The position numbers and the translations under genes were made by a program. A stretch of DNA of 36,098 nt. Origin: a virus. The stretch is taken from the IMG/VR virus record IMGVR_UViG_3300029957_000023, positions 1-36,098 of that record; one strand, written 5' to 3'. Position 1 is the stretch's first letter, and every line of letters starts with the position of its first letter. Shown in pieces: positions 1-36,098 of the stretch. Under the pieces are notes generated by a model. That model was not told where the DNA came from, searched no databases, and saw only the letters and a program-made list of their open reading frames with translations.

Positions 1-77
1 GTAGCGAAGTATCGTCCCTTGGCGGACGCAGGACGGCGCGGGCCGCCCGCAGGGCAATGGTTGTGCCTAGGCGGGAG

Positions 78-103
78 CTGAAACCTGTAGGAACAGGTTT
101 CAG
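78..103. promoter_or_regulatory. Perfect inverted repeat in the switch region (operator or hairpin)
   Basis: Two 11-base arms (78-88 and 93-103) are exact reverse complements around a 4-base AGGA centre, with GAAACCTG as the core half-site. Outside them GAG (75-77) can pair with CTC after one unpaired base. There is no T-run, so it is not an intrinsic terminator. It lies between the divergent repressor and primase genes if the map is circular, the usual place for repressor operators. The same GAAACCTG word occurs at 36057-36064 at the other window end. Operator function is inference; an RNA hairpin in a leader is the alternative. Confidence 0.5.
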
Positions 104-107
104 ACTC

Positions 108-241
108 GACCGCCCGGCACTCGCTTCTTGGCGCTGTGCGACTACGACTTCAAACATGGCCCCGACGCGGCGGGGACGCTGCGGAATTGTGTGGTGGCTA
201 GGTTTGAATCAAAAAATAATAAGTGAAGCTTGGAGGTAGAC
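108..241. other. Intergenic, no gene seen
   Basis: I see no convincing gene here. An open frame at 57-239 lacks a ribosome site and has a composition unlike a protein. An A/T-rich stretch at 207-223 could hold a -10 element for the primase operon, but I found no -35 box at proper spacing. A cro-like gene would be expected here and is not visible. Confidence 0.4.
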
Positions 242-307
242 GTGAAGATTAAAGACGAAACACATATTTCGCCCGACAAAACCGGACATGGAGCGATAAG
301 GCCATGA
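242..307 (+). CDS. 21-residue leader peptide coupled to the primase
   Basis: A GTG start at 242 follows a strong Shine-Dalgarno (GGAGGT at 232-237) at good spacing. The frame runs 21 codons and stops with a TGA (305-307) that overlaps the primase ATG (304-306), an ATGA junction. The peptide is hydrophilic (starts MKIKDETHIS) and I recognise no family. The primase's own ribosome site is weak, so the simplest role is translational coupling: ribosomes that finish the leader restart on the primase. Whether the peptide itself does anything is unknown. The strong ribosome site and the exact overlap are the evidence; the length is too short for coding statistics. Confidence 0.45.
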   Translation: MKIKDETHISPDKTGHGAIRP

Positions 308-2910
308 CGGCGGCGGCAGAGGAACTTTATTCCATCATCCCCGACCTCGTCGAGGCGCAATGCCATTTGACGATGCTGGACGAGGACGCGGAGGGTTTCA
401 CGTTCCAGACCTTTGACGATGACAAGGTACGGAAAAAGCTGGAAATGGAACAGGCCAGAGTGAGAGGGCATCAATACAAAGACCCGCTGGCGCATATTTT
501 CACTGGAACCTTGGAGCAATGCGCCGCCGCGTTGACGCGGTTTAACCAGCGCGGGGCGGGGGTGTATGTCACGGTCAATGCCACGGACGGGAAAGGGCGT
601 CGGAATGAGAATATCAAACGCATCCGGGCCTTATTTCAAGAAGACGACGGCGACGGCAAGCCTTTGCCCTGCGATCCGCATTTTATTGTTGAATCCTCGC
701 CCCGCAAGTTTCACCGCTATATCTTGGTGGAAGGGATTTCGATTGACGAATTCCGCATGGCACAAGAGGCGGTGGTGGTTCGCCACGGCTCAGACCCGAA
801 TGCGAAAGACCCGGCACGGGTGTTGCGGCTGGCGGGGTTTTACCATCTGAAAAACCCGGATCAGCCCTGGCGGGTGCGAATCGTGGCGAATGACGGCGGG
901 CCACCGTTGCCACGCTTGGAAGTGGCCCGGCTGTTCGCCCCATTGACCGAGGCGGAGAAGCGGGCGGCGGGCGGGGCGCAGGCCTCGCCCAGGACCAGCG
1001 CGAACGCCGCGCCCGGCGTGGCGTTGAACGAACAGACGGTCAAAGAGTTGCGGTCGGCGCTGCTGTTCTTGCGGGCGGATGAGCGGGAGGTTTGGATTCG
1101 CTTAGGGCTGGCGCTAAAGTCATTGGGGGATGCGGGGCGCGGCTTGTGGCTGGACTGGTCGGCCACGTCGGAGAAGTTCGACGCGGGGGACGCCGCGCGG
1201 GTGTGGGATTCGTTCAAGCCGTCGCAGATCAGCTATCGGACGGTGTTTGAGGAGGCGCAGGCGAAGGGCTGGGTGAATCCGGCCAAGGGCCAGGCGCTGG
1301 CCGGGCCGCGCGCGCCGACGCCCGCACCTCCGCCTGCCGCCGACATTACGACCGAGAACGAGCGGCGGCTGGCATTCGAGAAGCGGATTGAGGCGGAGGA
1401 CGATTTTACGCAACTGGTCTCGGTGCTGTTCGCGGAGATTGAGCATTCCGGGCTGTTGCCCGCCTCCCGCGAACTGCTGGCGAAGCGGCTGGCGAAAAAG
1501 GCCGGCGTGTCAGTCGGCGCGCTGAAAGCGGGGCTGGCCGAGCAGTCGCCGCCGCCTCGCCCGCCAGAACCGGATGATGAGATGCCCGCCTTTGTGCGCG
1601 ACTTGAATTTGCGCCATGCGGTGGTGACTCAGCAGGGCGCGACCAAGATCATGACGGTGGAGGAATGCCCGGAGTTCCACCGCATCCGCGTCGCCTTTAC
1701 CCCGCGCAAGGATTTCGAGTTGCGCTATGAAAACCGGGAGGTTTTCTTTAAGGGGGAAACCATGGATTGCGGGAGCGCCTGGATTAAGCACCCCAAACGG
1801 CGGGAATTTAGCGGCGTGGTTTTCGCGCCGGGAATGGAAACGCCGACCAACGTTTACAACTTATGGCAAGGATGGGGATGCAAAGCTGAAATTGTCGGTT
1901 CCTGTGAGCGATACACGACATTCATTAAGGAAATTATTTGCCGGGGGGATGATGAGGCTTATGAATACGTGTGGTCTTGGATGGCGCACATGATCCAAAA
2001 GCCCTGGGAGTTGCCTGGCACTTTTTTGGTTTTGCGTGGCGAACCAGGAACGGGCAAAAATACGTTTGTGGAAATACTGGGAGAAATTGTCAATCCGGTG
2101 CATTTTTTGCAGCTAACCCGAATGGAGCATCTAACCGGCCAGTTTTCAGCGCATCGCGCCGGGGCAATATTGTTATTCGCCAATGAAGCATCCTGGGGAG
2201 GAGACAGACAATCGGAAGGCTACCTTAAGTCTTTGGTGACTGACGGGGATGATTTAATGGAGGCCAAGCACGCAAACGCGATCAAGGTCAAACGCTATTC
2301 GCGGCTGATTGTCGCATCCAACCACGACTGGCCTGCGCCACGTGATGAGAAAGACAGACGGACGGTGGTGCTAGAACCCTTGACAGATCAACAGGAAAAC
2401 GGGGCATATTTCGCGGCGATCCACGCGGAGATGGAAGCGGGAGGATATGAAACCCTGCTGTATTTGCTGCAATGCGCGGATATTTCGGACTGGTCTCCGC
2501 GCAATATCCCGCGCCGGTTACGTGAACGAGGGTGGGATATGAAGCTGAAGAGCATTCCCGGCGGCGTGGCGGAGTGGTGGCTGGAGTGCCTGGAAGAAGG
2601 GTTCGTATGCCATGACCCAGGCGGGCCGGAGGGCTACGCTGGGCGGACATGGCGAGACATCATTCCCACCCGGCAAGTGCAGGAATCGTACAAGGCATGG
2701 TGCCGGAGAAGCGGATACCCTCACCCGGTCAATATCAAACAACTCGGCTCAGACTTGCAGCGGTGGGGCGCGGTGCGGTGCCGACCTGGTTCCGGAAAAA
2801 TCCGGCCTTGGTGCTATGTCTGGCCCGACATCGACCAAGCACGGCTGGCGTTCCAGAAAGCGTTGTTGATTCCTGCCGAATGGTGGGAGGACGGGGAGAC
2901 TTCCGCATGA
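304..2910 (+). CDS. Phage primase-helicase (D5-like, DUF5906-type SF3 helicase)
   Basis: This 868-residue replication protein should prime and unwind phage DNA at the origin. The N-terminal third (about 100-190) resembles RepB/archaeo-eukaryotic-type primase domains of phage and plasmid Rep proteins. Around 240-320 there is a PriCT-2-like segment ending in FEEAQAKGW. The C-terminal half carries a superfamily-3-like ATPase with Walker A GEPGTGKNT near residue 580, preceded by FLVLR, then LLFANEASWGGDR as Walker B region and an IVASNHDWP sensor. Residues about 753-855 form a separate terminal module that recurs in the Rha-like protein encoded at 27690-28640. The start overlaps the small leader frame. 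The TAGGACG array begins right after its stop, which fits an origin placed beside its initiator. Family assignment is firm; origin recognition by the C-terminal module is inferred. Confidence 0.88.
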   Translation: MTAAAEELYSIIPDLVEAQCHLTMLDEDAEGFTFQTFDDDKVRKKLEMEQARVRGHQYKDPLAHIFTGTLEQCAAALTRFNQRGAGVYVTVNATDGKGRRNENIKRIRALFQEDDGDGKPLPCDPHFIVESSPRKFHRYILVEGISIDEFRMAQEAVVVRHGSDPNAKDPARVLRLAGFYHLKNPDQPWRVRIVANDGGPPLPRLEVARLFAPLTEAEKRAAGGAQASPRTSANAAPGVALNEQTVKELRSALLFLRADEREVWIRLGLALKSLGDAGRGLWLDWSATSEKFDAGDAARVWDSFKPSQISYRTVFEEAQAKGWVNPAKGQALAGPRAPTPAPPPAADITTENERRLAFEKRIEAEDDFTQLVSVLFAEIEHSGLLPASRELLAKRLAKKAGVSVGALKAGLAEQSPPPRPPEPDDEMPAFVRDLNLRHAVVTQQGATKIMTVEECPEFHRIRVAFTPRKDFELRYENREVFFKGETMDCGSAWIKHPKRREFSGVVFAPGMETPTNVYNLWQGWGCKAEIVGSCERYTTFIKEIICRGDDEAYEYVWSWMAHMIQKPWELPGTFLVLRGEPGTGKNTFVEILGEIVNPVHFLQLTRMEHLTGQFSAHRAGAILLFANEASWGGDRQSEGYLKSLVTDGDDLMEAKHANAIKVKRYSRLIVASNHDWPAPRDEKDRRTVVLEPLTDQQENGAYFAAIHAEMEAGGYETLLYLLQCADISDWSPRNIPRRLRERGWDMKLKSIPGGVAEWWLECLEEGFVCHDPGGPEGYAGRTWRDIIPTRQVQESYKAWCRRSGYPHPVNIKQLGSDLQRWGAVRCRPGSGKIRPWCYVWPDIDQARLAFQKALLIPAEWWEDGETSA

Positions 2911-3148
2911 TTGCGTCCTATCGCGTCCGGGTCAGCGTCCTATCAAAATCGCGCGAAACCCGCATACGTCCTAACGTCCAATGCGTCCTATCAGGATTTA
3001 CGCGCACGCGCGTTTGTGTGCTTCACCAAGGCAAGGGGTTGTAGATTTCCTATACGCGAAGGATTGCATAGGACGCATGGGACGTTAGGACGTATGCGGC
3101 CTACAGACGATTTTGATAGGACGCCGATAGGACGTTGTTAGGACGTAA
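2911..3148. repeat. TAGGACG iteron array forming a 57-bp imperfect inverted repeat (origin candidate)
   Basis: Nine copies of TAGGACG occur: four in reverse orientation on the left (2914-2990) and five forward on the right (3069-3144). The arms 2935-2991 and 3068-3124 are symmetric: 2935-2951 pairs with 3108-3124 (17 of 17), 2960-2979 with 3080-3099 (20 of 20), and 2981-2991 with 3068-3078 (11 of 11). Unmatched gaps are equal in length on both sides (8 and 1 bases), and the central loop is 76 bases. No gene fits here. Position directly after the replicase suggests a replication origin; a regulatory binding array upstream of Q is the alternative. A poly-A/T stretch follows at 3151-3185, which could be an unwinding element. 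Confidence 0.75.
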
Positions 3149-3196
3149 CGGGTTTTTAAAAAAAAACTTGCTTTAAGAAAAAAAACAAGGTTGGCG

Positions 3197-3568
3197 ATGA
3201 AAAAAACAGTTGCAGCGGAAACCGGCGGGGATTCGATCATGATAGAAGCCGCCGCCTTCCTGGAATCCTGGGGCCGCTGGGCGGCTTCCGGCGACGAGGC
3301 GCGGCGGATGGGGCGGTTGGGCTCCACGCTGCGGCCAGAGCGCGGCGGACACGGCGGGGACGAGATTGTCGCGGGGCTGGTGGATCGCGCCTTGGCTGCA
3401 CTGGGAGACGATGCCAGGCTGTTGGCGTTGTTGGCCTACAAGGAGGGTTTGCCGGGTAAGGAGGTGGCGCGGCGGCTGGGGGTGTCACCGGCCACACTGG
3501 AAAAGCGCGTGGCCTGCGTAAAGGTCGCGGCGTTCGTCATGGTGAAGGCCCGACACGAAAACAGTTGA
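3197..3568 (+). CDS. Antiterminator Q-family protein
   Basis: This 123-residue protein is likely the late-gene antiterminator. Near the N-terminus it carries LESWGRW (22-28), the hallmark of the Phage_antitermQ family (phage 82/21-type Q). Its C-terminal half holds a sigma-region-4-like helix-turn-helix (about 75-105, with KEVARRLGVSPATLEKRV), also typical. I chose ATG 3197 because AAGG sits six bases upstream; a TTG at 3191 in the same frame is too close to that site. The gene ends inside a -35 box (TTGACA), and a terminator follows 46 bases later, the arrangement known from lambda Q and PR'. It should act on RNA polymerase at that promoter to allow transcription through the whole late operon. 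Family-level confidence is good. Confidence 0.8.
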   Translation: MKKTVAAETGGDSIMIEAAAFLESWGRWAASGDEARRMGRLGSTLRPERGGHGGDEIVAGLVDRALAALGDDARLLALLAYKEGLPGKEVARRLGVSPATLEKRVACVKVAAFVMVKARHENS

Positions 3569-3593
3569 CAACACCCTAGGGTGATGCTGTAGC
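3565..3593 (+). promoter_or_regulatory. Late promoter (PR'-like) with palindrome in the spacer
   Basis: A consensus -35 TTGACA (3565-3570) overlaps the Q stop codon. After exactly 17 bases comes TGTAGC (3588-3593), with TGC just before it as an extended -10. The spacer contains the perfect 10-base palindrome ACCCTAGGGT (3573-3582). In lambda the Q binding element lies between the -35 and -10 of PR', so this palindrome is a good candidate for the site of this Q. Transcription would begin near 3600 and meet the terminator at once. The -10 is poor, so confidence is moderate. Confidence 0.6.
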
Positions 3594-3613
3594 ATTTCAG
3601 GCAGCATGACACA

Positions 3614-3648
3614 AACGCCATCCGGGCAACCGGGGGGCGTTTTTTTTT
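3614..3648 (+). terminator. Intrinsic terminator before the late operon (tR'-like)
   Basis: AACGCC (3614-3619) pairs with GGCGTT (3637-3642), with an inner CCGG/CCGG stem around GCAA, followed by a run of T to 3648. It sits about 15-50 bases after the predicted late start and 35 bases before the small terminase gene, so without antitermination it would block the late genes. Confidence 0.75.
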
Positions 3649-3682
3649 GCCCTTGAAAAATCGGAGAAATTCGGGAGGTTGT

Positions 3683-4252
3683 ATGGCAGTCGGTCAGCTT
3701 GGCAGAAACAACAAGCCCACGGCGATGAAAGCGGCGGAGGGAAACCCCGGCGGCAAGCGGGTTCGCGCGGACGAGCCGAAGCCGTCGTTGATCGTCAGCA
3801 CACAGCCGCCCAAGGATTTTTTGTTCTCGCCGCTGGCCATCAAGATTTGGAAGAGGATGGCGGAGCATTTGCGCAAGGCGAAGATGTTGGGAGAAACCGA
3901 CGTGTTGAGCCTGGCCGCGTTCTGCAACGCGGCGGCGGAGTTCTTCACCGCCGACAAGGACGTGGCCGAGCTGGTGCAGAAGGGACACTGGGCCAGCATG
4001 GGCGGCGGCAAGGGGCGGGCGTTCTCGCCGCTGGTGTCCTTCCGCAACCAAGCCGCCGAGCAGTTCAAGTACTGGTCGGCGCAGTTCGGCATGAGCCCGG
4101 CAGCGGTCGCCAAGCTGATCGCGATCAACACGCAAATGGATGTGTTTGAGGAGCTGCTGGACGAGGAGGAACTGCAACGGTCGGTGACAGAGACCGCTGC
4201 GCGGTTGGGCGTCGTGGTGGACTTTCCGCAAGGCGGGGAGCGGTTGCAGTGA
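3683..4252 (+). CDS. terS: Terminase small subunit (P27-family-like)
   Basis: This 189-residue protein should recognise the packaging site on phage DNA and hand it to the large terminase. The pattern fits the phage P27-type small terminases: a basic N-terminus with NPGGK, a helix pair around LSLAAFCNAAAEFFTADKDV, then SPLVSFRNQAAEQFKYWSAQFGMSPAAV-type segments near the C-terminus. The ATG at 3683 follows GGGAGG at ideal spacing; the frame is open back to 3647 but those codons run through the terminator T-run. The gene is the first of the late operon and its stop overlaps the GTG start of the large subunit. The identification is from pattern and position. Confidence 0.75.
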   Translation: MAVGQLGRNNKPTAMKAAEGNPGGKRVRADEPKPSLIVSTQPPKDFLFSPLAIKIWKRMAEHLRKAKMLGETDVLSLAAFCNAAAEFFTADKDVAELVQKGHWASMGGGKGRAFSPLVSFRNQAAEQFKYWSAQFGMSPAAVAKLIAINTQMDVFEELLDEEELQRSVTETAARLGVVVDFPQGGERLQ

Positions 4253-5691
4253 ACGCAGTAGCCGTCCCGCGCAAAACTAAAGACCTCGCCAAGTTGAACG
4301 CGGAGTTGCAGCAGCTTGAGCGCTGGCGCGATTTGAACCGGCTGTCCAGCTACCAGCCCTATCCGAAGCAGGCGGAATTCCACGCGGCGGGGGCTGAGTA
4401 TCGTGAGCGCCTGCTGCGGGCGGGAAACCAGCTAGGCAAGACGCTTTGCGCGGCCTATGAGGTCGCCATGCACTTGACGGGGCGTTACCCGGCCTGGTGG
4501 CAGGGCAAGCGCTTCGACCATCCCACGCTGTGGATTTGCGGCTCTGTAAGCGGCAAAAAGACGCGCGACGGCATCCAGAAGTATTTGCTAGGACAAGACT
4601 TCCGTGACGGCCTGGGCAAGGGCTCCATCCCTTATGCGTCCATCGTGGGATTTACCCGCGCACGGGGCACAGCCGACCTGCTAGACAAGATTTTCGTGCG
4701 GCATGTCAGCGGCGGGGAATCAACCATCATCCTCAAGAGCTACGAGCAAGGCCGGGAGGACTGGCAGACGGACACGGCCCATGGAGTGTGGTTCGACGAA
4801 GAGCCACCGGCGGACATCTATTTCGAGGGCATCACGCGCACGAACGTCCACACCGGGCCAATCCTGCTGACCTTCACGCCGTTGAACGGCATGAGCGCGG
4901 TTGTGCGGCGCTACTTGGAGGAGAAGTTCGCTGGAACCCACGACACGCGCATGGGCATCCGGGACGCGCAGCATTACACCGAGGCGCAGATTGAGGCGAT
5001 CATCGCCAGCTATCCCGACCACGAGCGCGATGCGCGCACTGAGGGCGAACCCACGCTAGGTTCAGGCGCGGTGTTCCCCGTGGCGGATGAGCAAATCCGC
5101 TGTGAGCCCTTCGCCATTCCCGACCACTGGCCGAGAATCGCCGGGCTGGATTTCGGCTGGGATCATCCCACGGCGTGCGTATGGATCGCCTGGGACAGGG
5201 ACGCCGATACGGTTTACCTGTACGACGAACACGGGGCGAGAAAGGAGCCCGTGCCGGTCCATGCTTCGGCGATCAAAGCCCGCGGCGATTGGATTCCCGT
5301 AGCCTGGCCACACGACGGCAACAACTCGACAGCCATCGGGCCGAACCTGGCCGCTCAGTACCGCAAGGAGAGCGTCAACATGCTGCACGAACACGCCCAG
5401 TTTGAGCGGGTGTCGGGCACGCCATCGGAGACTAACACCAGCCTCATCAGCGTCGAAGCGGGCATCCAAGACATGCTGACGCGGATGATGACCGGGCGGT
5501 TTAAGGTGTTCTCAAACCTTGGGGGATGGTTCGCCGAGAAGCGGCTGTACCGGCGCGAGAATGGCAAGCTCATCAAGCTGGAAGATGACCACATTTCGGC
5601 CAGCCGGTACGGGCTGATGATGTTGCGCTACGCGGCCACGAAACCCACGGCGGTTAAAGAAATCCGCCGCCCAGGCAATTGGAGAACCTGA
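4249..5691 (+). CDS. terL: Terminase large subunit
   Basis: This 480-residue packaging motor pumps DNA into the prohead and cuts it. An adenine-binding-like motif YQPYPKQAEF (35-44) precedes Walker A AGNQLGKT (58-65). Walker B is VWFDEEPP (about 180-187), with the catalytic glutamate after the aspartate. The C-terminal RNase-H-like nuclease begins at IAGLDFGWDHP (about 297-307), whose aspartate is the first metal ligand. Length is typical. The start is a GTG overlapping the stop of the small subunit (GTGA), so translation is probably coupled. The domain order and motifs make this call secure; the type of packaging (headful or cohesive) cannot be told from the sequence alone. Confidence 0.92.
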   Translation: MNAVAVPRKTKDLAKLNAELQQLERWRDLNRLSSYQPYPKQAEFHAAGAEYRERLLRAGNQLGKTLCAAYEVAMHLTGRYPAWWQGKRFDHPTLWICGSVSGKKTRDGIQKYLLGQDFRDGLGKGSIPYASIVGFTRARGTADLLDKIFVRHVSGGESTIILKSYEQGREDWQTDTAHGVWFDEEPPADIYFEGITRTNVHTGPILLTFTPLNGMSAVVRRYLEEKFAGTHDTRMGIRDAQHYTEAQIEAIIASYPDHERDARTEGEPTLGSGAVFPVADEQIRCEPFAIPDHWPRIAGLDFGWDHPTACVWIAWDRDADTVYLYDEHGARKEPVPVHASAIKARGDWIPVAWPHDGNNSTAIGPNLAAQYRKESVNMLHEHAQFERVSGTPSETNTSLISVEAGIQDMLTRMMTGRFKVFSNLGGWFAEKRLYRRENGKLIKLEDDHISASRYGLMMLRYAATKPTAVKEIRRPGNWRT

Positions 5692-5692
5692 C

Positions 5693-7771
5693 ATGGCCGA
5701 GTGGATGGATTTGATCGCCACCGACAGCAAGAAAAAGGCCGGCGCTTTGCCCAGGGCGGACAAGGACGCGCTAAGCATCGACACCTTGCAAACCTGGCTG
5801 GACGAAATCCGCAACCAACCGAATTGGCGGGTGACAGCCGACCGGGAGGCGGAGTACTACGACGGCAACCAGCTCGACACCGAAACGCTGGCGATCATGG
5901 AGGAGCGGGGCATTCCGCCGCTGATTACCAACCTCATCAAGCCCACGGTGGATGTGGTGCTTGGCATGGAGGCCCGGACGCGCACGGATTGGAAAGTGCG
6001 GCCAGAGGCGGGGGACGCCTCCGACGACGTGGCCGAGGCGCTGTCGGAGAAGCTGCACCAGGCCGAAATCCAGACCAAGGCCGACCGGGCCATATCGGAC
6101 GCCTACGCCAGCCAAGTGAAAGTGGGCATTGGTTGGGCTGAAGTGGCGCGCAACAATGACCCGTTTTTGCCGCCGTACCGCGTGCAAGCGGTGCATCGGC
6201 GGGAAATGTTCTGGGATTGGCGCGCCCGCCAGCCGGATTTGAGTGATGCCCGTTACATCGTCCGCAAGAAGTGGATGGACGTGGACGTGCTGAAGACGGC
6301 CTTCCCGGACAAAAAGGACATCCTGGAAAGTTGTGTGAATGGATGGCAGAACTGGGACATCTGGTACGCGAACGATACGATGATGGCGCGGGCCTACGAC
6401 CAGGAACGCGGCTTCACAGTGGAAACCTATGAGTGGGTGAACCCGGCGCGGCGGCGGATCGTGATGTATGAAGCCTGGTACAAGCGCATGACACGGGGGC
6501 TCATCATCAAGACCAGCAACGGGGCCACCGAGGTTTTCAACCCGGCCAACCCGGTACACGCCAACGAAGCGCAAAGCGGCAACCAGCCCTTTGACAGCGT
6601 GTACATGGAGGTGCGGGTGGCGCTGTACGCCGGGCCGCATTTACTGCAAGACCTGCCGTCGCCGTATCGACACCAGCACTTTCCCTATGTTGCGTTCTTC
6701 GGCTTCAGAGAAGACAGGACAGGCGTTCCCTACGGCCTGATCCGCTCAATGATGAGCCCGCAGGACAGCTTCAACACCCGCAAATCCAAAATCTATTGGC
6801 GGTTGATTACCAATCGCGTCATCACCGACTCCGACTCGGTGACAGACCACCAGAAAACCGCCGAAGAAGTGGCTAGGCCCGATGCTTACATCATTCTGAA
6901 CGCGAACAGGAAACCCAACAGCCGCTTTGACCTTGACCAGGGCTCTGGTACCACGGCGCAAGAATTCGAGATGCTGCAAGCGGACGCCAAGGAGATCAAC
7001 CAGGCGGCGGGCGTGTACCAAGCAATGATGGGTTCTGACAGCACGGCGAAAAGCGGGCTGGCGATCAACAGCCTGGTCGAGCAAGGCACGACGACACTGG
7101 GCGAACTCAACGACAACGCGGTGCATTCACGGAGGATGGTGGGGGAACTGCTGGCGGAACTGGTCAAGGAGGACTTGGAACAGCAGATAAATGTGGCCGT
7201 GGAGATCGACAACGGGCGCGCCAAGAAAACCATCCTGCTGAACCGACCCGCCCGCGACCCGCAAAGCGGGGCGTTCGTGCTGCTGAACAACGTCAGCGCG
7301 GTGCGCTGTTCTGTGGTGCTGGACGATGTGCCGCAGACGCCGACCTACCGCAATCAGCAACTCTCCCAACTCGCCGAACTTACCAAGAGCCTGCCGCCCG
7401 CGCTGCAAGCCCCGGTGTTGCCGTTCGTGATCGAAGCCACCGATCTGCCCGACCGCTTTGAAATTGCCGACCTTCTGCGCAAGGTGCAAGGACTGGGCGG
7501 CGATGGCGATGCGCCAGACCCCGAGAAGGAACAGCTTAAGCAGCAACTGGCGCAGATGCAGCAGCAGCTACAACAGGCGCTGGCAGCGCCGCAGTTGGCG
7601 GAGATCAAAGCGAGAATCGGCAGGATTGAGGCGGACAAGGATTTGCAGCGCATGAAAGCCTTGGAGATCGTGGACAAGCTTGCAGGCAGCGGCAAAGACG
7701 GCCTGGCGGAGGAGCGCGCCGAGGACACCCTAGGTTTGAACAACAAGCAAGAGGAATCGTATGAGCACTAA
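5693..7771 (+). CDS. Portal protein (P22 gp1-like)
   Basis: This 692-residue protein should form the dodecameric portal through which DNA enters and leaves the capsid. Length (P22 portal is about 725) and pattern fit the P22-portal family: an N-terminal region with EAEYYDGNQ, then PTVDVVLGMEARTRTDWKV, and central GLIRSMMSPQDSFNTRKSKIYW and AGVYQAMMGSDSTAKSGLAI. The last 100 residues are rich in glutamine and predicted to be coiled coil (from about 610), matching the long barrel of P22-type portals. It follows the large terminase by one base and overlaps the scaffold gene by 11 bases. Confidence 0.85.
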   Translation: MAEWMDLIATDSKKKAGALPRADKDALSIDTLQTWLDEIRNQPNWRVTADREAEYYDGNQLDTETLAIMEERGIPPLITNLIKPTVDVVLGMEARTRTDWKVRPEAGDASDDVAEALSEKLHQAEIQTKADRAISDAYASQVKVGIGWAEVARNNDPFLPPYRVQAVHRREMFWDWRARQPDLSDARYIVRKKWMDVDVLKTAFPDKKDILESCVNGWQNWDIWYANDTMMARAYDQERGFTVETYEWVNPARRRIVMYEAWYKRMTRGLIIKTSNGATEVFNPANPVHANEAQSGNQPFDSVYMEVRVALYAGPHLLQDLPSPYRHQHFPYVAFFGFREDRTGVPYGLIRSMMSPQDSFNTRKSKIYWRLITNRVITDSDSVTDHQKTAEEVARPDAYIILNANRKPNSRFDLDQGSGTTAQEFEMLQADAKEINQAAGVYQAMMGSDSTAKSGLAINSLVEQGTTTLGELNDNAVHSRRMVGELLAELVKEDLEQQINVAVEIDNGRAKKTILLNRPARDPQSGAFVLLNNVSAVRCSVVLDDVPQTPTYRNQQLSQLAELTKSLPPALQAPVLPFVIEATDLPDRFEIADLLRKVQGLGGDGDAPDPEKEQLKQQLAQMQQQLQQALAAPQLAEIKARIGRIEADKDLQRMKALEIVDKLAGSGKDGLAEERAEDTLGLNNKQEESYEH

Positions 7772-8612
7772 TAGCGAAGACACCGAAAACAGTTGGGCCA
7801 AGTGGGCCGCCGCCGGGGCTGAATTAGACCCAGCGTTTGAGGAGCCCGAGGAAGAGGAAGCCGAGGAAGGCGGCGAAGCCGAGGAAACGGAAAAACCGGC
7901 GGTGGAAAAACCGGCCGAGACCGACCCGCAAGCCGCCGCGCAAGCGTTGCTGGAAAAGCGCCTGGTCGAACTGGAAGCCCAGGCCAAGCCCGCGCCGGAA
8001 ACGCCTGCCGAGGCGCGCCAGGAGCCCGCCAAACCGGCGATTGACCCGGCCATGCTGGCGGCGATCAAGGATGATTTCCCCGAACTGTACAAAACGTTCC
8101 TGGCGCAGTCGGAGGCGCTGGGCCAGATGAGCGAGACGGTTGCCCAGCTTACCCGGCGCGAGGAGCAACGGCAGGCGCAGGAGCGGGCACTCATCCAAAC
8201 CGCCGTGCAGGCCGAGATTGAAAAAGTGCCGGCGCTTGCGCACTGGCAAAAGCAAGCGCCTGGCATCTTCAAGCAAGGCGTTGAGATTGACGACTTACTG
8301 AAAAAGGCCCAGCCGAATTTGAGCATGGGCGAACGGTTCAGCAAGGTGTCGGCGGCGCTGGCGGCGATCTACGGCGACCCGGTAAAGCCGTCGCAGACAA
8401 ACGAACCCGAACCCCAAGAGAAAAACAAACCGGCCCAGGCCAAACCGGCGCGGGCTATTTCCCTGGGCGATCTACCCAGCGGCGAAGCGGCGGAAACAGG
8501 GGAGGGGGCGCTGGAGAACGCCAGCGCGCAGGATTTGGTTTCGTCCTGGTGGGGCAAATCGGAGCAGGAACTGGAAAAGCTTTGGGCTAACCAGCGCAAA
8601 GCGGCGGCGTAA
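7761..8612 (+). CDS. Capsid scaffolding protein candidate
   Basis: This 283-residue protein is very acidic in the first 70 residues (runs of Glu, Pro and Ala), helical in the middle (about 95-160, with repeated Gln/Glu/Arg), and basic at the end. I recognise no catalytic motif. Location between portal and major capsid, and an acidic, helical, low-complexity make-up, are what scaffolding proteins of P22-type and N4-gp56-type phages show. It would line the prohead and leave before packaging. It starts inside the portal gene (11-base overlap), a sign of coupled translation. The call is by position and composition, not by a family signature. Confidence 0.65.
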   Translation: MSTNSEDTENSWAKWAAAGAELDPAFEEPEEEEAEEGGEAEETEKPAVEKPAETDPQAAAQALLEKRLVELEAQAKPAPETPAEARQEPAKPAIDPAMLAAIKDDFPELYKTFLAQSEALGQMSETVAQLTRREEQRQAQERALIQTAVQAEIEKVPALAHWQKQAPGIFKQGVEIDDLLKKAQPNLSMGERFSKVSAALAAIYGDPVKPSQTNEPEPQEKNKPAQAKPARAISLGDLPSGEAAETGEGALENASAQDLVSSWWGKSEQELEKLWANQRKAAA

Positions 8613-8630
8613 ACATTCAAAGGTGATGAC

Positions 8631-9914
8631 ATGGCAGCAATTGGCACAAGTTTGGGCGGAAAAAATTCCGTCGTTCAATATTCGGCAATGATATTTGTGG
8701 GAGTTCAGGCCAAGCTGAACTTCATGAATCTGTTGTCCGGCAAAGCCCCGATGATGGGGGACGCGGCCCAGCGGATGCGCGGGCAGACCACGCCGAACAC
8801 CCCTATTGTCAAAGTCATGGACTTGACGGCGGAGGCGGGCGACAAGGTGAAGATGGACTTGTTCAACGTGCCGCACGGCATGCCAGTAATGGGCGATAAA
8901 ACCCTGACCGGAAAAGGCATGTCGATGGACACCGACACCATGGAAATCCGCATTGACCAGTCGGCGGGCCTGATCGGCACCAAGGGGCGCATGTCGCAAA
9001 AGCGTTCTATCCACAACTACCGCGAAACGATAAGGCCGGGCTTGACCGGGTGGGCTTCGCGTCTGGAAGAGCAGAGGTGCTTGATCCAACTGGCGGGCCT
9101 GCGCGGCGACCAGACCGCCAGCTACTGGGAAATCCCCCTGCAAAACAACCCTGACTTTGCGGAGGTGATGATCAACGACGTGCGGCCCTCGACCTACAAC
9201 CGCGCCTTCTATGCGTCGAACACGGCGAACAGCATCGCCGACTTGGGCACGGGCGATATTTTCACGCTGGGCGACATTGAGCGCATCGCCACGGAACTGG
9301 ACGAATCGGAGCTTCCCCTTGGCCCCATCGTGTACGACGAAGACCCGTACGGCTGGGAGAACCCCTTTCGTGTCTGCTTTGTCACTGCCCGGCAATGGTA
9401 CTACATGGCCCACAGCGCGGGCAGTGATTGGCAAAAGGTGATCCTCGCCGCGCAGAAACGCTTTGACGGTGCGAAGCCACACCCGATCTATGCGGGTGAC
9501 TGCATCTTCTGGAAAAACACCCTGGTCAGGCAGTTGCCCCAGTACGCCATCCGCGTGAAAGCGGGTTCGATCATCAAAGAGGCGACCAACGCGGCGACAT
9601 TCACCACGGCGGACGCTGAAGCGGCGGTGGATACGGACGTAGCCATTTGGCTGGGCAGCCAGGCGCTGGGAAAGGCCTACGGCAACCTGGGCACCGGCAC
9701 AGGCTCCTATTTCTGGAACGAAGAGCTGACGGATCACAAGCGGCGCGTGGAAGTCTCGGTGCAGATGATGGAAGGCAGCAGCAAGCTGACTTTCCTGATG
9801 GATCAAGATGGCGTGAAGACGGCGACGGATTTCGGCGTGGCCACGGTGAAAAGCTACGCCCCGGTGCCGCGCTCCCCCGCCGGTTCGTCGGCGTTGGCCT
9901 TGACCAAACGCTAA
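8631..9914 (+). CDS. Major capsid protein (N4-gp56 / DUF4043 family)
   Basis: This 427-residue protein is the capsid shell subunit. The N-terminus (MAAIGTSLGGKNSVVQYS) and following segments such as NLLSGKAP, VMDLTAEAGDKVKMDLF and IRIDQSAGLIGTKGRMSQKRS match the N4-gp56 capsid family (HK97 fold). A mid segment with YDEDPYGWENPFRVCFVTARQWYYM and the closing FGVATVKSYAPVPR also fit. ATG 8631 follows AGGTGA at good spacing. A strong terminator lies five bases after the stop, suggesting that capsid messages accumulate more than downstream ones, a usual feature of capsid genes. Confidence 0.88.
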   Translation: MAAIGTSLGGKNSVVQYSAMIFVGVQAKLNFMNLLSGKAPMMGDAAQRMRGQTTPNTPIVKVMDLTAEAGDKVKMDLFNVPHGMPVMGDKTLTGKGMSMDTDTMEIRIDQSAGLIGTKGRMSQKRSIHNYRETIRPGLTGWASRLEEQRCLIQLAGLRGDQTASYWEIPLQNNPDFAEVMINDVRPSTYNRAFYASNTANSIADLGTGDIFTLGDIERIATELDESELPLGPIVYDEDPYGWENPFRVCFVTARQWYYMAHSAGSDWQKVILAAQKRFDGAKPHPIYAGDCIFWKNTLVRQLPQYAIRVKAGSIIKEATNAATFTTADAEAAVDTDVAIWLGSQALGKAYGNLGTGTGSYFWNEELTDHKRRVEVSVQMMEGSSKLTFLMDQDGVKTATDFGVATVKSYAPVPRSPAGSSALALTKR

Positions 9915-9918
9915 GTAA

Positions 9919-9948
9919 CGTCCGGCCCTGGCCGGACGCCTCCTTTTT
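9919..9948 (+). terminator. Terminator after the capsid gene
   Basis: A perfect 9-base stem CGTCCGGCC / GGCCGGACG (9919-9927 and 9930-9938) with a two-base CT loop centre is followed by CCTCC and six T. It lies between capsid and the next virion gene. Transcription modified by Q would read through; otherwise it may trim or protect the 3' end of the capsid message. Confidence 0.8.
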
Positions 9949-9975
9949 TAACCCTCATCAATAGCAGGCAACACC

Positions 9976-10461
9976 ATGGCTGATTTACCTCCCGATCCTT
10001 TGCAAAGGATCATCGGTGGAGACTTCAACAAAGCGCAATACATCGGCGAAGCGGGCAACCAGGCTTTCTTTGACGGCTATTACAAAGCGGCCGGCGCGAG
10101 CATCGGTACCAACACCCAGGTCGATTTGTTCACCCTGCCGCAAGGCGCGAAAGCCATCCGCTTCAGTGCGACTTGGACGGCGCAAGGCACGGGCGGCGTG
10201 GCGGATTTCGGCTGGCGCTACAAAAGCGGCGCGCCGGGCGGCGGGCAAGACGTGTTCTTGAACATGGCGACGACCGCCACCGCCGGTTCGGCCAATGCTT
10301 CGTTCATCCCGCCGGCAGTGACCGACGCAGGCAGTTCGGGGAATGCCAGCGGAGTTTTCGATGATGATGTCATTGTCTACGCCGTATTTACCGGCGTTGC
10401 AATGCCCGCAGGCATGGAGGTTTACGCCGTCGTCGAAGGCGCTTACGCAGGTACACAATAA
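9976..10461 (+). CDS. Putative capsid decoration or head protein
   Basis: This 161-residue protein has no motif I can name. From about residue 45 on it alternates hydrophobic and small residues in a beta-rich pattern (LFTLPQGAKAIRFSATWTAQ, VIVYAVFTGVAMPAGMEVYAVVEGAY), with many Gly, Ala, Ser and Thr and no cysteine. Such proteins just after an N4-gp56-type capsid gene are often decoration or stabilising proteins. ATG 9976 is preceded by AGCAGG. A head role is inferred only from location and composition. Confidence 0.5.
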   Translation: MADLPPDPLQRIIGGDFNKAQYIGEAGNQAFFDGYYKAAGASIGTNTQVDLFTLPQGAKAIRFSATWTAQGTGGVADFGWRYKSGAPGGGQDVFLNMATTATAGSANASFIPPAVTDAGSSGNASGVFDDDVIVYAVFTGVAMPAGMEVYAVVEGAYAGTQ

Positions 10462-10464
10462 ACC

Positions 10465-10695
10465 ATGGCCGCGGCGACCGGAACCATTGGCGTCCGTTAC
10501 ATCGGGCGCAAGAACTTGGAAGTGGATCAATGGGCCGGGACGGGAACGGTATGGCCGTTTCCGTCAGCCATCGCCGCCATGCCCGAGGATAAGGGCCGCA
10601 AGCTGGTAGCGATGTTGCCCGCCGAGTTTGAACTGGCGGACGAACCCCAGGAAATCCAGGCCAAGCAACCCAGACAACCTAAGAAGGCTAAATAA
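10465..10695 (+). CDS. Small hypothetical virion protein
   Basis: This 76-residue protein has a short beta-like start (GTIGVRYIGRKNLEVD), then WPFPSAIAAMPEDKGRKLVAMLPAEFEL and a lysine-rich tail. I recognise no family. Similar short proteins with a conserved tryptophan/proline segment sit between capsid and connector genes in many short-tailed phages. Its stop and the next ATG overlap by one base (TAATG), so it is translated as part of the head operon. Confidence 0.5.
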   Translation: MAAATGTIGVRYIGRKNLEVDQWAGTGTVWPFPSAIAAMPEDKGRKLVAMLPAEFELADEPQEIQAKQPRQPKKAK

Positions 10696-11327
10696 TGGCA
10701 ACCCAACTCTCCCAATTCCTTTCTTTGCTCCTCCCCCACTTGCCGGGCGCGCCGGATGTGGCGTGCATGAATGCGCTACGCCGGTCGGCCATCGAATTCG
10801 CCATTCGTTCAATGGTGTGGCGTGCTAGTTCCATGACCGACATGGTGGCGGATCAGGCCACCTACGCCATCCCGGCTGTGACGGATGCGGCAGTATCGCA
10901 AGTGCTGGCCGTAGGCGTAAATGGCGTGTGGTTGGAGCCAAAACAAATTGACGACCTAGCACGGCGTCAAAACTGGAACACAATAGCGGCGGCTTTGCCG
11001 ACCAACTACTACACGCAAACCCCTGGCACTGTTTCGCTGTATCCAATTCCGACCACGACAATATCACCCGGCGGGTTGAATTTTCAAACCGCGCTACAGC
11101 CCTTGCAGGACGCCACCACCGTCCCCGACTTTTTTTACACCTACTACGCACAGACATTGGTGGATGGCGCGCTGGCTTTGCTGATGTCCACGCCAGCAAA
11201 GGACTACACCCAGCCGGATTTGGCTGTTTGGCACCGGCAGCAATTTGAGACTGGCATCGCCCAGGCCACGCAACAGGCGGCTAATTCGTTCGGCAGAACC
11301 CCCGTACGGGTAACGGCGGTTAAGTGA
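10695..11327 (+). CDS. Head-tail adaptor candidate (first of two)
   Basis: This 210-residue protein lies where P22 gp4 or similar adaptors are encoded. The N-terminal half is helical (NALRRSAIEFAIRSMVWRASS), followed by YAIPAVTDAAVSQVLAVGVNGVWLEP, a beta hairpin often seen in the adaptor that binds beneath the portal, and a C-terminal helix (HRQQFETGIAQATQQAANSFGR). The architecture of helices, a beta sandwich and a final helix matches the general adaptor plan. It shares that plan with the next gene, but I see no strong identity between them. The name rests on layout. Confidence 0.55.
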   Translation: MATQLSQFLSLLLPHLPGAPDVACMNALRRSAIEFAIRSMVWRASSMTDMVADQATYAIPAVTDAAVSQVLAVGVNGVWLEPKQIDDLARRQNWNTIAAALPTNYYTQTPGTVSLYPIPTTTISPGGLNFQTALQPLQDATTVPDFFYTYYAQTLVDGALALLMSTPAKDYTQPDLAVWHRQQFETGIAQATQQAANSFGRTPVRVTAVK

Positions 11328-11328
11328 C

Positions 11329-12033
11329 ATGGCACTGACTGAGGGGGATATTTTGCCGCAAATCAGTATCCTGCTTCAGGATATTGCCAATGTGCGCTGG
11401 CCGGTCACTGAACTGCGCTTTTGGTTAAACGAAGCGCAGCGGATGATTGCTAATTTGAGCATAGGCAGTTGCACCGCTACGCGGCAAGTGGCATTAGTCG
11501 GGGGAACCAAGCAAACCATTCCATCGGATGGAATCCGCTTGCTCAGCATTACCCGGAATATCGTTGACGTGGCGCATGGCGTGACGGGTAGAAGGGTCGC
11601 CGTGTGCGACCTCGACACCCTGTCGGCTTACGATCCGGCCTGGGCAGTAGCCACACCCGTCGTAGAAATACAGAACTACTGTTATGACGAACGCACGCCA
11701 ACCGTGTTTTATGTGTACCCGCCGGTATCCCCTGGCGAAGGCATTTCAGGGCCGAGTTTTACCAACGTGGAAATGGTGCTAGCTGTAGAGCCAAACTATA
11801 CTACCGGGCCTACCTCGCCCCTCAGTCTAGGCGATCAATATGTACCCATGCTGATTGATTACATTTTGTGGCGGGCCTTCTCAAAAGACAACGGGACGCC
11901 CAACGGGTTTGCTATTGCGCAGAATTACCAAAAGTCTTTCTATGAGGGCATGGCGATGATAGAGCGCGTCATCATGCGGACATCCCCCAATCAAGTAGCA
12001 ATGCCTGTGCAAAAGGCAGGGAAAAACGCATGA
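11329..12033 (+). CDS. Head-tail connector (DUF6682-like)
   Basis: This 234-residue protein starts with ILLQDIANVRWPVTELRFWLNEAQR, a pattern I associate with the DUF6682 connector-type proteins of short-tailed phages (helix with W-x-x-x-E-L-x-x-WLN-x-AQ). A beta-rich middle with DGIRLLSITRNI and VFYVYPPV is followed by a helical end. It would bridge portal and tail nozzle. It starts one base after the previous gene and its stop overlaps the next start (ATGA). Confidence 0.6.
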   Translation: MALTEGDILPQISILLQDIANVRWPVTELRFWLNEAQRMIANLSIGSCTATRQVALVGGTKQTIPSDGIRLLSITRNIVDVAHGVTGRRVAVCDLDTLSAYDPAWAVATPVVEIQNYCYDERTPTVFYVYPPVSPGEGISGPSFTNVEMVLAVEPNYTTGPTSPLSLGDQYVPMLIDYILWRAFSKDNGTPNGFAIAQNYQKSFYEGMAMIERVIMRTSPNQVAMPVQKAGKNA

Positions 12034-13652
12034 GAATCCAAGCCTTCACAGGCGAAACAGCGCGCATTGCCTCCCATCTTTTACCCGACAATGCCAGCAG
12101 CCTAACCAATAATATCGACTTTATCCGGGGGACGCTGAAGCCGATAGGGCAACCCTTGCTGGTCATCTCCAACCCGTTTGGAACGGGTTCAGCGCCGACC
12201 GTCAAGACGTTGTACCGCTCGTCGGCGGGGAAGTACATCGCATGGGCAGGCGACGTGAACGTGGCGCGTTCTCCGACGCCTGATGATGGCTTGGAGCGCA
12301 TCTATTGGACAGGCGAGAGCGCGCCCAAGATGGCCTCTGTCACCAACATCATCGCGGGCATGGGCTCAGCCATGATGGCGTTTGTGCCATCCGGGCTGAC
12401 GAACACCCTGGGCGTGCCTGCGCCAACCGCCGCCATCTCGGGGACGGTCTCGGGCAGTGGCACCGGCACGGCCTTGGCACGGCAATATGTCTATACCTGG
12501 GTGACAACCTACGGTGAAGAATCTGCGCCGTCCTCGCCCTCGGCGGTGATTTCAGTGCAGAGCGGGCAAACGGTGAGTTTAACCATCACGTCGTCAACCG
12601 CGCCGACCAATACCACCAAGGTGCGAATTTACCGCACCGATGCGGCGGGAGATTGGCGCTACCTTGTGGAATTGACTTATGGCACTTGGGCCTATTCGGA
12701 CACCCTGGACGATGTTTGGCTTGGGGAGGCGCTGGCCACCACGGGATGGGTTCCCCCCAATGCGGGATTGCAGGGATTGAAATCAGGGCCGAATGGCGTG
12801 TTGTGTGGGTTTTTCGGCAACACGGTTTGCTTTAGCGAACCCTACGCGCCCTATGCCTGGCCGGTCGCCTATCAGTTTATCACCGACTACCCGATTGTGG
12901 CCGTGTGCGCCAATGCCGGGGGCTGGCTGGTGGCGACTACAGGAACGCCTTATTTCATCGCTGGAAGTTGGCCTGGCCAAATGTCGATGGCGAAGATCAA
13001 CCAGAACCAAGCGTGCGTGTCGGCTACCTCCATGGTGGACATGGGGGATTATGTGATCTATGCCGCGCCCTCCGGCCTGGTATCGGCCAGGGGCATGGAT
13101 GTGCAACTCATCTCCCGTGACGCGGTGACGCGCGACCAATGGCAGGGTATCACGCCCAGCACGTTGAAAGCCTACGCCTGGGAAAACCGTTACATCGGCT
13201 TTCTAAGCTCAGGCAGCGGGTTTATGTTTTACCCGGAAAAAGGCTACTTCGCCAATATCGGATACAGCTACACAGCGGCGGCACTAGACTGGACAACCGG
13301 AAACCTGTTGGCCTATAAAGCGGCGGACGGCGTGGTACGGCAATGGAATGGCGGTTCAGCCGACACTTTGACCTGGCGCAGCAAACGGTTTTCCTTTGAG
13401 CAGCCCGTGAATATTGGCGTAGTTCGATTAGATGCGGACTGGGGCGTCTCTTCGCCGGTTTATCCGGCCACATTTAACTTGTACGTGGACGATGCCGTCA
13501 GCCCAACGGTCACAGCATCAATTTATGATAATACCCCCGCGCGATTGCCCGGCGGATTTCGCGGCAATTACTTTGTGGCCGAGATTGTCAGCACACACGA
13601 AATCCGCTCGGTTTCATTGGGCCGCGACATGTCGGAGCTGATGGCGTCGTAA
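12030..13652 (+). CDS. Tail nozzle-like protein (P22 gp10 / T7 gp12-type)
   Basis: This 540-residue protein has repeated short beta motifs consistent with a propeller-like tail nozzle: GKYIAWAGDV, GPNGVLCGFFGNTVCFSEPY, GGWLVATTGTPYFIAG, YVIYAAPSGLVS, NRYIGFLSSGSGFMFYP, GNLLAYKAADGVVRQW. Residues about 135-215 form an inserted fibronectin-III-like domain (YVYTWVTTYGEESAPSSPS, TKVRIYRTDAAGDWRYL). This combination is common in nozzle proteins of P22-like and BPP-1-like podoviruses. It would sit below the connector and carry the fibres. The next gene starts at its stop (TAATG). Confidence 0.68.
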   Translation: MRIQAFTGETARIASHLLPDNASSLTNNIDFIRGTLKPIGQPLLVISNPFGTGSAPTVKTLYRSSAGKYIAWAGDVNVARSPTPDDGLERIYWTGESAPKMASVTNIIAGMGSAMMAFVPSGLTNTLGVPAPTAAISGTVSGSGTGTALARQYVYTWVTTYGEESAPSSPSAVISVQSGQTVSLTITSSTAPTNTTKVRIYRTDAAGDWRYLVELTYGTWAYSDTLDDVWLGEALATTGWVPPNAGLQGLKSGPNGVLCGFFGNTVCFSEPYAPYAWPVAYQFITDYPIVAVCANAGGWLVATTGTPYFIAGSWPGQMSMAKINQNQACVSATSMVDMGDYVIYAAPSGLVSARGMDVQLISRDAVTRDQWQGITPSTLKAYAWENRYIGFLSSGSGFMFYPEKGYFANIGYSYTAAALDWTTGNLLAYKAADGVVRQWNGGSADTLTWRSKRFSFEQPVNIGVVRLDADWGVSSPVYPATFNLYVDDAVSPTVTASIYDNTPARLPGGFRGNYFVAEIVSTHEIRSVSLGRDMSELMAS

Positions 13653-14458
13653 TGGCGAATAAATGGGCGGGCATTCCACCGGTTCCCAGCGACAGCGGAA
13701 CCCAATTGGCCGCGCTGCTCAATGCGGTCATTGAAAACTTGCGCGCGCTGCAAGATGCGGCCAGCTCAAAATCAGGCGGGGGAGGGAGTTACACTCTGCC
13801 GGGGAAGTTGCAAGCCATCGTAGATTTAACCTGGGCCGCTGGCAACTTCATGTATTTCACCGGGACGGCGGCGGTCGCTTCCACGGGGATTACAACCTGG
13901 GCCATGGGCCTGCTGACCAAAACGACCGCCGCCGCCGCACAGGCTTACATCTTGTCTAGCAAGCTGCAAGCGATTGACACGCTGACCTGGGCGGCCAACC
14001 AGGTGATGTATTTTACCGGGGCGGGCAGTGTCGCGGCCACGAGCTTGACAAGCTGGGCTATTGCCTTGCTTGGGAAATCGACGGCATCAGACGCGAGGAT
14101 TTATCTCGGTCTAAACAATATTAACACCAATTTTGCGATACTATCCAAACCTACGGCAGGCGCATTGCTTAACAAACGGGACTTCGTGTGGTCTGAAACC
14201 TGGCCCGCGAACCTGGCCGGATCGAATTTTTACACGGACACACCCGCGACCGGAAGCTATGCCATCACGGTGAAAAAGAACGGCTCAGCCGTCGCCACTA
14301 TCACGTTTTCGGCGGGGGCTAATACTGGCACGGCGACAACCACGGGCGGCGCGGCGATCAACTGGGTAAACACGGATAGGGCGGACTGGTATGCACCGGC
14401 CACGGCGGATGCGACCTTTAACAATGCGGTCATCAGCATACTAGGAAGCTGGACGTAA
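13652..14458 (+). CDS. Tail fibre-like protein with a two-copy internal repeat
   Basis: This 268-residue protein likely belongs to the tail fibre. An N-terminal helix (about 15-35) precedes a glycine linker (SGGGGS). Two copies of a repeat of about 55 residues follow, each starting KLQAI, with LTWAA, MYFTG and TTWAM or TSWAI in register. That repeat occurs in many phage fibres. The end (SYAITVKKNGSAVATITFS onward) is a small beta domain that may contact the receptor or the next protein. The ATG overlaps the nozzle stop. The receptor is unknown. Confidence 0.65.
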   Translation: MANKWAGIPPVPSDSGTQLAALLNAVIENLRALQDAASSKSGGGGSYTLPGKLQAIVDLTWAAGNFMYFTGTAAVASTGITTWAMGLLTKTTAAAAQAYILSSKLQAIDTLTWAANQVMYFTGAGSVAATSLTSWAIALLGKSTASDARIYLGLNNINTNFAILSKPTAGALLNKRDFVWSETWPANLAGSNFYTDTPATGSYAITVKKNGSAVATITFSAGANTGTATTTGGAAINWVNTDRADWYAPATADATFNNAVISILGSWT

Positions 14459-14459
14459 A

Positions 14460-15725
14460 ATGCTGCTGATGTTGCCACCCTACCGGGTGCTTGGGATAAG
14501 CGTATCACCCGCGCGGATGGTTTTCGGCAATCATTGCGACAATTACACAGGCGACTATTCAATATCGGGAGAACTGGTTTCGGCGCGAGTGATAAGCAAC
14601 AACACAGCCAGAATAATAGTTAATTCAAATATACTTGCTGACGTTACTTCAAGGCATCCATTTGGAAACTATTTCGACGGCTTGGGCAGACCTTATTATA
14701 TTGTAGACGATAGCAATCTAGGCAATTATTACGGCGATATGGTAGCAATAGGCGATTTTCAATATGATTTTAATGTAACTTTAAATGTTCCCGGGCTTTA
14801 TGCGGTAACGGTATTCCATGTGCTAAGTAGCTTTGGATCAATCCAATTACAGACCACATCCATAGGTTCATCGCCGCAAGGGTGGCGCGCAATATGCAGC
14901 ATAAGTGGCCCGACAGGATCAATATTCCTGCAATGCACCACAAAAAATCTAATCGGCACACCCACTACCATTACGCTGAAACGGACAGGGAACACATACT
15001 CGCTAACTTGCGGAGATACGCAAACAGGCACGTTAACCACGCTTCCGCATGATATATATGCTGTGAACACATGGCGGCTAGGAACCGCCTACAACGGCAC
15101 GACGGGTTTTGCCGGAACGCTTTCATGGATAATGAAATCGGCGCACTCAGTAACTTATAACATATTACCAGGGTTCGGCAACTGCCTGGCCTTTAACCGA
15201 ATGGGCGGGCTGATCTATTCAGGACATAGTGATTTTAATGTTCTGAATAGCGATCCATTCACATTTTGCACCAAGATTTACATCCCATCGGCGCAGCACA
15301 CAACGAGCGCGATAACGTTTCAAATAATATTGCAGAACCTGGGTTCGTCATCTATAAACATAACTGCCGCAAAACCCGCAGGGGCGTCCTATGTAACATT
15401 TTCGTGGATAGACGGAACCGTCAGGACAACCGCAAATCTTTATGCGCTGGACACATGGCACGAACTGGCGTTCGTGCGATACGGAAGCTCTCCGTCAACC
15501 ATGAAGCTGATGCTACTCGTCAATGGGTCGCCCGATCCGTTCGTAACCGCAACAAACGGCGTGAACATGTACGGGTCTGCGGGCAATCCTTTTTACATGG
15601 GCGTTGACAGCGCCAACACTAATCGGGGATTCTTTTTTCTTGACGACTACTTTTATATTATTGGACAAGCGTTATGGATAACCAACTATGCACCATCAAC
15701 CAGCCCGTTTAACTGGATACCCTAA
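14460..15725 (+). CDS. Receptor-binding protein candidate with two LamG/concanavalin-like domains
   Basis: This 421-residue protein shows two lectin-like jelly-roll halves. The first (about 95-225) contains ITLKRTGNTYSLTCG, the usual ligand-site strand pair of LamG domains. The second (about 245-415) contains DPFTFCTKIYIPS, YVTFSWIDGTVRTTANLYAL, WHELAFVRYG and STMKLMLLVNG, again LamG-like. Placed at the end of the tail genes, it probably binds surface glycans. The gene is clearly richer in A and T than its neighbours (for example 14600-14780), with many AAT, ATA and TTA codons, which suggests recent acquisition. No hydrolase residues are evident, so a binder is more likely than a tailspike enzyme. 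Confidence 0.62.
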   Translation: MLLMLPPYRVLGISVSPARMVFGNHCDNYTGDYSISGELVSARVISNNTARIIVNSNILADVTSRHPFGNYFDGLGRPYYIVDDSNLGNYYGDMVAIGDFQYDFNVTLNVPGLYAVTVFHVLSSFGSIQLQTTSIGSSPQGWRAICSISGPTGSIFLQCTTKNLIGTPTTITLKRTGNTYSLTCGDTQTGTLTTLPHDIYAVNTWRLGTAYNGTTGFAGTLSWIMKSAHSVTYNILPGFGNCLAFNRMGGLIYSGHSDFNVLNSDPFTFCTKIYIPSAQHTTSAITFQIILQNLGSSSINITAAKPAGASYVTFSWIDGTVRTTANLYALDTWHELAFVRYGSSPSTMKLMLLVNGSPDPFVTATNGVNMYGSAGNPFYMGVDSANTNRGFFFLDDYFYIIGQALWITNYAPSTSPFNWIP

Positions 15726-15737
15726 AGAGGAAACGCC

Positions 15738-15965
15738 GTGGAAAGTAAAATTGAATGGGACGGCCCGGAGCGGCGCAAGACGCATGACGAGCGACTGACA
15801 AAACTGGAGACGCAAATGGACGCTTCATTAAAAAATCAGGAAGACATAAAAAAAGCGCTGGAATCGCTAACGCTGCAATTGAGCAAATACACAGGGTTCG
15901 CGGGCGGGGTGGCTTTCGTGGTGTCGGTTATCTGGGGCATGTTCACCGTATTTCATAAAAGTTAA
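15738..15965 (+). CDS. XhlA-like membrane protein (holin accessory candidate)
   Basis: This 75-residue protein has a charged N-terminus (with ERRKTHDERLTKLETQMD), a coiled-coil segment to about residue 50, and one membrane helix at about 52-72 (TGFAGGVAFVVSVIWGMFTVF). That layout fits XhlA/hemolysin-type phage lysis accessory proteins. AGAGGA precedes the GTG start by good spacing. It lies far from the two-helix holin at 26940, on the other side of the ejection genes, so a virion-membrane role is also possible. Confidence 0.55.
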   Translation: MESKIEWDGPERRKTHDERLTKLETQMDASLKNQEDIKKALESLTLQLSKYTGFAGGVAFVVSVIWGMFTVFHKS

Positions 15966-15975
15966 AGGCATCAAT

Positions 15976-16392
15976 ATGGAAAATTTGAATACATTGATAG
16001 CGGTGGATGCAAGGCAGGTATGGGACTGGGCCAAACCGAGAATCGACACCGTGCAAAAGGAATGTTCTCGCGACTGGCGCACGGAGGACGTGTACGCGGC
16101 GCTGGTGTTCGGGAAAGCCCGGCTGTATGCCTGCAAGGACGAATCGCCACAGGACACGGTATTTGTGGTGCAGTTGATTACCAATGAATTCACCTTGAAA
16201 AAAAGCCTGTTCGTGTGGGTGTGTTATGCGCACAACACGCTGACGATAGAGCGGCATTTGCAGGACTTGAAGGACATCGCAGAGAGCTTGGATTGCGTCA
16301 GCATTCAATTCCGCTCACCGCGCCCTGGCTGGAAGCGGATCAGCGGATTTCAACAAGTCATGGCCGATTACGAAATGAGCTTGGAGATTTAA
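15976..16392 (+). CDS. Internal virion-type protein, possible GNAT fold (T7 gp13-like position)
   Basis: This 138-residue protein has an acetyltransferase-like order of strands: VYAALVFGKARLYACKD, TVFVVQLITNEFTLKKSLFVWVCYAHN, a helix with LQDLKDIAESLDCVSIQF and a closing RPGWKRISGF, like the end of GNAT proteins. T7 gp13, also 138 residues and encoded at the head of the ejection-protein genes, has a similar GNAT-like plan. I see no clear coenzyme-A loop, so catalysis is doubtful. It lies directly before the ejection proteins. The fold suggestion is tentative; the gene is real by composition and spacing. Confidence 0.45.
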   Translation: MENLNTLIAVDARQVWDWAKPRIDTVQKECSRDWRTEDVYAALVFGKARLYACKDESPQDTVFVVQLITNEFTLKKSLFVWVCYAHNTLTIERHLQDLKDIAESLDCVSIQFRSPRPGWKRISGFQQVMADYEMSLEI

Positions 16393-16394
16393 CC

Positions 16395-16970
16395 ATGTCG
16401 TCGGCAGCGAACACGACTACGCAATACGAATCCCCCTATGCGATGGCGTTGGCAAACATCAGCGCCGACAAATGGAACAACTACAAACAGACGTTTGTGC
16501 CGGTCGAAAACCAGTACATGGGCCGGGTTGACCAACTCAATGGGGCCGAACAGTACGCGCAAGTCGGCGGGCTGGCGCAATCGGGCGTGATGCAGCAATA
16601 CCAGCCGATGCTAGACCAGGCCCAGGCGCAATTGGAGCAATCCGGCGCGGCCCCAGGTTCCGGCGTTTTTACGCAGAACATGGCGAAAGCCAGGACAACG
16701 GGCGCGACAGCGGCGGCACAGGCCACGTTCGGCGCGCAGCAAGGCCAGCAGGACGCCTACCGGGCGGGGTTGGAAAGCGTGGTGGGCATCGGCAACGGCC
16801 AATCCGCCTTGGCCCAAGGCAGCATGGCCAACCTGGCGCAACAGTCCGTAGACGCGGCGAAACAGCAAACCGCGCTGGACTGGGGTAGCAAGGCGGCATT
16901 GGTGCGCGGTGTCGGCACGGCGGGCGGCCTGCTGGCCGGGGCCGGTTTAAGTTCACTCAACAGCAAGTAA
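16395..16970 (+). CDS. Ejection (internal virion) protein A, WNNYK motif
   Basis: This 191-residue protein begins at ATG 16395 just after the previous stop; the frame is open further upstream but inside the preceding gene. Its early part has DKWNNYKQTFVPVENQYMG, then an Ala/Gln-rich helical region, and a glycine-rich hydrophobic end (GVGTAGGLLAGAGLSSL) able to enter a membrane. The next gene repeats the WN-x-YK motif, so the two look like tandem duplicates. Together with the following genes it resembles the T7 gp14-gp15-gp16 set that forms a channel for DNA across the envelope. Confidence 0.6.
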   Translation: MSSAANTTTQYESPYAMALANISADKWNNYKQTFVPVENQYMGRVDQLNGAEQYAQVGGLAQSGVMQQYQPMLDQAQAQLEQSGAAPGSGVFTQNMAKARTTGATAAAQATFGAQQGQQDAYRAGLESVVGIGNGQSALAQGSMANLAQQSVDAAKQQTALDWGSKAALVRGVGTAGGLLAGAGLSSLNSK

Positions 16971-16979
16971 GGGGCTGCA

Positions 16980-17396
16980 ATGGGCGGTGGAGGCGGCGGC
17001 GTAACGCAAGATTTCGCGGGTTCCCTGGTGTCGATGAACACGGCGGTAGATCAGTGGAACGACTATAAAAACCGGTACTTACCGTACCAAAACAAACTGA
17101 TTGGCACGATAGGCGATCCGGCCATGCTGGCAGCCGACCAGGGCTTTGCGCGCAATTCGGTGGCGCAGGCCTTCGGCACGCAAGCCGGGGCGCAACAGCG
17201 CAACCTAGAGCGGCTGGGCGTGGCGATGACGCCCGACCAGCAAACGGCCAGCGACCAGACCCTGGGCCTGGCCGCCGCGGCGCAAACCGTCGCCGGGTTG
17301 AACTCGGCCGCGCAGCACACCAAAGAATCGGACATGGCGCTGATGGGCGCGGGCATGGGCTCCTTGCGCTCGACGATCAACCAAGGGGGCATGTGA
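16980..17396 (+). CDS. Ejection protein B, paralog of the preceding gene
   Basis: This 138-residue protein starts with a glycine run (MGGGGGG) and carries DQWNDYKNRYLPYQNKLIG, aligned with the WNNYK motif of the previous protein, followed by an Ala/Gln-rich helical part with AQAFGTQAGAQQRNL. It lacks the long hydrophobic tail of its neighbour, though the next gene supplies such a segment. The stop overlaps the next start (TGATG). Internal virion function is inferred from context and composition. Confidence 0.55.
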   Translation: MGGGGGGVTQDFAGSLVSMNTAVDQWNDYKNRYLPYQNKLIGTIGDPAMLAADQGFARNSVAQAFGTQAGAQQRNLERLGVAMTPDQQTASDQTLGLAAAAQTVAGLNSAAQHTKESDMALMGAGMGSLRSTINQGGM

Positions 17397-17965
17397 TGAC
17401 AGGCATCATTCAAACCGGCATGGGCTTAAAAGCGGATGCCATGGCGGGGCTTAACGAAGTCGCGTCCCTGGAACAACAGCGCAGCCTGGCCAACCAGGCG
17501 GCCAAAGCAGGAATGCAGGCAGCCAAGGGCCAGGCCATCGGCACGGCGGTCGGCATGGCCGCGCCGACTCTCGCCAAGGCGGGACTGGGCAGCGTGGCCC
17601 CGGCAGCGGACGCGGCGATTCCGGGCGGCGGCGTGGCGGGGGAGGTGTTCCCCGGCGCGGGCTTGCCGGGCGAAGCCATCCCGACCGGCGGCGGCGCGCT
17701 GGGCGGTGCGGCGGCGGGGTATAGCGCAGGCGCGGCGGCGGGCGGTGTGGCGAGTGGCGTGGGCGGCGGGGTCGGCGGGGCGCTGGGCGGACTCGCCACC
17801 GCGCCGCTGTCGCTGGCTGGTTCTGGCCTGTCGGCGTTGGGCGCCACCACGGCGGGCAGCGCGCTGACCGGCGCGGCCACGTCAGCCACGACAGCGATAG
17901 CGGCGGGTGCGGCGGAGGTCGGCAGCGCGATTGCCGCAGGTTTCTCGGCATTGATGGCATTCTGA
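17396..17965 (+). CDS. Glycine/alanine-rich membrane-active ejection protein
   Basis: This 189-residue protein is almost entirely Gly, Ala and small hydrophobic residues from position 45 on (for example GGVASGVGGGVGGALGG), with few charges. An N-terminal helical part (DAMAGLNEVASLEQQRSLANQ) resembles its neighbours. Such proteins in the ejection cluster probably insert in the host membrane. The ATG at 17396 shares its first base with the stop of the previous gene; a GTG lies one codon earlier. No family can be named with certainty because low-complexity sequence misleads comparison. Confidence 0.55.
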   Translation: MTGIIQTGMGLKADAMAGLNEVASLEQQRSLANQAAKAGMQAAKGQAIGTAVGMAAPTLAKAGLGSVAPAADAAIPGGGVAGEVFPGAGLPGEAIPTGGGALGGAAAGYSAGAAAGGVASGVGGGVGGALGGLATAPLSLAGSGLSALGATTAGSALTGAATSATTAIAAGAAEVGSAIAAGFSALMAF

Positions 17966-17973
17966 GGCAAACC

Positions 17974-18549
17974 GTGGACAAAGACACTTTAAAAGGCTTG
18001 TTTCTGGACTCCCTAGCACGCTTGCCAACGCCTTTCCGGCAGCGTGTGGAGATCGTGCTGGCCGGGTACTGGCGCATTTCGCGCACAGAAGAATTGATTC
18101 AGCGCGTGCTAGACGGCGAGCTTTGCGACGAAGACGACCGCGACTATTGGACGATGGGGCTTGAGGACGAGCGCGGCCACGCCGACGCCTACCGGCTTGA
18201 CCTGCGCGACTGGTACGGCCAGCAAATGGCAGAGCGGCTTATCAGCGCTTACCAGCCGTGCCCCGGCATGTACTGGTTGCTGACCGAAGGCATCGGCGAT
18301 TGCCCGTACACGCTGGGGATTTACCGCACATATCTGGAACTGGGCTTGATTTCGATGCCGCCCGAGGCGTTGAAAGAGGCGCGGGAGTGGTTGCCGCGCA
18401 CCATGGCGATCCACGAAGCCGCCGATCCTGGCCACGCGGATGCGGGGCTGGATTATCTGTTGCGCTACCACTGGGAGAACCCGGCGGTGGAGATTGAAAT
18501 GGTTGAAAAGATGTTGATCGCCGAGATCAACCACCGGGGGGTTCGATGA
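17974..18549 (+). CDS. Heme-oxygenase-like non-heme iron oxidase fold candidate (UndA/TenA-superfamily)
   Basis: This 191-residue, mostly helical protein stands out among the virion genes. It has the residue pattern of heme-oxygenase-like diiron proteins: E66-R-G-H69 in a helix followed by RLDL, E105 in LLTEGIGD, and H147-x3-D151-x2-H154. UndA-type enzymes use the same E-x2-H, E, H-x3-D-x2-H set to hold iron. The helix-by-helix plan (GELCDEDDRDYW, then the ligand helices) also fits the iron-containing redox enzyme family. The distance from H69 to E105 (36) is shorter than in characterised members, so the fit is not exact. It starts at GTG 17974 and overlaps the next gene by four bases (ATGA). 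Substrate is unknown; it may be metabolic or structural. Confidence 0.5.
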   Translation: MDKDTLKGLFLDSLARLPTPFRQRVEIVLAGYWRISRTEELIQRVLDGELCDEDDRDYWTMGLEDERGHADAYRLDLRDWYGQQMAERLISAYQPCPGMYWLLTEGIGDCPYTLGIYRTYLELGLISMPPEALKEAREWLPRTMAIHEAADPGHADAGLDYLLRYHWENPAVEIEMVEKMLIAEINHRGVR

Positions 18550-19979
18550 ACGGGTACTTGGTCGGCGGGCTGGCGGACGGCCTGGTGCAAGGCTTTCAGG
18601 CGGTCACACAGTGGGACGCGCTGAAGAAGGAACAGGCGCGGCAGGAGAAGCAGGACGCCGAGAATGCGACCTATCGCCAGCACGCGATGGGCCTGGCCGA
18701 CGCCCAGATGGGCATGAGCCGGGAGGAACTGGCGATGCAGCAACAGAAGCAACAGGCCGATATTGATAACGATAAAACGCGCCTAGGGTTGGCAGCGGTC
18801 GGATTAGGGCTGGACAAGGAAAAAACCGCCGCGCAGATCGACCTACAGCGCAGCCAACTGGGCATCCAACAAGGACAACTAGGGCTGGCGCAGGCAGCCA
18901 ACGCCCGGGCGGAGCAAGACCAGGCTTTCCAAAATGCGCAGAACAGCCTAAAAATGCAAGAGCTGCAACGCCAGCAAAAAATCCAGACGGTTCAACGTGA
19001 AGTGGTGCCGAAGATGTTGGCCGGGAACATGACGAAAGAGGACGTTGATAAATGGGACGCCAACATGCCCTTCACACTGGCAAATCTAGCAAATGACCAG
19101 CAGGTCGATTCGGCGGTTGGCGCATTCCATGATTTGAAAATAGGCAAGATTGGGCTTGATGATGAAAGGATAAACCAAGCGGCGGACTGGCTGTTCCATA
19201 ATCAATTACAGCGTGGAATCGGCGAAAAAGTACGGGTTAGAGATGCCCAAGGCAACCCGACCGGGCCGGAAATCGTCGTCACATCTAAGCATTGGGCGGG
19301 GGCATACCCCACTAAAGACGGAAAATTCGGCGTCAACATGTGGGTGGTCGGCAAAGACGACCAAGGCAAAGATGTGAAGTACGTGGCTCCAGTCACGGCA
19401 GGGGGAACCGGCGATCCTAGCGACCCCATCGTATCCTTTTCAGGCGATGCTCTGGAACGCAACTTAGCGGCGGCGATGCACTTCAATCACGCCTATCACA
19501 ATGATAAAAACTTTCAGGCGTCTGTTAATTATGCGCTGAAAGGCGACACTGACACGAAAGCGGAAGCGGAAAAATCCAAGCTGTTGGCCGAAACCGACAA
19601 AGCCAAAACGGAAGCCGAACTTAACCGGGCAAAAAACGAAACGGAAAAACAAGGCGGCGGGTATAAAGATCAAGCATCGAAAATGGATGATGTGCGGGCG
19701 TTGATAAAATACCGGCTCGGGGACAAACTTAATGCCATTGGTGAAACTGTTTTACAAGGCGATGCCGTAGGCCACGATTATGTGAACAGAGAAGCCGACA
19801 GGTTGAATCGTGAAAATCCGAAACTGACGGCTACGCAACTTTACGACCAAGCGTTCAAGTCGTATGAGGCGGCGAAACCACAGATTCAAGAGGAACAAAT
19901 AAAAGCGGACTTCAAAAAGGGAAAATTATCGAAGGACGAAGCTAAAAAGAAATTGCTAGAACTCGGAGGGTTTCATTGA
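18546..19979 (+). CDS. Ejection protein C, coiled-coil rich (T7 gp15-like position)
   Basis: This 477-residue protein has a long Gln/Lys/Glu-rich coiled coil (about 25-160, with repeats such as QLGIQQGQLGLAQ), a globular middle (about 165-315 with HWAGAYPTKDGKFGVNMWVV and YVAPVTAGGTGDPSDP), a second charged helix (about 335-370) and a helical end rich in lysine. In T7-like ejection systems the middle protein (gp15) is a large helical tube that bridges to gp16, and the position here matches. The start overlaps the oxidase-like gene, the end overlaps the giant gene (TGATG). The last third is somewhat richer in A and T than the average. Confidence 0.6.
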   Translation: MNGYLVGGLADGLVQGFQAVTQWDALKKEQARQEKQDAENATYRQHAMGLADAQMGMSREELAMQQQKQQADIDNDKTRLGLAAVGLGLDKEKTAAQIDLQRSQLGIQQGQLGLAQAANARAEQDQAFQNAQNSLKMQELQRQQKIQTVQREVVPKMLAGNMTKEDVDKWDANMPFTLANLANDQQVDSAVGAFHDLKIGKIGLDDERINQAADWLFHNQLQRGIGEKVRVRDAQGNPTGPEIVVTSKHWAGAYPTKDGKFGVNMWVVGKDDQGKDVKYVAPVTAGGTGDPSDPIVSFSGDALERNLAAAMHFNHAYHNDKNFQASVNYALKGDTDTKAEAEKSKLLAETDKAKTEAELNRAKNETEKQGGGYKDQASKMDDVRALIKYRLGDKLNAIGETVLQGDAVGHDYVNREADRLNRENPKLTATQLYDQAFKSYEAAKPQIQEEQIKADFKKGKLSKDEAKKKLLELGGFH

Positions 19980-22900
19980 TGCAAGCTTCGCGCAGCGCAG
20001 ACGAGTTTTTGGACGCGCCAGACGGCGGCGCGAAGCCTACCGCCGCGCCGGTTCGGGCTTCGCGCAGCGCAGACGAGTTTTTGGACGCGCCAGACGGCGG
20101 CGCGAAGCCTACCGCCGCCTCGCCCGGCTTCCTATCCTCTATCGCTTCCGGCCTGGCCGACTTGGGCCGCGCCGACGCGGCCACGGTCTCGACGCTGGGA
20201 CGGCAGGCGGCGCAAGCGGCGCGGGGCCACGAGCCGATACAAGCCATGCTGGCGCGCTCAGAGGAAAAGCACGGCCTGCCGCTGGGCTTCCTGGACAAGA
20301 TCGCCTACACCGAAAGCCATTACAACCCGGACGCGGTGAGTCCGAAGGGCGCGGCGGGCGTCATGCAGTTCATGCCGGGGACGGCCCGGCAATACGGCAT
20401 TGATCCGCTGGACCCGCACTCGGCGATTGACGCGGGCGGCAAGCATGTGCGCTACCTGCTGGACAAGTACGGCGGCGACCAGGCCAAAGCGCTAGCGGCG
20501 TACAACTGGGGCGAGGGCAACTTGGATAAGGCGCTGGCGGCCAGCGATGGCCGGGACTGGCGGGCGCAGCTGCCTGCGGAGACCTACGACTACTTGGGCA
20601 AGATTTTAGGCGCGCAGGCGTCCGGCCTGCCGCCCGAATTGCACGGCCTGCCGGTATCGCCGGTCGCCGTCGACCAGGTGCGCAAAACCTACCAAGGCAT
20701 GGGACCGGAGGCCCGCGCCGCGCTGCTGGCGCAGGACGACACCCAAGGCCGGATTGCCCGCGCCGTGCATGCCGAGTTCCAGCGCTTCGACCAGAGCCCG
20801 CTGGGGCGCGATCCGACTTTGCGCGCTGTCACCGGCGGCAGGCTGGAAGACCGGGCGCTAGGCTACCGGCTGCAAGGTTCGGAGCCCGGCACGGCGCTGT
20901 CGCTGGCCGCGTCCGACGTGGCAGCGGACTTGCCCGGCCAGCATCTGGCAATCGCCAGCGAGGGCAATAATCCGATGGGCCTGGGCGGCCAGACGCTGCA
21001 ATCCTCTAGACAAGGACTTGTCAACCTGCGGCAGATGGGCGCGGGGCTGGGCGCGTGGGCGTCCGATGTGCTGGGTGACGAGCAGGCCACGCGGCGGTTG
21101 ATGGAGGACTACCAGAACCTGGAAGACGAGGCGGCGCGCCTCCCGGCGGAGGTGCCGACGCTGAAGGATGTGCATTCCGGCGGCGACCTGGCCAAGTGGG
21201 CGACGAATGCGATTTACGCCAATCTGCCGCTGATGTTGCCCTCGCTGGCGTCCGGGGGTGTGACCGGATTGACCGCCCGCGCGCTGGCGAAGCGCACGTT
21301 CACCGGCCTGGCCACGCAACTGGGCGAGGAGAAGGCGGCGCAGATCGTCGCCAACCGGATCGCCCTGGCGGCGGGCGCCGGGGCCGGGGCTTCGTCCATC
21401 AGCCAGGAAACCGGTTCCATCTACGGCGACATCCGCCAGCAAACCGGCGAGGGGCATCCGGTCATTGCCTTGGCGGCAGGCGTGCCCGCCGGGCTGCTGG
21501 ACACCCTCCCCGACATGATGGTGTTGCGCAAGGCGCTCGGCGCGGGCGCGGCGCGGCAAATCGGGGAGGGGCTGGTGGCCCGTTACGGACTGCCCATCGC
21601 AAAGCAGATGCTGACCGAGGGCGCGACCGAGGGCGCGCAAACGGCGATTGAGAAAGGCGCGGCGGCGGTCGCCGGTGGCAATCCCTTTCTGTCGAAAAGC
21701 ACGCTGGACGAGATCCTCGAATCCATGGCCCAAGGCGCGGTGGCCGGGGGCGTGGTCGGCGGCGGTGCGGAGGCGGCAGGCCAGGCCGCGCAGGTTCGGC
21801 CCGTGCCGGGTTCGCCGGAAAGCTACGCCGGTTTAATGGGCGCATTGGGCTTCAGGCCCGGCGCGAACGCCAACAACAACACGGGAGACAACAATGGTCA
21901 AAGCGGCATGGGCACGGCTGGAATACCTGCCATGGACGTGGCAGACGACGCGGGAGGAACAGCGGCTGCTACACTCGGACATGGGGCAGGAGGTACGGCT
22001 TTGCCGACTCGTGGGCCTGTTGGAGATGCTGGACGAACAGCAGGCGAAAACCTTGCCGGTGCCCCTGTCGCTGACCAGCCAATAGGCGGCGATCCTAACA
22101 GCATCGCGGCGCGGGCAGGGATCGCCGAGCCAACGCCCACGCCCAAGCGGACGCCGCGGCTACGCGACAAGCCGATTAAGCCGATTGAGGATGGTGATTC
22201 GATACTGTCGGCCATCGCTAAACTGGGCGGCGTGGACGCCGGGGAGGCGATGGCGCAGGGTATCGATACGCCTTACGTCACAGGTAAAGGGCGCATCATC
22301 GGCCACGGCATCTTGAACGTGTTCACCGGGACGGGATATAGTTTTGACCATATGGCCGAAAACTTGCGGCAATATGGGTTCCCGGTAGAGGGGGCCAACG
22401 ACCTGTTGCGGCAAATCACGGACGCGATCAGCGCTAAAGAACGAGGCCACGCCAGCAACCTGAACAAGATGGCCGCCGACCACGCCGACACCGCACAACA
22501 AATGGAGCAGGCGCAGGAACACGCCTATTTGTCGCCGGGCTTTGAATTCCACGAGGACGAGTACACGCCCGCGATGGACGACAAGGGACGGCACATGCTG
22601 GAACTCGCCACCGCTTTGAACCGGCTGGACGAGGGGGCAGGGGATGCCATTGTAGAACGCCAAGCCATCCAAGGAGATGATTATGACCACACCCTTAACA
22701 CCCTCAAAAGCGCCATCTCAGCACGGTCTAGTGTTGGCGAAGCTGCGCGAGAACCGGGCCAAGGGCCACGAACCCAAGCCCAGGAAACCGCCGACCTCTT
22801 CGGCAACCACGACCCCACAGCCCAGGCGGTAGCCGACCTCGAGCGGCAGAAGGCGGCGAAGCGCAACGGCGACGGCCAAGCGGCGGGGGAATTGTTCCCC

Positions 22901-25900
22901 GGCGCGGGGCAGATGGACGTGGAGGATTTAGCCGGCAAAAATGCGCCGCAGGCCTCGCCCCCCTCGATGTCGAAGGCCTCGCCCTCCATTCCGCCGCAAG
23001 CCGCGCCGGACGCGGTTTCCTCGCCGTCTAGCTCCTCGATCCAACAAGCCGAAACGTTTGGCATTCCGGCGGACGAATGGGCCAAGGCGGAAGCGGAGGC
23101 GCGGACGAAATGGGAGGCCCATAGCCAGCCCAAACAACGGATGCTGCTTAAAAGTTACGGCCACCCGGCTGAATTCGCCGCGCAATCATTTGATGCCCTG
23201 CCGCAGGCGATGCGCGAGGATTTGACCGCCGCGCGGGCGGGTTGGACGGCCAAGCCCGGGGGCACGAATATGGCCACAGCCGCAGAGGCTGAGCCCCAGT
23301 TTTCATCTGGACAGGATACCCCCTTGCCCAGCGGCCAAACCGTGGCCGCTGTGCGCAAAGCGCTAGGGCGGCAGGGCCGGATACTGGAAAAGGCCGGCCT
23401 GTTGAACATCGTGCAGCGCAATGACCAACTCCCCGTCAAAACCGGCACGCGGCGGTTTCGTGGACTGTACCACCAAGGCAAAGCGTGGATGGTGGCCGAC
23501 TACATCCCCTTGAACCAGGAAATGGGCGTATTCCTCCATGAGGCGGGCGATCATGCCAACATGGAGGACATGCTGGGCACCGCTCGCTATGCCGACGTGG
23601 CTGCGCAGGCAGAGCGCATCCTGGCCGAGGGCGGCGCGGTCGCTGAGACGGTCGCCAAGGCCATTCCAAAATCCACGCCTGAGCGGCATTTGGCCTCTGA
23701 GCGCGTGGCTTACCTGGTGGAGTATGTCACCCATGCCGACGAAGCCACACGGGCGACGATGCCCGGACGGTTGAAAGTGTGGGCGGCGCGGGTGTTGTCG
23801 GCCTTGCGGGCTTGGTTCTACCGCACACAGCTTGCCCGCGACTTGGAGGCGCGCGGGATCAAGCTGGATTTGTCGGCGCGGGACTTGGCGGCGCTGGCGC
23901 GGCAGGCGGTGGAGTGGAGGATTGAGCAAGAGACCGCGCCGAGCGGATTGGATGAGGCGTTGCCGGAAGGGGCCAAGGCCAGCGCCGCCAGTCCACCGCC
24001 CGAACCGGGGAAGCCCTTGGACGAAAACGCCGAGCCGGAAATCAGCCGCAACCTGAAGAAGATGACGGTGCAGGACATCAAGGCGTTGGTAGAAGCGGAT
24101 ATTAAAGGGCTACGCAGTTTGGGCCTGCCCCTGCTGGGTCGGCGGCAGATCGTGGAGTTGTACGGCGACGATGTGCCGGAAATTCGCGTCTACGATCATC
24201 TGATGCAGCTTTACGCGGCGGATGCGAACGAATTGCAACACAAAGCGGGCGAGGTTGCCGACCGCTGGGCGAAGCTTAGCAAGGCCGTTTCAGATCGCCT
24301 GGCCGACATCATGCACCTCGCCACGGCGACCGGCGTAGACCCCTCGCTAGTGGCTTATGTCCCGCGCTGGGACGAGGCGTCGGTAAAGGCTGCTTATCAG
24401 CAGGAATTTAAGGAAACAAGAGAGCGAGTCGCACAATTAAAACGGATGATTCATGGCATCAGTGGCGACCCCGTTATAGGGCGTAAAAGACAGCTTTTCG
24501 ACGAACTTCAGTATGAGCTGAAGCATGAAAAGCGCCTCTCTCGCCCATGGGCCGAAAAGACGTTCGTCAAGCGCAAAAAAAAGGAAGAAGAAGAGAGGGC
24601 GGTGGCTTATAAACAGCTTCATCCGCTATTCGCCGCGCTGCCGAAAGAGGCGCGGGACATCTTCACGACGGCGCGGGACATGTACAACAAACAGTGGGCC
24701 GACGTTGAGCAAGCACTGATTGACCGCATTAACCGTTCGGACGCATCGGAAAAAGTCAAAAAGGAGAATATTGCCGCCTTGCGGTTGATGTTTCGCAAGA
24801 AACTGCCGGATATTTATTTTCCGCTGGCCCGCAATGGCGAATATGTCATAGCGGTCAAGAAGCCCGATGACAGCAACGAAGCCGTGCTGTTCGCCGAGTC
24901 GCTATCTCAAGCCGAAAGCTTGCGCAAGGAATTACAGGCCCGCTACGCAGACACCGATAAAAAAGTAATGCCTATCGGCAAGAAGCAAGAGAAGTCGGCG
25001 CGAGACATGGTGTCGGGAAAGTTTGTGTCCGATGTACTGGACTTGCTGGGCACCGAGAACGGCGGGCCAAGTCTCGACGCCCTGCGCGAGCAGATCATGC
25101 AAATGTATCTGGAAGCCTTGCCGGATTTAAGCTGGGCCAAGCACGAAATCCACAGAAAGAACATGCCGGGCTACTCGCGGGACGCCCGCCGAGCATTCGC
25201 CTCGTCGATGATGCACGGCGCTTCGCACCTGGCGCGGATTCGCTACGTTGACCAGCTAGAAAAGGCGCTGGACCAGGCCCAGGCCGGGGTGAACGAACAC
25301 AAATACGACGAGGGCATGGACGCGGTGCGGGCGCAAGAGGTTGTCAACGAGATGCGCAAGCGACATGACATCGCCATGAACCCGCCCAACACGCCCCTGG
25401 CCAACCTGCTGACCGGCGCGGGCTTCATCTGGTACATGGGCCTGTCCCCCGCGTCGGCCATCGTCAACCTGACCCAGACGCCCCTGGTAGCCTACCCGGT
25501 GCTAGGGGGGCAATTCGGCTTCCGCAAGTCCGCCTTGGCGCTCTCCGTGGCTTCGCGCCAGGTCGCCGGGGCGATGGCCGGGGGTGGCTTGCTGAAGAGC
25601 GAGGAGCAGTTGCTGAAGCGCCTGGCCAGCCGCTTGAGTGCCGACGAACTGGCCGCGATCAAGCGGGGGATTGATGAGGGGCACGTCGTGGTGACACTGG
25701 CGCACGAGCTGGCCGGGGTGGCCCAGGGCGCGGAAACTAACCCCGTCGCCAAGCCGTTTCTGAAAGCGGCCAGCTACATGTTTCACGTCGCCGAGATGTT
25801 CAACCGCATCGCCACCCTGCTGGCCGCGCACCGGCTGGCAGTGAAGGACGGCTACAGCCCCGAGGCGGCGTATAACAAGGCGGTGGAACTGACCTACGAC

Positions 25901-26953
25901 GGCCATTTTGACTACTCGGCCACCAACCGCCCCCGTGTCATGTCCGGGGCCGGAGCGCGGGTGTTGCTGCTGTTCAAGCAATACTCGCAAAATATGACTT
26001 ACACCCTGGCGAAAAATGGCGCGGAGGCGCTGCTGGCGTCCAACGACTTCATGCACGGCAGGCCCGTGGCCGAGCGGCGCAAAATGGCCGGCAAAACCTT
26101 CGCCGGGCTGATGGCGATGCACGGCATGATTGCCGGGGCGTTCGGCCTGCCGCTGGCCTCCACGTTGATGGCGGCGGCAAGCTGGCTGTGGGGCGATGAC
26201 GACGAACCGTTCGACGCCGAGGTCGCCGTGCGCAACCTGCTGGCGGATCGTTTCGGCAAGAAGGTGGCCGAGGCGCTGGTGCATGGCCTGCCGCGCGCCG
26301 TGTTGCCGGGCGACCTGGCCGGGCGCGTGGGGCTCGACCACTTGTGGTTCCCGGACATCCAGGAAGGACTGGAAGGGGACAAGTGGTATCTAGCCCTGGA
26401 ACACGCGATGCTCGGGCCTGTGCTTGGCATCTTCCCCAGCTGGGCTAGTGGCGCGCAAACCATCGCGGAAGGCCAATGGGAGCGCGGCGTGGAGGAACTA
26501 TTGCCCAAGTTTCTGCGCGACTATTTTAAAGCCAGCCGCTACTACCGAGAAGGCGTGGTGGACAAAACCGGAATCGACATCCTGGACGACACCACGCTGT
26601 TAGAGGAAATCGGCCAGGCGGCGGGCTTCTCCTCTGCGCGGGTGCTGGAAGCCTACGAGGGGCGCGGGGCGATCTACAACCAGGACAAGCGCCTGTCACG
26701 GCGGCGCGCGGAAATCCTGGCCGACTTCAGCCGGGCCGCTCTCGAAAAAGACGAGAAGGGGAAAGCGGCCGCGAAGGAAGACATGGCCCACTGGAACAAG
26801 ACGAACCCCAGCATGGCCATAACGGGCGAGAACCTGCTGGCGTCTGTCCTGCGGCGGCAACGGCGGATCGCCGAGGCGAAAGACGGCGTGGCGCTGCCAG
26901 CGAAAAAGGCCGGCCTGCGCGACTTGGGGAGGTTCGCCAATGACGGACAATAA
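19979..26953 (+). CDS. Giant ejection protein: lytic transglycosylase plus polyvalent (LPD38) domains (T7 gp16-like)
   Basis: This 2,324-residue protein should enter the host with the DNA and open the cell wall. It begins with two exact 24-residue units (SADEFLDAPDGGAKP). Residues 95-190 are an SLT transglycosylase: catalytic E112 in AYTESHYNPDAVSPKGAAG, VMQFMPGTA, and AAYNWGEG. Hydrophobic helices follow (about 410-600). A linker (about 620-740) overprints a small frame. About 740-830 is a polyvalent-protein module (ILSAIAKLGGVDAGEA). A zincin-like HEAGDH stands at 1187-1192 with a possible third ligand in ERVAYLVE near 1241. An LPD38-type domain lies at about 1935-2085 (FNRIATLLAAHR, LLLFKQYSQNMTYTLAKNG). 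The ATG at 19979 overlaps the previous stop; it may be a fusion of two older genes. Confidence 0.85.
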   Translation: MQASRSADEFLDAPDGGAKPTAAPVRASRSADEFLDAPDGGAKPTAASPGFLSSIASGLADLGRADAATVSTLGRQAAQAARGHEPIQAMLARSEEKHGLPLGFLDKIAYTESHYNPDAVSPKGAAGVMQFMPGTARQYGIDPLDPHSAIDAGGKHVRYLLDKYGGDQAKALAAYNWGEGNLDKALAASDGRDWRAQLPAETYDYLGKILGAQASGLPPELHGLPVSPVAVDQVRKTYQGMGPEARAALLAQDDTQGRIARAVHAEFQRFDQSPLGRDPTLRAVTGGRLEDRALGYRLQGSEPGTALSLAASDVAADLPGQHLAIASEGNNPMGLGGQTLQSSRQGLVNLRQMGAGLGAWASDVLGDEQATRRLMEDYQNLEDEAARLPAEVPTLKDVHSGGDLAKWATNAIYANLPLMLPSLASGGVTGLTARALAKRTFTGLATQLGEEKAAQIVANRIALAAGAGAGASSISQETGSIYGDIRQQTGEGHPVIALAAGVPAGLLDTLPDMMVLRKALGAGAARQIGEGLVARYGLPIAKQMLTEGATEGAQTAIEKGAAAVAGGNPFLSKSTLDEILESMAQGAVAGGVVGGGAEAAGQAAQVRPVPGSPESYAGLMGALGFRPGANANNNTGDNNGQSGMGTAGIPAMDVADDAGGTAAATLGHGAGGTALPTRGPVGDAGRTAGENLAGAPVADQPIGGDPNSIAARAGIAEPTPTPKRTPRLRDKPIKPIEDGDSILSAIAKLGGVDAGEAMAQGIDTPYVTGKGRIIGHGILNVFTGTGYSFDHMAENLRQYGFPVEGANDLLRQITDAISAKERGHASNLNKMAADHADTAQQMEQAQEHAYLSPGFEFHEDEYTPAMDDKGRHMLELATALNRLDEGAGDAIVERQAIQGDDYDHTLNTLKSAISARSSVGEAAREPGQGPRTQAQETADLFGNHDPTAQAVADLERQKAAKRNGDGQAAGELFPGAGQMDVEDLAGKNAPQASPPSMSKASPSIPPQAAPDAVSSPSSSSIQQAETFGIPADEWAKAEAEARTKWEAHSQPKQRMLLKSYGHPAEFAAQSFDALPQAMREDLTAARAGWTAKPGGTNMATAAEAEPQFSSGQDTPLPSGQTVAAVRKALGRQGRILEKAGLLNIVQRNDQLPVKTGTRRFRGLYHQGKAWMVADYIPLNQEMGVFLHEAGDHANMEDMLGTARYADVAAQAERILAEGGAVAETVAKAIPKSTPERHLASERVAYLVEYVTHADEATRATMPGRLKVWAARVLSALRAWFYRTQLARDLEARGIKLDLSARDLAALARQAVEWRIEQETAPSGLDEALPEGAKASAASPPPEPGKPLDENAEPEISRNLKKMTVQDIKALVEADIKGLRSLGLPLLGRRQIVELYGDDVPEIRVYDHLMQLYAADANELQHKAGEVADRWAKLSKAVSDRLADIMHLATATGVDPSLVAYVPRWDEASVKAAYQQEFKETRERVAQLKRMIHGISGDPVIGRKRQLFDELQYELKHEKRLSRPWAEKTFVKRKKKEEEERAVAYKQLHPLFAALPKEARDIFTTARDMYNKQWADVEQALIDRINRSDASEKVKKENIAALRLMFRKKLPDIYFPLARNGEYVIAVKKPDDSNEAVLFAESLSQAESLRKELQARYADTDKKVMPIGKKQEKSARDMVSGKFVSDVLDLLGTENGGPSLDALREQIMQMYLEALPDLSWAKHEIHRKNMPGYSRDARRAFASSMMHGASHLARIRYVDQLEKALDQAQAGVNEHKYDEGMDAVRAQEVVNEMRKRHDIAMNPPNTPLANLLTGAGFIWYMGLSPASAIVNLTQTPLVAYPVLGGQFGFRKSALALSVASRQVAGAMAGGGLLKSEEQLLKRLASRLSADELAAIKRGIDEGHVVVTLAHELAGVAQGAETNPVAKPFLKAASYMFHVAEMFNRIATLLAAHRLAVKDGYSPEAAYNKAVELTYDGHFDYSATNRPRVMSGAGARVLLLFKQYSQNMTYTLAKNGAEALLASNDFMHGRPVAERRKMAGKTFAGLMAMHGMIAGAFGLPLASTLMAAASWLWGDDDEPFDAEVAVRNLLADRFGKKVAEALVHGLPRAVLPGDLAGRVGLDHLWFPDIQEGLEGDKWYLALEHAMLGPVLGIFPSWASGAQTIAEGQWERGVEELLPKFLRDYFKASRYYREGVVDKTGIDILDDTTLLEEIGQAAGFSSARVLEAYEGRGAIYNQDKRLSRRRAEILADFSRAALEKDEKGKAAAKEDMAHWNKTNPSMAITGENLLASVLRRQRRIAEAKDGVALPAKKAGLRDLGRFANDGQ
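19985..20118 (+). repeat. 72-bp tandem duplication at the start of the giant gene
   Basis: Bases 19985-20046 and 20057-20118 are identical over 62 positions at a period of 72, exactly 24 codons. The frame is kept, giving two copies of a motif with RSADEFLDAPDGGAKP. Absence of any silent difference points to a recent duplication. The motif sits ahead of the transglycosylase and could be a short virion-binding peptide. Confidence 0.9.
21894..22085 (+). CDS. Nested small gene inside the giant gene (63 residues)
   Basis: In another frame of the giant gene lies an ATG with GGGAG (21883-21887) six bases upstream, followed by a 63-residue frame. The product looks like a folded helical protein: LEYLPWTWQTTREEQRLL, then RLVGLLEMLDEQQAK, with a normal mix of residues. 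Over the same bases the giant frame reads only low-complexity Gly, Ala, Thr and Asn, as expected for a linker forced by overprinting. I recognise no family. Either a real overlapping gene, or the relic of a gene once placed between two separate virion genes that have since fused. Proof needs homologs or expression. Confidence 0.45.
   Translation: MVKAAWARLEYLPWTWQTTREEQRLLHSDMGQEVRLCRLVGLLEMLDEQQAKTLPVPLSLTSQ
22683..22832 (+). CDS. Second nested small frame inside the giant gene (49 residues)
   Basis: AAGGAG (22670-22675) stands seven bases before an ATG at 22683 in the same alternative frame as the nested gene at 21894. The product is 49 residues, basic and proline-rich (HGLVLAKLRENRAKGHEPKP). 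The giant frame here is more protein-like (QETADLFGNHDPTAQAVADLE), which makes this case weaker. The good ribosome site is the main argument. Confidence 0.25.
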   Translation: MTTPLTPSKAPSQHGLVLAKLRENRAKGHEPKPRKPPTSSATTTPQPRR

Positions 26954-27179
26954 CCGGCCAGGATTTTTCGAGGAGGACAACGGGGCACGCTCGGAAATGC
27001 GTTTGATGTGTTTCGTGTCGCTGCTGGCTGCCATCGGCTTCGGCTTGCTGACGATCCTATTGAGCGCGGCAGGGAAGAGCGACGGCGGCAACGGGCTATT
27101 TATTACCTTCGGGTTTTTGGTCGGCGCGTTCGCCCCAAAAGCCGTGCAGAAGTTCGCCGAACAGAAGATGCCGGACTAG
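26940..27179 (+). CDS. Holin candidate
   Basis: This 79-residue membrane protein has two hydrophobic helices: about 21-43 (LMCFVSLLAAIGFGLLTILLSA) shown here in part as FVSLLAAIGFGLL, and about 52-68 (LFITFGFLVGAFAPKAV), with a charged N-terminus and a lysine-containing end. Size and layout fit a small class II holin that would open the inner membrane at lysis. It is the last late gene and starts 14 bases inside the giant gene, with a ribosome site (GGGGAGG) in that gene. No separate endolysin accompanies it. Confidence 0.6.
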   Translation: MTDNNRPGFFEEDNGARSEMRLMCFVSLLAAIGFGLLTILLSAAGKSDGGNGLFITFGFLVGAFAPKAVQKFAEQKMPD

Positions 27180-27281
27180 TGCCGGTTTTAACTTTGGCGT
27201 AGTTGGGCTCATGTGGGATAATGGATGCCTTACGCAAAAGCAAATCGTTGATTTTGTTGGTATATGCAGGCTATTCGCGTC

Positions 27282-27326
27282 TTCATAATGCGGGGGTCGC
27301 AGGTTCAAGTCCCGCCGTTGCTACCA
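27282..27326 (+). other. attP core: 3' half of an elongator tRNA-Met
   Basis: The stretch reads like a tRNA from the anticodon to the CCA end: anticodon loop TTCATAA (CAT), GGGGTCGCAGG, T-loop TTCAAGT, acceptor CGTTGCT, discriminator A, CCA. It lines up with the E. coli elongator tRNA-Met 3' half, including the same A-C mismatch in the T stem. Bases upstream cannot complete the anticodon stem or a D arm, so this is not a working tRNA gene. A phage that integrates into the host tRNA gene carries just such a 3' part so that integration restores the tRNA. It lies in the gap between convergent gene blocks, about 3 kb from the integrase. Confidence 0.7.
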
Positions 27327-27337
27327 TCTTACAAAAC

Positions 27338-27383
27338 ACTGCCGAGATTTTGCCGGTTTTAGCGGCGGGTCTCGGCAGTTTTC
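27338..27383. terminator. Bidirectional terminator between convergent gene blocks
   Basis: ACTGCCGAGA (27338-27347) pairs perfectly with TCTCGGCAGT (27370-27379). An inner GCCGG/GCGGC-type stem fills the loop. TTTT follows on the plus strand and an A-rich run precedes, giving T on the minus strand. It can stop both the late operon from the left and the Rha operon from the right. Confidence 0.75.
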
Positions 27384-27406
27384 ATATGACGGGGCGGTTT
27401 TAAACG

Positions 27407-27697
27407 CTACCCGGCCATCCTGATTTTCTCTTTTCTCGAAAGCTTCGCCGAGCGGATGTTCTCCGCCTCGTAGTCGAGCGCGGCGGACACGGTGTCGAAG
27501 AGCAGCCATAGCCGCGTCAACGACTCCGCGCCGCTGGGTTCGGTGCGGGCGGCGATGGACGCCAGGCTTCCCAGGTCGGTGACGACGCCGGACAGGTTTT
27601 CCAGCGTGTCCTCCGTCCACAACGCGCCAATCAGCGGGTTTATCGCCGCCGCCGCCTCGCGATCCACGCCGCTCAGTTTCGATCTGCGCTCAGACAT
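27407..27697 (-). CDS. Hypothetical protein downstream of Rha-like gene
   Basis: This 96-residue helical protein has no motif I recognise. It is mildly acidic in the middle (TEDTLENLSGVVTDLGSLAS) with a C-terminal amphipathic stretch (LWLLFDTVSAALDYEAENIR) and a basic end. Its ATG lies eight bases inside the end of the Rha-like gene, so both are translated from one minus-strand message that ends at the terminator at 27338-27383. Length and composition suggest a small regulatory partner, but nothing proves it. Confidence 0.55.
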   Translation of the reverse strand: MSERRSKLSGVDREAAAAINPLIGALWTEDTLENLSGVVTDLGSLASIAARTEPSGAESLTRLWLLFDTVSAALDYEAENIRSAKLSRKEKIRMAG

Positions 27698-28640
27698 GGC
27701 GCACCGCCAAGCCCTTCAGCGAGGAGCGGTTGGCCAGGGATTCGGCGAACAAGCGGCGGGCCATGTCCAACGGCGGGAACACATACCACCAGGGGCGGGG
27801 TTCGCCTTTCGGCACGCCCGGCCGTTCGCGGCGGACGCCCCAGCTATGCAGGGACGCGCCGAGGTGGACAGTGGATTCGACGTGCGCGAGGTGGCGCAGG
27901 CGGCACCAGTCGGCATAGGCTGTTTGCACGGCGCGGCAGGGCAAGGTTCGCGGCCATTCGGTCGCGCCGGGCTCCGCGCCAATCTGGCCGGTTTCCAGGC
28001 AGTTGCGCCACCATTCGGCGACGCTGCCGTGGGCCTGGCTCGTCACCACCAGGCTGGGGCTGTTGAAGGCCAGGGCGGACGCCTGGCCTGCGTGTTCGGC
28101 GAGGGTGGCGGCGACGTAGCCGGGGGTGACGCCGCAGCGGATCAGGTAGGCGTTGGCGGCGCTGCGCGACAGGCGGAAGAGGTTGCCGAGCTTGGATGAC
28201 TCCACCAGGTCGAACGGGCTGCCGGTCGGGCAGGTGCCTTCGGCGAAGGCGTCGGGGAAGCCGGGCGGCTCGTCGAAGTCCTCCCGGCGCAGCGCCTCGG
28301 CGTCGCGCAACTGTTCGGCCATCGCGAAGAACTCGCGCACCAGGCGCTTTTTGAACTCGCGCACCACGGGCGAGTTGCGCATGTAGGTGATGAGCAGCGT
28401 GGCCTGGGGCTCGTTGAGGAGAGCATATTCAGCGTCGCCGCCGCCATGCCTGCCAGGTTCTCTTGGTCGGATTTCAAATCGCACCAAGCCGAACTCTTCG
28501 TAATCGTTTAAATGGTTGCGCACCAGCTTGATGACGCTGGCGTGTTCATTGTCGGTGCCTTCGGCCATAGCGAGGGTAGACGTAACCGGCTGACCGTGGG
28601 CCAGGGTGACGAGGGGCGGATTTTTGGTGTAGCTAGACAT
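27690..28640 (-). CDS. Rha-family regulatory protein with a primase-type C-terminal module
   Basis: This 316-residue protein has an N-terminal Rha domain (about 25-110: EHASVIKLVRNHLNDYEEFG, then NEPQATLLITYMRNSPVVREFKK), known from P22 and phi80 Rha regulators and phage antirepressors. The C-terminal 100 residues (about 204-305) match the end of this phage's primase: both have VAEWW, CLE-x-G, Y-x-x-WCR, LG-x-x-L-x-x-WG, RPG and PW-x-YV-x-P-x-x-D-x-AR in the same order. The start at 28640 is chosen because AGGAAAA precedes it; an in-frame TTG lies seven codons earlier. A long structured leader lies upstream. It may compete with or control replication by binding the same DNA as the primase. 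That role is inference. Confidence 0.75.
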   Translation of the reverse strand: MSSYTKNPPLVTLAHGQPVTSTLAMAEGTDNEHASVIKLVRNHLNDYEEFGLVRFEIRPREPGRHGGGDAEYALLNEPQATLLITYMRNSPVVREFKKRLVREFFAMAEQLRDAEALRREDFDEPPGFPDAFAEGTCPTGSPFDLVESSKLGNLFRLSRSAANAYLIRCGVTPGYVAATLAEHAGQASALAFNSPSLVVTSQAHGSVAEWWRNCLETGQIGAEPGATEWPRTLPCRAVQTAYADWCRLRHLAHVESTVHLGASLHSWGVRRERPGVPKGEPRPWWYVFPPLDMARRLFAESLANRSSLKGLAVRHV

Positions 28641-28706
28641 GATGGTTTTCCTGTTGAGCAAGGTTTAACCACCATCCTCCGTTCCAAGAGAGGGTGGCGG
28701 CAACAT

Positions 28707-28847
28707 GGGGTTGGAACTACCGCCTCAACAGATACGGCATCCGTCTTGCGACGGCCCCATGCCACCGCCATAAAAATCGGGCAAGCGGGCATGAAAAAAC
28801 GCGCCGGGCGCGTTTCGGCTGTTGAGGCAGTGCGGGGTTCCAATCCC
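28707..28847 (-). promoter_or_regulatory. Structured leader of the Rha-like gene: long-range inverted repeat around a terminator
   Basis: GCCTCAACAG (28722-28731) and CTGTTGAGGC (28819-28828) are exact complements. Outside them 28707-28717 pairs with 28837-28847 with one G-T pair. An intrinsic terminator on the minus strand lies inside, next to the right arm. A leader with such folding between promoter and gene resembles attenuation-type immunity regions of satellite phage P4. The pairing could decide between termination and expression of Rha. The structure is seen; the mechanism is inferred. Confidence 0.55.
28793..28816 (-). terminator. Intrinsic terminator in the Rha leader
   Basis: AAACGCGC (28797-28804) and GCGCGTTT (28808-28815) form an eight-base stem with a CGG loop. 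On the minus strand the stem is followed by extra T (complement of the A run at 28794-28799). It lies about 55 bases after the predicted start of the minus-strand transcript, so most transcripts might stop here. Confidence 0.65.
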
Positions 28848-28849
28848 GT

Positions 28850-28865
28850 CCCCGGTGTGCCGGGG
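28850..28865. repeat. Short hairpin in the Rha leader
   Basis: CCCCGG (28850-28855) pairs with CCGGGG (28860-28865) around TGTG. It lies at the very 5' end of the predicted minus-strand leader and could protect the RNA or bind a regulator. Confidence 0.5.
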
Positions 28866-28872
28866 CGCGGAT

Positions 28873-28902
28873 ACACTAGACCTTAAGCCGAAAGCGTGTC
28901 AA
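28873..28902 (-). promoter_or_regulatory. Promoter for the Rha operon
   Basis: On the minus strand a consensus TTGACA (28902-28897) is followed after 18 bases by TAGTGT (28878-28873). The -35 is perfect, the -10 poor. Transcription would give a leader of about 225 bases before the Rha start. The same hexamer read on the plus strand serves a divergent promoter. Confidence 0.55.
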
Positions 28903-28924
28903 GCAAAAAATGTTCTGCTATGCT
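28897..28924 (+). promoter_or_regulatory. Divergent promoter for the first secreted cassette
   Basis: TGTCAA (28897-28902), 16 bases, then TATGCT (28919-28924). The -10 is good and the -35 is the same six bases as the minus-strand -35, so only one polymerase at a time could use this site. A stem GAGCCTT/AAGGCTC (28935-28941, 28960-28966) lies in the leader before the ATG at 28999. Confidence 0.45.
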
Positions 28925-28998
28925 GTTTGCCAGGGAGCCTTGAAAGCCTGAACGGTGGGAAGGCTCTCTTCCACATACCGAAAACAAGGAGCCCAGCC

Positions 28999-29292
28999 AT
29001 GAGAATTTCCCGCCTGTCTATCGCCCTGGCCGTCGCGGCCATCGCTTCAACCGCCCAAGCCGACCAGTACGTGAGTCCGCACGTCCGCAGCGACGGGACG
29101 TTCGTGCAGGGGTACACGCGCAGCAGCCCGAACTCGACCACGTTGGACAACTATTCGCACCAGGGCAACAGCAACCCCTACACGGGCGAGAAGGGATACC
29201 GCACTGATTCTTATCCGCAACAGCCATCTTTCAGCACAAGCCCCGGCCAGTACGGTAGCGGCCAATATGGCGGCGGCTACCGGCAGCGGTGA
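28999..29292 (+). CDS. Small secreted protein, DGT-RSSPN family (copy 1)
   Basis: This 97-residue protein has a clear signal peptide (RLSIALAVAAIASTAQA, cleaved before DQ). The mature part has the recurring proteobacterial pattern DQYV-x-PHVR-x-DGTFV, YTRSSPNST, LDNYS, GNSNPYTGEKG, then a Tyr/Gln/Gly/Ser-rich tail. I know this pattern from small exported proteins of unknown function in prophages and chromosomes. AAGGAG precedes the ATG. A second copy (34024-34317) has the same layout. The next gene starts at its stop. Export to the periplasm or surface is likely; the job, perhaps exclusion of other phages or host conversion, is unknown. Confidence 0.8.
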   Translation: MRISRLSIALAVAAIASTAQADQYVSPHVRSDGTFVQGYTRSSPNSTTLDNYSHQGNSNPYTGEKGYRTDSYPQQPSFSTSPGQYGSGQYGGGYRQR

Positions 29293-29759
29293 TGATTTTG
29301 CGCACTTCCTTCGTATTAAAATTTCTGGCGGTGGTCGCAGCTTTTCCGGCAATTGCTGACCCGCAAATATGGTACGAATATTCATCTGGAAAAGGAGTTC
29401 CAAAAATCACCGAAATCAAAGGAGCCACAGAACTGGCGTTGATTGTCGAGGGTTGCCAGCCGGATATTTTATACGGAACAATTGAGAATGTTGATTTCCG
29501 CCGAGGACAATCTATCGTTGAAGGGTTTAATTTGCGCCGCGCAGATGGCTTTGTCGAATACATAGGGCTTGAGCAGGATTATATTGATAAATTAGGGAAA
29601 ATTGACACAGATTGGCTTGTTAAGCTAGTCGCACCCAAAAAAACTGTGCTAGTAATGGCTTCGCGTTGCGGTGTGTCCGGGAGGAATCTTTATGCCCGCG
29701 ACATTTACAGCGCAGGACGCATAAAGTCACTATTGTCACGCCTTCACTCTTCTGATTAA
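29292..29759 (+). CDS. Secreted hypothetical protein, partner of copy 1
   Basis: This 155-residue protein begins with a signal peptide (about residues 1-22, ending FPAIA before DPQIW). The mature part mixes strands and helices (GATELALIVEGCQPDILYGTIENVDF, DWLVKLVAPKKTVLVMASRCG) with two cysteines (about 56 and 126) that could form a disulfide in the periplasm. No family is recognised. ATG 29292 overlaps the stop of the first cassette gene; the 3' end overlaps the convergent minus-strand gene by 24 bases. It is richer in A and T than the surrounding genes, in line with cargo. Confidence 0.65.
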   Translation: MILRTSFVLKFLAVVAAFPAIADPQIWYEYSSGKGVPKITEIKGATELALIVEGCQPDILYGTIENVDFRRGQSIVEGFNLRRADGFVEYIGLEQDYIDKLGKIDTDWLVKLVAPKKTVLVMASRCGVSGRNLYARDIYSAGRIKSLLSRLHSSD

Positions 29760-29948
29760 GTACGCCCAATATTTGCCGTCTACTTGGCGCGCATAAAGAA
29801 CAATCCGCCTGCCCGGATCATTCGGGCAGGTTAGCCTGTGGACGCCATCCATGCCCGAACAGATGGGGCATTGCCCCTCTTTTAGCGGCTCGTCCGGGTC
29901 ATCATCATGGATTATCAGATCGGCTATTTTCACGTTCATTGGATTCAT
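29736..29948 (-). CDS. Small zinc-ribbon-like protein
   Basis: This 70-residue protein carries C-P-I-C and a later C in HRLTCPNDPGR, so it may bind zinc. It starts with NVKIADLIIHDDDPDEPLKEG and ends with strands VLYARQVDGKYWAYLIRR. The ATG at 29948 overlaps the stop of the DUF551 gene (ATGA), which makes it the last gene of the integrase operon. Its function is unknown. Confidence 0.55.
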   Translation of the reverse strand: MNPMNVKIADLIIHDDDPDEPLKEGQCPICSGMDGVHRLTCPNDPGRRIVLYARQVDGKYWAYLIRRVKA

Positions 29949-30232
29949 GATTTTGTCATGGTTATTAAATCAGGTAGTTTAGGGATTGGCATCCAGTGTG
30001 TCGGCGCGTTAAATCCTTCAAGTTTGCCTTGAGAAACGCTGCTTTCCGTGTATGACCACCATCCTTCCCACTCTTCCAAGCTATCCCATCCGCCGCAATA
30101 TTGTCCACTAATTTCCCACTCCTGTTTGCTACGATACCAAGCAATATGCACCACAGGAACTGAAGCACAATCAAAATAAACTAGCACGGCTGAACCATCC
30201 TTTGGCGCTGTTTCTATCGGTAGCCAAGTCAT
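29945..30232 (-). CDS. DUF551-like phage protein
   Basis: This 95-residue protein matches the DUF551 pattern common in phage early regions: WLPIETAPKDGSAVLVYF at the start, HIAWYRS in the middle, WWSYTE and a final THWMPIPKLP. Function of this family is not known to me. The ATG overlaps the integrase stop (ATGA), and the stop overlaps the next gene. Confidence 0.75.
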   Translation of the reverse strand: MTWLPIETAPKDGSAVLVYFDCASVPVVHIAWYRSKQEWEISGQYCGGWDSLEEWEGWWSYTESSVSQGKLEGFNAPTHWMPIPKLPDLITMTKS

Positions 30233-31314
30233 CTTTTAACCCTCTTAATCAATGTTATTTCCACCTTGTCTTCGTCTTCCGTCCCGCACAGTTTCTCCAC
30301 ACAGGCGATGAGGTGGCTTATCTGCGCCTGGCTGTAGTGGCTGGTGATGTGGCCAGTGTGGTGGCCGAGGAGGTCGGCGCGGTCTTCCTCGCCGACGTGG
30401 GCGGCGCGCAGGCGCATTCCAAACGTGTGGCGGAGGTCGTGCCATCTTACCGCCGACAGGCCCGCTTCCGCCCGCGCTTTGTTCCATGCCTTGTTGGTGG
30501 GGCGGCTGATGCGGTGGCCGTGGTATTCGAAGACGTGCGGGCCGGTGGCCTGGGCGCGGCGGGCGTCGACGATGGAGCGGGCTACGGCGTTGAGCGGCAC
30601 GACGCGTTCGCGGCCGTTCTTGGTGGCGTGGGCGGGGATGACGAACACGGAGGCGTCCAGGCCAGTGACGGTGAATTCCCACTCCCATTGCAGGCCGCAT
30701 TGCTCTTCGGCGCGCAGGCCGGTGTGGACGGCAAACAGGGCCATTTCGGCGAGGTAGCCGGGCAGGAGGCGAAAAAGGCCGGCTTGTTCTTGCTGGGTAA
30801 TCGGGCGCGGCTTGCGCTTCGCGCCTTTGAGGGGCCGGAGGGTGGGCAGGGTGTCGAGCCAGGGGCGGCCTTGGTCGTCGCGCCAGAGCCCGGCGGCGCT
30901 GGCCAGCACGCGCTTGATGGCGGCGAGGTCGCGGGTGATGGTGCCCGCCGCCTTGCCCTCTTGCTGGCGGGCGGCGATGAAGCGGGCGAGGCTGGCTTGG
31001 TGGATGGCCGACAGGGGCAGTTCGCCGAGGTAGGGCATGGCGGCTTGCAGGCTGGTGATGTAGCGGCCCAGCGTGGCGAGGTCGGCGTTTTCTTCGACGT
31101 AGCGGGCGGCGGCTTGGTCGAAGGTGCGGGCCGGGCGTTCGCCGTAGACGATCCTCTCGCGGATTTCGCGGGTGCGCTTGGCTAGGTAGCGTTCCGCGGC
31201 GTCGAGTTCCGTTTCGCCAGTGCTTTCGCAAAGTGTGACACCGGTTCCGGGGATGACTTTTTCAATGTGCCAGACTTTGCCGCGCTTTCTAAGGCCGGGT
31301 GTGGGTTTGGACAT
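30229..31314 (-). CDS. int: Tyrosine-recombinase integrase
   Basis: This 361-residue enzyme integrates and excises the phage genome. The N-terminal arm-binding part (1-60) and a core-binding domain (about 63-150) precede the catalytic domain with R201 (HTGLRAEE), K232 (ATKNGRERVVPL), H292-D-L-R295 (WHDLRHTFGMRL), H318 (LLGHHTGHITSHY) and nucleophile Y327. All catalytic residues are present, so it should be active. AAGGA six bases before the ATG at 31314 supports this start although it lies far inside the excisionase gene. Its target is probably the elongator tRNA-Met gene, given the core at 27282-27326. Confidence 0.93.
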   Translation of the reverse strand: MSKPTPGLRKRGKVWHIEKVIPGTGVTLCESTGETELDAAERYLAKRTREIRERIVYGERPARTFDQAAARYVEENADLATLGRYITSLQAAMPYLGELPLSAIHQASLARFIAARQQEGKAAGTITRDLAAIKRVLASAAGLWRDDQGRPWLDTLPTLRPLKGAKRKPRPITQQEQAGLFRLLPGYLAEMALFAVHTGLRAEEQCGLQWEWEFTVTGLDASVFVIPAHATKNGRERVVPLNAVARSIVDARRAQATGPHVFEYHGHRISRPTNKAWNKARAEAGLSAVRWHDLRHTFGMRLRAAHVGEEDRADLLGHHTGHITSHYSQAQISHLIACVEKLCGTEDEDKVEITLIKRVKR

Positions 31315-31526
31315 GGCGCTTCCTTGGGGGGCGTGGGGTTGATGGCGTGGGCGGCTTTGAAGGCGTCGGCCCAGGCGTCCAGATCCTGAATATCATAGAA
31401 CACGGCGCGCATCCCGTCCGGTCTAATGACCGGCACGAAGGGGCGCACGAGCTTGTTGAACTCGGGTTCTGACAGGCTCAGATAGGCCGGGGCGGTGGCT
31501 TGGCGGAGGAGGCGGGGCGTAGGCAT
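31182..31526 (-). CDS. Excisionase / AlpA-like DNA-binding protein
   Basis: This 114-residue protein begins with a winged-helix-like part (APAYLSLSEPEFNKLVRPFVPVI, then MRAVFYDIQDLDAWADAF), the layout of MerR/AlpA-type excisionases that use a W-A at the end of the recognition unit. The rest is a Pro/Ala/Ser/Lys-rich tail. It lies directly upstream of the integrase and overlaps it by 133 bases in another frame, far more than usual. It probably steers integrase toward excision. The overlap tail may be dispensable. Confidence 0.65.
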   Translation of the reverse strand: MPTPRLLRQATAPAYLSLSEPEFNKLVRPFVPVIRPDGMRAVFYDIQDLDAWADAFKAAHAINPTPPKEAPCPNPHPALESAAKSGTLKKSSPEPVSHFAKALAKRNSTPRNAT

Positions 31527-31539
31527 CGTATGTCCGCAG

Positions 31540-31956
31540 TTAAAAAATAGTTAGTTGGCGTTTTTGCATTTCCGCTTCTAATGCGGTGGATATTTCATTT
31601 TTCATCCGCTTAGCTTTTCTGTCATCGCCCAGGGCGATGACAGCGCGAAGCGCGGCCAACGCTTGCGGCATGTAGCTTCGGATAGTGCGGTCTTCAGGGA
31701 TAGTGCCGTCGAAACGGATAAAACAAAACTGCCAATGATCGGCCCCGCCAAATTCATATTTTGAAAACAGCGCTTCCCGCTTGTTTCCGAACGGCACTTC
31801 GATATACCCCAGTTCGCCAAATGGTAGCTTTTCCAATTGCGCTATCACTGCCGCCTCGGCCTCCTCGCCGATGTTGGGCGAATTGCCACCGACCGTTAAA
31901 TATTTTCGTTTTTCGGCCATTTTTTTGTGGCCTGTGCCGGTTGCGTTGGCTTTCAC
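31540..31956 (-). CDS. Hypothetical protein
   Basis: This 138-residue protein starts at a GTG overlapping the stop of the preceding gene (GTGA). It has a mixed fold (EAEAAVIAQLEKLPFGELGYIEVPFG, HWQFCFIRFDGT) and a helical, basic C-terminus (QALAALRAVIALGDDRKAKRM). I recognise no family. Composition is moderate in G+C and protein-like, so the gene is real. It belongs to the integrase operon. Confidence 0.55.
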   Translation of the reverse strand: MKANATGTGHKKMAEKRKYLTVGGNSPNIGEEAEAAVIAQLEKLPFGELGYIEVPFGNKREALFSKYEFGGADHWQFCFIRFDGTIPEDRTIRSYMPQALAALRAVIALGDDRKAKRMKNEISTALEAEMQKRQLTIF

Positions 31957-32591
31957 GGCTTTACCGGCTGTAGGATGCCTTCCACATCGCCAAAGGCGAA
32001 AAACAATGTGTAATTACGCGTAAAATCCGATGCCGTTGAAAAGTTTTCAGTTTGAAAAAATTGAACCGGCTGGCCTTGGGCGGCGGTGTGGATGCGATAA
32101 AGATAGCGTTCGTCATAGAACGATTCGCCCACTTTAAAATAATGCTCTTCCGGGATTGTCCAGGCGAGTCCTTCGCAGGCTTCGCAGACGAGATGCCCGT
32201 CGATGACGGGGTTTTGTTTTGTGCTTTTATTCCAGCCATCGCACGCGCTGCACTCATCATCCATGGCCAAATCCAAGCCACGGCAAGTGGGGCATTCGCG
32301 CACGATGCCGTTGCCACCGCAGGTTTCACAGGGAATGACATGAAAATCCTGGGGGAAGGCAATAAACCGGATTTGGTCGGCGGGAAGGTTTCGCATTTGC
32401 TCTATCCCATGCCAGAGCTTTAATTTAGCGATGGTTTGACCGTCCGGGCTTGTTTCGGCGTCGTGAACGGGCGCGCGGATACCCATGTGGCCGTTGGTGG
32501 CATATAAATAGCCGTCGTGGACATGCGGCTTTTGACATAAAGGGCGAATGTCGAGCGGGTTGAAAAATAGTCGCAGGATGGGCGGGTTCAT
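31953..32591 (-). CDS. DnaJ-type zinc-finger protein with clamp-like start
   Basis: This 212-residue protein has four C-x-x-C pairs (CETCGGNG, CPTCRG, CSACDG, CEACEG; about 93-145), spaced as in the zinc domain of DnaJ, but no J domain. The N-terminal part has YLYATNGHMGIRAP, like the ATDGHR segment of DNA polymerase sliding clamps, which turns up in small phage proteins. The C-terminal part is beta-rich. ATG 32591 overlaps the stop of the preceding gene; codons further upstream are only the other frame of that gene. It may bind nucleic acid. The function is unknown. Confidence 0.6.
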   Translation of the reverse strand: MNPPILRLFFNPLDIRPLCQKPHVHDGYLYATNGHMGIRAPVHDAETSPDGQTIAKLKLWHGIEQMRNLPADQIRFIAFPQDFHVIPCETCGGNGIVRECPTCRGLDLAMDDECSACDGWNKSTKQNPVIDGHLVCEACEGLAWTIPEEHYFKVGESFYDERYLYRIHTAAQGQPVQFFQTENFSTASDFTRNYTLFFAFGDVEGILQPVKP

Positions 32592-32923
32592 GGGATGTGT
32601 TTCCATATTTCGTTGCGCCATATTTTGTGGATGGTTTTCGGGGTCACGGCAAATTTTTCCGCCACGGCGGAGGCTTTTAGGTGGGGCTGTAGTTGGCGAA
32701 TCAGGGGTATGTCGGAGGGTTCCAGCTTGGCGGCAGGGGTTTGGATCGCCCCGCCTGCCCGGTGCTTCACCGGCCTGTTTTCCAGCTTGCGGCGCTGGCG
32801 GTGGGTTTTCACCGCGTCCGCGCAGCAACGCTTGCACCAGCCGCGCAGGCCGTCCTTGGTGCGGGCATCTTTGCCGAATGCCTGTTCCTGGCGGTCTTGC
32901 TGGCAACCGGGGCAGTGTTTCAT
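32588..32923 (-). CDS. Zinc-ribbon and helix-turn-helix protein
   Basis: This 111-residue protein begins with C-P-G-C and, after about 25 residues, W-C-K-R-C-C, an HNH-like zinc-ribbon start (GCQQDRQEQAFGKD, TKDGLRGWCKRC). A basic linker leads to a C-terminal helix-turn-helix (HLKASAVAEKFAVTPKTIHKIW). It has no catalytic HNH residues, so DNA binding rather than cutting is likely. The ATG overlaps the upstream stop; it is followed by the DnaJ-type protein gene. Confidence 0.6.
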   Translation of the reverse strand: MKHCPGCQQDRQEQAFGKDARTKDGLRGWCKRCCADAVKTHRQRRKLENRPVKHRAGGAIQTPAAKLEPSDIPLIRQLQPHLKASAVAEKFAVTPKTIHKIWRNEIWKHIP

Positions 32924-33108
32924 CGCCCGGCCTTGCGGCGGGCGATGGCGCGGGCTTCGGGGGTGGCGTACTTGGCGGGGTGTCGGCTGGCGGTCTTGGC
33001 GGGCGGGCGGGCGGCTTCGGCGTCGAGGCGGTCAAAGTGGCGGTGGAGCGCCAGTTTGCAGGCCAGCAACGAACGGGGCGGCGCGGGGGCGCGGGTGTGT
33101 TTGTCCAT
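32920..33108 (-). CDS. Small basic hypothetical protein
   Basis: This 62-residue protein starts at ATG 33108 after AGGAG at good spacing. It has a helix LLACKLALHRHFDRLDAEAA and a basic tail ending AIARRKAGR. No family is recognised. It is the first gene after the terminator at 33128-33154 and its stop overlaps the next gene. Confidence 0.5.
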   Translation of the reverse strand: MDKHTRAPAPPRSLLACKLALHRHFDRLDAEAARPPAKTASRHPAKYATPEARAIARRKAGR

Positions 33109-33127
33109 GTCGGGCTCCTGTCGGTTC

Positions 33128-33154
33128 AAAAAAGCCGCCGCGCGGGGCGGCGGC
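33128..33154 (-). terminator. Strong terminator inside the minus-strand operon
   Basis: GCCGCCGC (33134-33141) and GCGGCGGC (33147-33154) form a perfect stem; on the minus strand it is followed by six T (33133-33128). It separates the Tad2 cassette from the integrase operon. Confidence 0.8.
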
Positions 33155-33198
33155 AAGGCTTGGAGGAGAACTGCCGGTTGCGCACCGGCGGGCGGGAT

Positions 33199-33429
33199 TC
33201 AGTCGGCCTTTTTGCGGCGGGGCTTGCTGGCTTCGGCGATGGCGCGGGCCAGGGCTTCAATCCCTGTGCGGACGCCCAGCGGCGTTTTGCCTTCCGGGCG
33301 GGGACGCGGCCACTTTTCGCAGAGGTCGGCCAGCTCGTCGATCAATTCGGGCACGCCGTCGCCTGCGTTGTTCGCGGGGGACGGGGGCGGATCGTCGAAA
33401 GGAGAGGGTTCTTCGGGGTCTACGCTCAT
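33199..33429 (-). CDS. Small acidic protein downstream of the Tad2-like gene
   Basis: This 76-residue protein has a Pro/Asp-rich start (PEEPSPFDDPPPSP), a helix (VPELIDELADLCEKW), and a basic end (EALARAIAEASKPRRKK). No family is recognised. The ATG overlaps the stop of the Tad2-like gene, so the two are made together. A role with Tad2 is only suggested by the coupling. Confidence 0.55.
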   Translation of the reverse strand: MSVDPEEPSPFDDPPPSPANNAGDGVPELIDELADLCEKWPRPRPEGKTPLGVRTGIEALARAIAEASKPRRKKAD

Positions 33430-33923
33430 TGCCCAAAGCCCTCAGTGATTAGCCAATCGTCGGCTAGAATGTCGGTCTGGGAGGCAAGCCAGCCCATCAG
33501 GATTTTACCGTCCGCCGTCTTCATAGTGATACACGGCAAAACTTGCGCTTCGCCATTGGGTTGTTCGGCGGCATAGTCGGCGTTATTCTGCGACCAAAAC
33601 GCGCTGGCGGGGATGCTGCGCCCGTGCAGAGGGCCAGACAAAGACAACCACATGCCCTTGCCATTCCAACCGGCACGCGCCACTTTAAAGCCTTTCTTCA
33701 AGGCTTCGACGGCCAGGCCGAAACTCATAGCGTCAGCCGGGCGATAGGCTTCCTCGAAAACCGACGCGGGGCTCCACGATATGTAGTCGTCTGGATAAAC
33801 CACCCGGTAGCCGTCGCTGCCTTCCGGGTATTCGCCGAACCGCTGCCACGCCTTGCAGGGGTAGGCTTCAATCACTTTGACGCCGATGAACCGGCGAAAC
33901 GGTTCAGGTTGCTGGGTTTCCAT
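33426..33923 (-). CDS. Tad2-type anti-Thoeris protein (DUF2829) with an extra N-terminal domain
   Basis: This 165-residue protein has a C-terminal DUF2829 domain (about 66-159): MSFGLAVEALKKGFKVARAGWNGKGMWL-type start (seen in pieces as SFGLAVEALKKGFKVARAGW), then LPCITMKTADGKILMGWLAS and DILADDWLI. This family includes Tad2, which binds the Thoeris signal molecule (a glycocyclic ADP-ribose) and so blocks that defence. The N-terminal 62 residues form a second small domain (RFIGVKVIEAYPC, GYRVVYPDDYISWSP, VFEEAYR) often met in phage proteins. AGAGGT precedes the ATG and TATAAA lies upstream. It is the first gene of the minus-strand operon, ready for early expression. Confidence 0.75.
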   Translation of the reverse strand: METQQPEPFRRFIGVKVIEAYPCKAWQRFGEYPEGSDGYRVVYPDDYISWSPASVFEEAYRPADAMSFGLAVEALKKGFKVARAGWNGKGMWLSLSGPLHGRSIPASAFWSQNNADYAAEQPNGEAQVLPCITMKTADGKILMGWLASQTDILADDWLITEGFGQ

Positions 33924-33978
33924 TTAATCATTACCTCTTTATAGATTGTTGTGCAAAAATTGACTGTATGCCCCGTTA

Positions 33979-34010
33979 GCAGGCTGCGGGTTCCATGCCT
34001 GCGCATTTTT
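33979..34010 (+). terminator. Hairpin with T-run ahead of the second secreted cassette
   Basis: GCAGGC (33979-33984) pairs with GCCTGC (33997-34002) around a 12-base loop; five T follow (34006-34010). It lies in the 100-base gap between the divergent Tad2 gene and the secreted gene at 34024. It may attenuate the second cassette. Confidence 0.45.
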
Positions 34011-34023
34011 AGAGACCGTTCCC

Positions 34024-34317
34024 ATGAGACTTTCCCATGCTTTTTTCGCTCTGGCCTTCTTGGCTTCTGCTTCGTCCGCGTTAGCGGATCAATATGTGGC
34101 CCCTTATGTGCGCCAGGACGGCACGATGGTGGAGGGGCATTTCCGTAGCAGCCCGAACGGGACGGCGACGGATAATTATTCCACCTACGGCAACACCAAT
34201 CCGTACACAGGGGAGCGCGGCACCGTGCATCCTCACAGCTATTCCGCGCCTTCCTACACTGCCCCGCCGAGCTATGGCAACCAGGGCTCACAAGGCTACA
34301 GCTATCCGCGTCAATGA
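34024..34317 (+). CDS. Small secreted protein, DGT-RSSPN family (copy 2)
   Basis: This 97-residue protein has a signal peptide (LSHAFFALAFLASASSALA, then DQ) and the same mature pattern as the protein at 28999: DQYVAPYVRQDGTMV, FRSSPNGTATDNYS, GNTNPYTGERG, followed by a Tyr/Ser/Pro/Gln-rich tail. Both copies have the same length. The two are paralogs, yet clearly diverged, so the duplication is old or they came in separately. A hairpin with T-run lies in the leader. The next gene starts at its stop (ATGA). Confidence 0.8.
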   Translation: MRLSHAFFALAFLASASSALADQYVAPYVRQDGTMVEGHFRSSPNGTATDNYSTYGNTNPYTGERGTVHPHSYSAPSYTAPPSYGNQGSQGYSYPRQ

Positions 34318-34583
34318 CGCTTTGTGGCCGCATTGGGTGCGCGTTGCTTTTGCTTGTTACGCGCACCGCCGGGGCTGACCGGCTAGGGCTTTACGACCCC
34401 ACGGACGATCCTGTTTCATCGTCCATAACCCTGTGCATGGACATTTATGCCCTTGCGGGGTTATGGCTGATGCTTTCCAAAAGAAGCCCGCTTCACCGCT
34501 GGGCCAATGAGCGTCCAGGGCTTTCGGTTGCCCTGTTTTTGTTCGTCGGCCCGGTTGTGCTTGCTCTATTCAAACTTTGCTAG
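34314..34583 (+). CDS. Small membrane protein, partner of copy 2
   Basis: This 89-residue protein starts with a hydrophobic segment (about 7-20, IGCALLLLVTRTAGA), like a signal sequence, followed by two membrane helices (about 38-55 with MDIYALAGLWLMLS, and 69-88 with LSVALFLFVGPVVLALF). No family is recognised. It is coupled to the secreted protein before it by ATGA, just as at 29292. An inner-membrane role in phage exclusion is possible but not shown. Confidence 0.6.
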   Translation: MTLCGRIGCALLLLVTRTAGADRLGLYDPTDDPVSSSITLCMDIYALAGLWLMLSKRSPLHRWANERPGLSVALFLFVGPVVLALFKLC

Positions 34584-34651
34584 TGGCCTAGGCCACCGCG
34601 CGCGGGCCAGTTGACAGAGGGGAGCGCGGCGCGGCGGCTTCGGCTTGCCTA

Positions 34652-34701
34652 AAATTATTCACTATTGCATAATCTAAAGTCAATGCACTTTTGAATAATT
34701 T
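34652..34701. repeat. A/T-rich inverted repeat with T-run
   Basis: AAATTATTCA (34652-34661) and TGAATAATTT (34692-34701) are exact complements; TGCAT/ATGCA (34666-34670, 34683-34687) nests inside. T continues to 34705. It may be a weak terminator after 34583 or an operator before the gene at 34778. The stretch 34584-34651 holds nothing else I can name. Confidence 0.5.
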
Positions 34702-34777
34702 TTTTCGCGTGTGCAGAAAGCCCGCGTCGGCGGGCGTGAAGACTCAATCCAGCAAGCCGGAAGGCGGGAGGCGGAAC

Positions 34778-35245
34778 GTGGCGGAAGCGGCGAAAATCAA
34801 GCGTTGGCGCGAGGAATCGCGCGGTTGGAGGTTATGGCAGGGGCTGCGGGCGTTGGCGGAGTGGCTGGCGGGCGGGATGGCTTACCGGCTGGCCGTGCAT
34901 TACGACTGGAGCACGGACGGCTTGGATTACGAGGAGATCGACCGGGCGGTAGCCCTGAAGGTGTTCGGCGTGCCGGAGGCGGTGCTGGACGCCTGGCCCT
35001 GGGGGCTCCCGGAGTTTTCGCAGGATCGCGGGCGGGCGGCGGGCGTGGCCGCGCAGATGATGCGGCGGAAACCGGAGACGGTGCGGCTGGCGTTTGAGCG
35101 GCGGTTGCGGACGCAGTTTGAACTGTGGGGCGGCGACCTTGACCCCATTTTTTTGGCTTCGGCGCTGGTTGTGATTAGGCCGGTTGACATTTGCATGGCA
35201 GCGCTCAGGGCGGTGGATGAGTGTGCCAGCGCAACACGTCCGTAA
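34778..35245 (+). CDS. Hypothetical protein
   Basis: This 155-residue protein starts at a GTG with GGGAGG six bases upstream; the frame is open further to 34691 but through the A/T-rich repeat. It is basic at the start (AKIKRWREESRGWRLW), then WLAGGMAYRLAVHYDW, EEIDRAVALKVFGVPEAVL, and a helical end. I recognise no family. The 3' end overlaps the convergent small gene at 35205 by 41 bases, so one of the two could be wrong; both have normal composition. Confidence 0.5.
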   Translation: MAEAAKIKRWREESRGWRLWQGLRALAEWLAGGMAYRLAVHYDWSTDGLDYEEIDRAVALKVFGVPEAVLDAWPWGLPEFSQDRGRAAGVAAQMMRRKPETVRLAFERRLRTQFELWGGDLDPIFLASALVVIRPVDICMAALRAVDECASATRP

Positions 35246-35417
35246 GCTGTTCCAGCGAATCATCCCCGCGCTTGCTGGTGATGCCTTCCAGCAAGGCGTA
35301 GTGGCGTTGCTGGATCATGGCATGGAAAACCGCCACGTCGGCGGGCGTGCGCTGGTCCAGGGGGCGATCCAGCCAAAGCCGCCGCAAACTTTCTTCGCAA
35401 TGCGTGCGTTTGCTCAT
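35205..35417 (-). CDS. Small protein coupled to the repressor
   Basis: This 70-residue protein has a helical plan: RTHCEESLRRLWLDRPLDQ, then TPADVAVFHAMIQQRHYALLEGI and SLEQLTDVLRWHTH. No family is named. ATG 35417 overlaps the stop of the repressor gene (ATGA), so it is translated with the repressor from the lysogenic operon. It may be a lysogeny accessory factor. The end overlaps the convergent gene by 41 bases. Confidence 0.55.
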   Translation of the reverse strand: MSKRTHCEESLRRLWLDRPLDQRTPADVAVFHAMIQQRHYALLEGITSKRGDDSLEQLTDVLRWHTHPPP

Positions 35418-36067
35418 TCCGCGTGCCACAGGGCTTTTTTGACGATGGCGACCACGGGGTGGATTTTGTCCACCTGGTCCAAGGGGATGGCCTGGGGCGG
35501 GTGGGCGGCGTTGGCGGACATGAGGTGCAAGCGGCCCTCGCGGCGGTAGAGGAAGGTTTTGACCATGACGCGACCGTCGACGGCCTTCACCAGCACTTCA
35601 TCCCCCGGGATCGGTTCGCCGTTGGGTTCGACAATGACGTACTCGCCGTCAAGGATGCGCGGGCGCATGGAATCGCCCCGGCAGCGCAGGGCGTAGGCGT
35701 TGGCGTCGCGGCTGGCGAATTCGATGTGGCCGTCGCCGTGGCCGACTGGATATTCCAGTTCGGCCCAGTGGCCGTTGTCGCCGAGTTGAGCCGTGCCGAC
35801 CACCGGCACGCGGCGCGGCGCGGCCAGCTTGGGGGCGGGCGCGGCGTTGTCGGCGTCGTAGCATCCGCGCTTGGACTCCAGGCGGAAGCCTGTCCCCTCT
35901 ATCAACAAGCCATTGTTCAGCGGCTCCTCGCCGCGCAATTGCGCTAATGTGACGCCGAAAAACACGGCCAGGCCGGGAAACAAAGCCGCGCCGAAGGCGT
36001 CGGCGGGATGTTTCCCGTGCCCCCGCGTAGCCGAGGCACCGGGCGGGTTTCCGCAGGAAACCTGCAA
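35414..36067 (-). pseudogene. S24-family (CI/LexA-like) repressor lacking an intact DNA-binding domain
   Basis: The C-terminal part is a full S24 peptidase and dimer domain: VPVVGTAQLGDNGHW, NAYALRCRGDSMRP with S133, and DEVLVKAVDGRVMVKTF with K170. The N-terminal part keeps only the last piece of a helix-turn-helix region (FFGVTLAQLRGEE, 36-48), preceded by a segment (NPPGASATRGHGKHPADAF) that does not fold into the usual helices. The frame closes with TGA at 36089-36091, so only a TTG at 36067 can start it. A normal repressor of this type has about 60 residues of HTH before the linker. Either the 5' end is lost or frameshifted, or the sequence near the window end contains an error. If intact, it would keep the prophage silent and be cleaved upon RecA activation. 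Confidence 0.6.
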
Positions 36068-36086
36068 GGTGCTACGAACGGCGTAG
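36046..36086. promoter_or_regulatory. Candidate repressor operators at the right window end
   Basis: Two palindromes lie here: GGTTTCC / GGAAACC (36046-36052, 36056-36062) and CTACG-5-CGTAG (36072-36086). GAAACCTG (36057-36064) is the same half-site as in the perfect repeat at 78-103. If the map is circular, all these elements form one switch region of about 350 bases between repressor and primase. Operator function is inferred. Confidence 0.4.
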
Positions 36087-36098
36087 AGTCATTGTGGT

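Follow-up and report, generated by a model that had tools for sequence, protein, structure and literature searches.

What is a part of the replication enzyme doing at the end of a phage regulator? This question is raised by a single gene, rha, in the window (the whole stretch of viral DNA analyzed here, 36,098 nucleotides from record IMGVR_UViG_3300029957_000023). The initial annotation proposed that the last ∼100 residues of the Rha-type regulator are the same domain that ends the phage primase, and that the regulator could thereby shut off replication in the lysogen or recruit the replicase. Where did this domain come from, when is the protein made, and on what would it act?

A primase domain at the end of Rha

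The rha gene lies exactly where it had been placed, and its product consists of two domains held together by a linker.

27690–28640, minus strand: rha, a Rha-type regulator of 316 aa (ORF and translation; ATG at 28640, stop at 27690)
28317–28583, minus strand: Rha (Phage_pRha) N-terminal domain (Pfam, residues 19–107 of the 315-aa version; pLDDT ∼70–89)
28038–28265, minus strand: low-confidence linker joining the two domains (pLDDT <50, residues 125–171 and 175–196)
27717–28028, minus strand: winged-helix module, the captured primase C-terminus (42% identity to the primase C-terminal domain, CTD)
27407–27697, minus strand: ORF of 96 aa from the ORF list, sharing 8 nt with the 3′ end of rha

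The N-terminus passes the Pfam family PF09669 (Phage_pRha) with 50.9 bits and E 2.4e-13, the gathering score being 29.9, and the 20.7 bits obtained for NCBIfam TIGR02681 are below the curated cutoff of 45.95. The protein is classed as a transcription regulator. Besides the module, only Phage_pRha and related regulator families were matched, and no nuclease domain was found in Rha. The 96-aa ORF has no Pfam match and is probably coupled to rha at the level of translation; it is a possible partner of Rha.

The C-terminus is a different matter. BLASTP aligns Rha residues 205–302 with primase residues 753–854 at 44 identical positions of 104 (42%; 84.7 bits, E 3e-22), phmmer finds the primase CTD with the module at 1.2e-21, and the local alignment score of 209 compares with a maximum of 56 over 2000 shuffles. 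All of the motifs that had been listed for this alignment (to primase residue 855) are there, in order. When the module was searched against the window with tblastn, the primase was matched and otherwise nothing of note. A profile match between the two C-termini had been set beforehand as a test, and it was obtained with an HMM built from 10 primase CTDs from which Rha was left out (E 3.3e-20, 71.2 bits). A comparison of Rha with another profile, A1, was discarded, because A1 itself included Rha. The structure prediction that had been called for agrees: AlphaFold2 gives the module a pLDDT mostly of 84–97 over residues 201–300, and the order of its elements, three helices followed by a β-wing, is that of a winged helix. 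The observation is confirmed, and it is stronger than first stated.

The primase, its iterons, and the ancestry of the copy

The source of the module is found at the other end of the window.

304–2910, plus strand: primase-helicase of 868 aa with RepB_primase, PriCT_2, and DUF5906 domains (Pfam, all above the cutoff)
2560–2865, plus strand: winged-helix CTD of the primase, putatively origin-binding (tblastn with the Rha module)
2911–3148, plus strand: array of CGTCCTA/TAGGACG iterons, a putative origin; the left set has one orientation and the right set is inverted
3148–3210, plus strand: AT-rich tract flanking the array (71% AT), a candidate melting site

The gene is a DUF5906/D5-type primase, with 80.1 bits for PF19263, 55.9 for PF08707, and 33.2 for PF16793. 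The last 110 residues are found again at the C-termini of primases of the same type, in phages such as VP5, ZP6, RDJL6, Pam3, and Bordetella phages. When its helicase region was searched against viral contigs, 80 relatives were obtained, in nearly all of which the 10-CTD profile detects the CTD. The module is thus the winged-helix CTD of the DUF5906/D5-type phage primase-helicases. Pox_D5 (PF03288, gathering score 21.4) reaches 17.4 bits on the window primase CTD, below that score, and has no match on the Rha CTD.

To which winged helices is it related? Its structural neighbors are winged helices, including, among the best matches, the RFX DNA-binding domain and archaeal and eukaryotic Orc/Cdc6, at Z values of 5–6, which are not decisive alone since such values can reflect a common arrangement only. 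A profile of 37 CTDs finds RFX5 at E 2e-5 and RFX1 at 0.0026. The C-terminal domain of vaccinia D5 has been reported to bear a weak resemblance to RFX1 (PMC9611036), and the α protein of P4 uses a winged-helix domain to bind the repeats of its origin (PMC4234260). The domain of P4 α is absent among the fold matches listed, an absence that does not count against a relationship, and the 37-CTD profile meets it (1ka8) very weakly, at E 1.4 over profile positions 39–73.

The array that had been noted at 2911–3148 is real. It holds nine exact copies of CGTCCTA plus near copies, together with an inverted repeat of 60 nt that is 87% complementary; only one further exact copy lies elsewhere in the 36 kb, the expectation for the whole window being 2.3, and none lies near rha. 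Such arrays flank the primase in 20 of 78 related cases, mostly with lineage-specific words. Those following the primase genes of L033, L034, L086, L028, L029, and others include, e.g., CTAGACCA in 13 copies and AGTCCTAG in 11, and words of this kind could help to map the specificity of the CTD.

Would Rha and the primase read the same word? The nearest CTD relative, contig L026 from a different phage, has the identical CGTCCTA word, and the wing pattern R-x-RPG...RPW-x-Y is common to the primase, L026, and Rha and absent from L027–L033, whose iterons differ. In RFX1-type binding the wing is the DNA-reading element. Between Rha and the primase, helix 1 (8 of 12 residues) and the wing (13 of 22) are retained, but only 3 of 10 residues are identical in the presumed recognition helix (IKQLGSDLQR in one, TVHLGASLHS in the other). 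With this helix so strongly changed, the sequence-specific binding of Rha may differ or be lost; an iteron specificity common to the two proteins is plausible, not assured. Overall identity is a poor guide here, as a CTD identity of ∼40% predicts a common iteron only sometimes: L027–L029 (47%) and L030–L033 (61%) share none by the test used. The idea that iteron sharing can be predicted reliably from CTD identity alone was consequently dropped.

The trees point to a local source. Among 80 CTDs, the Rha copy is sister to the primase of its own phage (100/91), and L026 comes next (99/87); a tree of 24 CTDs agrees, with Rha and the resident primase as sisters (97/92). A one-clade test does not reject a capture earlier than the split from L026 (p 0.10). 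The module is therefore best explained, as far as such comparisons reach, as a duplicated CTD from the primase of the resident phage or of a near relative. It also appears to be an old one: identical residues of Rha and the primase use the same codon in 15 of 38 cases, and 15.9 are expected from usage, so that silent sites are saturated. Codon agreement no higher than usage predicts implies an old copy whose protein sequence has been held by selection.

Nor is this the only copy. In the unrelated phage L065 (IMGVR_UViG_3300002097_000027), positions L065:5132-5743 on the plus strand encode a 204-aa protein whose C-terminal 130 residues are 45–48% identical to the CTD of that phage's own primase. 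The gene lies shortly after the primase gene and after TTGGACCAG-like repeats that form a short array, and the CTD copy carries a net charge of +10 and reaches 22.8 bits for Pox_D5, above the gathering score. The grouping of the Rha and L065 copies as one clade is rejected (p 1e-4), from which it follows that the CTD, on the evidence of the trees, has been captured at least two independent times. By eye the L065 protein seemed to have a Bro-N-like N-terminus, but this has no Pfam or PHROG match and its model is of low confidence; the protein is not called a regulator.

Further searches leave Rha as the sole regulator with a CTD in the records examined, known from one phage only. Whole-record searches of 79 records with this primase family gave L065 as the only extra CTD copy, and patterns taken from the Rha module and the primase CTD found no further fusion in viral and genome contigs. 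At the sensitivity of tblastn, no CTD capture was seen among 50,697 phage records. Rha was matched in 225 phage records and 10 times in 401 bacterial genomes from a single family, and the primase module was found on none of these. When 797 bacterial genomes were searched by profile, the returns were primases, broken primases, and contig ends, and one integrase–primase frame besides. The latter, L134 (G1158:C12:439404-439733), is a frame of 583 aa with an integrase-like start followed by the AAA+ part and the CTD of a primase; it may represent the remains of a prophage junction, or a genuine chimera. For positions 1–20000 of the window, no nearest-neighbor DNA was found among phages.

The antisense leader of rha

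When is Rha made? The leader of the gene gives a clue.

28690–28775, minus strand: antisense RNA of the C4 family within the rha leader (RF01695 at E 2.2e-8 and 49.7 bits, against a gathering score of 45)
28794–28879, minus strand: upstream target region of C4 (isrK match at 28794–28866, c4-a1b1 match at 28829–28879)
28819–28828, minus strand: b1 site, GCCTCAACAG, antisense to C4
28651–28687, minus strand: a2/b2 pairing sites of C4 upstream of the rha start (TTGGAAC at 28681–28687 and CTCAACAG at 28651–28658)

A scan of the whole window against Rfam with fast filters missed the C4 RNA, which a focused scan detected. In the upstream target region, the matches to isrK (RF01394, 44.7 bits, cutoff 50) and to c4-a1b1 (RF03163, 33.5 bits, cutoff 46.7) are both below the cutoff. 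The a1 element, TTGGAAC, is antisense to C4 as is b1, the two matches being 10 + 7 nt, and the a2 and b2 sites are antisense to it without mismatch, over 7 and 8 nt. The locus thus has what defines a C4 system: a C4 RNA above the gathering score, with complementary pairs both upstream and at the start of rha. No C4 was found near eight other Rha loci.

In P1, the antirepressor Ant is under the control of C4 RNA, and high expression of ant1 and virulence have been linked to mutations that affect C4 (PMC8201110). By analogy, the lysogen would probably keep rha silent, and expression would come with infection or induction. This speaks against the proposal that Rha shuts off replication in the lysogen, where the C4 leader and its target sites imply that the gene is probably off.

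Other features of the window deserve mention. A CI-like repressor of the S24 peptidase type, encoded at 35414–36067 on the minus strand, fits a temperate phage. At 33426–33923, also on the minus strand, there is a Tad2-like protein of the Thoeris anti-defense kind (PF11195, 82.6 bits). On the plus strand, an ORF of 2325 aa (19976–26953) combines an SLT lytic transglycosylase with an LPD39 polyvalent domain, and a perfect 72-bp tandem duplication is present at 19985–20118.

A switch aimed at the origin?

What the fusion suggests is a switch with the replication origin of the phage as its direct target. Of the roles that a regulator could have, that of a replication brake is the most likely: Rha would be an antisense-controlled, origin-directed protein that restrains primase-initiated replication in trans, a reading to which we give a probability of about 0.45. 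In the lysogen, rha would be held off by the C4 RNA. Where C4 is absent or outrun, i.e., on infection of a naive cell or on induction, Rha would be produced, and its module would dock on the CGTCCTA iterons and/or pair with the origin-binding domain of the primase. The N-terminal domain may add a second contact, to DNA or to protein. Rha has no helicase, so that its presence at the origin would mean restraint: initiation would be limited, or timed. The anatomy has good support; binding to DNA, pairing between proteins, timing, and the direction in which Rha acts are inferred. The Rha proteins of phi80 and P22 inhibit phage growth in IHF-defective hosts (PMC4936722), and a growth block of this kind fits the brake reading. 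As to what had been suggested first, the part in which Rha carries the putative binding end of the primase is supported, with the homology, the predicted winged helix, a position corresponding to that of D5/P4-type origin-binding domains, and the adjoining array all in its favor; the shut-off in the lysogen is not.

What else could explain the fusion? Perhaps the module no longer reads the iterons and titrates the origin-binding domain of the primase by pairing with it. This is rather unlikely, even if the pattern of change suits it, with the recognition helix altered and helix 1 and the wing kept; the conserved wing is precisely the element that reads DNA in RFX1-type binding, and the charge of the L065 copy looks as though selected for DNA binding. 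The precedent would be P4, where Cnr is reported to control α: cnr controls the copy number of this element (PMC8628076), and the title of Yeo et al. (2002) refers to regulation of the P4 origin-binding domain via winged-helix homo- and heterodimerization (PMC4234260). A transcriptional or recruiting role, in which the iterons serve as an operator for transcriptional read-through past the primase gene to the HTH and terminase genes, or Rha aids the loading of the initiator, appears distinctly unlikely. Rha is, after all, classed as a transcription regulator, and the array does lie between the primase stop (2910) and ORFs on the same strand, namely an HTH gene (3191–3568) and the terminase small subunit (3647); however, the array region has no mapped promoter, and the downstream genes differ in L065 and other phages.

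It is improbable that Rha aims instead at related phages or satellites, at whose origins the same iterons occur, in the manner of ICP1 Odn, whose DNA-binding domain is 42% identical to the RepA_N of PLE1 and requires the iterons (PMC8263062). The different phage L026 does offer the same iteron, but Rha lacks a nuclease domain and would hit its own origin, which bears the same iterons. Still less probable is a relic of recombination, a chance fusion with no role at the origin. The fusion occurs in one contig only, and domains swap freely among proteins of the Bro network (PMC10111431), but 42% of the residues have been kept while silent sites became saturated, the frame is intact and open behind its C4 leader, and a second, independent capture exists in L065.

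If the preferred reading of Rha as an origin brake is right, the C4 immunity circuit would be linked to replication, beyond the repressor alone. The initiator domain gives Rha a direct and testable target, which would be either the origin or the initiator itself. A wider claim, namely that phages repeatedly equip a small protein with a copy of their own initiator's origin-binding domain, and so obtain origin regulators that are silenced in the lysogen and released in the lytic cycle, is doubtful for now; if true, it would describe a general and previously undescribed class of replication switches that set when and how often the origin fires.

Each ingredient is known; what was found nowhere described in the literature consulted, mostly open-access, is their combination, in which a Rha behind a C4 leader is joined to the initiator domain of its own phage. 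The Rha family itself (phi80, P22; PF09669) shares the N-terminal domain, above the Pfam cutoff, but the family matches lack the primase module. The C4/immI systems of P1, P7, and P22 have the same order, from the a1b1 target through the C4 RNA to a2b2 at the start of the regulated gene, although what is controlled here is the Rha–CTD fusion rather than ant or icd. In the pri-rep-ori region of GN-PICIs, too, the origin comes after the primase gene and consists of two iteron sets close to an AT-rich tract (PMC6092414); the phage of the window differs in having packaging genes, a DUF5906-type primase, and an AT-rich tract that flanks the iteron sets instead of separating them. P4 offers two parallels: α is a primase-helicase that acts on repeats through a winged-helix origin-binding domain at its C-terminus, and copy number is under a separate small protein, Cnr. 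The primase of α is nevertheless TOPRIM-type, and its profile link to the CTD is the very weak one given above.

The closest precedent is Odn (Gp88) of ICP1, a second protein with an initiator-type DNA-binding domain that acts at origin iterons (PMC8263062). In that literature, as had been supposed, no case of Rha joined to a primase CTD turned up, but the principle behind it is known from Odn. Odn, however, is a nuclease with a RepA_N domain directed against the origin of a satellite, whereas Rha carries the CTD of its own phage's D5-type primase, without a nuclease and under a C4 leader. Rha would thus show that origin-directed proteins can be derived from the phage's own initiator, besides that of a rival.
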